Shown piece by piece: positions 1-64,000 of a DNA stretch of 64,000 bases; position 1 is the first letter of the stretch; every line of letters starts with the position of its first letter. Made by a program: the position numbers and the translations under genes. The DNA comes from Gammaproteobacteria bacterium (GTDB taxonomy: Bacteria; Pseudomonadota; Gammaproteobacteria; Chromatiales; Chromatiaceae). The notes beneath the pieces are model-generated. The model saw only the letters and a list, made by a program, of their open reading frames with translations. It was not told the origin of the DNA and ran no database searches. The stretch spans positions 1 through 64,000 of the forward strand of contig JAJRZI010000076.1 of NCBI GenBank assembly GCA_024275295.1. The letters run 5' to 3'.

Positions 1-10
1 AACCCGAAGG

Positions 11-109
11 GCTGGGACTATTTTTCCACCCAGCTGCGTTATCATTCGCTCATGTAGAGTTACTACACCTCACTCATTCTGCCTTGCTGGGTGAAAAAAT
101 AGTCCCAGC
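11..109. repeat. 99-nt imperfect hairpin (24-bp inverted repeat)
   Basis: The 24-nt arms at 11-34 and 86-109 are inverted copies with one mismatch. The 51-nt centre is itself partly self-complementary (tgtag/ctaca near the middle, flanked by cattcgctca and a diverged complement). The whole segment can fold into one long stem. It has no coding potential. It could be a REP/MITE-like element or the 3' end of an upstream transcript. No second copy was seen in the window. Confidence 0.6.
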
Positions 110-162
110 AGAGTCAATTGGATTAGTGTTAACAGGCCCTAATACGCCATCCCATCACGAAC

Positions 163-187
163 AAGCCCCGCAGATGCGGGGCTTTTT
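163..187 (+). terminator. rho-independent terminator
   Basis: A perfect stem pairs aagccccgca (163-172) with tgcggggctt (175-184), with very tight loop geometry, and runs into a T tract. It probably ends a plus-strand gene lying left of the window. Confidence 0.75.
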
Positions 188-404
188 ATGTGAGGCTTGG
201 TATCAGAATGGAGTGGCCATCTGCGGATTCCAGGTTAACCCGGATATTCCCCACCAAAACAAGAACCCGTTCACACTTTTTCCGCAAGCTATACCACATT
301 CCGGACGAATCAAAAGGTAAGCGCTAATAATCCTGACATAAGCCATCTGGTGAATTATTAGCCTTGCTTTAGAACTGTACTGAATGAATCAGAGGGTATA
401 CATC

Positions 405-473
405 ATGTCAAAAACACAAAGGAATAAATTAATCCGTATGTTTGCCGGACTGGTTTTTTTATTCTTGCAATAA
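405..473 (+). CDS. possible 22-residue membrane peptide or gene remnant
   Basis: An ATG follows an agaggg ribosome-binding-like site and encodes a basic start followed by a hydrophobic stretch (MSKTQRNKLIRMFAGLVFLF...). The frame passes a run of T residues. A one-base change there would give a longer hydrophobic ending or open the frame to about position 543. The ORF lies directly before a strong terminator at 539-585, so this stretch is probably transcribed. It may be a real small membrane peptide, a decayed gene or chance. The rest of 188-660 holds only the terminator and the upstream region of yceH. Confidence 0.25.
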   Translation: MSKTQRNKLIRMFAGLVFLFLQ

Positions 474-538
474 TGGTTACACAAATGTAACAACCCTGAA
501 TAGAGCAATTGAACTGCATACCCAACAGCTCCATCCAG

Positions 539-585
539 GCTGAGGCATAACACTTTAATATATGGTGTTATGCCTCAGCTTTTTT
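539..585 (+). terminator. strong rho-independent terminator
   Basis: A 15-bp perfect stem (539-553 with 565-579) and an 11-nt loop are followed by six T residues. It ends whatever is transcribed from about 390-540 and insulates yceH. Confidence 0.85.
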
Positions 586-672
586 ATCTATTATTACAGT
601 AGCTGTGGTAGTGGTTAAGGAAGGCTATGATAGCCACTATAAATACAAACCACTAAAGAGAGAACGATTACT

Positions 673-1326
673 GTGGACATTAACTTCACCCCTTATGAGG
701 CACGCATTATCGGATGCCTGATCGAGAAAGAGATCACTACCCCCGATCAATATCCACTATCACTCAATGCCCTGGTCAATGCCTGCAATCAAAAGAGTAA
801 TCGCGAGCCTGTGCTCAGCCTGGATGAGGCCACCGTACAGGAGGCATTAGATGGGTTGATCAAAAAACATATGGCCACTGATCGAACAGGCTATGGTGGC
901 CGGGTTCTTAAATACAAACACCGCTTCTGTAATGTGGAGTTTGGCCCGCTGCAGTTTACCGATCAGGAGCTTGGCATTATCTGCGTGATGCTACTGCGCG
1001 GCCCCAGAACACCGGGGGAACTGCGCACCCAGACCAACCGTCTTTGCAGGTTTAGTGATGTGCATGAGGTTGAGGCTGTGCTGCAGCAGCTAATGGCACG
1101 AAAAGATGGCCCCTTCGTGGTTCAGCTGCCACGCGAACCGGGCAAAAGAGAGTCTCGTTATGCCCACCTGTTGAGTGGTGAGGTAGAAGTACCGGCAATC
1201 CCTGAAACCATGCAGGCTACCCCAGCACTATCCCAATCTAACCATGAGCGAATCAATCAACTTGAGCAGCAGGTGCAAACACTGCAACAGGAGATTGATG
1301 AGCTAAAAGAGCTGGTATTATCCTAA
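673..1326 (+). CDS. yceH: YceH family protein (UPF0502/DUF480)
   Basis: The 217-residue length and the whole sequence match the YceH/UPF0502 family. The start includes the family motif [12 protein letters not shown] and then [12 protein letters not shown]. Two winged-helix-like halves occupy about residues 1-90 and 91-170, and a C-terminal coiled coil about 190-217. The family is widespread in Gammaproteobacteria and resembles DNA-binding folds, but its role is unknown. The start is GTG at 673, preceded by a purine-rich aaagagaga site. It stands alone, convergent with the symporter gene downstream. Confidence 0.92.
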
Positions 1327-1350
1327 GGGACGTAGGTCACTGTATAGCAG

Positions 1351-2622
1351 TTATTCTTTGAGAATATCCTCTTCACCATTGACCCGCGCAATAATCACAG
1401 CACCACAGGAGTCACTGAATACATTTACAGCGGTGCGACACATATCCAGCACCCGATCCACTGCCAGGATCAGACCAATAGCCTCAGCAGGCAGGCCAAT
1501 CGCTGCCAAGATAATGGAGATAGCCACCAGGCTTGCTGCCGGTATCCCAGCCACGCCGATTGAGGTCAAGAGTGCAACCAGTACAATGGTAAATTGCGTC
1601 GTCAGCCCAAGCTCTATGCCATAGGCCTGCGCAATAAACATAGCCGCAACACACTCATACAGTGCCGTGCCATCCATGTTTACCGTCGCCCCCAGCGGCA
1701 ATACAAAACTGGTGGTGCGATTGGAGACACCGGCATTCTTCTCCACACACTCCATGGTCAGCGGCAGGGTTGCAGAAGATGAGCTGGTCGAAAAGGCGGT
1801 CAACAAAGCAGGCGTCATCGCCTTGAAGTGCCTGAGCGGATGAACACGTCCAACCGATGAGAGCAGCAGCGGCATCACGACAAACATATGCAACGCCAAT
1901 GCAATCAGGACACAGAGAAAGAACCACAGCAGCGGCACAAAGGCCGCCAGACCCGTACCCGCCACCACCTTCGCTACCAGGCCAAATACACCGATAGGGG
2001 CAAAACCCATAACCCAATCGGTGATCTTCATCATCACACTGAAAACACCCTGCCAGAAGTTGTACATGGTCTCGGCATAGGCCTCTTCAATCTTTGTCAT
2101 GAAAAAACCAAACAGCAGCCCAAAGAAGATCAACCCCAACATCTGGCCATTTGCCGCTGCAGCTACGACGTTGGTTGGCACCATACGCAGAAAGATATCG
2201 ACCACATCACCAGCGCTCTTGCCTTCCACCTTGGCTACAACCGTGCTCGCTGCCTCCTCTGACAATCCGATAATATCCTTTGCTGGCTGCCCATCGATAA
2301 CGCCAGGCATGATGGTATTAACGACCAATAGTCCGATCAGGATTGCAATCAGGCTGGTGGTGGCATAGTAGAGCAGCGTCTTGCCACCCAACTTGCTCAG
2401 GGCACTACCGGAGCCAATGCCACTGATACCCACAATAATAGATGAGAGTATCAGAGGCACAATCAACATCTTCAGTGCATTCAGAAACAGCTGACCGATA
2501 AAGGCATAGACATCATAGAAAAGAATGCCGAACAACGCGCCCTCTTTACCCGTTACCAGGCCCGCAGCTACTGCCAGTACAAGCGCAATAACAATCTGCC
2601 AGTGGAGTTTCAGTTTTGTCAT
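1351..2622 (-). CDS. dicarboxylate/amino acid:cation symporter (DAACS family)
   Basis: This 423-residue polytopic protein belongs to the GltP/DctA (DAACS, SLC1-type) family of Na+- or H+-coupled importers for glutamate, aspartate or C4-dicarboxylates. Visible family marks are the serine-rich re-entrant loop SSSSATLPLT (about residues 278-287), the NMDGTALYE segment (about 315) and the C-terminal AVDRVLDMCRTAVNVFSDS region with the substrate- and cation-site residues. The substrate cannot be fixed from sequence: the R in DRVLDMCRTAVN is seen in both glutamate and dicarboxylate carriers. The gene is monocistronic or coexpressed with ppnP 32 bp upstream. Confidence 0.9.
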   Translation of the reverse strand: MTKLKLHWQIVIALVLAVAAGLVTGKEGALFGILFYDVYAFIGQLFLNALKMLIVPLILSSIIVGISGIGSGSALSKLGGKTLLYYATTSLIAILIGLLVVNTIMPGVIDGQPAKDIIGLSEEAASTVVAKVEGKSAGDVVDIFLRMVPTNVVAAAANGQMLGLIFFGLLFGFFMTKIEEAYAETMYNFWQGVFSVMMKITDWVMGFAPIGVFGLVAKVVAGTGLAAFVPLLWFFLCVLIALALHMFVVMPLLLSSVGRVHPLRHFKAMTPALLTAFSTSSSSATLPLTMECVEKNAGVSNRTTSFVLPLGATVNMDGTALYECVAAMFIAQAYGIELGLTTQFTIVLVALLTSIGVAGIPAASLVAISIILAAIGLPAEAIGLILAVDRVLDMCRTAVNVFSDSCGAVIIARVNGEEDILKE

Positions 2623-2654
2623 GCTCTGCTGATCCTATTGACTGTTGTTACTTA

Positions 2655-2936
2655 TCAACCATAAAGGCAAAGATAAGCCGTTTCACAGGCCACCCTTACA
2701 CTGAATTTACTATCCGCCGGCACATCAAAAGAGTCACCTGCACCAAAGGCCTGGAATTCACTGGCACCGGGTAGTTTTGCACTCAGCGCACCACTCACTA
2801 CGGTCATCTTCTCTTTGGCAGCTGTGCCAAATTCATAATCACCCGGAGCCATCACTCCAACAGTGGCGGGCAGGGTCTCTGTCTGGAAGGCGATGGATTT
2901 TACCTTGCCATCGAAATACTCATTGGTTTTAAACAT
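2655..2936 (-). CDS. ppnP: pyrimidine/purine nucleoside phosphorylase PpnP
   Basis: The 93-residue single cupin-type beta barrel matches PpnP (YaiE, DUF1255) over its full length. It starts [17 protein letters not shown] and carries [12 protein letters not shown] and the ending ETAYLCLYG. PpnP proteins phosphorolyse several nucleosides to base and ribose-1-phosphate, acting in the cytosol in nucleoside salvage. The gene lies just upstream of the symporter gene on the same strand. Confidence 0.92.
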
Positions 2937-2981
2937 GATTTGCTAATACTCCAGCAAGTTAAATATTGGTTCAATAACATA

Positions 2982-3009
2982 AATCAGGCCGGGGTTACCC
3001 GGCCTGATT
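2982..3009 (-). terminator. hairpin terminator after ppiC
   Basis: A perfect 12-bp stem (2982-2993 with 2998-3009) closes a 4-nt loop between ppiC and ppnP. On the minus strand it is followed by a short, weak T-rich stretch. Confidence 0.6.
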
Positions 3010-3036
3010 AGCTGCGATGATATCAGCAAAAATCAC

Positions 3037-3318
3037 TTAATCTTCGCGTGAGGTAACTTCCAGCAGATGATAGCCAAACTGGGTCTTTACCGGCCCCTGG
3101 ACAGTGCCAACCTCTGCACTGAAGACCACCTTGTCAAACTCCGGCACCATCATTCCCGGCCCAAATGAACCCAGGTCACCACCATCCCGGCCAGAGGGGC
3201 AGCTAGAGTGCTGTTTGGCCAGTTCGGCAAATTCTGCGCCTTCGGCAATCTGCTCTTTCAATGAATTACACTTCTCTTCGGAATCTACCAGGATATGTCG
3301 TGCTGTTGCGCTTGGCAT
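3037..3318 (-). CDS. ppiC: PpiC-type peptidyl-prolyl cis-trans isomerase (parvulin)
   Basis: A single-domain parvulin of about 93 residues, the usual length of PpiC. It carries ARHILVDSEEKC at the start, FAELAKQHSSCPSG, GGDLGSFGPGMMVPEFD and the closing TQFGYHLLEVTS. It catalyses proline isomerisation in the cytosol; there is no signal peptide. A longer frame begins at a GTG at 3330, but the ATG at 3318 has a ggag site 7 nt upstream and gives the normal family start, so I chose it. Confidence 0.92.
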   Translation of the reverse strand: MPSATARHILVDSEEKCNSLKEQIAEGAEFAELAKQHSSCPSGRDGGDLGSFGPGMMVPEFDKVVFSAEVGTVQGPVKTQFGYHLLEVTSRED

Positions 3319-3662
3319 TGTCTTCTCCACTTTGGATTAAAAAATCAGACCGCTATTGTAACGGCTATTGCGTTATTCAGGTGCTGCCATGCTACCGCAT
3401 TAGGCCACGATGGACCATCCTGCAAAGAACCTATAAATACCCATTAGATTAATGTAATTTAGCACCGCTAAAAATGCTACTTTCCGGCATATATTACCTA
3501 TACTTTAAAGATCCATACAGGGTGTATCTGGGTTGACAAGCGCACAACCTGCAAATAGAGATTGATTCCAATATAAACAATGAAACACCTGCACTCATCA
3601 TTATTAATCGGCTGAGCAATGGATAAAACGCATGGTTATACAATTCATTTTTGGGGTATGGA
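3319..3662 (+). promoter_or_regulatory. intergenic region with candidate sigma-70 promoter for the histidine kinase
   Basis: This divergent intergenic stretch of about 340 nt is AT-rich and contains no credible ORF. A perfect -35 TTGACA at 3533-3538 is followed 17 nt later by a poor -10 (tagaga, 3556-3561), so the promoter call is tentative. Confidence 0.3.
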
Positions 3663-5915
3663 ATGAAGTGGTCTATTACTAAAAAACTCATATTCATTAC
3701 ACTGATAGCAACACTCCTTCCCACCATCATCGGTGAAGTCATCCTCTATCGAGAGGTTGAGGATAACGTTGGACGCACCAAGCTCAATGACCTGATGAAT
3801 ATCATTGATGCCCGCTACATCCATATCCTTGACTTCATAAAAGGCCAGAAGCAGGCGATTAAAACCATAGGAGAAAACCACTTTCTGCATCATGCACTCA
3901 TCAGCTATCACAATATTCATAATACGGCCTCAGAACATGAAAGAAATGCAGCATTGAAACAGGCTCAGGCCTATTTGGATTACCTGCAACAGGATTCCCT
4001 ACTCGACCCGCACGCCATGAAGAAGGTGAAAGATACAGGAACATCATTGCAGCAGGTATTTAACCGGGATGTTAAGTGGGACATGTACCACCTGGATGAG
4101 CCGCTATATCGTCACCATGAGATTCTTATTATCAGTCCAGACGGCAAGGTTATTGCCTCCTCAAATCATGAGCATATCGGGACAGATCTGGGAGAGAGTG
4201 ACCTTTTTAAGAATGGAAGCAAAGGGGGGTTTATCAAGGATGTCTATACAGACCAGGATGGCAACACCGTCATGGCCTTCGCAACGCCAATAATTGAGGA
4301 ACCAGGCTATGCACACCCGGAGCGCACCGAAAGCCTGTTTCTCGGGGTGGCTGTATTGAAGGTCAGTACCGATTTCCTCACTGACCTAACCACCGGTGAC
4401 CTTGGCAATCGGATCGGAGGAAGGCTTTTTTTCACCGGCTACACCCCCTCTACCGACTTTTATATGATCAACAAAGAGGGCTACATGATCACCCAATCCA
4501 AGGTACTCAAAGGGAAACGGGGCACCATCCTGAAGCAGGAGGCAAAAACCCTGCCCTGGCAGCACTGTATAGATGAAAGCCTGGCCGTGCGTAAGGTGCA
4601 GGAGTATTACCCCAACTACGCCGGAGTAACGGTGGGTGGCGCCTCCATGTGTATCTTTGACCTGAAATGGACAGTCGTTATTGAACAGCACAAAGATGAG
4701 ATCCTCATGCTTTTTACCCGCATAAAAAGCATTATGATGACGACCAGCCTGGTGATGATAGTCACCACCACTCTATTGCTTCTGCTACTCATCAGAAAGA
4801 GCATCATCACCCCGCTCGCTCGACTCTCTGCTGCCACCCAGCAATTGAAAGAGGGTGATTACACCATTCGGGTTCAGATTGAAAACCGTGATGAGGTCGG
4901 CGAGTTAGGTGAATCATTTAATCAAATGGCGGCGGATCTCCAGCAATCTGCCCATGATACAAAGGCCAATGAGAAGATTTTAGAGGCCTCTCTACAGCAA
5001 CTCTCCCACGAAATTGAAGCCAAGGAGCAGGCAAAGAATGAACTGCAGATTAATAACCAGCAGCTGGAAGAGATCATTGACTGGCGCACCAGCGAGCTTA
5101 GCAAGGTTAACGAGCACTTGTCAGAGGAGATGATCAAACACGAACAGGCTCAGTTGCAGGCTGAAGAGGCCAATCAGGCCAAGTCGGAATTTCTGGCCAA
5201 CATGTCCCATGAACTGCGCACGCCAATGCATGCCATTTTAAGCTTTGCCGCCATGGGTGAAGGAAAAATCAATACGGCAACCAAAGATAAACTTAAACTC
5301 TATTTCAGTCGGATTCGAGAGAGCGGTGAACGGCTGCTCTGTTTACTGAATGATCTGTTGGATCTCTCCAAACTTGAAGCCGGCCGTATGGAGCTGGACA
5401 TAGCGGAGCATGATCTTAAGAGCGTGGTGGAAAAGGTAGCCGTAGAGCTCTCTGAGTTGGTGTGCAATAAATCACTAACCCTGGAGATACACCCATCGGA
5501 TGTGACAACAACAGGCTGGTTTGATCGGGATAAAATTGCACAAGTGGTCTGCAACCTACTCTCAAATGCAATAAAATTTACCCCGGAAGGAAAGCGGATA
5601 GAGATCTTGTTTGACAGCACCCTGCTATCAATAGATAACCATGAGGTGCCCGCTATTGAGGTAACTGTAACCGATGAAGGTGTCGGTATTCCTGAAGATG
5701 AACTGAAACTGGTGTTTGATAAGTTTGCACAATCGAGCAAGACCAAAACCGGTGGCGGCGGCACCGGTCTGGGACTGGCTATCTCTCAAGAGATCATCAA
5801 GGGGCACCATGGCACCATAAGCGCCAAGAACAACCCTGCGGGTGGGGCCGCATTTATATTTGCAATCCCCCGCCAATTAGGCCAACTGCACGCTACTCCA
5901 GAAAGGACCGAATAA
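3663..5915 (+). CDS. membrane sensor histidine kinase with dCache-like periplasmic domain
   Basis: A 750-residue sensor kinase. TM1 is at about residues 8-28, a large extracytoplasmic domain of the double-Cache type spans about 30-345, and TM2 is at about 352-378. A HAMP domain (about 379-432) and a coiled coil (about 430-505) follow. The HisKA domain has phosphoacceptor His516 in [16 protein letters not shown]. The ATPase domain shows NAIKFTPEG, DEGVGIPEDE and GGGGTGLGLAIS. It has no receiver domain and no response regulator beside it, so its partner is elsewhere. The frame opens at a TTG at 3651, but the ATG at 3663 begins the basic/hydrophobic TM1 directly and is preferred. The ligand is unknown; Cache domains usually sense small molecules. 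Confidence 0.88.
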   Translation: MKWSITKKLIFITLIATLLPTIIGEVILYREVEDNVGRTKLNDLMNIIDARYIHILDFIKGQKQAIKTIGENHFLHHALISYHNIHNTASEHERNAALKQAQAYLDYLQQDSLLDPHAMKKVKDTGTSLQQVFNRDVKWDMYHLDEPLYRHHEILIISPDGKVIASSNHEHIGTDLGESDLFKNGSKGGFIKDVYTDQDGNTVMAFATPIIEEPGYAHPERTESLFLGVAVLKVSTDFLTDLTTGDLGNRIGGRLFFTGYTPSTDFYMINKEGYMITQSKVLKGKRGTILKQEAKTLPWQHCIDESLAVRKVQEYYPNYAGVTVGGASMCIFDLKWTVVIEQHKDEILMLFTRIKSIMMTTSLVMIVTTTLLLLLLIRKSIITPLARLSAATQQLKEGDYTIRVQIENRDEVGELGESFNQMAADLQQSAHDTKANEKILEASLQQLSHEIEAKEQAKNELQINNQQLEEIIDWRTSELSKVNEHLSEEMIKHEQAQLQAEEANQAKSEFLANMSHELRTPMHAILSFAAMGEGKINTATKDKLKLYFSRIRESGERLLCLLNDLLDLSKLEAGRMELDIAEHDLKSVVEKVAVELSELVCNKSLTLEIHPSDVTTTGWFDRDKIAQVVCNLLSNAIKFTPEGKRIEILFDSTLLSIDNHEVPAIEVTVTDEGVGIPEDELKLVFDKFAQSSKTKTGGGGTGLGLAISQEIIKGHHGTISAKNNPAGGAAFIFAIPRQLGQLHATPERTE

Positions 5916-5925
5916 AATATCCGGG

Positions 5926-6249
5926 TTAGCTGCCGCATTGGTTTTCATCTGTGGAAAAAACCGAATCACTATTGACCTGAAAAGAGCCGGTGAAAAGCTT
6001 ACCGTTGGTTCGCGCCGTCCACCATGCATAGATGGGGGAACCCAGAATAGCGAGCAATAGACCCGTACCCGCACCTGTGACCGGCGCACCGATCAGCAGG
6101 CTTAACAGGCCATAGGTTTTACCCAGAGATGTCAATAACAGCAGGGGGGCTGCAAACAGGCCAGCACAAAGCCCCAGTAGAACAGTGAGCTTAACCAGTG
6201 AGCCATAATTCAGGCGAACCCGGCATTCACCATATATTTTATTGTCCAT
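5926..6249 (-). CDS. small membrane protein of unknown function
   Basis: This 107-residue protein has a soluble start with one Cys, then two or three hydrophobic segments (about residues 17-45 and 50-75) rich in Gly and Leu, and a polar tail. I do not recognise a family. It begins 9 bp after the pyrC stop and is probably the last gene of the hisI-gloB-pyrC operon. It is convergent with the histidine kinase gene 10 bp away. Confidence 0.6.
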   Translation of the reverse strand: MDNKIYGECRVRLNYGSLVKLTVLLGLCAGLFAAPLLLLTSLGKTYGLLSLLIGAPVTGAGTGLLLAILGSPIYAWWTARTNGKLFTGSFQVNSDSVFSTDENQCGS

Positions 6250-6258
6250 ATCAATTGT

Positions 6259-7592
6259 TTAGCGGTTAAATTTCAGACGTTGCCCAAGAATAGATCCATC
6301 AAGTTTGCCCTGATGATAGGCCAGGTGGCCGTTTACAAAAGTGGACTCAATGGTGGAGCGGAAGATCCGGCCCTCAACAGGCGACCAGCCACATTTGTAG
6401 CGCACATCCTCTCGTTCAACGCGCTCACGCCTATCCAGATCAACCAGTATCAGATCGGCCCAGTAACCTTCACGAATATAACCACGCTCCGGGATATTAA
6501 ACAGCCTTGCCGGGCCATGGCTGGTTTTTTCAGCAATGAGTTCCAATGATAGCAAATGATCGTGATACAGCTCCAGCACCATCGGCAGGGCATATTGCAC
6601 CAGAGGCAGCCCGGCAGGGGCAGCGAAGTAGAGATTGCACTTCTCATCCAGGGTATGAGGGGCATGATCGGTGCCGATCACATCAATCCGTCCGTCTTTC
6701 AGTGCCTGCCGGATGGCATCCCGGTCCATACGGGTCTTGATGGCAGGATTACATTTAATAAAGGTCTGCTTCTGCTCATAGTCTGAGTCATCGAAATAGA
6801 GGTGATGCACACAGGCCTCGGCAGTGATGCGTTTGTTATCCAGCGGCCCTTTTGGAACAGTTTCAGCTCCCGTGCGGTAGAGAGGTGCAGCACATGCAGG
6901 CGGGTGCCGTGCCGCTCTGCAAGATCAACCGCAAGAGAGGAGGAGCGAAAGCAGGCCTCCTCACTGCGAATTTCGGGATGTGACTCCATCGGCACATCCT
7001 CGCCAAACTGCTCCCGAAAGGATTGTTCGTTGGCCAGGATGGTCGGGGTATCTTCACAGTGAGTGGCGACCAGTATCGGCGCATCACGGAAGATCGCCTC
7101 CAGCGCCTCCTCCCTGTCCACCAGCATATTGCCGGTCGAGGCCCCCATGAAGACCTTGATGCCGCAGGCCTGCCTGGGATTGAGCGAGCGGATGACATCG
7201 ATATTGTCATTGGTTGCCCCCAGATAGAAGGCATAATTAGCCAGGGATTTTTGGGCAGCCAATGCATATTTATCCTCCAGCGCCTCTAGCGTGACGGTCA
7301 GCGGATTGGTATTGGGCATATCCATAAAGCTGGTGATGCCACCGGCTACAGCAGCTCTGGATTCGGTGTAGAGATCCCCTTTATGGGTCGCCCCCGGCTC
7401 GCGAAAGTGAACCTGATCATCAATCATGCCAGGCATCAAAACCTTGTCTGCCGCATCGATGATCAGATCAGCCGGTTTGGCGCTGAGATTACTGCCAATC
7501 TGCTCGATCCGCCCATTACGAATCCAGACATCCTCTTCGGTGATGCGTCCGTCATTGATCATGCGGGCATTGAGTATAAGTGTGTCTTTCAT
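6259..7592 (-). pseudogene. pyrC: dihydroorotase pyrC, interrupted by a one-base frameshift
   Basis: Dihydroorotase closes carbamoyl-aspartate to dihydroorotate in pyrimidine synthesis. The gene is read in two overlapping frames. The N-terminal part (7592 to about 6845) has the metal-site motif DDQVHFREPG, then GGITSFMDMPNTNP, IKVFMGASTGN and THCEDTPT. The C-terminal part (to 6259) has GTDHAPHTLDEK. Frame is lost in LKLFQKG: the minus strand reads GGGCCGCTGG where GGGCCCGCTGG would continue the protein as PLDNKRITAEA. Restoring one C gives about 444 residues, normal for the class I enzyme. Both sides are otherwise intact, so a sequencing or assembly error in a G/C run is as likely as a real mutation. 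The gene follows gloB by 9 bp. Confidence 0.85.
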
Positions 7593-7601
7593 GAGATTCT
7601 C

Positions 7602-8381
7602 TTAGTCGTAATCACGATCCTTCCACATCCGCAATGCGGTAAATCGTGCCACATTGCCGTTTAGTGACTCTCCCGCCCAGCGCTCTGCTGCAGCAATCAC
7701 TACGGGAATCCGGGTGCGCAAGAAGGGGTTAGTTTTCAGTTCCAGTGAGAGCAACGATGGCACAGTGGGTTTTCCCTGCTGCCTTGCTGTTTGTGTGGAT
7801 CTCTGTCGCTCCTGTATCGCCTGGTTTTCAGGCTCTACCCAATGCGCAAAACCCAGATTGTCCAGGGTATATTCATGGGCGCAATAGAGGAGTGTCTCTG
7901 CGGGGAGCTGCGCAATGCGCTGCAGTGAAGCCGCCATCTGTGCCATGGTGCCATCAAACACCCGTCCGCAACCGCCTGCGAAGAGGAGATCACCACAAAA
8001 CAGCAGGCCATCACCCACGTAGGCGATATGGCCTGCCGTGTGGCCGGGCATATCAAAAACCCTGAGACTGTCTCCCTGCCAGGGCAGCTGGATCTCGCCG
8101 CCCTCAGACAATGGATCTGTGATCTCCGGGATGGTCTCATGCGCCGGGCCGTAGACCCTGCTGTTGGGGAATGCCGCCTTCAGCCTGCTAATCCCTCCCG
8201 TGTGGTCACGATGGTGATGGGTGATCAGGATAGCGCCCAGGCTGAGCTGCTCACGCCGCAGTCGTTCCAGTACAGGTGCCGCATCACCGGGGTCGACCAC
8301 AGCCACCTCTGGGCTGCGTTCGCTCTTGAGCAGCCAGATATAGTTATCCGCAAATGCCGGGATGGGGGTGATATCGAACAT
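7602..8381 (-). CDS. gloB: hydroxyacylglutathione hydrolase (glyoxalase II)
   Basis: A 259-residue metallo-beta-lactamase-fold thioesterase that hydrolyses S-lactoylglutathione in methylglyoxal detoxification. The metal-binding THHHRDHTGG motif is near residues 54-63, further ligands lie in GHTAGHIAY and CGDLLFAGGCGR, and YCAHEYTLDNLGFA follows. The C-terminal glutathione-binding domain shows KTNPFLR. The length and order match GloB. It sits 5 bp after hisI and 9 bp before pyrC, apparently cotranscribed. Confidence 0.94.
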   Translation of the reverse strand: MFDITPIPAFADNYIWLLKSERSPEVAVVDPGDAAPVLERLRREQLSLGAILITHHHRDHTGGISRLKAAFPNSRVYGPAHETIPEITDPLSEGGEIQLPWQGDSLRVFDMPGHTAGHIAYVGDGLLFCGDLLFAGGCGRVFDGTMAQMAASLQRIAQLPAETLLYCAHEYTLDNLGFAHWVEPENQAIQERQRSTQTARQQGKPTVPSLLSLELKTNPFLRTRIPVVIAAAERWAGESLNGNVARFTALRMWKDRDYD

Positions 8382-8386
8382 GATGC

Positions 8387-8812
8387 CTATTTGTACAGCT
8401 CTTTTGGGTCAATCAGGGGGTCAGTGATCACCTCCAGCCGGTCACCCCGTATCGCATTATAGAAGCAGCTGCGTCGCCCGGAGTGGCAGGCTGGGCCGGT
8501 TTGATCGACCTGCAACAGGATGGTGTCACCGTCGCAATCCAGCAGCATATCCTTGAGTATCTGCACCTGCCCGGAGGATTCGCCTTTGCGCCAAAGCTTT
8601 TGCCGTGAACGCGACCAGTAGCAGACCCGGCCTGTCTCCAGCGTCTCAGCCAACGACTCCCTATTCATCCAGGCCATCATCAGCACCTCACCGCTGTCAT
8701 GCTGTTGGGCAATAGCAGGCAGCAGGCCATCCTGATTAAAGGGCAGGCTCTTTACCGCATCCGCCCAGGACAGGCTCTCTCCTTTTTTAAAGGATTCGGT
8801 CTCTTTCAGCAT
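8387..8812 (-). CDS. hisI: phosphoribosyl-AMP cyclohydrolase
   Basis: A 141-residue cytosolic enzyme for the third step of histidine synthesis. It carries FNQDGLLPAIAQ, VLMMAWMN, the RVCYWSRSRQKLWRKGE block, DCDGDTILLQV with metal-site residues, and ACHSGRRSCFY. There is no fused pyrophosphohydrolase domain, so this is the monofunctional form. It is the first gene of the hisI-gloB-pyrC-membrane protein operon, away from other his genes, and is divergent from fur. Confidence 0.94.
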   Translation of the reverse strand: MLKETESFKKGESLSWADAVKSLPFNQDGLLPAIAQQHDSGEVLMMAWMNRESLAETLETGRVCYWSRSRQKLWRKGESSGQVQILKDMLLDCDGDTILLQVDQTGPACHSGRRSCFYNAIRGDRLEVITDPLIDPKELYK

Positions 8813-8919
8813 AGCATCTCTCTCAAATCTAAATTATTCCCGAATTGTACATTCTATCCTGAACAGGGGTACTGATATACTTGCCTCTTCTTCATTTCAA
8901 ACAGCGTAGAATTCGATCC

Positions 8920-9345
8920 GTGACCAACTATTCTGACAAGCTGAAGAGTGCGGGACTCAAGATTACATTCCCCCGAATCAAAATCCTGGAGATGCTCGGA
9001 ACGCATTCTGATCAGCACTACACCGCAGAGGGACTCTATAAACTGCTGTTGCAGCAGGGAGAGGAGATTGGCGTGGCGACCATCTACCGGGTGCTGACCC
9101 AGTGTGAGCATGCCGGCCTGGTCACACGGCTCCAGTGTGACGATGGCCCAGCCATGTTTGAGTTAAGCCAGGATAATCATCATGACCACTTTATCTGCAC
9201 CCGCTGTGGGCAGGTGGATGAGTTTCACGACGACATTATAGAGGCCCGCCAGCAGACAATTGCAGCCAAGGCCGGTTATGAGATCGCAGGCCACAGCATG
9301 ATCCTCTACGGCATCTGCGCCGCCTGCCAGAAACAGTTAAAATAA
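8920..9345 (+). CDS. fur: ferric uptake regulator Fur
   Basis: A 141-residue Fur-family repressor. The winged helix (about 1-80) includes TFPRIKILEML and EIGVATIYRVL. The metal and dimer domain has the family HHDHFICTRCGQVDEF and a second CXXC, CAACQ, near the end. It most likely represses iron uptake genes with Fe2+ as corepressor. The frame extends upstream to a TTG at 8881, but the GTG at 8920 gives the standard start MTNYSDKLKSAGLKIT. It leads an operon with the DUF1820 gene (4 bp gap) and the DksA-like gene. Confidence 0.94.
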   Translation: MTNYSDKLKSAGLKITFPRIKILEMLGTHSDQHYTAEGLYKLLLQQGEEIGVATIYRVLTQCEHAGLVTRLQCDDGPAMFELSQDNHHDHFICTRCGQVDEFHDDIIEARQQTIAAKAGYEIAGHSMILYGICAACQKQLK

Positions 9346-9349
9346 TCCG

Positions 9350-9679
9350 ATGCAGATCTATCGCGTATCCTTTATCAATCATGGCAAGATTTACGAGCTT
9401 TATGTCCAAACGGTTCGTCAGGCAGAGCTTTTTGGGTTTATTGAGTTTGAGGATATTGTCTTCAATGAATCCAGTGGTATCGTTATTGATCCGGCAGAAG
9501 AGAAACTGAAGGATGAGTTTGCCGGGGTCTCCCGTACGATGGTGCCAATGAATGCAATCATCCGCATCGATGAGGTAGCCAGAAAAGGTACCAGCAAGAT
9601 ACTGGATCTGGATAAAAATGCCAATGTGACCCCTTTTCCAACGCCGGTCTATCCGCCAGACCGAAGCGGTGACTCCTAA
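9350..9679 (+). CDS. DUF1820 family protein
   Basis: This 109-residue cytosolic protein matches DUF1820: MQIYRVSFINHGKIYELY, GFIEFEDIVF, DPAEEKLKDEF and MNAIIRIDEVARKG. Its function is unknown. The family is common in Gammaproteobacteria. It is placed between fur and a DksA-like gene with short gaps, so it is likely cotranscribed with both. Confidence 0.88.
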   Translation: MQIYRVSFINHGKIYELYVQTVRQAELFGFIEFEDIVFNESSGIVIDPAEEKLKDEFAGVSRTMVPMNAIIRIDEVARKGTSKILDLDKNANVTPFPTPVYPPDRSGDS

Positions 9680-9689
9680 GGAGAAATAA

Positions 9690-10031
9690 GTGAAGAAATA
9701 TGAAGCAATCCGTCAACAGCTGTTAACCCGGCGTGAAGAGCTGAACAGACGAGTAAACAAGCTCGCCAATAGTGCCCGTCATATCGACGAACCATTGACG
9801 CCCGATTTCTCTGAACAGGCTGTTGAGCGTCAAAATGATGAGGTACTGGAGGCACTGGGTGATGCCGGGCGTCATGAGCTGGTTCAAATAAACCGTGCCC
9901 TGACACACATCGAAGCGGGCAACTACGGTATTTGTGATGGCTGTGGAAAGACCATTCCTGCAGAGCGCCTTGAGGTGCTGCCATATTCTGACCTATGCAT
10001 ATCATGTGCAGAGAAACAGGCAGCAGATTAG
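9690..10031 (+). CDS. DksA/TraR-family zinc-finger protein
   Basis: A 113-residue protein with an N-terminal coiled coil (about residues 1-75) and a C4 zinc finger (CDGCG ... CISC, about 90-111). This is the layout of DksA-like proteins that enter the RNA polymerase secondary channel. It is shorter than DksA (about 150), resembling YbiI/TraR-type paralogues. The coiled-coil tip residues cannot be assigned with confidence, so ppGpp-linked activity is only possible. The GTG start at 9690 has a strong aaggaga site. Confidence 0.85.
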   Translation: MKKYEAIRQQLLTRREELNRRVNKLANSARHIDEPLTPDFSEQAVERQNDEVLEALGDAGRHELVQINRALTHIEAGNYGICDGCGKTIPAERLEVLPYSDLCISCAEKQAAD

Positions 10032-10258
10032 GGATTTGCAACACAGACTATGCAACAGGATACACTTGCCAGCTATTCAAATAATATTTAATCCCCTGAA
10101 TATCGCCTCTAACTGTTCCATAAGCGCACTTATTCAAGTATTCTGCGCCGGGTTTCCAATATTTACAAAACGTGCACAAGCCATGCAGACAGGATTCCGG
10201 GCACACATAATGCATGAACGATTATAGGCAAAAGTCAGTAGCAGTTGGTTGAACAGTT

Positions 10259-10648
10259 ATGAAAGATGAAAAGCTAGAATCCTCATTGGTACTGTTTGCT
10301 CAGACCTATAGTGCTGACCTGCTGATCACTCAGCCTACCTTAACGCTGGATGATCTGGCGCATCAGAATCAGGCCTATGCCGGAACGGGTGGCACCAGCC
10401 AGGGTAACCATGCGCAGGGCTTCTCTCCTGCCTATATGGATGCCACAACTGGCAGAATTGTGATCTCTGCATTTACAGATGGCAGGCCTGCGCCCATACA
10501 TCTCCTCTGTGGATTACCTGAAGAGTGGATACTGGAACAAACCAACAGCAGTGACGCACCAAAACTGAAAGAGAGCATTGTTGTAGGCTTTGTTCGGGGT
10601 GATAGGTTTTATACCCGCGCAGAAGCGGCCAAAGCCTGCGCTCACTAA
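10259..10648 (+). CDS. conserved-looking hypothetical protein
   Basis: A 129-residue soluble protein with no signal peptide or membrane segment. It contains a Gly-rich AGTGGTSQGNHAQGFSPAYMD stretch at residues 42-62 and GRIVISAFTDGRPAPIHLLCGLPEEW. I do not recognise the family. It is preceded by 227 bp without features and followed by a strong terminator, so it is a monocistronic gene. Confidence 0.65.
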   Translation: MKDEKLESSLVLFAQTYSADLLITQPTLTLDDLAHQNQAYAGTGGTSQGNHAQGFSPAYMDATTGRIVISAFTDGRPAPIHLLCGLPEEWILEQTNSSDAPKLKESIVVGFVRGDRFYTRAEAAKACAH

Positions 10649-10669
10649 AGTCACCCTGACAAACACCCC

Positions 10670-10697
10670 AAAAAAGAGCCTATCAGGCTCTTTTTTG
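10670..10697. terminator. bidirectional terminator between convergent genes
   Basis: A perfect stem of aaaaaagagcc (10670-10680) and ggctctttttt (10686-10696) with a 5-nt loop has A and T runs on both sides. It serves the hypothetical gene on plus and overlaps the 3' end of the symporter gene on minus. Confidence 0.85.
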
Positions 10698-12050
10698 TTT
10701 TTCAGGCTGAAAAAATGCTCGCGTAAGGGAGAATACGACCGGGCTTAATAGCAACAGGGCCAGCAGATTTGGCAGCGCCATCAGGCCATTAAGGGTATCA
10801 GCCACCAGCCAGATAAAGCTCAGCTTGGCCGTAGCGCCGATGGGAATGGCTATAATCCAGAGCAGTCTGAAAGGGATGATGGATCTTATGCCAAACAGAT
10901 ATTCAACGCATTTTTCGCCATAAAAACTCCAGCCCAGTAGGGTAGTAAAGGCAAAAATACTCAAGCCTAAAGTAACAACATAACCACCAAAACCAGGTAG
11001 CGCCTGCTCGAAAGCCGCCGATGAGAGTGCCGCGCCGGTCTCACCGCTGGTCCATGCCCCAGAGATCACAATCACCAGCCCGGTGACACTGCAGATAATA
11101 ATGGTATCGATAAAGGTGCCCAGCATCGCCACTGTACCCTGCCTGACCGGGCTGTCTGTTGCAGCCGCAGCATGGGCAATGGGCGCACTACCCAATCCTG
11201 CCTCATTGGAGAAAATGCCACGCGCCACGCCCATCTGAATGGCCAGCATGACTGAGGCACCCGCAAAGCCCCCAGTGGCCGCTGTTGGGGTAAAGGCATC
11301 GGTGACAATCAGGAGAATCGCAGCAGGAATCTCGGCGGCATGCGTTATCAGGATGATCAGGCCGGCAAAGAGGTAGGCAAGCGCCATAAACGGCACCAGT
11401 TTACCCGCCACTTCAGCAATGCGCCGGATACCCCCAATCAGCACCAAGGCAGCCAGTGCAGCCATGACCCACCCGGTAATCCAATGCGGGATGGCAAAGC
11501 CTGCAACCCCCGAACCCAGGGCATCGGCCACTGAATTGGCCTGCACGGTATTACCGATACCAAAACCAGCCAGCGCCCCGAATATGGCAAAGGCGGTGCC
11601 CAGCCAGGCCCACCGTCTGTTCAGACCATTTTTTATATAATACATGGGGCCGCCAACATGGTTGCCCTGCTCATCAACTTCTCTGAAGTGAACTGCACAA
11701 ACAGCCTCTGCATACTTTGTGGCCATGCCAACCAGTGCGGTGCACCACATCCAGAAGAGCGCCCCAGGGCCACCGATGAAAATGGCGGTGGCAACACCGG
11801 CGATATTGCCGGTTCCAATAGTGGCCGCAAGAGAGGTCATCAGAGCATTAAATGGGCTGACATCGCCCTCCCCCTCTCCCCGTCGCCCCCTCCAGAGCAT
11901 GCGGAAACCATAGCCAAGCTGACGCAGTGGCATGCCTCTCAGCCCAATCATCAAATAGAGGCCGGTGCCGAGGATAAGTGCCAGCATAAAAAAATATTTG
12001 CCCCAAACCAGGCCATTCAGTGCTTCTATCAGGTGGGTAATAGTTTCCAC
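10683..12050 (-). CDS. alanine/glycine:cation symporter (AGCS family)
   Basis: A 455-residue polytopic Na+-coupled alanine/glycine importer of the AGCS family. The family blocks are clear: FNALMTSLAATIGTGNIAGV (residues about 67-86), GGPGALFWMW, GGPMYYIKNGL (about 132) and RGIFSNEAGLGSAPIAHAAA (about 272). About ten to eleven membrane segments are apparent. It is monocistronic and divergent from tatT. Confidence 0.93.
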   Translation of the reverse strand: METITHLIEALNGLVWGKYFFMLALILGTGLYLMIGLRGMPLRQLGYGFRMLWRGRRGEGEGDVSPFNALMTSLAATIGTGNIAGVATAIFIGGPGALFWMWCTALVGMATKYAEAVCAVHFREVDEQGNHVGGPMYYIKNGLNRRWAWLGTAFAIFGALAGFGIGNTVQANSVADALGSGVAGFAIPHWITGWVMAALAALVLIGGIRRIAEVAGKLVPFMALAYLFAGLIILITHAAEIPAAILLIVTDAFTPTAATGGFAGASVMLAIQMGVARGIFSNEAGLGSAPIAHAAAATDSPVRQGTVAMLGTFIDTIIICSVTGLVIVISGAWTSGETGAALSSAAFEQALPGFGGYVVTLGLSIFAFTTLLGWSFYGEKCVEYLFGIRSIIPFRLLWIIAIPIGATAKLSFIWLVADTLNGLMALPNLLALLLLSPVVFSLTRAFFQPEKQKRA

Positions 12051-12146
12051 ATTCAGGATCTCTTGTGATGGATGGCTGACTATAATCCGGTTTGCTTGTT
12101 AGTTGCCACAAAAAGGGCTAACTTGTACCTCATACAGAATAAAATA

Positions 12147-13010
12147 ATGAGTCCCGTGCAGCGACCCAATCCCTTCAAACCATTCTTCTTTTTACTGACA
12201 CTGGCGATGCTGGCCGGATGCAGCTCTTTTGCCTCCAGAACCGAACAGATGGCAGGCAATATCTCCCGTGCGATGCTCAACCAGGATGATCCCGATATCG
12301 TGCGTACCGGGGCACCTGCCTATCTTTTGCTATTGGATGGGATGATTGAAGGAAATCCTGATGATCGCGCACTATTGATAGCGGGGGCGCGGCTTTATGG
12401 GGCCTATGCCATTGGCCTGGTCAAGGATGCTGCTCGAAGCATACGGCTGAGCACAAAGGCCAGAAACTATGCCCGTCGCGCACTCTGCGGTATGCAACCG
12501 GCTGTCTGTGAGCATGAAACCAGGCCGTTTAGGGAATTTGCCCCCTATGTAGATGAGATTGGAGAGGAAGATCTAAAGGCCCTCTACACCTACGGTACCA
12601 GTTGGGCGGGCTGGATTCAGACGCACAGCGGTGATTGGGAGGCGTTGGCAGATCTACCCAAGGTCGAGCATATCCTGCAGCGCATTATTACCCTGGAGCC
12701 GAAGCATGATCGGGGGCGTGCCCAGCTCTATCTTGGCGTCATGCATACACAACTGCCACCCGCCATGGGTGGCAAGCCTGAGGTGGGAAGAGCCTACTTT
12801 GAACGGGCGATTCAATATTCTAACGGCAGTGATTTGATGGCCAAGGTTGAGTTTGCCCGCCGCTATGCACGATTGGTATTTGATCAGCCATTGCATGACA
12901 GGTTGTTGAAAGAGGTGCTGAAGGCCGAGCCGGTCGAACCTGAGTTGACCCTGAGCAATATCCTGGCCCAACAACAGGCACGTGAGCTATTGGCTGATGA
13001 TTATTTCTAA
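12147..13010 (+). CDS. TRAP-associated TatT-family TPR lipoprotein
   Basis: A 287-residue lipoprotein with a signal peptide ending in lipobox LAGC (about residues 21-24). It is all-helical with TPR-like repeats, matching the TatT family (the Treponema Tp0956 type) that partners TRAP binding proteins. The frame runs upstream to 12072, but the ATG at 12147 puts the signal peptide at the start. The dctP gene follows by 13 bp. In known systems TatT trimers dock the TatP/DctP binding protein in the periplasm. The TatT-DctP pairing is strong context. Confidence 0.85.
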   Translation: MSPVQRPNPFKPFFFLLTLAMLAGCSSFASRTEQMAGNISRAMLNQDDPDIVRTGAPAYLLLLDGMIEGNPDDRALLIAGARLYGAYAIGLVKDAARSIRLSTKARNYARRALCGMQPAVCEHETRPFREFAPYVDEIGEEDLKALYTYGTSWAGWIQTHSGDWEALADLPKVEHILQRIITLEPKHDRGRAQLYLGVMHTQLPPAMGGKPEVGRAYFERAIQYSNGSDLMAKVEFARRYARLVFDQPLHDRLLKEVLKAEPVEPELTLSNILAQQQARELLADDYF

Positions 13011-13023
13011 TCCGGGAGTACAG

Positions 13024-14052
13024 ATGCGTTATTTTTTGATGCCATTGCTGTTGGGCTTATTGCTTCCTTTTCATATCCAGGCAAACACCCTGAAGATTGC
13101 CACCCTGGCCCCGGATGGGACTGTCTGGATGAAGATCATGCGAGAGGGAGCAAAGGAGGTGAAAGAGGCCACCCATGGTCGGGTCAAAATACGCTTCTAT
13201 CCTGGCGGGGTCATGGGCAATGACAAGAGTGTCTTGCGCAAGATCAGAGTGGGCCAGCTACAGGGCGGCGCGCTCACGGGGGGAGGATTAATCCCTATCT
13301 GTCCTGAGTGTCAGCTCTATAGCCTCCCTTTTATATTTCGCTCCTATACCGAAGCCGATTATATACGCGAACGTATGGATCCACTCCTCAGTGAGGTTTT
13401 AAAGAAAAAGGGCTTTGTCAGCTTCGGTGTCAGTGAAGGGGGATTTGCCTACCTGATGTCAAACCAACCACTGACCCAGGTTGCGCAGTTAAAGGAGCAG
13501 AGGGTCTGGGTTCCTGAGGGTGACCGGGTCAGCCGCATCGTCTTTGAGGCGCTCTCTATCTCACCCATTCCTCTGCCGCTTACCGATGTGCTTACCGGCT
13601 TGCAGACCGGGTTGATCGATACGGTAGGCATCTCACCAACGGCAGCTATCGCCTTGCAGTGGCACACTCAGGTCAAATACCTCACCGATATGCCATTGCT
13701 CTATCTTTACGGCATGCTGGTGATTCAGAAGCGCGCCTTCCAACGACTCTCAAAGCAGGATCAAGCCACGGTGAGAACAATCATGGAGAGGGCCTTCCGC
13801 AAAATCAACAGACAGAGCCGGCAGGATAATATAAGCGCCCAGAAAGCATTGCAGCGCCAGGGCATCCAGTTTACCCATCCTTCCCCCAAAGATATCGCCC
13901 AGTGGCGAACAATTGTTGATCAGGCAGTGAACCAGATGGGAGAGGAGGGTGTCTACTCGCCAGAGATGCTGGAGAAGTTGCGCCAGTATCTCAAAGATCT
14001 AAGGGATTCTGGGGGGGGGGGCAATAGGCCTCATCTTCCGGCGGAAGAGTAA
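13024..14052 (+). CDS. TRAP transporter substrate-binding protein DctP/TatP
   Basis: A 342-residue periplasmic DctP-family binding protein. It has a signal peptide (about residues 1-18, cleaved near HIQA), then LKIATLAPDGTVWMKIM, the RFYPGGVMG block and VWVPEGDRVSRIVFEALSI, where family members bind an organic acid carboxylate. The ATG at 13024 follows a gggag site; the longer frame from 12982 runs through the end of tatT. The end contains eleven consecutive G bases (14011-14021), encoding a Gly run. It forms a TRAP system with tatT upstream and dctQM downstream. The ligand is unknown. Confidence 0.88.
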   Translation: MRYFLMPLLLGLLLPFHIQANTLKIATLAPDGTVWMKIMREGAKEVKEATHGRVKIRFYPGGVMGNDKSVLRKIRVGQLQGGALTGGGLIPICPECQLYSLPFIFRSYTEADYIRERMDPLLSEVLKKKGFVSFGVSEGGFAYLMSNQPLTQVAQLKEQRVWVPEGDRVSRIVFEALSISPIPLPLTDVLTGLQTGLIDTVGISPTAAIALQWHTQVKYLTDMPLLYLYGMLVIQKRAFQRLSKQDQATVRTIMERAFRKINRQSRQDNISAQKALQRQGIQFTHPSPKDIAQWRTIVDQAVNQMGEEGVYSPEMLEKLRQYLKDLRDSGGGGNRPHLPAEE

Positions 14053-14082
14053 AAACCTGACTAACTTGATCGGAAATTAAAT

Positions 14083-14111
14083 TTGACCAATGTCAAAAGC
14101 GCTGGTATAAA
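14083..14111 (+). promoter_or_regulatory. sigma-70 promoter with FNR/CRP-like palindrome, upstream of the cytochrome gene
   Basis: TTGACC (14083-14088) and TATAAA (14106-14111) are separated by exactly 17 nt. The -35 overlaps an inverted repeat TTGAC-caat-GTCAA (14083-14096), the geometry of FNR/CRP-family sites though not the classic FNR sequence. Downstream, 14128-14157 has another TTGACC...GGTCAA pair around a 12-bp palindrome, ctaatatattag. Confidence 0.6.
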
Positions 14112-14234
14112 TCCTTGCTCTTTTTGTTTGACCCTAATATATTAGCTGAACGGTCAACTATTGTTTACTACAACTAATGCCCCAAAACAGTTTAAATCAG
14201 GACTAGAGATGGGGCCTTCGCGGAGATAGATAGC

Positions 14235-14558
14235 ATGAAAAAAACCATTATCGCATTGGCTGCTGCCGGTATGGTGGTATTCGGAATTAACGCCCAGGCC
14301 CGTTCTGGTGAAGATGTATTCAACGCCGTATGCAAGAACTGCCACGCTGCCCCAATGGCTGCTGCTGTTATGGCTCCAGAGGTCGGTAAGAAAGATCAGT
14401 GGGCCCCACGTATTGCTAAAGGCAAAGAGGCTCTCTACGAGGTGGCTCTGAATGGCTCCAAGGTTAACCCAGCCATGCAACCTCGCGGCACCTGCCCAGA
14501 TTGTTCCGATGATGAGCTGAAAGCTACTGTTGATTACATGATCAGCCATAGTCAGTAA
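14235..14558 (+). CDS. cytochrome c5-type monoheme protein
   Basis: A 107-residue periplasmic c-type cytochrome with a signal peptide (about residues 1-22, AQA). The heme site CKNCH is at about residues 34-38. An axial Met probably lies in NPAMQPRG. The c5-characteristic second Cys pair is in TCPDCSDDE. It carries electrons between membrane complexes and terminal oxidases or reductases. It has its own promoter and terminator, so it is transcribed alone even though it separates dctP from dctQM. Confidence 0.92.
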   Translation: MKKTIIALAAAGMVVFGINAQARSGEDVFNAVCKNCHAAPMAAAVMAPEVGKKDQWAPRIAKGKEALYEVALNGSKVNPAMQPRGTCPDCSDDELKATVDYMISHSQ

Positions 14559-14596
14559 GTCGTATATTTAAGGCTATCTCTAATAGCCTTATCGAG

Positions 14597-14628
14597 AGGC
14601 TGGGGATCATCGATCCCCGGCCTTTTTT
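14597..14628 (+). terminator. rho-independent terminator of the cytochrome c5 gene
   Basis: A G/C-rich stem pairs aggctggggatc with gatccccggcct (one G-T wobble) around a 3-nt loop and is followed by six T residues. Confidence 0.88.
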
Positions 14629-14685
14629 GCATCTACCTAAAAATTTTTGTTTCTGTCTAACCCGCAATCCTCTATAAATGAGGGT

Positions 14686-15009
14686 ATGCCCCCCGTAAAT
14701 CTTTTTTCTGTTCTCCCCGGCCTGCCCCAAGGTGAAAGCTTTGAAGAGCTGCTGCGGCATCGCAATATTGTGGTTGAACGTATTGTCAGCACGGCCGGTA
14801 CCGAGAGCAAAATCTATAATCAGCCGCAGGATGAGTGGGTGGCGCTGCTGCAAGGGGAGGCGCAATTGGAGCTGGATGGCGAAGAGATCACGTTGCGCCG
14901 AGGGGAGAGCTGTTTTATTCCCGCCCACACCCCACATCGTGTGGTGACTACCTCAGCTGAACCACGCTGCATCTGGCTGGCCATACATATCTTTGCAGAT
15001 GAGCAGTGA
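14686..15009 (+). CDS. cupin-domain protein
   Basis: A 107-residue single-domain cupin. Motif 1 is approximated by EWVALLQGEAQLELDGEE and motif 2 by CFIPAHTPHRV. The metal-ligand His pattern of motif 1 is weak (one Glu/Asp, no HxH), so catalytic activity is uncertain. The frame extends to a TTG at 14647. The ATG at 14686 is preferred for length, although its ribosome site is poor. Its stop overlaps the dctQ start by one base, implying translational coupling with the TRAP membrane subunits. Confidence 0.75.
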   Translation: MPPVNLFSVLPGLPQGESFEELLRHRNIVVERIVSTAGTESKIYNQPQDEWVALLQGEAQLELDGEEITLRRGESCFIPAHTPHRVVTTSAEPRCIWLAIHIFADEQ

Positions 15010-15509
15010 TGAACGAGCACCTCTCCCGGATACTACAACGTACCAAACAGCAAATATCTCTCGTTGAGAGTGGGCTACTGGTGCTGCTGCTCACCGGCAT
15101 GATCCTGCTGGCGACCCTGCAGATCGTACTGCGTAATGGCTGGGCCACCGGCCTGAGTTGGGCTGACCCCACTCTGCGGGTGGCTGTACTCTGGATTACC
15201 CTTTTGGGGGCAATGGCTGCCACACGGGATGACAATCATATCCAGATCGATCTGTTGACCCGTTTTCTGCCCGAGCAGCTGAAGGGTTATGCGCGACTGG
15301 TGACAGATCTGTTCAGCGCCTCTATCTGCGGGGTATTGGCCTGGCATGGCAGTCGTTTTGTCTACTTTGAGTGGCAGGATGGCAGCATCCTGTTTGCCTC
15401 TGTTCCAGCCTGGGCATGTGAACTGATTATTCCATTTGGATTTGCAGTGATGGCATTACGCTTTCTGGTATCCGGGCTGTTGCGGATTCGGTCACAGGAA
15501 ACAAAATGA
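15009..15509 (+). CDS. dctQ: TRAP transporter small membrane subunit DctQ
   Basis: A 166-residue membrane protein with four transmembrane segments (about residues 18-40, 55-75, 92-115 and 133-155) and the DctQ pattern WADPTLRVAVLWITLLGAM with TRDDNHIQIDLL. It anchors and completes the DctM channel. The ATG at 15009 overlaps the cupin stop. It overlaps dctM by 4 bp (ATGA). Confidence 0.9.
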   Translation: MNEHLSRILQRTKQQISLVESGLLVLLLTGMILLATLQIVLRNGWATGLSWADPTLRVAVLWITLLGAMAATRDDNHIQIDLLTRFLPEQLKGYARLVTDLFSASICGVLAWHGSRFVYFEWQDGSILFASVPAWACELIIPFGFAVMALRFLVSGLLRIRSQETK

Positions 15510-16783
15510 TCCTGACCGGGCTGCTGCTTATCCTCCTGGCTCTGCTGGGTACCCCCCTGTTTATCATTATTGCCGCCAGCGCACTATTGGGATTTTACCG
15601 CTCAGAGGTCGACCTTTCGGTCGTCACCATTGAGTTCTACCGTATTGCAGAGATGCCTGTGCTGCTGGCCATCCCGCTGTTTACCTTTGCCGGGTACCTG
15701 TTGAGCGAGAGTAAAGCACCACACCGCCTGGTGCGGGTTACCCGCGCCTTGCTGGGGTGGCTTCCCGGTGGGCTGGCGATTGTCTCGCTGGTCGCCTGCG
15801 CACTGTTTACGGCCTTCACCGGCGCTTCGGGTGTGACCATTGTGGCGCTGGGCGCCCTGCTCTATCCCGCATTGACACAGGCGGGTTATCGACAGGATTT
15901 TGGCCTGGGACTGGTGACCACCTCGGGCAGCCTGGGGCTGCTCTTTGCACCCGCTCTGCCTTTGATTCTCTATGCGGTCATCGCACAACAGCTGGGCATC
16001 GGCAATGGCATCACCGTGGATGATATGTTCCTGGCCGGAATCCTGCCTGGACTGCTGATGCTGACCATGCTCGCAGGCTGGTGTATCTGGTCCAGCCGCA
16101 ATCAGCCGCTATCCACCTTCTCCTGGGCCGAGACAGGGGCCGCCCTGCGAGAAGCCGCATGGGAGCTACCCCTGCCTGTGGTGGTACTGGGCGGTGTCTA
16201 TAGCGGCTATTTTGCAATTTCAGAAGCAGCCGCTGTCACCGCCTTCTATGTGCTGGTGGTTGAGGTGCTGATTCAGCGTGAGATCAGCCTAAAGGATTTG
16301 CCAAAGATCATGCGGGAGGCGATGGTACTGGTGGGAGGAATTCTGGTTATCCTGGGTATGTCCCTGGCCTCGACCAGCTATCTTATTGATGCAGAGGTTC
16401 CCACTCGCCTGTTCGAAGCCGTGCGTACCCTGGTGACAGACAAGATCACCTTTCTTATCCTGCTCAACCTGTTTCTGCTTATCCTGGGCACCATGTTGGA
16501 TATCTTCTCTGCCCTGGTATTGATGGTGCCTCTGTTGCTGCCGATTGCACTGGGTTATGGTATTGACCCAGTACACTTGGGGATTATCTTTCTGGCCAAT
16601 ATGCAGATCGGCTACTTCACACCGCCGGTTGGCATGAATCTGTTCATTGCCAGCTATCGTTTTAACAAGCCTATTCTTCAACTCTACCGCGCCACGCTGC
16701 CCTGGTTTCTGATCCTGTTGTTGGCCGTACTGATCATTACCTACTGGCCCGCGCTCTCCCTGACACTGGTAGGAAGAGGCTGA
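15506..16783 (+). CDS. dctM: TRAP transporter large membrane subunit DctM
   Basis: A 425-residue polytopic protein (ion-transporter superfamily, about 11-12 segments) that carries Na+-coupled uptake of the ligand delivered by DctP. Family blocks include MPVLLAIPLFTFAGYLLSES, FTAFTGASGVTIVALGALLYP and IIFLANMQIGYFTPPVGMNLF. Its start overlaps dctQ. It ends 1 bp from the convergent VTT protein gene. The tatT-dctP genes upstream supply the soluble parts. Confidence 0.93.
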   Translation: MILTGLLLILLALLGTPLFIIIAASALLGFYRSEVDLSVVTIEFYRIAEMPVLLAIPLFTFAGYLLSESKAPHRLVRVTRALLGWLPGGLAIVSLVACALFTAFTGASGVTIVALGALLYPALTQAGYRQDFGLGLVTTSGSLGLLFAPALPLILYAVIAQQLGIGNGITVDDMFLAGILPGLLMLTMLAGWCIWSSRNQPLSTFSWAETGAALREAAWELPLPVVVLGGVYSGYFAISEAAAVTAFYVLVVEVLIQREISLKDLPKIMREAMVLVGGILVILGMSLASTSYLIDAEVPTRLFEAVRTLVTDKITFLILLNLFLLILGTMLDIFSALVLMVPLLLPIALGYGIDPVHLGIIFLANMQIGYFTPPVGMNLFIASYRFNKPILQLYRATLPWFLILLLAVLIITYWPALSLTLVGRG

Positions 16784-16784
16784 T

Positions 16785-17450
16785 TTACAGTTTGCCCCTG
16801 TCGTGCAGACGTTTAACAAATCGTGGCAGGTAGGCCATGATGACCAATAGTCCCAGTGCAATCAGTGACTTCTGTATCAATGCATCACCTCCAGCCAGCG
16901 CCTCTTTTCCGACATAACCCAGATAGGTAATGGCCGCAACGCCCGGCAAGGTGCAGACAAAGGTTGCCACGATATAGGGGTAAAACCTGATCCGCGTCAG
17001 CCCCAGGGCGTAGTTGAGCAGAAAAAAGGGGATAATGGGCACCAGGCGGACAAAGGCGACAAAGTACCATCCTTCAGCTTCCACCCCCTCAATCAGCTGT
17101 TTAAGGCGTCCATGGCTGTTGCGTGCAATCCAGTCAGCAGCGATATAACGTGCAATCAGGAAGGCCAGTGCAGCACCCAGGGTAGCACCCAGGAGCGAGT
17201 AGAGGGTTCCCAGCAGCGGGCCAAACAGTACGCCCCCCGCCAGCACAAAGAGAGAGGCAGGCATCAGCAGAATGGTTGCCGCTGCCGCAATCAACAGATA
17301 CGCCAGAGGGCCATAGGCGCCGGATGCGCCGACCCAGGACTCAAGGGCCTGCATATCAAACTGACCACGATGGGCCATGACCCAGACTGCCGAACCCAGC
17401 AGCAGTAGTAATAGTGTGATGCGCCTGATTCGGTTGCCGGTTAATTGCAT
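16785..17450 (-). CDS. TVP38/TMEM64 (VTT-domain) membrane protein
   Basis: A 221-residue membrane protein of the TVP38/TMEM64, DedA-related VTT family. It has an N-terminal membrane segment (about 8-25), LLMPASLFVLAGGVLFGPL with the family Pro/Gly loop, GATLGAALAFLIARYIA, and FFLLNYALGLTRIRFYPYIV. Relatives are linked to lipid scrambling or membrane homeostasis; the role here is unknown. It is a single gene convergent with dctM and divergent from the next gene. Confidence 0.88.
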   Translation of the reverse strand: MQLTGNRIRRITLLLLLLGSAVWVMAHRGQFDMQALESWVGASGAYGPLAYLLIAAAATILLMPASLFVLAGGVLFGPLLGTLYSLLGATLGAALAFLIARYIAADWIARNSHGRLKQLIEGVEAEGWYFVAFVRLVPIIPFFLLNYALGLTRIRFYPYIVATFVCTLPGVAAITYLGYVGKEALAGGDALIQKSLIALGLLVIMAYLPRFVKRLHDRGKL

Positions 17451-17497
17451 TGCAAGATCAACATGCTACAGTGGATTTAATCTACCAATTTCAATAA

Positions 17498-19546
17498 ATG
17501 ACCACGCCATTGTTTAACAAAAATCTGTCTGGAACAGCTTTTCACGCTAGCCCTGGAGGGGTGAGGCGCACGGATGCGCTGAACAGACTGCTTCCTGCCA
17601 CGCTTGTCTGGGTAACGGCTGCTTTTCTGGTACATGAACTCTGCTCACTGGATGTCTGGTGGCAGCTGGTGATTGGTCAGGACATTCTGCAGACCCTTCA
17701 GGTTCCAGAGATTAATGTCTATTCTGCCGCTGCACTCAATCAACCTTACCATGATTCACACTGGTTGTTTCAGGTCATACTGGCCATTTCCCACTCCATA
17801 GCCGGTCTCAATGGCCCGATATTTCTCATGCTGCTTGTCTGGGGTCTGACGCTTTTTATCATCTACCGTGAGACTCATACCTATAGCGGCACGATGGTGG
17901 CCGTTTTTATCACTTTTTTGGTGATGGGTGCATCGGCAGAGCGATTTCTGCCCCGCCCCGAGATCATCACCTTTCTGATGATCGCATCCTTCTATGCGCT
18001 ATTGCGGCAGACCAGATACCAGACAACCGCCCAGATTATCCTTTTAATGGTGCTGCAGATCATCTGGGTCAACAGTCACGGCCTGTTTGTCATCGGCCCC
18101 TTTATGGTGGGCTGTTACTGGCTGTTGCATGCTATCCGCTTTACCCGCAAGCAAGATAATCACTTCCGCCAGCTTTCGGTTCTGCTCTCTCTGATCTGTC
18201 TCAGCCTGTTAGTCTCACCTTATGGCACAGGTGCCCTGGAGTACAGCTACCTGCTGTTTAGCGAAGTAGGTAAAGATGCACCTGATTATATGCAGGCAGT
18301 CAATGAGCTGAGCCCCACCTTTGGTGAGGCGGCAATGGGGGCTTCAGCCTTCTGGTTTTTTGTTGCCCTCATGCTGCTGACACTGATCTCCATTGCCTTC
18401 AGTCAGAGGCAGCTCTCTCTTCCACGTCTACTGATTGTCGGCGCGCTTGCTCTGGCGGCATTCACTGGACGACGCAATATCGTGCTGTTCGCACTGGTAT
18501 CAGCACCCTTTGTGGGAGAACATCTCTCCGCTAGATTATCCCGACTCACCCTGAAACCGGCAACGGACAGGATACTGAAAGGGGGCCTGCTGGCGGTGCT
18601 TTTGGGATGGAGCGCCTATCCACTCTCAGGTGCCTATTACCTCGACATGGAGATCCCGGCTCGTAGCGGACTGGGAGTAACACCCGATTTCTTCCCACAT
18701 GGGCTGCCCAATTTTATACGCCAGCACAATATCCAGGGGCAGGTCTACAACACCAATCGTCTCGGCGGCTTCTACCTCTATCACCTCTACCCTGATCGCA
18801 TCCCGTTCATAGATGGCCGCTGGGAGATCTATGGCACACCCTTTTTTAGGGCCAGGCAGGCGGCACTGCAGAGCTTTCCGGCATGGCAACAGTGGGCCGA
18901 AAAATATGCTATTCAATCCGTGCTGCTACACCACACATCCCCTGAATCCCGAATGCTGGCACCCGCACTCTATCGGCATCCCGACTGGTCGCTGGTCTAC
19001 TATGATTTTGCTGCCTCGTACTTTGTAAAAAACAGCGCACGAGGCAGTGCGCAACCCATTGTTTTCAGCGCCGACTCCTCATTACCATCAGGAGATACAC
19101 GTCCCGACAGCCGCTTCATATTAAATGCCTTCTATCGCAACATGGGACTAACTTCGCTGCTGGTCGCCAATCTTGAACAACTGCTTCCCACCGGACTACA
19201 CAGGCAAGAGATACTGTTTGAACTGGCAAAAAACAACCTGGAGCTGAACCGCTTTGAACAGGCGATAAAATATTATCTACAGCTGCTTGAGAGCGATGGC
19301 TCACACACCAATGCACTTTCTGATCTATCATTTATCTATTATCAGAAACAGCAATTTTCAACATCACTGACATACGCAGAAAAAGCGGTGGGCAGCGCAC
19401 CGAACAATCTGGATGTACGATTCAATTATTGCCTGGTGCTGGTGGCGCTGAATCGCAAACAGGATGCCATTGATGAGCTCAATAAAATCCTAACCATCAA
19501 GCCCGATTACGCCAAGGCAAAATATCTACAACAACAATTAAGATAA
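17498..19546 (+). CDS. polytopic membrane protein with C-terminal TPR repeats
   Basis: A 682-residue protein. About ten or more membrane segments (residues about 30-380) resemble membrane glycosyltransferase-like scaffolds, with LDVWWQLVIGQDI and a conserved-looking NSHGLFVIGPFM. A periplasmic-type domain follows (about 380-520), with GGFYLYHLYPDRIPFIDGRW. TPR-like helices lie at about 570-680 (QAIKYYLQLLESDG, SLTYAEKAVGSAPNNLDVRFN). I do not recognise a named family. The glycosyltransferase gene starts 9 bp downstream, suggesting a shared role in surface glycan or lipid-linked sugar metabolism (inference). Confidence 0.75.
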   Translation: MTTPLFNKNLSGTAFHASPGGVRRTDALNRLLPATLVWVTAAFLVHELCSLDVWWQLVIGQDILQTLQVPEINVYSAAALNQPYHDSHWLFQVILAISHSIAGLNGPIFLMLLVWGLTLFIIYRETHTYSGTMVAVFITFLVMGASAERFLPRPEIITFLMIASFYALLRQTRYQTTAQIILLMVLQIIWVNSHGLFVIGPFMVGCYWLLHAIRFTRKQDNHFRQLSVLLSLICLSLLVSPYGTGALEYSYLLFSEVGKDAPDYMQAVNELSPTFGEAAMGASAFWFFVALMLLTLISIAFSQRQLSLPRLLIVGALALAAFTGRRNIVLFALVSAPFVGEHLSARLSRLTLKPATDRILKGGLLAVLLGWSAYPLSGAYYLDMEIPARSGLGVTPDFFPHGLPNFIRQHNIQGQVYNTNRLGGFYLYHLYPDRIPFIDGRWEIYGTPFFRARQAALQSFPAWQQWAEKYAIQSVLLHHTSPESRMLAPALYRHPDWSLVYYDFAASYFVKNSARGSAQPIVFSADSSLPSGDTRPDSRFILNAFYRNMGLTSLLVANLEQLLPTGLHRQEILFELAKNNLELNRFEQAIKYYLQLLESDGSHTNALSDLSFIYYQKQQFSTSLTYAEKAVGSAPNNLDVRFNYCLVLVALNRKQDAIDELNKILTIKPDYAKAKYLQQQLR

Positions 19547-19555
19547 ATAACAATC

Positions 19556-20323
19556 ATGATTCATGGCAAAAGAGTTGCGGTAGTGATGCCAGCCTATAAT
19601 GCTGAAGCAACACTAAGAGAGACATACAGCGAGGTGGATTCTACCTTTGTTGATGATGTGATACTGGTCGATGATGCCAGCTCAGATCACACTGTACGTA
19701 TTGCCAAAGAGCTGGGGCTGGAGACCATCGTTCATCCAAAAAACCAGGGCTACGGCGCCAACCAAAAGACATGTTACCAAGCTGCACTGAATCACGGCGC
19801 AGATGTCGTTATCATGCTGCACCCGGACTATCAGTACACACCCAAGCTATTAGTGGCCATGGCTTCAATGGTGGCAACAGGTACGTATGATGCTGTTCTT
19901 GGTTCAAGAATCCTGACAGAGGGTGCGCTGAAGGGAGGCATGCCACTGTATAAATACATAGCTAATCGAGCACTCACCCTGTTTCAAAACAGCTTGATGT
20001 CAAAAAAACTCTCTGAATACCACACAGGCTACCGTGCCTTTTCCCGTGAGATTTTGGAGGCTCTGCCACTGAATGAAAATTCAAATGATTTTCTGTTTGA
20101 TAATCAGATGCTGGCACAGATTGCCTACTTTGGTTTCTCTATTGGCGAGATCTCCTGCCCAACAAAATACTTTAAAGAGGCCTCCTCCATTAATTTCCAG
20201 CGTAGCGTAATCTATGGCTTGGGTGTGGTTTATACATCAGTGCTTTATCGGCTGAATAAGTGGAAAATTGTCAAAAGCCCAATCTTTGATGCAGCAGGTC
20301 GCAGGCTGACACTCCATCCATAG
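19556..20323 (+). CDS. family 2 glycosyltransferase (dolichol-phosphate-mannose-synthase-like)
   Basis: A 255-residue cytosolic GT-A enzyme. The nucleotide-sugar site starts [17 protein letters not shown], followed by [27 protein letters not shown] and a DPD-like acidic site in [10 protein letters not shown]. The acceptor side shows [14 protein letters not shown]. The absence of C-terminal membrane segments suggests a soluble lipid-phosphate glycosyltransferase. It follows the large membrane protein by 9 bp, so the two probably act in one pathway. The sugar and acceptor are unknown. Confidence 0.88.
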
Positions 20324-20395
20324 TCTGTTACCCACATAACTGTTTCGCTCGAAAACCCCAATGTGCTTTAGCATCCTGGTAATAGTGCCTACCAG

Positions 20396-20602
20396 ATGTT
20401 CTATAATTTTGGACGGATTCATAAGAGCTTGAGTGTTAGCCCTGCCATGGAAGTAGGTGTTACAGATCATCTGTGGACTTTGGAAGAGATTGCAGGACTT
20501 ATTCCAGAGGATCGGCCAAAGAAACGTGGCACTTACAAAAAAAGCTTTAGAAGGTGTAGATATTTAAGATTGACGTTCTCAAGAATAAATTTATTTACTT
20601 AA
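20396..20602 (+). pseudogene. transposase C-terminal remnant
   Basis: The frame reads MFYNFGRIHKSLSVSPAMEV then GVTDHLWTLEEIAGLI. This is the ending typical of DDE transposases (YNF-RIHK-L--TPAME-G-TDH-W-LEEI). The N-terminal and catalytic parts are missing upstream, and recognisable similarity stops near 20560. It is a dead fragment at the border between the glycosyltransferase gene and an AT-rich island. The family (probably IS1-like) is a guess. No terminal repeats were seen. Confidence 0.7.
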
Positions 20603-20672
20603 AAAACCGTGTAAAATAGCTACCATGCACTCAAAATATCGCGTTTCTACAAAAATAACTTTTCACCTTAAT

Positions 20673-20710
20673 TTGTTGTAAAAACACAATATATTGTGTT
20701 TTTACAACAA
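20673..20710. repeat. perfect 38-bp palindrome upstream of an unknown gene pair
   Basis: The arms ttgttgtaaaaacacaata (20673-20691) and their exact complement (20692-20710) meet with no spacer. The palindrome lies 61 bp before the 179-residue ORF in very AT-rich DNA. It could be an operator for autoregulation of the downstream pair, a terminator for leftward or rightward transcripts, or a trace of mobile DNA. Confidence 0.8.
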
Positions 20711-20771
20711 ATAACAGGGGGCAAATACACTACATATAGTCTATTTAGCTGTTTATGCACGGATAAGTATT

Positions 20772-21311
20772 ATGGGTTATAGTTTATTAAAGGTGGATAC
20801 CAAGGCCATTCAAGGTATTAGACATGAATGGTTTGCTCAGCTTGAGCATCTTGGTGAAGAAGGTGCTGCATTTGGTAGTAGTGTTGAACGAACCGTTGAT
20901 TGGTGTGAAAAAATAATTGCAGATGATAGTGGTGAGACTCCATGTCTGTGGGCGCTTAATCAGGAAGGTATTAGCGCCCCCCGTGCAATCGTTGAAATGA
21001 CAGATGCCAGCAAGTCAAAAGATCCGTCATTTAAATTTCTTAATGTTTACCTAGAACCGCGCTTAGTTCTAGATTATAAAGAAGAGATACACCAATCTGA
21101 TTTGGTCGAATCGGTACAAATCATCTCTTTTGCATTAATAGAGGCATTAAGGCTGACGCTGGATAATGGAACACAGAAATTAAAGGTTTATGGTCGAACG
21201 GACGAAATGCGTAGTATGTTCGATTCACTAATCCTAACTATGAACAAAGAAAATAATGATTTTAGCATTTACCGCCAAAGCAAATGGCTTGTAATAAAGG
21301 CAGTGAGGTGA
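20772..21311 (+). CDS. unknown protein, possibly GNAT-fold
   Basis: A 179-residue soluble protein with no recognised family. The alternating pattern APRAIVEMTDAS ... FKFLNVYLEPRL, a long helix (ESVQIISFALIEALRLTL) and the ending LKVYGRTDEMRSMFDSL ... RQSKWLVIKAVR resemble the order of elements in GNAT acetyltransferases. No clear acetyl-CoA loop was identified, so this is only a suggestion. Codon use and base composition are much more AT-rich than the neighbours, implying horizontal transfer. A 52-residue gene follows after 3 bp. Confidence 0.65.
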   Translation: MGYSLLKVDTKAIQGIRHEWFAQLEHLGEEGAAFGSSVERTVDWCEKIIADDSGETPCLWALNQEGISAPRAIVEMTDASKSKDPSFKFLNVYLEPRLVLDYKEEIHQSDLVESVQIISFALIEALRLTLDNGTQKLKVYGRTDEMRSMFDSLILTMNKENNDFSIYRQSKWLVIKAVR

Positions 21312-21314
21312 CAT

Positions 21315-21473
21315 ATGGAGAATTTTGTTGGGTTAAATAAGCTACAAGAATTATTTCAAGATGCGATTCATGAGGCTGTAAAAGAAAAATCACTAGAAGA
21401 ATTACAGACTTTAGATTGGTTCACACTGGAAACTGATTTTTTCTTAGAGCAGAAATATAAGAAAGCGTCATAA
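21315..21473 (+). CDS. 52-residue protein downstream of the possible GNAT-fold gene
   Basis: An acidic, mostly helical 52-residue protein that begins MENFVGLNKLQELFQDA and ends EQKYKKAS. The ATG lies 3 bp after the preceding stop, with aggtg as the ribosome site, and a terminator follows, so this is the second gene of a two-gene transcript. I do not recognise it. Small partner-protein size and tight coupling would fit an accessory or antitoxin-like role, but nothing in the sequence proves that. Confidence 0.6.
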   Translation: MENFVGLNKLQELFQDAIHEAVKEKSLEELQTLDWFTLETDFFLEQKYKKAS

Positions 21474-21494
21474 TCAGGCGCATGCACCTGATTT

Positions 21495-21521
21495 AAAAAC
21501 CCCGCTTCTGGCGGGTTTTTT
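21495..21521 (+). terminator. rho-independent terminator after the two-gene island
   Basis: The stem is aaaaaccccgc / gcgggttttt with one bulged C and a 5-nt loop, ending in a T run. It closes the transcript before metH. Confidence 0.8.
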
Positions 21522-21633
21522 ATTGCCTAAAGTTTTATATTTCAAACTGAGCCAGAGGGTACTCAAAACTCTGTGTCAGATTGTTTGCCACTACCACTGA
21601 GCAGCACAATATGAGTTTTCATCTCAAGCCCTA

Positions 21634-21663
21634 TATAATGTGCGGCCTGTTTTTTCCGCACAT
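21634..21663 (+). promoter_or_regulatory. candidate -10 box and leader hairpin before metH
   Basis: A consensus TATAAT lies at 21634-21639, with no good -35 at the right distance. An 8-bp stem (atgtgcgg 21638-21645 with ccgcacat 21656-21663) with a T-rich loop ends 11 nt before the metH start. The hairpin overlaps the expected start of transcription, so only one of the two may be functional. No cobalamin or SAM riboswitch structure was recognised in the 150-nt leader. Confidence 0.3.
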
Positions 21664-21674
21664 CTGGATATGCC

Positions 21675-24600
21675 ATGACTAAACCTCTCCCCAAAGACCG
21701 CACCGCTGAACTTGAAGCGATCATGCATGAACGCATCATGATCCTGGACGGTGCCATGGGTACTATGGTTCAGCGCCACAAGCTGGAGGAGGAGGACTAC
21801 CGGGGTGAACAGTTTGCTTACTGGCCAGCCAACCTCAAGGGGATGAACGACCTGCTGGTGCTGACCCAACCCAGTGTGATCCAGGGCATTCATGAAGAGT
21901 ACCTGGAGGCAGGTGCCTACATCATCGAGACCAACACCTTTGGCGCAACCCGTAGCGACCTGATCCAGTTTCAGCTCTCTGACTATGCCTACGAGCTAAA
22001 TGTAGCGGCGGCCAAGCTGGCCAGAGAGGCAGCGGACAGGTACGCCACGCCGGCAAAACCCCGATTTGTAGCGGGCGTATTAGGCCCCAATCAGAAGACG
22101 GCATCCGTCTCAGTGGATGTTAATGATCCCGGCGCCCGCGCTATCACCTTCGACGAATTGGTGGAGGACTACACGGAGGCCACACGTGGCCTGATCGAGG
22201 GTGGCGTGGACATCCTGCTGATCGAAACAGTCTTCGATACCCTCAACGCCAAGGCTGCACTCTTTGCTGTGCAGCAGGTATTTGATGAGGATGGGGTCAA
22301 GCTGCCCATTATGATCTCTGGCACCATCACCGATGCAGCAGGCCGCACCCTCTCTGGCCAGACCACCGAGGCCTTTTATAACTCCCTGCGCCATGCCGAC
22401 CCTATCAGCTTTGGTCTAAACTGCGCCCTGGGGCCGGATCAGTTGCGCCAATATGTGGAAGAGGTCTCACGCATCTCAGAGGTGCATGTCTCAGCCCACC
22501 CCAATGCCGGGCTGCCCAATGAGCTGGGGGGTTATGACCTAAGCCCGGAAGATATGGCCGCCACCATCCTGGAGTTGGCGCAGAGTGGCTTCCTTAATAT
22601 CATCGGCGGTTGTTGTGGCACCTCACCAGACCACATTCGCGCCATTGCCGAGGCCGTTGCCGGCACTGCACCACGCAAGCGACCAAAGTTGACGCATGCC
22701 TGCCGTCTGGCCGGGATGGAGCCTTGCAATATCGAAGAGGGCGCACTCTTTTTAAATATTGGTGAGCGCACCAATGTGGCGGGATCTGCCCGTTTCAAAC
22801 GTCTGATCATGGAAGAGGATTATGAGACAGCACTGGATATCGCCCGCCAACAGGTGGAGAACGGCGCCCAGATCATCGACATCAACATGGATGACGCCAT
22901 GCTGGATTCGGTCAACTCCATGGTGCATTTTCTGAATCTGGTCGCTGGCGAGCCGGATATCGCCAAGGTACCGATCATGATCGACTCCTCCAAATGGGAG
23001 GTGCTGGAGGCAGGGCTTAAGTGCATCCAGGGCAAGGGGGTCTTGAACTCCATCTCGCTCAAAGAAGGCGAGGCCCGGTTTATCCAACAGGCCCGACTGA
23101 TCCACCGCTATGGCGCTGCAGTGGTAGTGATGGCCTTTGATGAGCAGGGCCAGGCCGATTCACATGCACGCAAGATCGAGATCTGTACCCGTGCTTATAA
23201 CATTCTCACCCGACAGGTTGGCTTCCCGGCTGAAGATATTATCTTCGACCCTGCGGTGCTGACGGTGGGCACCGGCATGCCGGAGCACGACCGCTATGGC
23301 CTGGACTTTATCGAAGCGACCGCAACCATCAAGCAGCAGCTGCCACATGCGCGGGTCTCTGCCGGTGTCTCCAATATCTCTTTTGCCTTCCGGGGTAATA
23401 ACCCGGTGCGCGAGGCAATCCACGCCGTATTTCTCTACCACGCCATCCGGGCCGGATTGGATATGGGCATTGTCAACGCCGGCCAGCTGGCGATCTATGA
23501 TGAGCTGCCGGATGAACTGCGGGAGCGGGTGGAGGATATGGTGCTCAACCGCCGTCCCGATGCCACAGAACGGCTGCTGGACGTGGCCGAGAAGTATCGT
23601 GGTGATGGCAGCGTGGCCGTACAGAAAGAGGACCTGGCCTGGCGTGACCAGCCGGTAGCCAAACGACTTGAGCACGCCCTGATCAAAGGGTTGACGGAAT
23701 ACATTGATGAGGATACCGCCGAAGCCCTGGCGGAACTGGGGCGCCCACTGCATGTCATTGATGGCCCCCTGATGGCGGGCATGAACCATGTGGGTGCACT
23801 GTTTGGCGAGGGCAAGATGTTCCTGCCACAGGTGGTGAAATCAGCGCGAGTGATGAAAAAGGCGGTGGCCTGGCTACAGCCCTATATGGAGGATGAGAAA
23901 CAGGGCGGGACGCAGTCAGCGGGCCGCATCCTGCTGGCAACAGTCAAAGGTGATGTGCATGATATTGGCAAAAATATCGTGGCCGTGGTGTTGCAGTGCA
24001 ACAACTATGAGGTGATCGATATTGGCGTCATGGTGCCGGCTGAGACCATCCTGCAGCAGGCACATGAGCTGAAAGCCGATATCATCGGCCTCTCTGGTCT
24101 GATCACACCATCACTGGATGAGATGGTGCATATCGCCAAAGAGATGCAGCGCCAGGGCTTTGAGACACCGCTGCTTGTGGGTGGAGCCACCACCTCCAAG
24201 ATCCATGCAGCGGTGAAGATTGATCCAGAATATGCTGGCCCGGTAGTGCATGTGCTGGATGCCTCACTGGCTGTGGGTGTGGCGGGCAGGCTACTGTCGG
24301 AAACGCAGCGGGATGACTATATCCGATCAGTCAAGCATGATTATGCGCAAGCCCGTAGCGCACGCCAGGATAAGAATGAACAGCGCAAACTGGTTTCATT
24401 GGATGAAGCCCGCGCCAATGCCATGCAGACAGATTGGACAACAGTTCAGCCAGTCAGACCCGCGCAACCCGGTATTCAGGTTTTCGATAACATCCCCCTG
24501 GCAGCCGTAGCGGAATGTATTGACTGGAGTCCATTTTTCTTCGCCTGGGAGATGAAAAAACGCTACCCTGCCATCCTGGATGATCCCAAAAAAGGGGCGG

Positions 24601-25379
24601 AGGCACAGCGTCTTTTCCAGGATGCCCAGAGCATGCTGCAACGGATCATCAGTGAAAACTGGCTCCGGGCCAGGGCGGTTATTGGCCTCTTCCCGGCTGC
24701 CCGTAGCGGGACAGATGATGTGACGGTCTATGCCGATGAAACACGCAGTGAAGTTAGCACTCACTTTCGATTTATCCGACAGCAGATGGCCAAAAAGCAA
24801 GCAGGAGAGCCGAATCTCTGTCTGGCCGATTTTATTGCCCCAGAAGAGGCCGGAGTTAAAGATTACATCGGTGCCTTTGCGGTAACCATAGGTATTGGCA
24901 TTGAACAGAAACTGGCTGAGTTTGAGGCCGATCATGACGACTATAGCGGCATCATGCTCAAGGCACTGGCCGACCGTCTGGCCGAGGCCCTGGCCGAGTG
25001 GATGCATGCCAGGGTACGCAAGGAGTTCTGGGGGTACAGCGCCAACGAACAGCTTGGCAATGAGGAGCTGATCGCAGAAAAGTACCAGGGCATCCGGCCT
25101 GCGGCAGGTTATCCGGCCAGCCCGGAACATACCGAGAAAGGCGTATTGTGGGATCTGTTACAGGCAGAAAAGAATACCGGCATCACATTGACCGAAAGCT
25201 ACGCCATGCACCCAGGCGCATCCGTGAGCGGTCTCTATTTTGCGCACCCCCAGGCCCGTTACTTTGGCACCGGCAAGATTGGCCGTGATCAGGTAGAGGA
25301 TTATGCCCGGCGTAAAGGCATGTGTATGGAAGAGGCAGAACGCTGGCTGGCGCCCATACTCGGCTATTCAACACCCTGA
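21675..25379 (+). CDS. metH: cobalamin-dependent methionine synthase
   Basis: A 1234-residue enzyme, the normal length, transferring the methyl group of methyltetrahydrofolate to homocysteine via methylcobalamin. The homocysteine domain (about 1-345) carries the zinc ligands in [10 protein letters not shown] (near 312). The folate domain spans about 355-620, with [11 protein letters not shown] and [16 protein letters not shown]. The B12 cap and B12-binding domain follow, with DVHDIGKN at about 760-767 (cobalt-ligand His near 762). The SAM-binding reactivation domain (about 900-1234) has [19 protein letters not shown]. All sites appear intact. The gene is monocistronic. Confidence 0.97.
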
Positions 25380-25472
25380 GCCAGAACAGGTATTTAGGGC
25401 AACCCCCCCAATATCAGTTATTATTAGCTATATGGGCCACAAAATGTGGCCACTGCAATCCCAGGAGAAGGC

Positions 25473-25835
25473 ATGCAAGTTGAAGCATTACGTGATTTAG
25501 TCATCAAAGTACTTGAAGATATGAAAGCCAAAGATATCGTTACGATTGATGTAAAAGGCAGAAGCAGCATCACCGATATTATGGTGATTGCCAGCGGCAC
25601 GTCCGACCGGCATGTAAAATCCCTTGCTGAAAGCGTCGCCTTCCAGGCCAAGACAGCCGGAGAGGTGCCTTTGGGCCTGGAAGGCGTGAATGAAGGCGAG
25701 TGGGCGCTGGTTGACCTCAATAGCGTTGTGGTTCACATCATGCTACCCAAGGTACGTGATTTCTACCAGCTGGAGCGGTTGTGGAGTATGGATATACCGC
25801 AAACTGAAACGGAAACCATCGCTAAAATCAGTTGA
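25473..25835 (+). CDS. rsfS: ribosomal silencing factor RsfS (Iojap family)
   Basis: A 120-residue RsfS protein that binds ribosomal protein uL14 and blocks subunit joining in starvation. The family pattern is clear: VKGRSSITDIMVIASGTSDRH and LGLEGVNEGEWALVDLNSVV, then LPKVRDFYQLERLW. The frame reaches back to 25446, but the ATG at 25473 with aggagaag upstream gives the normal start. The usual partners nadD and rlmH are not beside it here. Confidence 0.94.
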   Translation: MQVEALRDLVIKVLEDMKAKDIVTIDVKGRSSITDIMVIASGTSDRHVKSLAESVAFQAKTAGEVPLGLEGVNEGEWALVDLNSVVVHIMLPKVRDFYQLERLWSMDIPQTETETIAKIS

Positions 25836-26032
25836 TAAGCATTGATGTAAGCGCTGCCTATCAGCGCCCATCAAGCCGGAACCATCTGCCCAACCACCTC
25901 CCTCCCTCGATAGATTGACCACTCCCCTCTGCAAACAGACAGTGCAATGCGCCTGCTGTGAAATTCTGGTAGTATCGCGCCCAAATTATAAACCCACACG
26001 CTTACCTGCCTTAGCCCCTGTATCAAAAAACA

Positions 26033-26587
26033 TTGAAAACCTCGATTGTTCTATTATTGATTCTATTTTCCAGCTTCGTCTCTGCAAATGAGAAAATAGC
26101 GTGCCTGTTAAAACATTACGATGAATACAGCAACAACCGTGTCACTCTATTTGAGAAGATGCATCTGGTGTATGAGCAAAAGCACCCGAAGAGCTACAAG
26201 GTATATGCTCCAGTACTAACCGGGCATGCACTGTTTGCAAAGATAGACCAGTTTGTATTTCACTATTTTGCTGAGAAGGAGATCGGCAAATTGAGGTTGC
26301 GCCATGGTTTTATCAATGCCGTTCCCAACTGGATCAAGGATGCATGCAGTGGACGCGACTGCATCAATGCACTGCATGTAAAGCTGGCAAAGCTGCCTGA
26401 ATTCAATGCCCTTTATACGCAATGGGACAGGTTTAGAAAACTAACCAAAGAGTCCTATAAACAGAAAGAGATTGCCCAGGCAGGAAAATTTTATTTTGAA
26501 CTGCTGGGGGATAAAAATATTCTGCCTCACGCCCTTAAAGACATGCAGTATTACAACATAAAAGTAGACAAGCTGATGTGTGATTAG
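26033..26587 (+). CDS. exported hypothetical protein
   Basis: A 184-residue protein with a signal peptide (about residues 1-18, FVSA cleavage) and a helical, basic, Cys-containing mature part (CLLKHYDEYSNN, SGRDCINALHVKLAKL and a terminal Cys). I do not recognise a family. The start is probably TTG at 26033, since the signal peptide begins at once and no in-frame ATG lies nearby. A periplasmic location is inferred. It is convergent with the M23 peptidase gene. Confidence 0.6.
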   Translation: MKTSIVLLLILFSSFVSANEKIACLLKHYDEYSNNRVTLFEKMHLVYEQKHPKSYKVYAPVLTGHALFAKIDQFVFHYFAEKEIGKLRLRHGFINAVPNWIKDACSGRDCINALHVKLAKLPEFNALYTQWDRFRKLTKESYKQKEIAQAGKFYFELLGDKNILPHALKDMQYYNIKVDKLMCD

Positions 26588-26599
26588 CCTCAGACTACC

Positions 26600-27454
26600 T
26601 CACATGCCCGCTGCTGTTTTTTTCTCCCCCTGAGGCATTGGCGGCACCAGCAGCTGGGGATCAATCCGCTTGGTAAAGAGGTTCATACGCCAATCCAGGT
26701 GGGCACCCGTCACACGCCCCGTTGCACCTACCTCAGCAATCACATCACCTTGCCTGACCCGCTGTCCCACTTTAACCAGGATGCGGCTCAGATGCAGAAA
26801 TGATGACGACAGGCCATGACCGTGATCCAGAATCACTGTTCCTCCGGAGAAAAACATATCCGGGTAAGCCAACGTCACAATACCCGCTGCGGGTGCCTTG
26901 ACTGACGTGCCTGCGGGCCGCGCAATATCAACCCCAAAGTGAGGACGTCTGGGCTGACCATTCAGGATACGCTGACTGCCATAGACACCAGAGATCGGCC
27001 CCGTCACCGGCCAGATAAAATCCACCAGAAAATCTGTGCGTGAATCATCCAGCTGTCGGGCCTTGCGTGCCAATGCCGCCTCTTTGCGGATGCGCTCCAG
27101 ATCTTCTTTCGACCGGGGTGTCACCTTGCGTTTTGGCAACCCATCAATACGCTGTATCCTGTACTCTCGCTTGGCAACCTTAAGCACTCGTTGTGCCATT
27201 TGGCCATCAGGATAACTGACCTGAACCAGTGACTCAGCCAGCGCATCACGCCCAAACCCCACCAGAAATATCCCGGCCTTAGAGACCCGCACCCGCTTTC
27301 CATCCACCTTCACCATTGCACCAGGCCGCACCTTTCCCTGCACCAGGCCACCCTGGCTAAAGTTGCCAGTGAACATCAGCTCAGGTTTCGCCCCCGCCCA
27401 GAGCAGGCCGGGCAACAGCAGGATGACAATAGACCATCGGGTTATGCAATTCAT
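26600..27454 (-). CDS. M23-family murein peptidase
   Basis: A 284-residue exported protein: signal peptide (about 1-20, LLWAGA), beta-rich N-terminal domain (about 25-110), helical linker (about 115-145) and an M23/LytM domain (about 150-265). Zinc-site motifs are RPHFGVDIA, ILDHGHGLSSSFLHLS and TGAHLDWRMN. All the expected His/Asp ligands are present, so it is probably an active peptidoglycan endopeptidase rather than an EnvC-like activator. It is a single gene. Confidence 0.9.
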   Translation of the reverse strand: MNCITRWSIVILLLPGLLWAGAKPELMFTGNFSQGGLVQGKVRPGAMVKVDGKRVRVSKAGIFLVGFGRDALAESLVQVSYPDGQMAQRVLKVAKREYRIQRIDGLPKRKVTPRSKEDLERIRKEAALARKARQLDDSRTDFLVDFIWPVTGPISGVYGSQRILNGQPRRPHFGVDIARPAGTSVKAPAAGIVTLAYPDMFFSGGTVILDHGHGLSSSFLHLSRILVKVGQRVRQGDVIAEVGATGRVTGAHLDWRMNLFTKRIDPQLLVPPMPQGEKKTAAGM

Positions 27455-27669
27455 AATCTACCACTGACCATTTTCTCTACAATATGTAGAGGTTAAAAAT
27501 AGGGGTTATCAGTATCCACTACAGCTCTCTTTATTTCTACCACAACAACTCGATATTGAGGCTGGATGCATAAACAGCCCCTCATTTAGTGGGTAAACAG
27601 CATGGCATGATCCACCTAATTCATCTAATCTATATTTAGATAGGCGTTTAATTAAACCCAGGAAAAAAG

Positions 27670-28278
27670 ATGTCCAAATCACGTTTATTAATCGCTGATG
27701 ATGATGGAATCATCTTAGCGACCTTTGGCAAGGGATTGCGCAATGCCGGGTACGATGTGATAGAGGCTGATTCTGGGGAAGCAGCACTGAAGGTGGTGGC
27801 AGAGCAGCCGGTTGATCTGGCAATTCTGGACGTGGAGATGCCGGGCCTGTCAGGCATTGATACGGCACGAAAAATGAGGGATTTTAAAGTCCCTGTGATT
27901 TTTCTTTCCGCCTATGAGAGCAACGAGATAGTGGAAGCTGCAGTAGCTGAAGGCGCATTGGGTTATATCATCAAGCCCATTGATGTTGCAAAGATGGTTC
28001 CAACCATTGAGACGGCATTGGAACGAGCAGGCGAGCTAAGGGCATCCAAAGCGGCTGAAGAGCGGTTAAATTCCGCTCTGGATACTGGCCGGGTGGTCAA
28101 TGTCACAGTTGGCATACTGATGGAGCGCCACCGTATAGATCAGGATGAAGCCTTTGAACTCTTGCGCCAAAAAGCACGCGCAGAACGGCGCAAAGTACGC
28201 GAGGTTGCTGCAGATATCATCAATGCCTGGGAGGTCCTAAACCAGCTTGCACCAGAGCGCTCTTCAGCAGACAGTTAG
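27670..28278 (+). CDS. response regulator with ANTAR RNA-binding domain
   Basis: A 202-residue protein. The receiver domain (about 1-120) has the DDD acidic pocket, phosphoacceptor Asp in [10 protein letters not shown], and YIIKPID. The C-terminal ANTAR domain (about 135-195) shows [20 protein letters not shown] and [22 protein letters not shown] regulators of the AmiR/NasT type bind RNA hairpins and prevent transcription termination. An aggaaa site precedes the ATG. The hybrid kinase gene follows by 10 bp and is the likely phosphodonor. Confidence 0.92.
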
Positions 28279-28288
28279 CAGAAGTCGC

Positions 28289-30895
28289 ATGAAACATCTA
28301 TTTATCCTCCTAATGGCATGCCTGGCACTCCTGCCTTCCTGGCCTGTCGCATCAAACAATAAGATCCCGTCAGCAGAACAATCCGTTCAGATACTCAACC
28401 GTAGCCGTCAGGCCAAGCCCCCGGAAACGGTGCCTCAGACCATCCTGCAAAATGAGAGGGATGCCACCCACTATACGTGTGCCTTTGATTTTACCTTGTT
28501 ACGGTATACGTTAACCATTGCCGTGGTGATACTGCTCATCACCCTCTATTGGAACCGTCGCCTGGCAAGAGAGGTGAACCGTCGGCGTCAGGCAGAAATC
28601 CAGAGCAAGGATGCCTACCGTCATCTGCAACGAGTGACCGATGCCATTGGTGATGGCGTATTTGCATTGGATAGCAACGGTGTCTGCAACTTTATCAACC
28701 CTGCAGCAGAACACCTGCTTGGCTGCCCCCGAGAGGAACTACTGGGACAAAAGCTACATAACCATATTCACTCACTGGCCCCCACTGGAGAGCCTCATTC
28801 AGAGGAGGCATGCCCCATATTGAGCTGTACCAGGGCAGGCCATACATACCGATCAGAAGCAGCGACATTTCAGCATAAAGATGGCACCTTTTTTCCCGCC
28901 TCGATTACTGCAGTGCCGTTAACAGAAGGTGGCAAAGAGGGCATGGTAGCCATTTTTCAGGACATTACCAAACGCAAGCAGACAGAGGAGGTACTGAAAA
29001 AACTCTCTACCGCTGTTGAGCAAAGTCCGGCCAGCATTATCATTACCGATAAAAACGGCAATATTGAATATGTAAACCCGGAGTTTGAGCATATAACCGG
29101 GTACACCAAACATGAAGTTATTGGCAAAAACCCAAGCATCCTTAAATCTGGCTATATATCTGCAGAGACATACACCCACCTTTGGAAAACCATCACAAAG
29201 GGCAAGATCTGGAGAGGGGAGCTACAGAATAGGAAAAAAAATGGGGGGCTTTATTGGGAGTTTGCTTCAATCTGTCCCATTAAAAATGATGCAGGCAAGG
29301 TGACACACTTCATTGCTGTTAAGGAGAATATCAGCCTGCTCAAGTTTCGTGAGGATGAACTGCGCAGTGCCAAGGAGATGGCCGATACGGCCAATCGAGC
29401 CAAGAGTGAATTCCTGGCCAACATGAGCCATGAGATCCGCACGCCAATGAATGCCATTATCGGCATAGGGCATCTACTCAAGAAAACCAGCCTTAGCAAA
29501 GAGCAGCAGGAGTATCTATCCTCACTCCAATCATCTTCCACAAATCTACTTGGTGTTATCAACGATATTCTGGACTTCTCTAAGATTGAGGCCGGAAAAG
29601 TGGATATTCAATCAACGGAGTTCTGCCTGAATGACATTGTGCAGAATATTTCCAACCTGATAACCCCTTTGGCCAGAGAAAAAAACCTTACGTTACGCAT
29701 ATCCATGCCAGACACCATACCCAACACGCTGACGGGCGATCCACTGCGTTTGGGGCAGGTGCTGACAAACCTGGTCGGCAATGCCGTGAAATTTACCGAC
29801 CAGGGAGAGATCAGGGTATCCATTGAGATTTTGGAACAGAAGAGCACTCAAATTCAGCTCCAGTTTACCATTATGGATACCGGCATAGGCATAGCGCCTG
29901 AGCAGCAGCAAAGGCTGTTTCAGCCCTTTACCCAGGCCGACAGCTCACTCACCCGACGCTATGGCGGAACAGGACTGGGGTTGACAATCAGCCGTCAACT
30001 AGTGGAGATGATGGGCGGAAAAATCCGGGTGGAGAGCGAGCCGGACAAGGGGAGTCGCTTTATTTTTACAGCCATATTTGGTTTGGCAGCGACCAACCCG
30101 GTCACACCTGAGCCTCCTACCCGCATTAAACCCTCATCACAACTGGAAAGCGCCCATGTACTGCTGGTAGAGGATGACAGGCTCAATCAAATCGTGGCCC
30201 AAAGGTTGCTTGAGCATTATGGCGTACAGGTCTCAATTGCAGAAAATGGGCTAGCCGCTGTAGAAGCGGTGAAGCAGCAACCCTTTGACCTTGTGCTGAT
30301 GGACATCCAGATGCCGGAGATGAATGGTTATCAGGCCACAGCGGAGATCCGCAAAGATCATCACATCAAGAGACTACCCATTATAGCCATGACCGCCCAT
30401 GCCATGGTGGGCGAGCGGGAAAAATGCCTGGCTGCGGGTATGGATGATCATCTCCCCAAGCCATTCAAACCAGATGAGTTAAAGCAACTGCTTATCCAAT
30501 GGATACCATCAAAGAGCACTACTGAGAAAATCGCGGCAGCAGAGAGTTCAAAAGCTGAAATCAGAGCGAACCTGGAGAGATTAATCAGCCACATGAGTGA
30601 GAAGTCTGCCATAGACCCACTGGATGCCGTACTCAAGCTGGTGCCTGAAAGGCTGGACAAGCTGACACAGGCACTGACAGACAATGACTGGAAGAGCGCA
30701 AAGAGCCAGGCCCACAAACTACGCGGCTCCTTGAATATATATGGCTCTAAACGACTGACTGAGCTATTGACCTCTATTGATAGCGGAGCTGACCTAAACC
30801 CCAAAGCAGAAAGCATTGCCAAGGATCTAAAAACCGAGTTTGAGCTGGCATTGAAACTGGTACAAGAGATAAGGGATGAATTAGACACCCTCTAA
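28289..30895 (+). CDS. hybrid sensor histidine kinase (PAS-PAS-HisKA-HATPase-REC-Hpt)
   Basis: An 868-residue hybrid kinase. An N-terminal signal or TM segment (about 1-22) and a TM at about 75-95 flank a short periplasmic part. Two PAS domains follow (about 115-240 and 245-360). HisKA has [16 protein letters not shown] and HATPase has [18 protein letters not shown] and [11 protein letters not shown]. The receiver shows [14 protein letters not shown] and [13 protein letters not shown]. The C-terminal Hpt carries AHKLRGSLN. The Hpt could pass phosphate to the ANTAR regulator encoded 10 bp upstream. The frame opens at 28247 inside that gene; the ATG at 28289 is the natural start. Confidence 0.93.
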
Positions 30896-31180
30896 TACTT
30901 TTCTTACACCCCTAAAGTTTATTAATCCCCACCCGCTACAAGTTTTAACACATGATCCTTTGATCTGCCGGATAGAGCTACGGATCATTAAGGTGGCGCT
31001 GCCCTTCCCCCGCAACGCCATTTTGCCAGTGTGCTTTAACCTTTGCGCTACGACTGTAGTTCGGCCCTTCCCCCGCCCTGTTTGCGCTCCGTATAGATAG
31101 CACTTTTTCAGCTGGATTTCCTACTGAAAAAGAGGCAGCAGTATTTATAAACAGTAATTTATTAAGTTGGGGAGAGCACG
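30896..31180. other. intergenic region with a 13-bp direct repeat
   Basis: There is no ORF of note. The sequence gcccttcccccgc occurs twice (31001-31013 and 31064-31076), each in a similar G/C-rich context. The meaning is unknown; it may be regulatory or a leader structure for the chemoreceptor gene. Confidence 0.4.
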
Positions 31181-33508
31181 ATGCTTCTAAAACAGAAAAT
31201 GATGATCGGCGCTACACTATTAGCCGCTATTCCAGTTATCATCGCCAGCCTTACTATCCAGACAGTCGCAACCAACGCCAGTCATGAGGCACTTCAAGAG
31301 GCATCAAAAAATCGCCTGATCGCTGTTCGTGACGGCGTCAAGGAAGGCATTGAGGATTACCTTGGCTCCATTCGTGATCAGATGCTTACCTTCTCCAAAG
31401 ATCTTATGGTAGTTGAGGCAATGTCCTCTTTTAAAGAAAGTTTCCCTCTCTATCGATCAGAGAGTGACACAGCAGATATTTCAACGCTCCGCAGCCAACT
31501 GGGTAGCTACTACAGTGGTGATTTCAACACTGAATATCAGCGACGCAACTCTGGCACCCAGGCCAATGCATCACAGTGGCTGGAGCAGCTGGATGCCGAT
31601 TCAGTAGCGCTTCAACACCGTTTCATCAAGGCCAACCCCAATCCACTGGGGGAAAAAGACAGGCTGAATGATCCCGGCAGCGAGTCAATCTATGGTCGGC
31701 AACACAACCATTTTCATCCTGTATTCCGGGATTACCTGCAGACATTTGGCTACTACGACATCTTTCTGGTCGATCCCGAAACCGGCGACATTGTCTACTC
31801 CGTATTCAAGGAGCTGGACTATCCCACCTCTCTCAAGGATGGCCCCTTTGCCAATACCGGCATTGGCGAGGTGTTCCGCAAGGCCAACCAGGCCAGCTCG
31901 CCCGACTTTATAGCCCTATCAGATTTCGAGGCCTATCCACCCTCCTATCAGGATCCGGCGGCCTTCATCGCCTCCCCTATCTTTGAGGATGGCAAAAAGA
32001 TCGGCATACTGATCTTCCAGATGCCCATTGATCGTATCAACGCCATGATGACCCACGACAGCCACTGGAAAGAAGCCGGGCTTGGCACCTCTGGTGAAAC
32101 CTATCTGGTCGGCGCAGATCACACTCTGCGCAGCATGAGCCGCTTCCTGATTGAGGATAAGGCAGGTTATATAAAAGCACTCAGTAACGCAGGTGTAGCA
32201 AAAGAGACCCTGAAACAGATCGATGCCAAGGAGACCAGCATCAGTCTGCAACCCGTTAACTCATCCGGCAGCAAGGCCGCCCTGGCAGGCACTACCGGCT
32301 TTGACATCTTCCCTGACTACCGCAATGTGCCGGTGCTATCTGCCTATGCACCTATCAAATTCGAGGGACTGAACTGGGCCATTATAAGTGAAATTGATGA
32401 GGCAGAGGCCTTTGCCCCAGCCGATGCCCTGGCAGAGAAGATCCTGCTCCTGTCTATAGGCATTGCTGTGGTGCTGATTGTGGCTGGTCTCGGCGTGGGT
32501 CTCTGGTTTGCAGGCACCATCACAAAACCCATCTCCCTGCTCAGCAAAACCATCGGTGAGATTGAGAGCGAGTCTGATCTGACCCGCACCATCGATATCC
32601 ACTCCAATGATGAACTGGGTCAAGCCGCACAAGCCATCAATGCCATGTTGGCAAAGTTCCGCTCCAGCCTGCAACAGGTATCCAGCAGCACATGCCAGCT
32701 GGCCACAGCAGCAGAGGAGACCTCAGTTGTAACCCGACAGACAACCCAAGCCGTTCAACAACAGCTAACAGAGACGACCCAGGTCGCTACCGCCATGAAT
32801 GAAATGAGTGCCACGGTGAGAGAGGTGGCGGCCAATACGTCCCATACCGCCACAGCCTCTGCTGAGGCCAACACAGAATCCAGAGAGGGACGACAGGTTG
32901 TGGATCAGGCCGTTGCACAGATCAGTGAATTGGCCAACCAAATTGAGAGCGCAGCCTCCGTTATTCAAGGTGTGCAGCAAGATAGCGATAATATCAGCAC
33001 CGTGCTGGACGTGATCAAAGGGATTGCGGAGCAGACCAACCTGCTGGCGCTCAATGCTGCCATTGAGGCCGCCAGGGCGGGCGAACAGGGACGTGGTTTT
33101 GCTGTAGTAGCCGACGAGGTGCGTAACTTAGCCAGCCGCACCCAGGAATCCACCGAGGAGATCAATCAGATGATCGATAAACTCCAGACTGGTTCCAAAA
33201 AGGCTGTAGGCGTGATGGAGCAGAGCCAGAAGCAGGCCAACTCTGCCGTGGAATATGCAACCAAGGCAGGCCACTCACTCTCTACCATTGCCGGGGTCGT
33301 GGAGAATATCAATGACATGAGCACCCAGATTGCCAGCGCAGCAGAAGAGCAGAGCGCAGTGGCAGAAGAGATCAACCGCAATATTGTAAGCATCAGTGAT
33401 ATGGCGGAACAGACAGCTGCCGGCACAGAGAATACAGCTGCAGCAAGTAACGAGCTGGCTCAATTGGCCACACAACTACAAGGCCTGGTTGAGCAGTTCC
33501 GCGTGTAA
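31181..33508 (+). CDS. methyl-accepting chemotaxis protein with dCache sensor
   Basis: A 775-residue chemoreceptor: TM1 (about 8-30), a large periplasmic double-Cache-like domain (about 35-415), TM2 (about 420-445), HAMP (about 446-500) and the cytoplasmic signalling hairpin. The tip is intact: [20 protein letters not shown] then [15 protein letters not shown]. Methylation-type Gln/Glu pairs flank it. There is no C-terminal CheR-tether pentapeptide. The ligand is unknown. It is single, with its own start after ggggag. Confidence 0.93.
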
Positions 33509-33629
33509 CAGGATATGGAAATCATCCGGCATACAGGATCTGTTTCACTACTCTTATCGCTTCTGTTATCTTAATTTACAGCAGGCAGATGAATAACCCC
33601 TAATAATATAAAATCATAGCGCCTCATCC

Positions 33630-35705
33630 ATGGAACGAACCTTATTGGTAGAAAACCCACTCAAGAAATCCCATTTATTACCCTGGGTGGTAGTGCTGGG
33701 TATTGTCTGGTGCCTGGTATTCCTGGCATCCATGGCCTGGAACATCCACCACAATCACAACAGTGCAGTGGATCAGGCGCTGTTTCAGGCAGAGGCGGCC
33801 ATAGATAAGGATATGACCTACCGCCAGCTGGTCTCCGGCGTGGGAGGGGTCTATATGCCCATCGATCAGGGCATCAAACCCAATCCGTACCTGGCCCATA
33901 TCCCCCATCGCGATGTAACCACTAAAGAGGGCCGCAGACTGACCCTTGTCAACTCCTCTTATTTCACCCGTTTGGCTCATGATTGGGAGGCATCTGTTTT
34001 ACCCCATGGCATCCGTGGACACGTCACCAGCCTAAAACCATTAAGGCCTGAAAATGCCCCTGACGAATGGGAGAGAGAGGCACTACAGGCGCTGCAAAAT
34101 GGTGCAAGCCACTGGACAGGTATAGTGACAGATAACAGGGGGAAGTATTTCCGGCTGATGCGGCCACGCATAGCGAAAGAGTCCTGTATGACCTGTCATG
34201 GCCATCAGGGATACCAGCCCGGTGATATGATGGGGGGAATCAGCGTCTCCGTGCCCATGGGGTCATTGCTGGCGGCTTCAGACAAGCAGGTTTATCAGCT
34301 TAGCATTTGGCACTTTCTGTTATGGCTTGGAGGAATATTGGGGCTGCTGCTGGGTTACTACCTGCTGCGACACCAGGAACAGCAGATGCGTTACTCTGCG
34401 CTGCATGATCTCTTAACCGGACTTCCCAACCGAACACTGTTTACAGATCGCCTGAATCAGCGGATGGAGACAGCAAAGCGCAATGGACATACGGGGGCGG
34501 TGCTGTTTATCGACCTGGATCGCTTTAAAACCATTAATGACTCCCTGGGGCACAGCATTGGTGATCAGCTGCTACGGGAAGTTGGCCGTGTTCTTCAGGG
34601 AACCCTTCGGTGTGAAGATACCGTGGCCCGATTGGGAGGGGATGAATTTGTTGTGCTGCTGGCAGAACTGGATTCCGATGCCGAAGCGGTGATTACCGAG
34701 GTTCAGGTTATTACAGAGAAGATATTGGAGCAACTGGCCCATCCTCACAAGATCGGCACCCGTGAACTGTATGCATCCCCCAGTATCGGGATTGCCCTGT
34801 TTTCCCATAGATCCAAAGACAGCAATGAGGTACTGCAACAGGCCGATGTTGCCATGTACCGTGCCAAAGAGGCGGGAGGGAACTGCTCCCAATTCTTCCT
34901 GCCCAGCATGCAACATACTGCAGAAAAGCGCCTGAATGCAGAACATGCCCTGCGCCGCGCCTTGGAATGTAACGAGTTTCTACTCTATTACCAACCCATT
35001 ATTGATATCAGACAACCAGGGCGTATTGTGGGTGCTGAGGCGCTACTGCGTTTGCAACACCCAGAACGGGGCATTGTCTTTCCCCTTGAGTTTATAGGTG
35101 TAGCTGAAGAGACCGGGCTAATACTGAATCTTGGCGACTGGGTACTGCATGAGGCCTGCCGTCAGATACAGGAATGGGATACAAAGCGTTCAGATCTTGA
35201 TTACGGTCACATCTCCATCAACATCAGCCCCCGTCAGTTTCAGCAGGCTGATTTTGTACCAAAGCTGATTAATGCTGCGCAGGCAGCCAAAGTGAATCCA
35301 GCCCGACTCTATCTGGAGTTGACAGAAAACCTGCTGGTAGGCGACATCAGTGATGTGGCTGAAAAAATGCAGGAACTGAAGGCACACGGCTTTCAGTTTT
35401 CAATTGATGATTTCGGAACCGGCTACTCCTCTCTGGCCTACCTGAAACAGTTACCGCTGGATACCCTGAAGATTGACCAATCCTTTGTCCGCGACATTAC
35501 CACCGATACCAACGATGCTGCGATTGTAGATTCCATACTGGCCATGAGTTCACGCATGGGGTTTCGGGTGGTGGCTGAAGGGGTGGAAACAGCAGAGCAA
35601 CTGAAATTTTTAACCACCCACCAATGCGATCTCTACCAGGGATATCTCTATAGCCGACCCGTCCCAGCAGAAGAGTTTGAAGTGCTACTGCAGAACAGCA
35701 AATAG
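33630..35705 (+). CDS. GGDEF-EAL protein with c-type-heme sensor domain (DUF3365-like)
   Basis: A 691-residue membrane protein. TM1 is at about 18-40. A periplasmic domain (about 41-225) contains the c-heme motif CMTCH at 186-190 in the DUF3365/Tll0287-like setting KYFRLMRPRIAKESCMTCHG. TM2 is at about 225-246. The GGDEF domain has an intact RLGGDEF (336-340). The EAL domain shows EALLRLQHPE, ELTENLLV and a DDFGTGYSS metal site. It can in principle both make and break cyclic di-GMP in response to heme redox state or a gas ligand. It is a single gene. Confidence 0.9.
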   Translation: MERTLLVENPLKKSHLLPWVVVLGIVWCLVFLASMAWNIHHNHNSAVDQALFQAEAAIDKDMTYRQLVSGVGGVYMPIDQGIKPNPYLAHIPHRDVTTKEGRRLTLVNSSYFTRLAHDWEASVLPHGIRGHVTSLKPLRPENAPDEWEREALQALQNGASHWTGIVTDNRGKYFRLMRPRIAKESCMTCHGHQGYQPGDMMGGISVSVPMGSLLAASDKQVYQLSIWHFLLWLGGILGLLLGYYLLRHQEQQMRYSALHDLLTGLPNRTLFTDRLNQRMETAKRNGHTGAVLFIDLDRFKTINDSLGHSIGDQLLREVGRVLQGTLRCEDTVARLGGDEFVVLLAELDSDAEAVITEVQVITEKILEQLAHPHKIGTRELYASPSIGIALFSHRSKDSNEVLQQADVAMYRAKEAGGNCSQFFLPSMQHTAEKRLNAEHALRRALECNEFLLYYQPIIDIRQPGRIVGAEALLRLQHPERGIVFPLEFIGVAEETGLILNLGDWVLHEACRQIQEWDTKRSDLDYGHISINISPRQFQQADFVPKLINAAQAAKVNPARLYLELTENLLVGDISDVAEKMQELKAHGFQFSIDDFGTGYSSLAYLKQLPLDTLKIDQSFVRDITTDTNDAAIVDSILAMSSRMGFRVVAEGVETAEQLKFLTTHQCDLYQGYLYSRPVPAEEFEVLLQNSK

Positions 35706-35837
35706 CGCTTTCTCATTCTGCTACCCCTGTTAGCAGCTGTCATCGTTATTGGAAGCAACAAGGGAAAGCTGTTTCTCAAACGAGATGCCCGGTTTTAAGC
35801 TACAATCGCCTTCGCCTTAAGTCATCTATCCATCATC

Positions 35838-37664
35838 ATGCCCGCAGACAGCACAGCCCCTCAAGCCACATCCTCAACTATTCGCAGTACCGATTTCAGC
35901 TGGCGTGAACTGATCGAGATGATCAAAAGCCACAAGCAGGAGCTGGTGATGGCCAATATCATCGCCATCCTTGGAGCCGTGGTAAGCGTACCGATTCCAC
36001 TCTTTATCCCGATGCTGGTCGATGAGGTGCTGCTGGGCCAACCCGGAAAATCCGTTGAGATTATCAATTGGCTCTTCCCGGAGAGCTGGCAAGGCCCGGC
36101 ACTCTATATCTCTGCCATCCTGATCCTGACCCTGATGCTGCGGTTGCTCGCCCTGATTCTTGGTGTCTGGCAGATGCGCCAATTCACCCTCATCTCCAAG
36201 GATGTGATCTACCGCATGCGCCGTGCCCTGCTGTTGCGTCTGGAGCGCATCTCCATGGCGGAATACGAAACCATGGGCAGCAGCACCGTCGCCTCACACC
36301 TGGTCACCGATCTGGATGCAGTCGATCAGTTTATCGGCGTCGCCACCAGCAAGTTTCTGGTCGCTGTACTCAGCATTATCGGCACCGCCGTCGTGCTGCT
36401 CTGGATGAACTGGCAACTGGCGCTTTTTATTCTCATTCTGAACCCCGCCGTGATCTACGTCACCACCCTGTTCGGGCGCAAGGTCAAGCGTCTCAAGCGC
36501 GATGAGAACAGCGCCTATCAGGCCTTTCAGGAGGCCTTGGCCGAAACACTGGATGCCATCCAGCAGATCCGCGCCAGCAACCGCGAGCGCCACTACATCC
36601 ACCGCATCATCGACCAGGCGGGCGAAATTCGCCACCACTCTGCCGCCTTTACCTGGAAGAGTGACGCCGCTGCCCGCCTCTCCTTTGTCATCTTTCTGTT
36701 TGGTTTTGACACCTTCCGCGCTGTCAGCATGTTCATGGTGCTCTACTCTGGTCTATCCATTGGCCAGATGATGGCCGTCTTCGCCTACCTCTGGTTCATG
36801 ATGGGGCCGGTGCAGGAGATCCTGGCCATTCAATATACCTACAATGGCGCCAGTGCTGCGCTGGGGCGCATCAACAAGCTGATCCGGGTGGATCTGGAGC
36901 CGGAGCACCCCCACCAACAGGACCCCTTTGCAGATAACACCACCACCTCAGTGGAGCTGAAAGATATCTGTTTCGCCTACGGTGACGGCCCGCAGGTACT
37001 GGACAATGTCTCACTCAAGATCCACAGTGGCGAAAAGGTCGCTCTGGTTGGCGCCAGTGGCGGCGGTAAAACCACCCTGGTACAGGTACTGCTGGGCCTC
37101 TATCCAGCTAAATCAGGCGAGCTTTATTTTAATGACATCCCGGTCACACAGATCGGCATGGATGTGGTCAGAGACAACGTGGCCACCGTGTTGCAACACC
37201 CGGCCCTGTTCAATGACACCATCCACCAGAACCTGACCCTGGGACGGGAGGTCTCGAAAGAGGCGCTCTGGAACGCACTTGAGATCGCCCAGCTGAGCGA
37301 GACCATTCGCGAACTGGAGCAGGGATTGGAGACCCAGGTCGGACGTTTTGGCATCCGCCTCTCCGGCGGGCAGCGTCAGCGTCTGGCCGTCGCCCGAATG
37401 GTGCTGACAGACCCCAAGATCGTGATTCTGGATGAAGCCACCTCAGCGCTTGATACCGCTACCGAAAGTCGCCTGCACAGTGCTCTGCAGAAGTTCCTGC
37501 ACGGTCGCACCACCATCATCATCGCCCATCGTTTAAGTGCGGTGAAACAGGCTGACCGGGTGCTGGTGTTTGAGGATGGCCGCATTGTGGAAGAGGGCCG
37601 ACATGATGAGTTGATCAATAATGATGGTCTCTATGCCTCACTGTATGGTCGGCAGGAGCATTAG
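35838..37664 (+). CDS. ABC transporter with fused membrane and ATPase domains
   Basis: A 608-residue type IV exporter half-transporter. A six-segment transmembrane domain occupies about 1-330. The ATPase domain has Walker A GASGGGKTT (about 405-413), signature LSGGQRQRL (about 508), Walker B KIVILDEATSALD (about 525-537) and H-loop IIAHRLSA. Homodimeric export of a lipid, peptide or drug is likely; there is no peptidase domain. Nothing nearby reveals the substrate. It overlaps the convergent REC-GGDEF gene by 4 bp. Confidence 0.92.
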   Translation: MPADSTAPQATSSTIRSTDFSWRELIEMIKSHKQELVMANIIAILGAVVSVPIPLFIPMLVDEVLLGQPGKSVEIINWLFPESWQGPALYISAILILTLMLRLLALILGVWQMRQFTLISKDVIYRMRRALLLRLERISMAEYETMGSSTVASHLVTDLDAVDQFIGVATSKFLVAVLSIIGTAVVLLWMNWQLALFILILNPAVIYVTTLFGRKVKRLKRDENSAYQAFQEALAETLDAIQQIRASNRERHYIHRIIDQAGEIRHHSAAFTWKSDAAARLSFVIFLFGFDTFRAVSMFMVLYSGLSIGQMMAVFAYLWFMMGPVQEILAIQYTYNGASAALGRINKLIRVDLEPEHPHQQDPFADNTTTSVELKDICFAYGDGPQVLDNVSLKIHSGEKVALVGASGGGKTTLVQVLLGLYPAKSGELYFNDIPVTQIGMDVVRDNVATVLQHPALFNDTIHQNLTLGREVSKEALWNALEIAQLSETIRELEQGLETQVGRFGIRLSGGQRQRLAVARMVLTDPKIVILDEATSALDTATESRLHSALQKFLHGRTTIIIAHRLSAVKQADRVLVFEDGRIVEEGRHDELINNDGLYASLYGRQEH

Positions 37665-38962
37665 GCAGACTGCACCGCAGAGGTAGGAACCTCCATATTT
37701 TGTACAAAGCGCACCACCCTGTTCCGCCCCCCCTCTTTTGCATCATACAGCGCAGTATCAGCATCCTTTATCATGTGATCAAGCGAGTCTGTCAACTCCA
37801 TGCTGTAGCCAATGCTCACTGTCATCGGCACGATCAAACTATTCATCACCAGTGGATTATCAGCTATTGCCTTACGAAAACGTGTAAACAGCATTTCCGC
37901 ATCAGCATCATTAACATTGACACAGAGAAGGCAAAACTCCTCGCCGCCGAAACGGGCGATAACATCCGCCTCACGAAGCTGCTGGTTAAATATCGATGCC
38001 ACATGTTTTAGCGCCATATCACCGACATGATGGCCGTAGGTATCATTTATTTTTTTGAAAAAATCAATATCAATCATCACCGCGGTCAGGGTGATATTTT
38101 TTCGCTGTGCATTTTGGAACAGTTTATTGCCCGTATTAAAAAGATATTTTCTGTTAAAAAGACCCGTCAAAAAATCACGGTCTGCCGCATCTCTCAACAT
38201 GCAATAGCTCGCAACAGCATCAATATTTTGATTTATCCGGCAATAAAACTCCTCATGCAAAAAGGGGCGGGTAATAAAATCGTTTGCACCTGATTTGAGT
38301 AATTTAACAGAGACTGTGCCCGAGCCAGAGGTGGAGATCCCGATAATGGCCAATTCATGGCGCGACCATTTTTCGCGCGCCTTGGTAATCAGCTCCATGC
38401 CATCCATCCTTGGCATATTGTAATCTGTAACCATCAGAATAATATCATCGTGCTCGGCCAGCACATCAAGCGCCTCCACACCATCACAGGCTTCCAATAC
38501 ATTAAGATAGTGGCGCTGTAACAGTGAAGATAGCAACCGCCGGGACGATTTTGAATCATCCACCACCAAGACCTTTCTTCCCATATTCTCACGTAGGCGC
38601 TGCACTGTTTCGATGACATACTCAATCTCATTGAGATTGCGTTTTACCACATAGTCAACAATGGGTTTTTCCAACATCTCATCATGCAGATCATCACATA
38701 TACTGCCTGTCAGTATGATGGGGGGTATCCCCAAATCCAGCACAACATCGACAATTTCACCATTAGGAGCATCAGGAAGATTCAGATCGAGAATCGCCAC
38801 AAAAAACTGATCACCCTGTGCATCAAGAATCTGTTTGGCCTCTTGCATGGAGGCGGCAGATTCAACATCGATATGTAGTTGCGTAGCAATATGATGTGCA
38901 AGCATTTTATTTATTGCACGGCTATCCTCAACAATAAGTACCTTATTCGCCAGCAAACACAT
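37661..38962 (-). CDS. response regulator diguanylate cyclase (REC-REC-GGDEF)
   Basis: A 433-residue cytosolic protein. REC1 (about 5-125) has LIVEDS and AILDLNLPDAP. REC2 (about 130-250) has VLVVDDSKSSRRLLSSLL and VTDYNMPRMDGMEL. The GGDEF domain (about 265-425) has DFLTGLFNRKYL and an intact RFGGEEF, so it should synthesise cyclic di-GMP. The layout resembles PleD. Both receivers keep their acidic pockets. Its kinase is not encoded beside it. It is monocistronic; 234 bp upstream hold nothing recognised. Confidence 0.92.
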   Translation of the reverse strand: MCLLANKVLIVEDSRAINKMLAHHIATQLHIDVESAASMQEAKQILDAQGDQFFVAILDLNLPDAPNGEIVDVVLDLGIPPIILTGSICDDLHDEMLEKPIVDYVVKRNLNEIEYVIETVQRLRENMGRKVLVVDDSKSSRRLLSSLLQRHYLNVLEACDGVEALDVLAEHDDIILMVTDYNMPRMDGMELITKAREKWSRHELAIIGISTSGSGTVSVKLLKSGANDFITRPFLHEEFYCRINQNIDAVASYCMLRDAADRDFLTGLFNRKYLFNTGNKLFQNAQRKNITLTAVMIDIDFFKKINDTYGHHVGDMALKHVASIFNQQLREADVIARFGGEEFCLLCVNVNDADAEMLFTRFRKAIADNPLVMNSLIVPMTVSIGYSMELTDSLDHMIKDADTALYDAKEGGRNRVVRFVQNMEVPTSAVQSA

Positions 38963-39196
38963 GGATTCACCTCTAGGATTTAATAGCGCACATCCTTTGC
39001 TTTAATTGGAATACGGCTTATAGCGACATTTAACCCTATAACTTTACAGGTATAGAAAATAAACCTGGACGGACGCCAAAGGCGATGGCATTACAGCTGA
39101 AAATAATGGGATTTACTGGGACAGACAGGTATTTTTAGAGAAGCGCAAAATAGCAACAACCATATATATTTACAGTCCTCGGTCATTGCGCTCTTT

Positions 39197-40462
39197 TTAC
39201 CCAAAAATTCCTTTTAGCATAAAGAAGAAGAGCATGGACAAGAAGGCGCCCACTGGAAGGGTAACCACCCATGAAACAACGATCCCACCAATCACCCTGA
39301 GATCAATAGCGCCAACACCACGCGCCAGCCCCACACCAATAACCGCACCCACTGCGATGTGAGTCGTTGAAACCGGCAGACCTGTACGCGAAGCCATGAC
39401 AACCGTTGCAGCTGCAGCCAACGTGGCACAGAAACCACGACTGGGGGTTAGTTCGGTAATCTGTGTACCAATGGTCTGCATGACCTTATAGCCCATCGTG
39501 GCCAAACCCACCACAATGCCTACACCACCCAACACCAATATCCAGATAGGCAAGCCTGATTTCTGGGCCACCATGCCACCGGACTGCACAATACTCACTA
39601 CTGCAGCCATGGGGCCAATGCCATTGGCAACATCATTGGAGCCATGTGCAAAGGCCATGGCACAAGCCGTGAATATCATCATTGGGGTGAAAACCTTTTC
39701 CACACTGGCAAAATGAAAGTCACGATCTGCTGCAGGATCCATTGTCACTTTATTGATCAGCACCCAACCAACAGCTGCAACACCCAACCCGATAATCACG
39801 GCCAAAACAAAACTCATGCCCACAGACAGATCTATATTGAGATGCTTCAGACCTTTGAATATGGTCACCAGTGAGATAATAAAACCAACCATAAAGACAT
39901 AGACCGGCCCCCATTTCTTGGCATTTTGAAAGGGATTATCCGTGTTAAGAATCAGCCTTCGAATACTGATCATCAATAAAAAAGCGATGGTTCCGCCCAA
40001 TAGAGGTGAGACAGCCCAGCTGGCAACAATCTGCCCGATCTTGCCCCAATTAACGGCATCCACACCAATCCCGGCAACCGCAAAACCAACGACAGCACCC
40101 ACAATGGAGTGCGTAGTGGAAACCGGCCAACCTTTATGTGAAGCAATCATTAACCAGACCGCGGCAGCCAATAGTGCTGCCAGCATGCCAAATACCAGTA
40201 TCTCTGGTGTATCTACAATAGAGCCGGGATCAATAATCCCCTTACGTATGGTTTTGGTGACATGCCCTCCTGCCAGAAAGGCACCTGCAAACTCAAATAT
40301 GGCAGCAATAATAATGGCCTGTTTGACCGTGATGGCGCCTGACCCGACTGAGGTACCCATGGCATTTGCCACATCATTGGCGCCAATGCCCCAGGTCATA
40401 TAAAGGCCAAAAATCATGGCCAATATAATTAAGATCGTCCCATATTCAGCTAGGATTTCCAC
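39197..40462 (-). CDS. pit: Pit-family inorganic phosphate transporter
   Basis: A 421-residue PiT/Pho4 family permease with the duplicated signatures GIGANDVANAMGTSVGSGAI (residues about 26-45) and AFAHGSNDVANGIGP (about 268), plus GWPVSTTHSIVGAVVG and its repeat GLPVSTTHIAVGAVIG. It takes up metal-phosphate or phosphate with a cation. The DUF47 gene lies 21 bp upstream in the same operon, the usual pairing. Confidence 0.93.
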   Translation of the reverse strand: MEILAEYGTILIILAMIFGLYMTWGIGANDVANAMGTSVGSGAITVKQAIIIAAIFEFAGAFLAGGHVTKTIRKGIIDPGSIVDTPEILVFGMLAALLAAAVWLMIASHKGWPVSTTHSIVGAVVGFAVAGIGVDAVNWGKIGQIVASWAVSPLLGGTIAFLLMISIRRLILNTDNPFQNAKKWGPVYVFMVGFIISLVTIFKGLKHLNIDLSVGMSFVLAVIIGLGVAAVGWVLINKVTMDPAADRDFHFASVEKVFTPMMIFTACAMAFAHGSNDVANGIGPMAAVVSIVQSGGMVAQKSGLPIWILVLGGVGIVVGLATMGYKVMQTIGTQITELTPSRGFCATLAAAATVVMASRTGLPVSTTHIAVGAVIGVGLARGVGAIDLRVIGGIVVSWVVTLPVGAFLSMLFFFMLKGIFG

Positions 40463-40483
40463 AACTCTTCCCCAAAATAAAAA

Positions 40484-41164
40484 TTAGCGCGCAATGAGCA
40501 GGCGCAGGCGATTACCAACCTTTTCAGCATAATCAGCCAGATCCCCCGTCCACTCAATCAGGCGGTACCACATCATTACCGAGACCGGGCTAATCTCATC
40601 CTCATGCTGAAACAGTATCCGGGTCAGTTGCAGTTCAAGCTCATCGGCTTCATCCTCAATCCGCCCCAGCTCATCCACCATGGCCTCAACCTGTGTGGCT
40701 TCACGACCTCTAAATCCCATCTCCAAAAGCTCATCCAGCTCCTCAATCACCTTGGCTGACTGTTCACATGCATCAACACAGCGATGCGTCAGCGTCATCA
40801 AGGGTTTCTGCAGTGGCTCGGGAACCTTCATCGGGCGCTCTACCAACAGCCAGGCTATATCCTGAGCAGTATCTGCAATGGAGTCCTGCATCTGCAGTAC
40901 CTCTAGCAGATCACGGCGATTCACCGGCATAAACAGGCTTCTGGGCAGGTGGGCCCGCAGCCTGTTCTTGATATGGTCTGCCTGATCCTCAGCTTCATAG
41001 ATCTTCTCTTTGATTGCCTCAACCTCATCCTGATTGCCTGCAATCAATGCCTGAAAAAGAGGATCCACCAGGCGTGCGCACTCAACCGCACAACGCATAT
41101 GCTCCTGCATAGCCTTAAAAGGTGACCGTTTAAACAGTGCAGCGAGCGGATTGGTAGTCGCCAT
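40484..41164 (-). CDS. DUF47/PhoU-like Pit accessory protein
   Basis: A 226-residue all-helical cytosolic protein of the TIGR00153/DUF47 family, related to PhoU. It starts TTNPLAALFKRSPFKAMQEH and carries acidic metal-binding-like helices (AIKEKIYEAEDQADHIKNRL, ELGRIEDEADELELQL). Members are encoded beside Pit transporters and are thought to control them. It is the first gene of the pit operon. Confidence 0.9.
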   Translation of the reverse strand: MATTNPLAALFKRSPFKAMQEHMRCAVECARLVDPLFQALIAGNQDEVEAIKEKIYEAEDQADHIKNRLRAHLPRSLFMPVNRRDLLEVLQMQDSIADTAQDIAWLLVERPMKVPEPLQKPLMTLTHRCVDACEQSAKVIEELDELLEMGFRGREATQVEAMVDELGRIEDEADELELQLTRILFQHEDEISPVSVMMWYRLIEWTGDLADYAEKVGNRLRLLIAR

Positions 41165-41306
41165 ATTTTCTACTCCATCACTCTATTGGAATTTGTCCAA
41201 AAACCTGCAGCATTGTATCAAGAAACATCAAATCCCTTCACTTTATATCAGGTTGGCCGTACAGTGTGTTTAATCTGGATTAAGTGCAATCAAAACATAG
41301 AAAGCC

Positions 41307-42491
41307 ATGGCAAAGACACACATCATAGACTTGGCAACGGGTAGGCAGACCCCCTTCCTAAGGGGTATTCTTACTCGTTCACTGCAAGCAGCAGGACTAC
41401 CTTTTGAGGAGGCCTTTAATACCGCATCATCCATCCGCCAGCTGTTGGATGATAAAACCGAAATCTCTACCAGCGACCTGCGAGAACTCGTAGCCCAGAA
41501 GCTGAAAGCATCATACGGGGAGGCTGTGGCACAACGCTACCAGACCCCATCCCACACCCCGGCCACCATACTGGTGGAACGCTCCAACATGCAGAGCATT
41601 CCTTTCTCCAGGGGAGAATTGAGGCGCAGCCTTGAGTGCTGCGGCCTGACTGAGGAAGGCGCCATGGTGATTGTAGCCAGGATCTATGACCATCTCGTCA
41701 GCATTGGTACAGAACGTATCAGCTCGCGTGAACTGGGGCTCCTGACCCACCGCCATCTTAGAAGGGAACTCGGTGCCGATGCAGCAAAGCGTTATCTGGT
41801 CTGGACCGATTACCGCCACGGTAATCGTCCTCTTCTGATTCTGATCGGCGGCACACCAGGCTGCGGCAAAAGCACCATGGCAACAGAGCTGGCCACCCGG
41901 CTTGATATTGTGCGCACCCAGTCTACCGACATGCTGCGCGAAGTGATGCGCATGATGTTACCCAGCAGACTGCTCCCCATCCTGCACACCTCATCATTTG
42001 ACGCCTGGAAGGCGCTGCCCTCTCCTGCCGAATCCCTTACTGACCGCGACAGTCTGCTGACAGACGGCTATCTCACGCAGGTAGAGCTCCTGTCTGTTGC
42101 AGGTGAAGCAGTATTGCAACGTGCGCTCAAAGAGCGGGTTTCACTGATACTGGAAGGGGTACACATGCACCCCTCTTTTCTTGACAGCATCCCAGAGGAG
42201 GAGGACGCCATCGTCGTCCCCATCATGCTGTGCGTTGCAGACCCGGATCTTTTGCGACAACGCTTTACCGGGCGGGGTCAGCAAGCCCCCAACCGTCGAG
42301 CCAAACGTTATCTTGATAATTTTGATGCCATCTGGCGACTACAAACCTTTCTGATCACAGCCGCTGAACAGGCCGGCTTTAATATCATCACCAATGACAA
42401 TAGAGATGACGCCATCAGGGCCGTTATGGGTGCAGTGATCAGCGCCCTCTCCAAAGATTTTTCCGGCACACCTGAAGAGGTGTTAGTATGA
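41307..42491 (+). CDS. 2-phosphoglycerate kinase-like protein with ATP-cone domains
   Basis: A 394-residue protein. Two ATP-cone-like segments lie in the N-terminal half: TPFLRGILTRSLQAAGLPFE (about 15-34) and IPFSRGELRRSLECCGLTEE (about 97-116). A P-loop kinase domain follows (about 170-390) with Walker A GGTPGCGKST (181-190). This is the layout of archaeal 2-phosphoglycerate kinase, which makes 2,3-bisphosphoglycerate on the way to cyclic 2,3-diphosphoglycerate. It overlaps the phosphoglycerate mutase gene by 4 bp, which supports the substrate. The activity in a bacterium is unproven. Confidence 0.8.
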   Translation: MAKTHIIDLATGRQTPFLRGILTRSLQAAGLPFEEAFNTASSIRQLLDDKTEISTSDLRELVAQKLKASYGEAVAQRYQTPSHTPATILVERSNMQSIPFSRGELRRSLECCGLTEEGAMVIVARIYDHLVSIGTERISSRELGLLTHRHLRRELGADAAKRYLVWTDYRHGNRPLLILIGGTPGCGKSTMATELATRLDIVRTQSTDMLREVMRMMLPSRLLPILHTSSFDAWKALPSPAESLTDRDSLLTDGYLTQVELLSVAGEAVLQRALKERVSLILEGVHMHPSFLDSIPEEEDAIVVPIMLCVADPDLLRQRFTGRGQQAPNRRAKRYLDNFDAIWRLQTFLITAAEQAGFNIITNDNRDDAIRAVMGAVISALSKDFSGTPEEVLV

Positions 42492-43768
42492 AACTGCGCT
42501 ACAAAGGGTTGATTATCATCCTTGATGGCCTGGGCGACCGGCCTTGTGTGCAATTAAAGGGAGCCACACCTCTGGAAGCAGCTAACACTCCACATTTAGA
42601 CAAACTGACCACTGAAGGACTTTGTGGACTGGTAGACCCACTGGCACCCGGCATCCCGGTCTCTACTCATACCGGCACAGGCATACTGCTTGGCCTGACA
42701 CCTGCAGATGCCGCCAGGCTACCGCGTGGCCCCGTTGAAGCTGCCGGCATCGGGCTATCCATGGCATCAGGCGATATCGCTGTCCGCTGTAATTTTGCCA
42801 CACTAACGAGCCATAACAACCGACTAACCGTCACAGACCGCCGCGCCGGACGCATTAGCGAAGGCACCGATCAACTGGCCAGGGTGCTGCAAAACATACC
42901 TGTTGGAGAGGGTATTACAGCCACCTTCAAACCCACCACACAACATCGTGCCGTATTAAGATTAACCGGAGAGGGGCTATCAGCAGCCATCACCGACACG
43001 GATCCTGACGACAGCTGCAAGCTGGGGAAAACACTGCAAAGCAGACCCTGTAATCCAACCGACAGCGCTGCCGTTCGAACCGCAAACGCAATCAACTGTT
43101 TCATTGCCGGGGCGCACCAGCGTTTGGAGAACCACCCAGTTAATCAGCAACGCAAACAGCAGGGGCTGCTGCCCGCCAATGGCATCATTACCCGTGGCGC
43201 AGGAATGCTCCATAAAAGTCGCAACATCATCAATCATCTACAACTTAAAGCTGCATTGATAGCTGGAGAGAACAGCGTTTGTGGCCTAGGTAAACTGTTT
43301 GGATATACAGTTATCAACAACCCTGGATTTACTGCACTTGCCAACACTGACCTGACAGCAAAGATCACTGCCACTCAGGCTGCCCTTAAAAATCATGATG
43401 TAGTCTTTCTGCATATCAAAGCACCCGACATCTGCGCACATGATCTAATGCCCAGCGAAAAACGCGACATCCTTGAGCGCCTTGATAAAGCACTGTCACC
43501 GCTCCTATCCAACAATCTTGTGATTGGCGTCTCCGGCGATCACTCAACCAACTCCACCCATGGCAATCACTGTGCCGACCCCGTTCCCACACTGCTTTGC
43601 TACCCGGAAACACGTCGGGATAGCTGCACCGCTTTTGGAGAGATCAATTGCATACATGGCGGACTGGGCCGCATAACAGCTACGGGCTTTTTAATGTCAG
43701 CACTGGATGCAATGGGTGCCATGCACAACTATCGCCTGGAAGACCTGAATTTTTTTACAGCCGACTGA
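42488..43768 (+). CDS. apgM: archaeal-type cofactor-independent phosphoglycerate mutase (ApgM family)
   Basis: A 426-residue alkaline-phosphatase-fold mutase related to archaeal ApgM. It has YKGLIIILDGLGDRPCVQL at the start (metal Asp), LEAANTPHLDKL, VRCNFATL, the VFLHIKAPDICAHD segment and a metal-site GDHST. The usual GSDTAHL block around the catalytic Ser is altered to PVSTHTGTGI, and GDHSTP reads GDHSTN, so this is a divergent subgroup. It probably interconverts 3- and 2-phosphoglycerate for the kinase encoded by the overlapping gene upstream. Confidence 0.82.
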   Translation: MKLRYKGLIIILDGLGDRPCVQLKGATPLEAANTPHLDKLTTEGLCGLVDPLAPGIPVSTHTGTGILLGLTPADAARLPRGPVEAAGIGLSMASGDIAVRCNFATLTSHNNRLTVTDRRAGRISEGTDQLARVLQNIPVGEGITATFKPTTQHRAVLRLTGEGLSAAITDTDPDDSCKLGKTLQSRPCNPTDSAAVRTANAINCFIAGAHQRLENHPVNQQRKQQGLLPANGIITRGAGMLHKSRNIINHLQLKAALIAGENSVCGLGKLFGYTVINNPGFTALANTDLTAKITATQAALKNHDVVFLHIKAPDICAHDLMPSEKRDILERLDKALSPLLSNNLVIGVSGDHSTNSTHGNHCADPVPTLLCYPETRRDSCTAFGEINCIHGGLGRITATGFLMSALDAMGAMHNYRLEDLNFFTAD

Positions 43769-43790
43769 AGGAAAGAAAACAGGGGCAAGA

Positions 43791-44186
43791 TTATTTAATT
43801 TTAACTTCAGCGATAAACTGACCCAGTTGCCTGTCTTCTTTTAAAATATGCTGAAGCAGCCATGTTGACAGGTAACCGATAATCTCATCTCCTTCGAGCA
43901 TACCCAGAAGATAAAGACCAATCTGCCCATGCAGCTTCTCAAGCAGGTTTTGATGGGATTCACAATGCTCTTTCAGGTTGGGGTAACCCAGTTTATACAT
44001 GAGATTTTCTTCAGCGGTGAAGTGTTGCCGGGTATAGCCACTCAGTTCATCGATAAGCTTTGCCTGGTAATCTTTATCCTGCCCCGCCAACTCAATAGAG
44101 AGTCGGTTTATAAGATCAATAAAATAACGATGCTGGAGGTCAATATTTTCAACCCCGACACTTAATTTTTGATCCCACTCAAGCAT
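43791..44186 (-). CDS. bacteriohemerythrin
   Basis: A 131-residue four-helix di-iron oxygen carrier. The ligand set is complete: His in IDLQHRYFIDLINRL, HFTAEENLM, HCESHQNLL and the final HILKEDRQL. The ending is normal. It follows the small Rnf-operon membrane protein gene by 20 bp on the same strand and may be the last gene of the ferredoxin operon. If so, oxygen scavenging for oxygen-sensitive Fe-S enzymes is a reasonable inference. Confidence 0.9.
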   Translation of the reverse strand: MLEWDQKLSVGVENIDLQHRYFIDLINRLSIELAGQDKDYQAKLIDELSGYTRQHFTAEENLMYKLGYPNLKEHCESHQNLLEKLHGQIGLYLLGMLEGDEIIGYLSTWLLQHILKEDRQLGQFIAEVKIK

Positions 44187-44206
44187 AGGACAGGCTCACT
44201 TCTCAA

Positions 44207-44383
44207 CTACTTTGCTGCTTTGACTTTATTCTCCACGCACTTGGATTTAGTGGTATGGCAACCACAACCTTTTGTCTCAAATTTTGGTTTTGCAGGATCC
44301 TGTCTGTTTAGCCACATCTGAAAGACAATCCACAGGGCACAGAGTGCAACCAGGCCAAAGAGGGCGATAAAGTGATTAAGCAT
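44207..44383 (-). CDS. small Cys-rich membrane protein at the end of the rnf genes
   Basis: A 58-residue protein: one membrane segment (about residues 4-24, FIALFGLVALCALWIVFQMW), a basic linker and a cytosolic-looking tail with KGCGCHTTKSKCVEN. The Cys cluster recalls NqrM (DUF539) and FeoB-associated Cys-rich proteins, which help deliver iron, but it is not a clear member of either. A TTG start at 44392 (overlapping the rnfA stop) is possible; I prefer the ATG at 44383. It may help mature the Fe sites of RnfA/RnfE. Confidence 0.65.
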   Translation of the reverse strand: MLNHFIALFGLVALCALWIVFQMWLNRQDPAKPKFETKGCGCHTTKSKCVENKVKAAK

Positions 44384-44388
44384 AATGG

Positions 44389-44967
44389 TCAACTTGCACT
44401 AAACAGACCCGCAAAGCCCATAAACGCCATGGAGAGAATACCTGAAACAATAAGGTTGAAGGCAATACCTTTGACCATTGTTGGTACATCCGACATCTCA
44501 GTCTCATCCCTCAGCCCAGCCATCAATACAATTGCCAATGTAAAACCAGCGCCCGCACCTAAAGCATAGACCAATCCTTGCCACAACCCATAACCTCTAT
44601 TGGTGGCAAAGATGGCAAGACCCAGGATGGCGCAGTTGGTGGTAATCAATGGCAGAAAGATACCCAACGCACGAAACAGTGCAGGGCTAAGTTTCTTGAT
44701 CGCCATCTCAATCAGCTGCACCACACAAGCAATCACCACAATAAAGCTGATCAGACGCAGATAAGGCGCATAGATCAAAACATAGGTATTCAGAATCCAT
44801 GCGCACAGGGCGGTGACAACCATAACAAACGTGGTTGCCAGACCCAGGCGGAATGAGGTGTCCAGTTTGCTGGAGACCCCCAGAAAAGGACACAGACCAA
44901 GGAAGTACGCCAGTACGAAGTTGTTGATCAGCAGGGTGCTGATAAAAATCCAGCCCAAGTCACCCAT
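44389..44967 (-). CDS. rnfA: Rnf complex membrane subunit RnfA
   Basis: A 192-residue protein with six membrane segments and the family start LINNFVLAYFLGLCPFLGVS. The Cys in LGLCPFLG and the Cys in TTNCAILGLA (about 110) fit the ligands of the membrane [2Fe-2S] centre shared with RnfE. It overlaps rnfE by 1 bp. It moves electrons between cytosolic ferredoxin/RnfB and the periplasmic side. Confidence 0.95.
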   Translation of the reverse strand: MGDLGWIFISTLLINNFVLAYFLGLCPFLGVSSKLDTSFRLGLATTFVMVVTALCAWILNTYVLIYAPYLRLISFIVVIACVVQLIEMAIKKLSPALFRALGIFLPLITTNCAILGLAIFATNRGYGLWQGLVYALGAGAGFTLAIVLMAGLRDETEMSDVPTMVKGIAFNLIVSGILSMAFMGFAGLFSAS

Positions 44968-45617
44968 TAGATGTCACTCCCTTCAATCGCTGCGGCCCGC
45001 TCATCAAGTCTCTTCTTCTTCTCTTCAAACCAGTTGAAAAAGAGCAGCATGAAGCCAAGGGTAATAAAACCACCGGGTGGTAAAATCATGATAACCCAGG
45101 GTTCAAAATTATCGCCGAACAGCGGGACACCAAACAGTTTCCCTTCACCCAGGATCTCTCGGATGGCACCCAGCGATACCAGCGCAATCAGAAATCCAGC
45201 AGCCATGCCCAATGCATCAATCAGCGCCATTCGGATGGTATTTCTTGAGGCGAATGCCTCCTGGCGACCCAGGATCAGACACTTCGCGACGATCAGCGGG
45301 ATAAAGGCACCCAGCTCTTTATGTATCGCCGGCACCAGTGCAAGCAGCGAGTAGTCAACTACGGTCACGAAGGTGGCGATGATGATGATGAAGCAGGAGA
45401 TGCGCACCTGTTTGGGAATCAGATTCTTCAGCAGCGAGACCAGAAAGCTGGAACCCACCAGAACAAAACAGGTCGCCAGCCCCATGGCAACACCGTTGAT
45501 TGCAGAGTTGGTCACCGCCAGCATGGGACACATCCCCAATACCTGAACAAAGACCGGGTTCTCACGCCAGATGCCTTTGATAAATTCGTCGTATGCTTGT
45601 TTCTCAGATTTAGCCAT
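44967..45617 (-). CDS. rnfE: Rnf complex membrane subunit RnfE
   Basis: A 216-residue homologue of RnfA/NqrD with six membrane segments. It has FIKGIWRENPVFVQVLGMCP at the start, LAVTNSAINGVAMGLAT and PLIVAKCLILGRQEAFA, the Cys-bearing segments that share the membrane [2Fe-2S] centre. It lies 48 bp after rnfG and overlaps rnfA. The C-terminal tail is charged and cytosolic. Confidence 0.95.
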   Translation of the reverse strand: MAKSEKQAYDEFIKGIWRENPVFVQVLGMCPMLAVTNSAINGVAMGLATCFVLVGSSFLVSLLKNLIPKQVRISCFIIIIATFVTVVDYSLLALVPAIHKELGAFIPLIVAKCLILGRQEAFASRNTIRMALIDALGMAAGFLIALVSLGAIREILGEGKLFGVPLFGDNFEPWVIMILPPGGFITLGFMLLFFNWFEEKKKRLDERAAAIEGSDI

Positions 45618-45665
45618 GATGATCTCGTTTAAGGTCGCCAGGAAGCCCGCCGGTCATCGGCCGGG

Positions 45666-46355
45666 CTACTTTTCCGCATCTACCGCTTTAGGGGCAGCAG
45701 TTGCCACCTTATCCAGCAGCGGCTCAGCGCCGGGTTCCGGCAGTTTGGACAACCAGCGCCCATTACCTTCATTGATAATCCGTACCACCGCCTTGGATGA
45801 GATGGTTGCACCGGTGATGGCATCAATCTCATTCGGTTTGGACTTCTTCCCTTTTTTTACCGCGACGATCTTTGGATCGACACTCAGATGGTCAAAGTTT
45901 GCCACAAAGTCGGCATCTTTATAGATCTTGTCTCCCAGACCCGGGGTCTCTCGGCTATCCAGAATCCACATGCCGACAATCAGTCGCTCAGCAGGTTGGT
46001 AGCCATAGAGCACACTCACCGTATCCTGAAATCCCGGGCCGGCACTGGGGATGGCATAGCCCACAAATTTGCCCGCCGCATCATAACCGCCATAGATAGG
46101 TTCTTCGCCTTTCTCTTCCGTATGGGCAACAACCAGTTTTCTATCCTTGATCACCAGCCTTTGCATCCGCTTCACACCGGGCAGCACGCGAAATACCGCT
46201 TCACGCAACTCCCGGGCCTTGTTCTCTTTAATGGTATCGAAGGTCGCCAGGTAGACAGCAATAATGATAACGCCAGAGATCAGACCCGCAACCGCCAGCG
46301 TCCCGACCAGACGGTTGCTACTTGGTTCAGCAGCCGCTTGTTGTTGTTCACTCAT
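45666..46355 (-). CDS. rnfG: Rnf complex FMN subunit RnfG
   Basis: A 229-residue protein with one N-terminal membrane anchor (about 19-40) and a periplasmic FMN-binding domain. The covalent FMN site is DAITGATISSKAV, with Thr as acceptor, and GLGDKIYKDADF precedes it. Flavinylation would need an ApbE enzyme, not seen in the window. It overlaps rnfD by 4 bp. Confidence 0.95.
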   Translation of the reverse strand: MSEQQQAAAEPSSNRLVGTLAVAGLISGVIIIAVYLATFDTIKENKARELREAVFRVLPGVKRMQRLVIKDRKLVVAHTEEKGEEPIYGGYDAAGKFVGYAIPSAGPGFQDTVSVLYGYQPAERLIVGMWILDSRETPGLGDKIYKDADFVANFDHLSVDPKIVAVKKGKKSKPNEIDAITGATISSKAVVRIINEGNGRWLSKLPEPGAEPLLDKVATAAPKAVDAEK

Positions 46356-47362
46356 TTCGTATCCAGCCCCCGCCCAAATACCCTCGGCTGGGTATAGCGA
46401 TCAATCAAGGGCGTTGTCGCGTTCATCAACAAAATGGCGTACATCATCCCTTCCGGGAAGCCGCCAAAGACGCGGATCAACACCACCAGGAGTCCAATGC
46501 CAACCGCAAAGATCCAGGTGCCCCTTGGCGTCAGCGGAGAGGTAACAGGATCTGTCGCCATAAAGATCGCGCCCAACATCATGCCGCCAGAGAGCGCGGT
46601 AAAGATAGGTCCTGGATATTTGCCAGAGTCCATCATGAAAAGCACTAATGAGAAGGCCATCGCGGTGGCCAGGATACCGACCGGAATACGCCAATCCAGA
46701 TCACGCCGCCACCAGAGATAGAGACCACCCAGGATCAACAGCAGACCACTGGTCTCGCCCAGTGAACCGGAGGTGTTACCAAACAGGAGATCAATAAAGC
46801 CGGTACTGGTGTGCTCGAACTTCATCAAACCCAATGGCGAGGCCTGGGTGACGGTATCCACCACCCCATGCATCAGCGGCATGGCAAATACCGATGCGGG
46901 GATAGTGAAAAAATCACCCGGTGACGTCCAGGTCGTCATCGCAATAGGGAAGGTTGCCAGCAGAAAGGCGCGCCCCACCAGCGCTGGGTTGAACAGATTG
47001 CCACCCATGCCACCCCAGATGGTTTTGCCCATGCCAATGGCCACTGCACCGCCAATAAAGGCCATCCACAAAGGCAGCGCCGGAGGCAACGTCAGCCCCA
47101 GCAACCAGCCCGTCAGGATGGCACTGCCATCACCGAGAAAATAACGCCGCTTCTCCTCCGGTGAGAAACACCATTCGGTCAATACGGCGGCGGCGATGCA
47201 GGTCAAAAGCACCAGCAATGCGCCCATCCCAAAGAACCAGACGCCTGCCAGGGTAGCTGGGGCAAGCGCATACCAGACATCACGCATCACCACCGGCGTG
47301 GTCATCTGCTGCCGCAGTTGTGGCCCGGGTTGAATTAGAAGTTTTGGATCCCTCTGTGTCAC
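46352..47362 (-). CDS. rnfD: Rnf complex membrane subunit RnfD
   Basis: A 336-residue polytopic subunit related to NqrB. It has FNPALVGRAFLLATFPIAMT and further membrane segments. The covalent FMN site of the family (S/T-G-A-T) may correspond to TQASPLG/GEASG-like positions, which I cannot fix by eye. It couples electron flow to ion movement. The GTG start at 47362 overlaps the rnfC stop (GTGA). Confidence 0.94.
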   Translation of the reverse strand: MTQRDPKLLIQPGPQLRQQMTTPVVMRDVWYALAPATLAGVWFFGMGALLVLLTCIAAAVLTEWCFSPEEKRRYFLGDGSAILTGWLLGLTLPPALPLWMAFIGGAVAIGMGKTIWGGMGGNLFNPALVGRAFLLATFPIAMTTWTSPGDFFTIPASVFAMPLMHGVVDTVTQASPLGLMKFEHTSTGFIDLLFGNTSGSLGETSGLLLILGGLYLWWRRDLDWRIPVGILATAMAFSLVLFMMDSGKYPGPIFTALSGGMMLGAIFMATDPVTSPLTPRGTWIFAVGIGLLVVLIRVFGGFPEGMMYAILLMNATTPLIDRYTQPRVFGRGLDTK

Positions 47363-48699
47363 TTAACCTTCCCCTTCATGGATCGCAGATGATCTTTAGC
47401 GGTGCGAATATGCTGCACAATCGGAATACCGGAAGGACATGAGTAGGTGCAACAGCCACACTCTACACAATCCATAACGTTATAGGTTTCAGCCATCTCT
47501 TCATACATGCGTGACTTTGCCAGACGCGCAAAACGAGCTGGATTAAGAAAGTAGGGACAGGCCTCAACACAGCGACCACAACGGATGCAGTTATACTCCT
47601 GTGGACGCCCGGTCTCATGTTCGGTCAACGCCAACACACCCGAACTGCCTTTGAGCATCGGCGCATCCAGGTCGGCTATTGAGGCACCCATCATCGGGCC
47701 GCCCAACACAACCTGGCGTGTCTCCTCCGTAAGTCCACCGGCATAATCCAGCACCTCACGGATCGGCGTTCCGAGCGGCACAATCAGATTGGCAGGGTAG
47801 GAGACACCTGGCCCCGAAACGGTAACAACACGCTCAATCAATGGCTTGCCGGTCTGAAAATAGTCAGCGATAGCAATGATGGTGCCCACATTATTGACCG
47901 CCACCTCGACATCACGCGGCAGCTTGCCTGCTGGCACCTCAATATCGAATACGGATTTGATCAGCATCTTCTCCGCACCCTGAGGGTATTTAACCTCAAG
48001 CGGCATTACGCGGGCAGGCTGCCCGGGCTTGATCGCATCCTGCAGCGCTTTGATGGCATCGGGCTTGTTTCTCTCGACACCGATGACGATCTCTTCCGCA
48101 CCCAGCTTTTGGCGCACAATCTCAGCGCCATAGAGCAGCGCATCGGTCTGTTCCACCATCTGACGATGGTCATTGGTCAGATAGGGTTCGCACTCAGCAC
48201 CATTGATCAGCAGATAACGGATCTTCTGACCATCAGGAATGGCGTACTTCACATGACACGGAAACGCGGCACCACCCATGCCCACGATGCCCGCCTTCTG
48301 CACCTCATTGATGAAATCCTCGATGGAAAGGCTCTCCCAGTCGATAGGATTGACATCCATCTGCTGGGTATCATATTGATCCGCCTCAATCACAATGGCT
48401 TCACGGAAGGTGCCATCAGCATAGCGTTCGGGGCCAATATCCGTGACACGCCCGGTAACCGGACTATGCAGCGCCACAGAGACAAAACCACCCGGTTCTG
48501 CAACCATCTGGCCGCGCTTTACAGTATCGCCTGCCTGCACAATCGCTTTGGCAGGCGCGCCAATGTGCTGGCCCAGCGGTATCACAAAACGCTTACCAAA
48601 AGGCAGGCGCTGGATTGCGAGGTGCTCGGTCTGCTCTTTATGATGACGAGGATGCACCCCATGATCAAAGCTGTTACTTAATCGCCGAAATAGATTCAT
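47359..48699 (-). CDS. rnfC: Rnf complex NADH/ferredoxin-side subunit RnfC
   Basis: A 446-residue peripheral subunit with the RnfC N-terminal domain (GVHPRHHKEQTEHLAIQRLP), a flavin/NADH-binding core resembling NuoF (GMGGAAFPCHVKY, INGAECEPYLTNDHR) and two [4Fe-4S] motifs, CIRCGRCVEACP and CVECGCCTYSCP. The frame extends to a TTG at 48753, but the ATG at 48699 begins the family sequence MNLFRRL. It has no long Lys/Ala-rich C-terminal extension, unlike the E. coli version. A hairpin separates it from sucD. Confidence 0.95.
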   Translation of the reverse strand: MNLFRRLSNSFDHGVHPRHHKEQTEHLAIQRLPFGKRFVIPLGQHIGAPAKAIVQAGDTVKRGQMVAEPGGFVSVALHSPVTGRVTDIGPERYADGTFREAIVIEADQYDTQQMDVNPIDWESLSIEDFINEVQKAGIVGMGGAAFPCHVKYAIPDGQKIRYLLINGAECEPYLTNDHRQMVEQTDALLYGAEIVRQKLGAEEIVIGVERNKPDAIKALQDAIKPGQPARVMPLEVKYPQGAEKMLIKSVFDIEVPAGKLPRDVEVAVNNVGTIIAIADYFQTGKPLIERVVTVSGPGVSYPANLIVPLGTPIREVLDYAGGLTEETRQVVLGGPMMGASIADLDAPMLKGSSGVLALTEHETGRPQEYNCIRCGRCVEACPYFLNPARFARLAKSRMYEEMAETYNVMDCVECGCCTYSCPSGIPIVQHIRTAKDHLRSMKGKVK

Positions 48700-48728
48700 A
48701 TTAAAACGGTTGTCAGTTACCACACTGC

Positions 48729-48773
48729 AGGGTGAGCATTTATACCCAAACAACGGGCATAGATGCTCACCCT
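48729..48773. repeat. REP-like hairpin between sucD and rnfC
   Basis: An 11-bp perfect inverted repeat (agggtgagcat 48729-48739 with atgctcaccct 48763-48773) has a further ccc/ggg pair inside. On the minus strand it reads GTAGGGTGAGCATC..., resembling dispersed GTAGGGTG-type palindromes of many Proteobacteria. Within an operon it may stabilise or process the mRNA between sucD and rnfC. Confidence 0.55.
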
Positions 48774-48784
48774 ACGGATCGCTA

Positions 48785-49660
48785 TTAGCCATTCATCAGC
48801 TTAGCCATATGTTCACCCATATCTGCTGGTGAACGGGAGACCGTCACGCCAGCAGCTTCAAGCGCGGCGATCTTATCGGTAGCTGTACCTTTACCACCAG
48901 AGATGATGGCACCCGCGTGACCCATACGACGCCCTGGAGGCGCGGTCAGGCCTGCAATGTAGGAGACAACTGGCTTGGTGACATTGGCCTTGATGAACTC
49001 AGCGGCCTCTTCCTCTTTGCTGCCGCCGATCTCACCCACCATGATGATGCCTTCAGTCTGCTCATCTTCCTGGAACAGCTTAAGGCAGTCGATAAAGTTC
49101 ATGCCATGAATTGGATCACCACCAATACCCACACAGGTGGACTGGCCCAGGCCTGTCAGAGAGGTCTGACGCACAGCTTCATAAGTCAGTGTACCGGAGC
49201 GTGAAACAACGCCGATCTTACCCGGCTGATGGATAGCGCCCGGCATGATGCCGATCTTGCACTCACCCGGGGTGATAACACCTGGGCAGTTGGGACCAAT
49301 CAGGTAGGGTTTGTTGTGGCCACGCAGAGCGGCCTTCACCTTCAGCATATCAACAACCGGAATACCCTCGGTGATGCAGACAATCACTTTAACGCCTGCA
49401 TCAGCAGCTTCCAGAATGGCATCTGCAGCAAAGGCTGGCGGCACATAGATCATGCTGGCATCAGCACCCGTTGCATCAACGGCATCGGCCACGGTGTTAA
49501 ACACAGGGCGATCCAGGTGGGATTGACCGCCTTTACCTGGGGTTACACCACCAATGATGTTGGTGCCATATTCGATAGCCTGCTCGGCGTGGAAGGTGCC
49601 CTGCTTTCCAGTAAAACCCTGGACGACAACCTTGGTGTCTTTATTGATCAAAATACTCAT
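48785..49660 (-). CDS. sucD: succinyl-CoA synthetase alpha subunit
   Basis: A 291-residue subunit with the CoA-binding Rossmann domain ([20 protein letters not shown]). The phosphohistidine region is [18 protein letters not shown] (His near residue 246). It interconverts succinate, CoA and ATP with succinyl-CoA. In this operon it would feed succinyl-CoA to the 2-oxoacid synthase in the reductive direction, or consume it in the oxidative direction. It is separated from sucC by a lipoprotein gene. Confidence 0.96.
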
Positions 49661-49706
49661 TTTAAGATTCCTGTATTAGCATTCAGCTAAAGTCGCGATT
49701 GGATGA

Positions 49707-50084
49707 CTAAAAACTCTTAACAATCATCCAACCATTATCTTCTTTCACCATCCGTATACTGGCCTTTCGCTTCTGGCGCTTGGCGGGGGGATAGGTTATA
49801 TCCATCTCCACCCTGCAACGATACTCCTGTTTGCCGTCCACTTCGCTCAGCTTGCAGTTGAGCTTATTGATGGCATGGATCGTTGTCGCAACCTCCGCAC
49901 CCGCTGCCTCACCCAACATGGTTTGCGCCAGTTCATTGGCCCTATCCATCTCGGATTGAAGCGCCTTTTTCAGATCAGCTTCTGTTGGCTCTTTTGAACA
50001 TCCTGTCAGAGCCGCTCCCAGTAATACAATGGTGATGCCGGTAGATAGAGTCTTTACTTTAGCCCCTGCATTCATAACCGACAT
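49707..50084 (-). CDS. lipoprotein of unknown function inserted between sucC and sucD
   Basis: A 125-residue lipoprotein: signal peptide with lipobox ALTGC (about residues 25-29), helical segment (EADLKKALQSEMDRANELAQ), then a beta-rich C-terminal part with a Cys pair (KLNCKLSE, YRCRVEM) and QKRKASIRMVKEDNGWMIV. I do not recognise a family; the end resembles small domains of exported YcfL/DUF-type proteins. It sits 20 bp after sucC and 46 bp before sucD, an unusual break in that gene pair. Confidence 0.75.
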   Translation of the reverse strand: MSVMNAGAKVKTLSTGITIVLLGAALTGCSKEPTEADLKKALQSEMDRANELAQTMLGEAAGAEVATTIHAINKLNCKLSEVDGKQEYRCRVEMDITYPPAKRQKRKASIRMVKEDNGWMIVKSF

Positions 50085-50104
50085 CGATAATACGCAACCG
50101 TTGG

Positions 50105-51265
50105 TTAGGCAATAGAGGCGACAACTTTCTTGGCCGCATCAGTCAACCCTTCAGCAGAGATCAGGTTCAAACCACTCTGATCCAGCAACTCCCGGCCCTT
50201 TGGCTCATTGGTGCCCTCCAGTCTCACAACGACGGGGATTGAAATGCCAACCTCTTTAACCGCAGCGATGATACCTTCAGCAATCAGATCGCAGCGTACG
50301 ATACCACCAAAGATATTCACCAGAATGGCCTCAACCTTTGAATCACTCAGGATCAGTTTGAAGGCAGCCGCTACACGCTCAGCAGTGGTGCCACCGCCAA
50401 CATCCAGGAAGTTGGCTGGATCGCCACCGTGCAGCTTGATCAGATCCATGGTGGCCATGGCCAGACCAGCACCGTTTACCATGCAACCGATATTGCCATC
50501 CAGGGTGATGTAGTTGAGATCATGTTTCTGCGCCTCACACTCCTGCGCATCTTCCTGAGAGGTATCACGCATCTCCAACAGATCCGGGCGACGGTAGAGG
50601 GCGTTGTCATCAATATTGATCTTGCCATCCAGCGCCAGCAGGTCGCCATCACCGGTCACGATCAGCGGGTTGATCTCAACCAGGCTCATATCCTTTTCAT
50701 CAAACAACCTATAGAGACCAAGCATAATCTTGGTCAGCGCACCGACCTGCTTGCCTTCCAGCCCCATGCGAAACGCGGCTTGACGACACTGGTATGGCTG
50801 TAGGCCTGCGGCTGGATCAGCGGAAACGGTTACGATCTTTTCAGGCGTCTTCTCTGCAACCTCTTCAATATCCATACCGCCAGATGCAGAGGCCATAAAG
50901 ACAACTCGCTCTGTCGCACGATCGACCACGGCACTCAAATAGAGTTCGCGATCGATATCCAGCGTCTGCTCAATCAGCACCTGGCTGATTGGCAGCTCAT
51001 TCCCATGGGTCTGGAAGGTAGCCAGGCTGCTTCCCAACATGCGGTCAGTCTCTGACTTCAGCTCATCCAGGCTCTTGACCAGTTTTACACCGCCAGCCTT
51101 ACCGCGACCACCGGCATGTATCTGAGCCTTAACCACCCAAGCATCACCACCGATGGCGTTAGCTGCAGATTCAGCATCATTCACTGAGTCGATCATCTGT
51201 CCCACAGGGATGGGAATCCCATATTCTGCGAACAGACCCTTAGCTTGATATTCATGTAAGTTCAT
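50105..51265 (-). CDS. sucC: succinyl-CoA synthetase beta subunit
   Basis: A 386-residue ATP-grasp subunit with the family start [20 protein letters not shown]. The nucleotide site is [19 protein letters not shown]. The carboxylate/CoA-side blocks are [20 protein letters not shown] and [16 protein letters not shown]. It is the normal length and intact. It lies 72 bp after the 1542-residue gene and before the lipoprotein and sucD. Confidence 0.96.
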
Positions 51266-51297
51266 AGGCTTTCACTCAAGTTGTCGGTAAATCAATT

Positions 51298-51326
51298 GTA
51301 GGGTGGGTACATTTTGCACCCAAAAT
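51298..51326. repeat. GTAGGGTG-type hairpin fragment before sucC
   Basis: The sequence gtagggtgggtac...gcaccc pairs gggtg (51301-51305) with caccc (51317-51321). It also overlaps an attttg/caaaat repeat. It resembles, weakly, the hairpin at 48729. It may be a decayed REP element in the spacer between the large PFOR-like gene and sucC. Confidence 0.3.
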
Positions 51327-51337
51327 ATGATCGGCCC

Positions 51338-54300
51338 CTATTTGTATCCTGCCAGTTTCAGCAACTGTTCGCGCACGCGGGCGGACGCCTCCAGCTGTGC
51401 GCTACTCTGCTGTGCGCTGCTCTGCTGCTGGTACTCACTCTTCAATGCCACCAATACGGTTTCATGCTCTTTTGCCAAACGCTCTTCTGCGGCCTGTGTA
51501 ATGGCTGCGGCAAATGGCGTCTCGATACCTGCCAGCTCCTGCAGGGTGCGCCAGGTTTGGGCGCGCTCAGCAATCTCAGCTGCCAGTTCACTGTCGACCC
51601 GGATACGCTGACCCTCTTCACCATCATTCGACACCATGATAAATGGCGTCTTGCCCTGACGCGCTTCACTCTCCAGCCCCAACCAGGCATCCAGTGCTGT
51701 TGGCGCAGGATCTTCATTGGTGATTGGAGCAAAACGGCCGGCAAAACGGCGCTCACTCAAGGCCCACTGTGCAGGGGTAAATGGTGTGCCATTCTCATTA
51801 GCGAGCCAAGGCATCTCCAGCTCTGGGTTGCCTTCCAAGGTAATACGTGAGCCAAACACGCCTTCAGCAGTTGGGTTGTAACGGAACAGCGGGAAGGCTC
51901 GGCTGTTCAATGCAAGTTCAGCCTGTTGCAGGGTCTGGTTTACAGAGAAACCATGCCGTTCCGGACTGGGCACGTGCACATGAATCAGCGCAGGCCCTCT
52001 GTATTTGAGCGCCTCGCGCACACTTTGGCGAAAATGTCCTGATGCAGCGACGGAGGTCTGAGCCACATAGGCAACACGTTGCGCCATGGCCATCAGCCCC
52101 AGATCAGCCTTTGGATCACGTGCCGATGCCAGAGCCGCATCAGCCAGATCACCACCATCCAGGCCAAGCCCCAGATCGGCAAGCACTAACACCTTAACCG
52201 GCAGTTTGGATTTCAACAGCCAGGCAACCTGAGAGAAACCTCGGCCAGCCAGGGCCTCATCATTACCAACCAATAACAGCGGTGGGCAGAGCGCACGTTC
52301 CTGATCGTCCAGATCCTGCCAACTCAGGCCATCCAGTTCAGCACGCAACTGTTGAATGCCTGTTGGCTGATCCAGCTCCAGTTTTGCACTGCGAAGCAGG
52401 CGGTGCGCATTTGTCGACTCACGCAATTGGCCTTCCAACAGTCCGGCTGCCATCTGTGCCGTATCACCTGTAGTGTCCACAGCTACTGGAACCTGGAACG
52501 AATTATTTGGGAAAGCACCGGCCCAGGCCGCAACAGTTCCTGGCGCAATAGCCAGACCAAAGCGGGAGCGCCCCAGCCCGGTCTCACCTTCAGTCAGTCG
52601 CCAATGAAGTTTGGTCAACGCCTTGGCCAGATCCACCAGCCGGCGCAGGTGCAGGGCATTAACATTGCCCTCTTCTACTGATGTTTCAATATGGCTTGTC
52701 AGCTCACCAACATCAACCATCCCGCCCTTGAGCTGATCCAGACCGGCAGTCAAGGCATCAAGATTAGTCACCGGCAGGGCTGAAGCCATCTCTTCGCGGA
52801 TCTGGTCTTTGAGTCGTTGCATGGTCTCTGCAACATCCTTTGTAAAATTGTGCAGCAGAGGCTGCTGTTGATATTCAGTTGCCGCCAGCGCCATGCGGAC
52901 AGCGACCTTCTCACCTGATCCTGACTCGGCGCCATCGCCACCCGTTACTGCCATAGCACAGAAGCGTGACAGCATTACAGCAGCCATTTGGCCAATCTCT
53001 GGATTATCACTGACCTTTTCAATGATCTCTGAAGGGGTATCAGGGGTGGCGCCCCAGATATCCCATATCTCACGTGCCTGTTGCAGACGCGCTTCATCCT
53101 GCTTCTCTGCCTTCATGGCACCCGGCTCACAAACCGAGACACAGATACCGCAGTTCTTACAGGCATTTGGATTTATCGCCAGCGCCAGCAGCGTGCCGCT
53201 ATCCTTTTTCTCTGCTTCACGATCAGCAAAGAAAGGAGCAGTAACCGCTACAGGGAGTGAACCAATCCTGGCGTTGACTGCCTTGAAGGCATCATCCATC
53301 GCCTGCTTGCGATCCTCAGGCAATGGCATCTTCTCTGACAGCCAGGAATAGCCCTCTTCCAGCAATGAACTTACTGAACCACTTTTGGCTTTGCCCGTAC
53401 GAACCTGGCTGCAGATACGTCCAGCGATCTTTGAACCAGATGGGCGCAGGGTATCGCCACCGGCAATCTTGATGCCGGCATCAATCAGCGCACCAGGGGC
53501 AACCGCGACCGCACCGATTGCACCGTCAGGGCAGCTGCTCCAGCATTTGCCACAGCCTGAGCAATCCGTAGGATCAAATGCAGGCAGCATGCGGCGGGTG
53601 TCGCTCAGGTCACGGAAGGTCGAGGTCAGCGGTGGTACAGTGCCTGCCGTAATGTAAGGGTCTGCACTCTGTGACTCTGCCTCACCATTGCGGTAGAGGA
53701 TACCGACCTGATCCCAGAATCGGGGCAGGCTATCATGACACTCATGTTTGCTTTTGAGCTGACGCACAGCGATGGGAGTTGAATCCGCTTTTGCTGTCGA
53801 CCGGGTCGGCTCACTCAATTTGGCATAATCAATCTTTCGAACGGCCGCCATACCTGTCTGAAACGATGCCAGCAGTGGACTGCTGACTTCACTAGAGAGG
53901 CTATTCAGCGCTTCTTCACGGGCAGGGATAAGACGGCGCGCCTTTACATCGACCGCTTCGGCATCCAGCAGGGCCTTAAAGAGTGCACCCAGTAGATGTT
54001 CACGGGTCAGATCAGCCGCCGGGACGCCTGGCACCTTGGCATCTTTGCCACGCGGCATAACGGCATAGAGGGTTAGATTCTTTTGCTTAATGGCCGCACG
54101 TGTATCCGCTGAGAGGCCCTGCCACACAGCCTTGTCGGTACCAGACACCAGCACCATCAGCGCGCCACCATCACGCAGATGGGTGTGCGGCTTGAACAGT
54201 GGATTAGGACGCTTGGCCGCCAGAATAGAGAAATCAACCGTGACATCGTCACCTGTGTCCTGTAGCCCACCGCCTGCATGCGTTACAAGGTCGGTACAGT

Positions 54301-55966
54301 ACGCGCCCCAGCGTTCCCAGCTCTGGCCAGTCCGGCTGCGAAGCTCACCGCCAACCAGGAGATGCAGATAGCTTCCTGCCTCATCGGTGAGTCCCTCGCC
54401 ACCTTGGCCGGTCATACGGTGCACTGCAATGGTCAGTGCATTTTCAGGGCGCAGATCCGGCGCGGCTGTTTTTGCCCGCAGACCCTGTTTGGCAATTTCG
54501 GGGTAGGCACGGCTTAGATTGTCCAGCAGAACCTGGCGCTTTGGATAACGGGTTGATCTCTGTGCAAGATCGACTCCCAGGTAATGGCGTGAGCCGTTGA
54601 GTCGGTCCACATCCTTACATAGAGCGATAAGATCAGCGGCCCTTACAGGCTGGCCACCAATACCGTAGATGGCAGTACGAAGACGAGGTCTTGCCTTTTC
54701 GTCCATCACAGGGATGCCGGGGTGAGTCTGATCGCCATAGCGACTATTCTCTTGGGCTTGATCAAAGGCTGCTCGTATTTCACGTGTCAGCGGGGCATCA
54801 CTTGCCAGTGGGGTTTCGACACGTTCCAGAACGACAACATTCGCACGGCCACGCAGCAGACGAACGATCTCAGCTGAAGGAAATGGGCGTACGGCATGTA
54901 TGCCGACCACGCCTACCCGCTGCTCTGTCTCTGCCAGGATATGTGCCGCAACGGCCTTTGCTGTTTCAATAGCTGAACCCTGTGCTACCAGCACCAGTTT
55001 GGCATTATCTGCTGAGTAGTGAGGCCACTCTGCCGCATCTGTGCCCAGCCCATAACTTGATACAGTGGCATAGTCTCTGCCAGTCTGTTGTGCAAAATCA
55101 GCAATGGCTTCTTGCAGAATAGCGCCAACATGCTGTTCAAAAAAGGCGGTTTGTCCAATCGCGCCCAGGGGATAGACCTCTACACCCTGTAGTGCACCGT
55201 GCATGACAGGGTTATCCAGATCATGCCAGTTTGGCACCTGGCGGCGAGTCTCACCAAACAACATCTTTTGCGCATCGGTCGGGCTCTGGATATTCGTATC
55301 CGCTGCGCCAATGAAACGCTCTGCCAGCTCCTGCGATGCCAGTCTGACATTTTGCAGCGAACGGGCCGTCTGCTCACCATCCATCGCCACCACACCTGGC
55401 ACTAACGCACGCTCAGCGACGCGACGGGCAATCAGTGTGAAATCCACAGCTTCTTGCACGGTGGATGCAACCAGCGTAAAGACGCCTGTATCTGCACACA
55501 GGTGAATGGCCTCATGGCCTGTACCCAGCGCCGGGCCTTGGCCTGAGAGAGCGCTATTCTCTAAATGTACAACCAGTGGAAGATGACGATTGGCGGCCGT
55601 TCGCAGCAGATCCTGAACAGCGCAGAGATCCTGCCCGGAAACAAAGGCGGTTGCCCGTCCTCCAGACATGGAAAGCCCCATCGCAGCAGCCAGTGTGCCA
55701 CGCGGCCCATCGGTCTCGCAGGAAGTGACCAATCCGCCAAAGGCATCGGTATCACGCTGCTCCTGTTCGGATCGCCACGCCTGGGTGGCCCCATCTCCGG
55801 GGAATGTGCTACCCAGTGCGGCAGCCCCAGAGATACCCGCTTCAGTTACAGCAATGGCTGTGTTTCCATCCAGTACTGTCTCTACCCCATCTTCCTTTAC
55901 AGCATTGTCGGAAGAAACAAATAAACGCCGATACAGGCGGATGGCCATGGTGTTGGTACTAGGCAT
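51338..55966 (-). CDS. 1542-residue pyruvate:ferredoxin-oxidoreductase-like protein with degenerate active site
   Basis: Residues about 25-445 resemble PFOR domains I-II (DGNTAIAVTEA; RVGVVGIHAVRPFPSAEIV), but the family YPITP is replaced by TFPGD. About 505-650 fits the gamma-type domain. Two [4Fe-4S] motifs follow: CSGCGKCWSSCP (802-813) and CKNCGICVSVCEP (936-948). About 1225-1335 matches the PFOR thiamine-diphosphate domain (KADLGLMAMAQRVAYVAQ), yet GDGW reads GNDE and the YSNTGGQ segment is absent. The last 210 residues are shared with the 832-residue protein (WRTLQELAG). It is longer than normal PFOR (about 1200). Catalysis is unlikely; electron transfer or scaffolding is inferred. The ATG at 55966 overlaps rnfB by 8 bp; a TTG at 56002 is a less likely start. 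Confidence 0.85.
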   Translation of the reverse strand: MPSTNTMAIRLYRRLFVSSDNAVKEDGVETVLDGNTAIAVTEAGISGAAALGSTFPGDGATQAWRSEQEQRDTDAFGGLVTSCETDGPRGTLAAAMGLSMSGGRATAFVSGQDLCAVQDLLRTAANRHLPLVVHLENSALSGQGPALGTGHEAIHLCADTGVFTLVASTVQEAVDFTLIARRVAERALVPGVVAMDGEQTARSLQNVRLASQELAERFIGAADTNIQSPTDAQKMLFGETRRQVPNWHDLDNPVMHGALQGVEVYPLGAIGQTAFFEQHVGAILQEAIADFAQQTGRDYATVSSYGLGTDAAEWPHYSADNAKLVLVAQGSAIETAKAVAAHILAETEQRVGVVGIHAVRPFPSAEIVRLLRGRANVVVLERVETPLASDAPLTREIRAAFDQAQENSRYGDQTHPGIPVMDEKARPRLRTAIYGIGGQPVRAADLIALCKDVDRLNGSRHYLGVDLAQRSTRYPKRQVLLDNLSRAYPEIAKQGLRAKTAAPDLRPENALTIAVHRMTGQGGEGLTDEAGSYLHLLVGGELRSRTGQSWERWGAYCTDLVTHAGGGLQDTGDDVTVDFSILAAKRPNPLFKPHTHLRDGGALMVLVSGTDKAVWQGLSADTRAAIKQKNLTLYAVMPRGKDAKVPGVPAADLTREHLLGALFKALLDAEAVDVKARRLIPAREEALNSLSSEVSSPLLASFQTGMAAVRKIDYAKLSEPTRSTAKADSTPIAVRQLKSKHECHDSLPRFWDQVGILYRNGEAESQSADPYITAGTVPPLTSTFRDLSDTRRMLPAFDPTDCSGCGKCWSSCPDGAIGAVAVAPGALIDAGIKIAGGDTLRPSGSKIAGRICSQVRTGKAKSGSVSSLLEEGYSWLSEKMPLPEDRKQAMDDAFKAVNARIGSLPVAVTAPFFADREAEKKDSGTLLALAINPNACKNCGICVSVCEPGAMKAEKQDEARLQQAREIWDIWGATPDTPSEIIEKVSDNPEIGQMAAVMLSRFCAMAVTGGDGAESGSGEKVAVRMALAATEYQQQPLLHNFTKDVAETMQRLKDQIREEMASALPVTNLDALTAGLDQLKGGMVDVGELTSHIETSVEEGNVNALHLRRLVDLAKALTKLHWRLTEGETGLGRSRFGLAIAPGTVAAWAGAFPNNSFQVPVAVDTTGDTAQMAAGLLEGQLRESTNAHRLLRSAKLELDQPTGIQQLRAELDGLSWQDLDDQERALCPPLLLVGNDEALAGRGFSQVAWLLKSKLPVKVLVLADLGLGLDGGDLADAALASARDPKADLGLMAMAQRVAYVAQTSVAASGHFRQSVREALKYRGPALIHVHVPSPERHGFSVNQTLQQAELALNSRAFPLFRYNPTAEGVFGSRITLEGNPELEMPWLANENGTPFTPAQWALSERRFAGRFAPITNEDPAPTALDAWLGLESEARQGKTPFIMVSNDGEEGQRIRVDSELAAEIAERAQTWRTLQELAGIETPFAAAITQAAEERLAKEHETVLVALKSEYQQQSSAQQSSAQLEASARVREQLLKLAGYK

Positions 55967-56816
55967 GTCGTTTCTGGCTCTTATCTTGGCTATTTTCTTC
56001 AAACTGGTTACCTTCCAGCCACTTTATTGCACCTGTTGGGCAACGGAAAGTGGCCTTCGGTTTTGCATTGCCGAGATCAAAATGCACGATTGGCAGATTG
56101 TTCTCCATAGTGACTACACCAGGCTCTGCATCTGAGGCGCAACGGCCACAGGCATCACAGGCTACGGTGCATAAAGCCACAGCATCATCACCAGCTAAGG
56201 GATTATTGCATTGAACATAGAGTTTTTCGTTAAGCGGAAGGATTTCAAACAGATCCCGTGGGCAGGCATCAACACAGTCACCACAGGCAGTGCAGAGGTC
56301 AACCTCTACCTTTGGCAGGCCATTGTCATTCATGGTGATCGCGCCGAAGGTGCAGGATATTTCACAATCGGCCAGCCCCAGGCAGCCCCAGGAGCAGCCC
56401 TTGCCACCACCAGAGACCATGTGTGCAGCCCGGCAGCCTTCAAACCCCTGGTACTCGGCAATCTGATGCGCTTCTGCCGCACCACCGGCGCAGCGCAGCC
56501 GCGCCACACGCTTATTCTGCTCGCCCGCATCCACGCCAAGATATTCCGCAATGCTTTCAAGCGCATCAGGGCTTGCTACGGTGCACAGGCTCGGCTCAAC
56601 CTCACCCGAGACCAATTTCTCAGAGAAGGCGCGGCAACCTGGCTCACCGCAGGCACCGCAATTGGTGCCAGGCAGCAGTCCCTCCGTATCATCGATGCGT
56701 GGATCTTCCTCTACCTTCAGGTATCGATAGGCCACCGCAAGGATAACACCAAAAAACAGTCCCAGACCGAGCATGATGCCCGGTGCAGAAAATAATGTTC
56801 CGAGATCAAATGACAT
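55959..56816 (-). CDS. rnfB: RnfB-like ferredoxin subunit
   Basis: A 285-residue protein: N-terminal membrane anchor (about 10-30), RnfB Fe-S cap domain TNCGACGEPGCRAFSEKL, and a ferredoxin-like part with CLGLADCEISCTFGAI and CTACGDCVDACP. A further Cys-rich segment (CTVACDACGRCASDA) makes it longer than E. coli RnfB (192). It is the electron-entry subunit of Rnf, receiving from or giving to ferredoxin. It is encoded away from rnfCDGEA, between the two PFOR-like genes, in the same direction. Confidence 0.92.
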   Translation of the reverse strand: MSFDLGTLFSAPGIMLGLGLFFGVILAVAYRYLKVEEDPRIDDTEGLLPGTNCGACGEPGCRAFSEKLVSGEVEPSLCTVASPDALESIAEYLGVDAGEQNKRVARLRCAGGAAEAHQIAEYQGFEGCRAAHMVSGGGKGCSWGCLGLADCEISCTFGAITMNDNGLPKVEVDLCTACGDCVDACPRDLFEILPLNEKLYVQCNNPLAGDDAVALCTVACDACGRCASDAEPGVVTMENNLPIVHFDLGNAKPKATFRCPTGAIKWLEGNQFEENSQDKSQKRHA

Positions 56817-56836
56817 TTGAAATCCGCTTCGTTGTC

Positions 56837-56914
56837 AGGGAATCGGGGAGGAGGCGGGGAGATCCAAACCTGGGTATGGTTCGCCCCTCATCCTGCTCCC
56901 GGACGGCATTCCCT
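56837..56914. other. intercistronic stem-loop between the 832-residue gene and rnfB
   Basis: Outer arms agggaat (56837-56843) and attccct (56908-56914), with partly complementary G-rich and C-rich stretches inside, can form a long imperfect hairpin that includes the stop codon of the upstream gene. It may set the stability or stoichiometry of the flanking messages. There is no T tract, so it is unlikely to be a full terminator. Confidence 0.35.
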
Positions 56915-59411
56915 AGTTGTATGCTTCTGCTCGCTTAATCAGATCATCCAAATCCGGCTCATCTGAGTTCAGAGGTTTGCCTGGATGGATGCATTTAGCA
57001 GGGCAGAACTCAGCCGACTCTACCAATTGGGCAAAGGTTCCAGCAGTAGCATCCGCTATATAGGCCTGCTTGTCATCGTTATAGACGAACATCAGCGGGT
57101 TGAGGTTGATACAGTCATTACAGCTGGTGCAGAGTATTGATTCGATCCATGGATCATCAAAGCTCACCTCTTCCTCTTCCGGTTCGGGTGTAGCTTCGGC
57201 TTCAGCAGCCGCAACCTCTGTCGGCGCGCTCTCCTCTGCCGGTGCAGCAGCAGGCGCTGCTGTGGCAGCAACCGGAGCACCCGCAGTGGCAGGCAGTGCT
57301 GCAGAGAGATCCAGGCCAACCAAGGCATCCGCCAGTCGACCCAGCGCCTCAGCCGCCGTCTCGGTGCGAACCCGTTCCAGCTCTTCAGCCTGCTCTTCTC
57401 GCAGTGAATCCATCTCCGCCGCTGCCGCAGCCTGAGCATCGTCACTGGCTCTCTGCGTTGCCAGCTCTACATAGCGGCTGCGTACACCGGCCAACTCCTG
57501 AAGGGTACGCCAGTAATTGCGACGGTCGCGACAGGCCATAACCAATGCGCGGGAGATCACAAGACGCTGCATTACATCCTTGCCATCAACAGCCCAAATA
57601 AACGGCACGCTGCTGTTGGCCTGCTCTTCCGGCAACGCCAACCACTGCGCAACCGGCACCAGATCATCAGAGCTATTCCCTTCGGGAACCACACCAAAAT
57701 GATCCTTCAGACTTGGAATCAGCAGGGCATAATCAGCAAAGGTGAAAGAGAGCTCTGAGGTTATCGAGTTGCCATCAGCGTCGATATAGCTGTAGTTGTG
57801 GTTCGGCCAATCATGCTCGGCCTGAGGGTTGCTGCTGAAATCCATGCGGGAGGCAAAATCATCACCTGCATCAGGATTGATCAGAAAGAATGGATGGGCA
57901 CGCCCTTCCAGTGCAGCACTGGCCACAAACCAGGGATCAAGGCTACCGCCTTCAGATGATTTAACGCCTGTACTGACCAAATGCAGGCCTGTACGGGTAG
58001 CATCAAGTGCCAGCCCATACTGCTCCAGCAGGTGCTCATAGCGCGCCGCAGAAGATTGCGCAACCACAGCTTGGCGATGGCTGATGCCAAGATAGCCCAA
58101 CTCAACACGAAAACGCTGAAATGGATCTTCACCCTCACCAGCAGCCGGGTTGTTGTGAGCCTGAACCCGTACCAATATCTGTACCGGGCGACCGGAACTC
58201 AGCAACTGTGAAAAGGAGGAGAGACCACTGCCGGCAACATTGTTAGCATTATCAATGGCCACAATGGTCGGTATCAGCAACAGCTCTTCTTGGGAAAATC
58301 CTTCCCAGCCAAAATTCTTGAACCAGGCGTCATGAATCGCAGGCTTGTAGGCATCTTTGCTTTCAAGTTTGGCAATACGCAGCGCAGCAAAAACCTTGGC
58401 CAGCTTTTCTGCTTCTGCATCGAAGGTAGCCGCAGCAACTGAACAGGGATCAGCATTGCTCACCGATGCAAAATCAGCTGCATCTGCCAACAGGGTTTCG
58501 CCCAGCTTATCAGTATGCACTGCACGCACCAGCACGGGATCATTCTGGTAGGCGTCAAGAATTTCCAACGCGCCTTCAATGCGTTTACGGCGCGCTGCAG
58601 CCATCGGGGTTGAACCCTGTGAGTGGTTCATCATCTTCGACATGGCCGTGGCGTTGAAAAAGTTGTTTGAAGCACCAATGCTCTGCTTGAGTGCCGTTGA
58701 TTTTCTTGCGGAGGCTAATTTGCTCTTTTCCACCGCCAACAATGCTTTCAGACTAGCGGCCAGCTGGGAGACTTCCTGACTGAATGCTGCGCGTCGAGGG
58801 GCTGATTTACAGCGCGCCACATGAAGCAACAGGTAGATGGCGGCCAAACGCCCATAGCCCAGAAACTGGCTACCTGCCTCAACAGCAGCAACCAGCTGAT
58901 CCAGATCAGCCTGCAGGCGTTCAACGTGCTCACCCTTCAGATCAAGCTGAGCCTGCAACGCCTTTGCCGCATCAGCCACCAGAGGGGCAGCATCTACTGG
59001 CGTCTCCTGACCTTGCAGCTTGCTGCACAGCTCACGCTCAATCCAGGCAAGATTATCTTTAAGGATACGTGCGCTTTCAGTGGCAGGAGCAAATCCTTCT
59101 ACCGCATCCCCGAGAAAACGAGAAAGCGGTTTTGCCAAAGCATCACCATCAGCTGTCTCTGCTGGAAAGAGGAACAACGGGTAGTCGTACCTAACCTTCG
59201 AAACATCCCGAAAGCTGTTCAGTGAGACGGGCAGGAATTCGCTGCTAACCTTGCCGAGTGTGGACTTGGCACCAGGCTCACCCAGATGAAAGTGGCGCAG
59301 AGTGCTCATCAGCTCATCAGAGGCATCCGCAGAAGCGGGGAGAAAAGGTACCCCTCCCGCGCTTCGCTCTGGTTCCTGCAGCGGCTGCTTTTTACTAGCT
59401 TGTGCTGTCAT
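56913..59411 (-). CDS. 832-residue PFOR-related protein with C-terminal ferredoxin domain
   Basis: The N-terminal half (about 1-370) is helical and unrecognised. Residues about 375-650 align with the end of the 1542-residue protein: LLSSGRPVQILVRVQ with LLKSKLPVKVLVLAD, LEGRAHPFFLINPDAG with LNSRAFPLFRYNPTAE, and WRTLQELAG in both. This is the thiamine-domain region without GDG or other cofactor residues. An Ala/Pro/Glu linker (about 700-750) leads to a ferredoxin-type domain with CTSCNDC (761-767) and CPAKC (803-807). It looks like an electron-relay or docking subunit. It follows korB by 24 bp. Confidence 0.8.
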   Translation of the reverse strand: MTAQASKKQPLQEPERSAGGVPFLPASADASDELMSTLRHFHLGEPGAKSTLGKVSSEFLPVSLNSFRDVSKVRYDYPLFLFPAETADGDALAKPLSRFLGDAVEGFAPATESARILKDNLAWIERELCSKLQGQETPVDAAPLVADAAKALQAQLDLKGEHVERLQADLDQLVAAVEAGSQFLGYGRLAAIYLLLHVARCKSAPRRAAFSQEVSQLAASLKALLAVEKSKLASARKSTALKQSIGASNNFFNATAMSKMMNHSQGSTPMAAARRKRIEGALEILDAYQNDPVLVRAVHTDKLGETLLADAADFASVSNADPCSVAAATFDAEAEKLAKVFAALRIAKLESKDAYKPAIHDAWFKNFGWEGFSQEELLLIPTIVAIDNANNVAGSGLSSFSQLLSSGRPVQILVRVQAHNNPAAGEGEDPFQRFRVELGYLGISHRQAVVAQSSAARYEHLLEQYGLALDATRTGLHLVSTGVKSSEGGSLDPWFVASAALEGRAHPFFLINPDAGDDFASRMDFSSNPQAEHDWPNHNYSYIDADGNSITSELSFTFADYALLIPSLKDHFGVVPEGNSSDDLVPVAQWLALPEEQANSSVPFIWAVDGKDVMQRLVISRALVMACRDRRNYWRTLQELAGVRSRYVELATQRASDDAQAAAAAEMDSLREEQAEELERVRTETAAEALGRLADALVGLDLSAALPATAGAPVAATAAPAAAPAEESAPTEVAAAEAEATPEPEEEEVSFDDPWIESILCTSCNDCINLNPLMFVYNDDKQAYIADATAGTFAQLVESAEFCPAKCIHPGKPLNSDEPDLDDLIKRAEAYN

Positions 59412-59435
59412 AATCGTGGAGTCTGCCTGTTGCTA

Positions 59436-60389
59436 TTAGATCGAGAAGGAGTCAAGCGCCTTGTTGATACCGACGAGCTTGTCCTCATCGGACATGCCAA
59501 GACCTACGTTGCTCCAATCGTCATACACTGGGGCATCCGGGTTGTGATAGAGCAGGCCACAAGGCACCTTGCCGGTGTCACGCGCTATTGCCATGGCACC
59601 ATTCCAGTCGGATGGATCATGCACTACCTGATTCGGGTAGATGCGCTCAACCGCTTCATTGGTTGGGATGCCGTTCTCATGCTTCAGCAGCAGGATCTGG
59701 GACGGGTCATTCTGCATCTCTTTGTGTACATCCTCTACAAAGACTGGGCAACGCTGGATGATGCGAACAAAGCTGGTGCCGCGGTGGGCATGCGCTTTTT
59801 TGATCGTTTCATAGACCAGCAGCGGGTTCCAGTCCACAACCTGAGCCACGAAAGATACATTGGATACACCCAAGGTAACGGTCAGTGGATTCAGTGGCGG
59901 CAGGAAGGCACCGGTTGGGTGCGTATTGGTTTTGAGACCCTGCGGGCTGGTTGGTGAACTCTGCTTTTTGGTCAGACCATAAACGGCATTATCAAACACC
60001 AGTACGGTCAGATTCATGTTGTAGCGTAGCGCGTGTACCCAGTGGCAGCCGCCAATGGAGAAACAGTCGCCATCTCCAGTGGAGACCCAGACATCCAGAT
60101 CCGGGCGACGCGCCTTTACGCCAGAGGCAAAAGGAAGCGCCCGGCCATGCAGGCCGTGGAAGCCGTAGGTGCTCATGTAGTGTGGCAGGCGGCTGGAGCA
60201 GCCGATGCCGGATACAGAGACAATCTTCTCCGGTGGCAGCTGCGCCTCGCGGCACACCTTATGCACCGCGGTCAGTACGCCATGATCACCACAACCGGTA
60301 CACCAGCGTGGCTTGGCGCCTTCATAATCTTCAATCGTAAAATAGCGGTCTTGAACGTCAAGTGACCAATCTGCTTTAAGTCCGAACAT
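59436..60389 (-). CDS. korB: 2-oxoacid:ferredoxin oxidoreductase beta subunit (probably 2-oxoglutarate)
   Basis: A 317-residue thiamine-diphosphate subunit. The Fe-S/thiamine block is PRWCTGCGDHGVL (Cys near 30-33). The cofactor motif is intact: STGDGDCFSIGGCHWVHALR, then NAVYGLTKKQSSPTS. The fourth cluster ligand is likely in RCPVF. It forms a catalytic heterodimer with korA. The substrate is inferred as succinyl-CoA/2-oxoglutarate from the sucCD context; pyruvate remains possible. The start is 12 bp after korA. Confidence 0.92.
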   Translation of the reverse strand: MFGLKADWSLDVQDRYFTIEDYEGAKPRWCTGCGDHGVLTAVHKVCREAQLPPEKIVSVSGIGCSSRLPHYMSTYGFHGLHGRALPFASGVKARRPDLDVWVSTGDGDCFSIGGCHWVHALRYNMNLTVLVFDNAVYGLTKKQSSPTSPQGLKTNTHPTGAFLPPLNPLTVTLGVSNVSFVAQVVDWNPLLVYETIKKAHAHRGTSFVRIIQRCPVFVEDVHKEMQNDPSQILLLKHENGIPTNEAVERIYPNQVVHDPSDWNGAMAIARDTGKVPCGLLYHNPDAPVYDDWSNVGLGMSDEDKLVGINKALDSFSI

Positions 60390-60401
60390 CGACGTAATCT
60401 C

Positions 60402-62306
60402 CTAATTCAGTTTCTCAAGGCGACCAAGAACGGCCTTACAAATCACACCCGGCTGCAACGGCGCACCCTGGACAATAGACCAGCAATCAATATCCATCAC
60501 CAGCTGAGCACGCAGGATATTAGCCAATTGGGCATAACGTCGAGTTGCATCATTGATGAGCGGCATATCGGGTTCGTCGCTGTAGTTCAGCTCAACGGTC
60601 ATGACATGCTTGAACTTGGAGAAGATCTCTTTCAAATCCTTCTCAAAGGGATGCAGGAAGCGCAGATGAACATTGGAGACCTTGTGGCCATCCGCACGCA
60701 TGCGATCCACAGCCTCCTGAACAGCGCCCATGGTGGAACCCCAGGTCACGACAAGCATGTCGCCCTCTTTGTCACCATAGATTTCGGGCCTCTGCAGGGT
60801 AGCGGCCACGGCAGCCATCTTGCGGCTGCGCATGTTGCAACCGGTCTGGTTGGACATGGAGTCATAAGCTACTTTACTGCGTTTGGTGTGAGCCAAACCG
60901 GTCAGGACATACTCACCACCCGGCTGACCAGGGATTGGACGTGGTGAGAGACCTGTCTCTTCATCCCAGTCATAGGCGGGTACATTTTTGTCCCACTCGG
61001 ACTGATCAATCGGTGCAGCGAGCCATTCGGCCTGCGGCTCTGGACGGTCATAAGGCTGTACGCCGGTAGCCAGGTTGGCATCGGTCAGGATGATGACCGG
61101 GGTACGGAAGGCTTCGGCCAGCTTGCGGGCTGTAACAACAAAGTGGAAACACTCAGAGATGGTGGCAGGTGCCATGATGATCTTGGGCGCATCGCCGGTC
61201 ATGCTATAGAGTGCAGAGAGCAGATCGCCCTGTTCAACCTTGGTCGGCAGGCCGGTTGAAGGGCCACCACGCTGGACATTGACGACAACCAGCGGGATCT
61301 CGCACATCACAGCCAAACCCAGAACCTCGGTCTTAAGCGCCATGCCCGGACCCGAAGTAACAGTAACGGCGGTCTTGCCTGAGAAGGAAGAGCCTACCGC
61401 ATAAGCAGCCGCTGCGATCTCATCTTCCGCCTGATGCATATAACCACCTGTCAGATGAAAGGTATCAGCCAGATAGTGGGAGACAGAGGTTGCCGGGGTG
61501 ATGGGGTACATTGCCAGCAGATCCATGCCTGAAGCCAAAACACCCAGGCCGATAGCCGTGTTGCCGTTGGTTACCACGGTAGGCTTCTGCACGCCTTCCT
61601 GCTCTGGTGGAACCTCGTAGTGGTAGTCGAGGTTGTCAGCAGCATACTGGTATCCCGCCTTAAACAGCTCATGGTTTGGCTTGATGACCTTCTCGCCTTT
61701 GCGTGCAAAGGTCTTGGCGATCTCATCCAGTGCACGTTGGGCGTCACGGCTGTAGATGCGGCAGAGCATGCCAAGTACAAACATGTTTTTACCCTTGCGG
61801 GCATTTTTGACGATCTTGAGACACTCTTTTTCGAGCGGCAGCTCATGAATAACCAGCCCGCGCTCTTTGAAATCGGCTACCGCTTTCGCATAATCCTCAC
61901 GAATCTGCGGCTGCGGATCATCTGCCCACTTGTTTTCCAGCAGAACAACCGTCCCTTCCCTGAAGGCACCGTTTTCAATGCGGTTGTAGAGCACCTGTTC
62001 GTTGAAGGCTACGACCAGGTCAGCATCATCGCCCATGTTGGTGATGTATTTGTGGCCCAGGCGGATGCGGACGCCACTGGCGCCCTCCTTAGAGCGGGCT
62101 GGTGGCTGGATTTCAGCGGGGATAATCTCCACCGTCCAGACACCATTACCCATCTTGCCACTAACGATTCCAAAGGTCTGTCCGCACTTCTGGGCACCTT
62201 CGCCAGAGTCACTGACTACCTCAATGATATGCTCGTCAATACGCTTCGGTTTTCCTGCGGAAATCTCAGCGACATTGCTTTTTTGCGCTGTTGCTTGTTT
62301 AGTCAT
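60402..62306 (-). CDS. korA: 2-oxoacid:ferredoxin oxidoreductase alpha subunit (gamma-alpha fusion)
   Basis: A 634-residue KorA. The gamma domain (about 20-220) has GEGAQKCGQTFGIVSGKMGN. The alpha domain (about 240-634) has NGNTAIGLGVLASG, the substrate motif YPITPATS, EDEIAAAAYAVGSSFSGKTA, TSGPGMALKTEVLGL and VQRGGPSTGLPTKVEQGD. All expected motifs are intact. With korB it catalyses reversible CoA-dependent oxidative decarboxylation with ferredoxin. It has its own upstream promoter region and leads the long operon. Confidence 0.93.
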   Translation of the reverse strand: MTKQATAQKSNVAEISAGKPKRIDEHIIEVVSDSGEGAQKCGQTFGIVSGKMGNGVWTVEIIPAEIQPPARSKEGASGVRIRLGHKYITNMGDDADLVVAFNEQVLYNRIENGAFREGTVVLLENKWADDPQPQIREDYAKAVADFKERGLVIHELPLEKECLKIVKNARKGKNMFVLGMLCRIYSRDAQRALDEIAKTFARKGEKVIKPNHELFKAGYQYAADNLDYHYEVPPEQEGVQKPTVVTNGNTAIGLGVLASGMDLLAMYPITPATSVSHYLADTFHLTGGYMHQAEDEIAAAAYAVGSSFSGKTAVTVTSGPGMALKTEVLGLAVMCEIPLVVVNVQRGGPSTGLPTKVEQGDLLSALYSMTGDAPKIIMAPATISECFHFVVTARKLAEAFRTPVIILTDANLATGVQPYDRPEPQAEWLAAPIDQSEWDKNVPAYDWDEETGLSPRPIPGQPGGEYVLTGLAHTKRSKVAYDSMSNQTGCNMRSRKMAAVAATLQRPEIYGDKEGDMLVVTWGSTMGAVQEAVDRMRADGHKVSNVHLRFLHPFEKDLKEIFSKFKHVMTVELNYSDEPDMPLINDATRRYAQLANILRAQLVMDIDCWSIVQGAPLQPGVICKAVLGRLEKLN

Positions 62307-62470
62307 AGGCCTTCCCGTGAAGTACTCTCAAGGATGTATTTTTTTAGAAAAAACTTTGGCTGTACGCATTAAAAAACAGCTCGTACTGCCCGAAACTATA
62401 GGCTTCCCGTTCGGTCGGGTGGGAGAAAATACCCTCAAAAAAACCGGGCATAAATTCTCAGAGAGGCCGC

Positions 62471-62499
62471 ACTATGTCAAAAGAGGGCCTCAAGGTCAA
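62471..62499 (-). promoter_or_regulatory. candidate sigma-70 promoter for the korA operon
   Basis: On the minus strand TTGACC (62499-62494) and CATAGT (62476-62471) are 17 nt apart. A perfect TTGACA (62480-62475) also lies there, with an AT-rich stretch about 18 nt further on. The 291-nt gap 62307-62597 has no ORF; a 7-bp stem gtcataa/ttatgac (62537-62558) lies close to the NuoF-like stop. Confidence 0.4.
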
Positions 62500-62597
62500 A
62501 TAATATACCCCCCTTGAATATATCTTTTCTCACGCAGTCATAAGCGTTTATTTATGACACCCATAATCCATCATCGGCCAAAAGAGGGAATGCAGCG

Positions 62598-63845
62598 CTA
62601 CTTTCTAAGCGCCTGCTCATACTCATCCTTAAAATGGTACAGCGAGCTTTCCAACACCTTTACTGCACCATCCAACAGATGGCAGCGACCACTGCCCGGC
62701 AGGATTTCGCATAGATTTTCCAGCGAATCCAGATCGGCCTGCCTGCCCCGGCCGGTATCAATCTTGCCCAGCAGCTGAGATATATAATAGGTGCCGGTTT
62801 TGCAGGGGGGGCACTGCCCGCATGAGGAGTGGGCAAAGAAATCGACATATTCAGAGACCCGTTTGACGATGCCTGTCCCTTCAGAGATGACGATCATTGC
62901 CCCGGTTCCCAGGCTTGATCGACGCTCCCGTACAGAGTCAAAGTCCAGCGGCACATCCAGATCCTTCGGGGTGAGAATGGTGTTTGATGGCCCGCCCGTA
63001 AATACCGCCTTCAGTTTTTTCCCCAGCAGCACACCGCCACCGTATTTGTAGATGAGATCCTCCAAAGGTGTGCCCATAGACAACTCATAGGGGCCAGGTT
63101 TAAGCACATCGCCACTCAGACAGAATATCTTGGTGCCACTGGCCTTACCAATGCCCTGATCCCTAAACCACTGAACCCCGTTACGCACCAGATGGGTCAC
63201 ATTGGCCATGGTCTCCATATTGTTGACCAGCGTGGGATAGCCGTGCACACCATACTGAGCGGGATAGGGCGGTTTGCCACGGGGAAAGGGAAACTTCCCT
63301 TCAACAGATTCAATAGCCGCCGTCTCCTCACCGCCAATATAGTGTCCGGAACTTGGCACCACGCGATACTCCAGTGGTTTTTTCAGCACGGCTGCCACTT
63401 TTTCAACCCATCCCGACGCCTGCCATTGGGCCACCGCAGTACGCATGGCCTCAATGCAGCCCTCAAGATCCGGGTTGATATAAAAGACAATCCGGTTGAT
63501 CCCTGTCGCCAGCGCTGTGATGGTTGCCCCTTCGATGATCTGATGCGGAGTCTCCTCCAGCAGCACACGATCCTTAAAGGTGCCCGGCTCATCCTCATTG
63601 CCATTGCAGATCAGATACTTTTCCTGCGCATCTTTTTGCTCCGCCACCGCCGCCCATTTGATATGCACCGGGAACCCGCTCCCGCCCAGACCGGGCAGCT
63701 TGGCCTCCTTTACCAGCGCCACCAGCGAGGAGGGATCCTGCAAGGCGACCTGCAAACCCCCTCCGCCCACATGAGAAAGCCATGCATCAAGATCTGCACC
63801 CACTCTATTTTTGGGATGCAGCAGTACCTGGTTTAATTTATCCAT
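62598..63845 (-). CDS. NuoF-like NADH-binding flavoprotein
   Basis: A 415-residue stand-alone relative of complex I NuoF and of hydrogenase/formate-dehydrogenase flavin subunits. It has the NADH-site loop GLGGSGFPVHIKW (about 50-62), the FMN-site NGNEDEPGTFKDRVLLEETP, and the N3-type cluster ligands SCGQCPPC (about 339-346) and GRCHLL (Cys near 386). There is no NuoE or NuoG gene beside it and no extra ferredoxin domain. Encoded before korA, it is a candidate NAD(P)H partner for the ferredoxin system (inference). It might belong to a separate transcript. Confidence 0.88.
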   Translation of the reverse strand: MDKLNQVLLHPKNRVGADLDAWLSHVGGGGLQVALQDPSSLVALVKEAKLPGLGGSGFPVHIKWAAVAEQKDAQEKYLICNGNEDEPGTFKDRVLLEETPHQIIEGATITALATGINRIVFYINPDLEGCIEAMRTAVAQWQASGWVEKVAAVLKKPLEYRVVPSSGHYIGGEETAAIESVEGKFPFPRGKPPYPAQYGVHGYPTLVNNMETMANVTHLVRNGVQWFRDQGIGKASGTKIFCLSGDVLKPGPYELSMGTPLEDLIYKYGGGVLLGKKLKAVFTGGPSNTILTPKDLDVPLDFDSVRERRSSLGTGAMIVISEGTGIVKRVSEYVDFFAHSSCGQCPPCKTGTYYISQLLGKIDTGRGRQADLDSLENLCEILPGSGRCHLLDGAVKVLESSLYHFKDEYEQALRK

Positions 63846-64000
63846 AAAACCCTATTCACCGAGACAAAGATTGGCACCCATTTTAGGAGAGCCTTTCCCA
63901 GATCGCACCCTTTTTTTTCTTCCCACAGAGATAATATGAGATAATGATCAATTATATTTCTTCTTAGCGCCCTGACACTCACCCGCCAGGGCGTTTTTAT
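63846..64000. other. upstream region of the NuoF-like gene with an edge hairpin
   Basis: The gap holds an AT-rich stretch with TATAAT-like elements suited to the minus-strand gene. At 63968-63993 there is a 7-bp stem (cgccctg/cagggcg) with a plus-strand T tract that looks like a terminator, though no plus-strand gene precedes it. No coding region was seen. Confidence 0.45.

Follow-up and report, generated by a model that had tools for sequence, protein, structure and literature searches.

Gene content of the locus

The window, meaning the whole stretch of DNA that was analysed, comprises the first 64,000 nucleotides of contig JAJRZI010000076.1 from a Chromatiaceae genome (assembly GCA_024275295.1). 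Its minus strand carries, in reading order, NuoF-like, korA, korB, P832, rnfB, P1542, sucC, a 125-aa frame, sucD, rnfC, rnfD, rnfG, rnfE and rnfA; from korA onward the intergenic spacing is -8 to 96 bases. All window coordinates below refer to this strand. P1542 (51338..55966) has 1542 aa, read from ATG, and the 3' end of RnfB (55959..56816) overlaps its start by 8 bases. Upstream lie P832 (56913..59411), a short paralogue; KorB (59436..60389); KorA (60402..62306); and, 291 bases before korA, a NuoF-like flavoprotein (FMN, 4Fe-4S; 62598..63845) that is a possible further electron partner. Downstream are open reading frames that we take, from their sequences, to be SucC (50105..51265), SucD (48785..49660), RnfC (47359..48753) and RnfD, RnfG, RnfE and RnfA (44389..47362). 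Homologues of SucC and SucD occupy the same place in several relatives, the order of the last four frames is shared by relatives, and RnfC is the sole full RnfC match of the genome. The nearest named relatives are MAGs assigned to Gammaproteobacteria (three), Sedimenticola (one) and Polarisedimenticolaceae (one). A scan for promoters and terminators gave no clear excess over shuffles.

The P1542 gene belongs to the rnf operon, a linkage not previously noted. On the operon strand, CxxCxxC motifs are carried only by NuoF-like, P832, RnfB, P1542 and RnfC, and no stand-alone CxxCxxC ferredoxin is encoded there. All six subunits of the Rnf complex RnfABCDGE are encoded around P1542, as rnfB-[P1542-sucCD]-rnfCDGEA; unlike known Rnf, the operon has an additional PFOR-derived pair. 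The additional Rnf parts proposed in the available text of PMC4014512 are RnfH, RnfX, RnfY and endonuclease III, with no PFOR relative among them.

Two side features of the neighbourhood may be recorded. The 125-aa frame between sucC and sucD (49707-50084) is lipoprotein-like and shares 79-86% identity with its counterparts in the five closest relatives. In locus L047 (15955-19473; Pfam applied to this locus only), a NuoF-like gene, an FAD_binding_2 flavoprotein and a 2Fe-2S/4Fe-4S protein stand on the same strand, and L045, L048 and L053 have frames sized like the genes of this flavoprotein module. The NuoF-like group before korA is perhaps a further NADH-linked electron module.

Cofactor sites of P1542

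A preliminary description took P1542 to be a PFOR-like protein with the domain order of that enzyme, and profile searches bear this out. Its Pfam matches (POR_N at 90-224, PFOR_II at 322-404 and two Fer4 stretches) fall in PFOR order, the domain order I-II-III-V-VI is present, and PFORs in the PDB match at 1e-23 to 1e-24, the KADLGLMAMAQ segment included. With approximate limits, the protein consists of domain I (31-260), domain II (322-404), a domain III-like part (about 515-690), two [4Fe-4S] motifs, a dead PP domain or domain VI (1225-1380) and a C-terminal helical part. TPP_enzyme_C at 1250-1330 stays below threshold (15.3 bits vs a cut-off of 21.9), and the score of 137.4 bits against the NCBIfam PFOR model TIGR02176 is far under the family cut-off of 911.35. 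Judged by sequence, P1542 falls outside the PFOR enzyme family.

Active-site letters were read by alignment with two intact PFORs (L064 and L065) encoded elsewhere in the same genome. The loss of the thiamine diphosphate (ThDP) site, already proposed, is confirmed at each position. At the place of YPITP (residues 52-56; 55799..55813), T31 is replaced by F55, and E64 is replaced by P88. The GDG of PFOR aligns with N-D-E at 1235-1237, the letters at that place also reading GND (1234-1236; 52259..52267), and LGLDGGD (1267-1273; 52148..52168) stands where YSNTGGQ is expected, with L1269 for the N. The roles of T31, E64 and R114 are those assigned in work on the Desulfovibrio enzyme, whose numbering agrees with the matched PDB chain. 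A further loss, which had escaped the preliminary description, concerns the proximal cluster: its four cysteines are replaced by E1014, S1017, T1144 and S1334. Retention of two [4Fe-4S] motifs, of the form CxxCxxCxxxC, had been noted correctly; they span C802-C812 (53531..53563) and C936-C946 (53129..53161). P1542 resembles single-chain PFOR (TIGR02176; PDB 1b0p, 6cin and 7plm) in domain order, in the eight cysteines of the medial and distal clusters and in overall similarity, to 1e-24, but differs in having no ThDP site and no proximal cluster, in being about 300 residues longer and in lying inside an rnf operon.

Decay of P1542 as a pseudogene is ruled out by dN/dS and residue conservation. 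Against five relatives, overall dN/dS is 0.056-0.084 and that of the dead PP domain 0.02-0.07; with dS near saturation these values are rough, as are those for KorA (0.058-0.076, like P1542) and for RnfB and SucC (lower, 0.032-0.042). Purifying selection and residue conservation together indicate that P1542 is a product of neither chance nor decay. AlphaFold models of P1542 760-1542 (the window plus L008-L012) and of P832 (the window plus L008-L011) were built on shallow alignments and reached pLDDT values of only 38.8 and 33.1.

Two families in rnf operons

Homologues were surveyed at two levels. In a class-level sample of 369 genomes, 26 had a match to P1542 at E 1e-60 or better; these comprise family A (40-50% identity, ~1540 aa, with one group of ~1290 aa that has no domain III), family B (~29% identity, ~1650 aa) and G332, a single divergent dead form that has korAB. 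In the order of the source genome, 119 of 210 genomes match at 1e-100, and sorting by identity and length (A 37-100%, B 26-30%; at most two candidates scored per genome) gave 41 genomes with family A and 78 with family B only. Sequences read letter by letter were 11 A and 16 B in a first set and 28 A and 40 B loci in a second, the 40 B loci coming from 36 B-only genomes (of 78) and four genomes with both families. The resulting 39 family-A rows may hold a few duplicates, L008 and L010 perhaps being two of L109-L113.

Family B resembles P1542 in lying in the same operon, usually directly after rnfB, in a similar extra length and in 26-30% identity along almost the entire protein; it differs from family A in that the ThDP site and proximal cluster are intact, the ferredoxin is in the same chain and korAB and P832 are not beside it. 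This intact sister family was missed by the preliminary description. Already in the first-set alignment, the ThDP site was intact in 16/16 B and dead in 11/11 A, with the medial and distal cysteines kept in all. Over both sets, all six ThDP-site letters (T31, E64, the G, D and G of GDG, and the N of YSNTGG) occur in 56/56 family-B proteins and none to two of the six in 39/39 of family A. The eight medial and distal cysteines, four in each motif, are present in 39/39 A and 56/56 B. Proximal cysteines are found in 0/39 of family A at three positions and 2/39 at the fourth, and in 56/56 of family B at each. The C-terminal ferredoxin is present in 0/39 of family A and 55/56 of family B.

These counts bear on whether P1542 is still an enzyme, working with a different cofactor or reaction through its PYR, domain II and domain III folds. 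The PYR and PP domains are constrained about as strongly as the Fe-S part (dN/dS 0.02-0.08), and some ligand letters survive in family A: R114 in 24/39, the GDG aspartate in 15/39 and the second GDG glycine in 5/39. The surviving aspartate and R114 neither prove nor exclude another ligand. Against an enzyme stand the scarcity of ThDP letters, the absence of a full proximal set from any of the 39 and the variation of the substituting residues among family-A members. Domain III, moreover, is missing from two family-A proteins (L050 and L051; window residues ~509-720) and probably from a third (L053), which shows it to be dispensable. We consider a changed enzymatic activity very unlikely.

The position of the long gene is conserved. 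rnfB lies directly upstream in 27/28 A and 40/40 B loci of the second set and in 15/16 full-length B loci of the first, the exceptions being an A locus (L128) and a B locus in which rnfB follows the cluster (L071); nor is rnfB directly upstream in Persicobacter. In the B loci of the first set, rnfC comes after the PFOR gene wherever the contig continues; in the second set, rnfC or sucC was seen downstream in 26/28 A and 30/40 B loci, and the unseen B cases have flanks shorter than 0.9 kb. By this conserved place within the rnf operon, seen in the rnfB counts and in the 100/100 RnfC clade described below, P1542 has the position of an Rnf subunit. The sucCD genes stand between P1542 and rnfC in some family-A loci only. 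Upstream, korA, korB and P832 are found in 12/12 fetched family-A loci with room for them, as in the window; of the family-B loci that extend at least 4.6 kb upstream, 0/14 carry them on the same strand.

Four genomes of the class sample (G350, G218, G167 and G343) each hold one A and one B gene. The A gene is dead, and the B gene is intact in the three genomes where its full sequence was read (G350, G218 and G167); the two might serve different 2-oxoacids.

Association with KorAB

The operon was also described as containing KorAB with intact motifs, and this proved right. KorA retains YPITP and its gamma (POR) domain, and KorB its ThDP motif (GDGD, YGLTK) and cysteines 30, 33, 64 and 214; the ThDP motifs of both and the KorB cysteines are intact in 14/14. 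Pfam finds no ferredoxin domain in KorA or KorB. The pair thus keeps the ThDP motifs and single-cluster cysteines of KorAB 2-oxoglutarate:ferredoxin oxidoreductase, and the KorA type differs from other KorA in being almost confined to genomes with P1542 and P832 (41 of its 43 carriers).

Among the 210 genomes of the order, KorA of the operon type (66-100% identity) is present in 41/41 family-A genomes and 2/169 others, three matches at 34-36% identity being counted as another KorA. The two carriers without family A are G776 (no P1542 match, 88% complete) and G793 (B only, 69% complete). Fisher's test, which ignores genome relatedness, gives 1e-41 for the association. In the class-level set, KorA occurs in 10/11 family-A genomes, in G332 and in 0/16 B-only genomes. 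On the same strand and within 6 kb, korA lies upstream of the family-A gene in 27/41 genomes; in 12/41 it lies on a different contig (G939, assembled in about 20 contigs, is one of these), and in 2/41 it shares the contig but has been rearranged. Direct operon linkage of korA with family A is therefore not universal.

These figures must be weighed against the possibility that P1542 and P832 act as accessory subunits of Rnf, binding soluble ferredoxin or any other low-potential donor, with KorAB merely co-regulated and reducing free ferredoxin. Adjacency to rnfB (27/28) is stronger than direct adjacency to korA (27/41), as this alternative predicts, and family B lies in rnf operons that have no korAB (0/14 loci as above). 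However, the KorA type accompanies family A in every genome of the order even when it is not adjacent, the operon has no stand-alone CxxCxxC ferredoxin, and the cofactor sites lost and kept in family A complement those of KorAB. We regard the free-ferredoxin alternative as a serious one, if rather unlikely.

The KorAB score against the OAFO_sf subfamily (508.6 vs a cut-off of 482.75) and the presence of sucCD in the operon are hints, though only hints, that 2-oxoglutarate may be the substrate. Separately, replacement of the 2-oxoglutarate dehydrogenase complex by the KorAB system was considered. A search for SucA with TIGR00239 gave no clean pattern: SucA is present in the source genome and absent from 4/11 family-A and 3/16 B-only genomes.

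P832 as a second dead copy

The preliminary description passed over P832, a homologue of family B in its C-terminal half. The best match of P832 is to family B (300 bits over residues 300-831), that to P1542 being weaker (102 bits), and another member aligns over 184-832 with family B 1011-1656, ferredoxin included. Its PP site is dead, with IDN in place of GDG. In a set of 15 rows, cysteine stands at a proximal position in one cell only (G332), and all four cysteines of the C-terminal single-cluster ferredoxin (761, 764, 767 and 803; 57003..57131) are kept in 14/15.

These two proteins might instead be pure scaffold, holding KorAB on Rnf with clusters that are structural. Their large size, their helical insertions and the presence of two dead copies side by side would fit such a role. 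What speaks against it is which cysteines are kept: all eight of P1542 and, with one exception, the four of P832 remain, and the proximal four are gone. This selective retention of the medial, distal and ferredoxin ligands argues for redox use, and we hold a purely structural role to be most improbable.

In a tree of the C-terminal part, the long copies (family A and G332) group at 100/96, the short copies at 94/83, and these two dead groups join at 97/93, either beside family B or inside it; long branches are flagged. Topology tests did not reject monophyly of B (p 0.58), short copies with B (p 0.51) or long and short copies together without G332 (p 0.25). Since the latter two alternatives stand unrejected, loss of the ThDP site may have been separate in the two copies. 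On the sequence evidence, the simplest account would be that an intact ancestor was duplicated and its clusters were then divided between a long and a short copy.

Locus L045, from a single-contig genome (G034), has KorA in two pieces and a P832 frame that shifts before the ferredoxin, through frameshifts or sequencing errors; the family-A long protein beside these broken frames is intact.

Gemmatirosa and Persicobacter

Family B in these surveys comprises Gammaproteobacteria and Persicobacter, and a related intact form occurs in Gemmatirosa. A plasmid of Gemmatirosa kalamazoonensis carries korA-korB-(344-aa frame)-rnfB-PFOR-rnfCDGEA, and its PFOR is intact in 11/11 tested letters. On a plasmid of Persicobacter psychrovividus, a family-B PFOR precedes rnfCDGEA and rnfB comes last; the 20 kb read there contain no korAB.

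In a tree of RnfC, the PFOR-linked operons form one side of a 100/100 branch, opposite 17 ordinary Rnf from genomes outside the 26 class-level matches (L086-L091, family-B operons or contig edges, were left out). RnfC of Gemmatirosa falls with that of family A and G332 (98/91), the internal order being unresolved, and RnfC of Persicobacter with that of family B (100/98). In the long-protein tree, Gemmatirosa stays outside a group of family A and G332 (SH-aLRT 99), but this is a place where long branches meet. Because Gemmatirosa has korAB beside an intact PFOR and an RnfC that groups with family A, these data suggest, without proving, that KorAB joined the operon before the ThDP site was lost.

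The order rnfB...rnfCDGEA of the window (44389-56816) is that of Chlorobi and Bacteroidetes, most proteobacteria having rnfABCDGE, according to the available text of PMC4014512. Together with the nesting of Persicobacter in family B, this order is a hint of transfer between phyla.

The Gemmatirosa 344-aa frame (L177, about 5987-7016), between korB and rnfB, occupies the place of P832 and has no Pfam match. Its collinear similarity to the dead copies is insignificant (hmmsearch E 0.4-1; hhalign probability <4%); compared with 200 shuffles, it came first for two of three profiles and outside the top rows for the third.

Proposed function

Purifying selection on every domain, the lack of any other CxxCxxC ferredoxin in the operon and close co-occurrence argue for P1542 and P832 as a conduit from KorAB to RnfB. 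A role as wire or scaffold, suggested at the outset for P1542 without recognising that the protein is tied first to Rnf, is the best-supported reading of the sequence data. In its specific form, P1542 would be a pseudo-PFOR that docks KorAB to the Rnf ion pump and conducts electrons between them, and we think this is probably correct.

Such an arrangement could have arisen as follows. An ancestral Rnf operon would have included a PFOR complete in one chain, like that of family B now, with electrons passing from ThDP through the proximal, medial and distal clusters and the C-terminal ferredoxin to RnfB. On one branch, KorAB may have entered the operon and the PFOR been split by duplication, the long copy (P1542) keeping the medial and distal clusters and the short copy (P832) the C-terminal ferredoxin. 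Both copies would have lost ThDP and the proximal cluster, now supplied by KorAB, which has ThDP and one cluster and no ferredoxin subunit. The sites that family B has in a single chain (ThDP and the proximal, medial, distal and ferredoxin clusters) are divided, in family A, among KorAB, P1542 and P832.

In the forward direction, electrons from the oxidation of 2-oxoglutarate would pass from KorB through P1542 and P832 to RnfB, RnfC and NAD+, coupled to ion pumping. In reverse, an ion gradient and NADH could drive reductive carboxylation of succinyl-CoA. The sucCD genes in the operon suit both directions. More broadly, these operons may encode a 2-oxoacid oxidoreductase wired permanently into an ion pump, in which family B is a complete dehydrogenase within Rnf, family A a derivative whose catalysis was swapped to KorAB while the dead original was split as a wire, leaving ThDP and the proximal cluster in one pair of proteins and the other clusters in the second, and Gemmatirosa a surviving intermediate. 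To this wider account we would give an even chance.

Relation to known systems and significance

No description of a PFOR relative as part of Rnf was found in the available open-access literature, a scope that leaves most subscription journals outside. By sequence comparison, the P1542 system appears to be new as a variant that combines the known PFOR fold, KorAB and Rnf. In the available text of PMC11636981 on Candidatus Endoriftia, dimeric korAB and a 'PFOR-like' gene fall together under sulfide limitation, and the reductive TCA cluster rises; there the 'PFOR-like' gene is named only, and its sequence, a dead site and a link to Rnf are not discussed. We infer that it may be the same as the P1542-type gene.

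If the proposed function is correct, some sulfur bacteria and their relatives would link the oxidation of 2-oxoacids, or carboxylation that fixes CO2, straight to an ion pump, bypassing free ferredoxin. The energy accounting of the TCA and reductive TCA cycles would then change, which would be relevant to tubeworm symbionts. The operons would also form an unusually complete series, from an intact PFOR on Rnf, through KorAB beside an intact PFOR, to duplication and catalytic death. Such a series would show an enzyme becoming an electron conduit, and it could be tested on the sister family that is still intact and on the versions found on plasmids of two named species.
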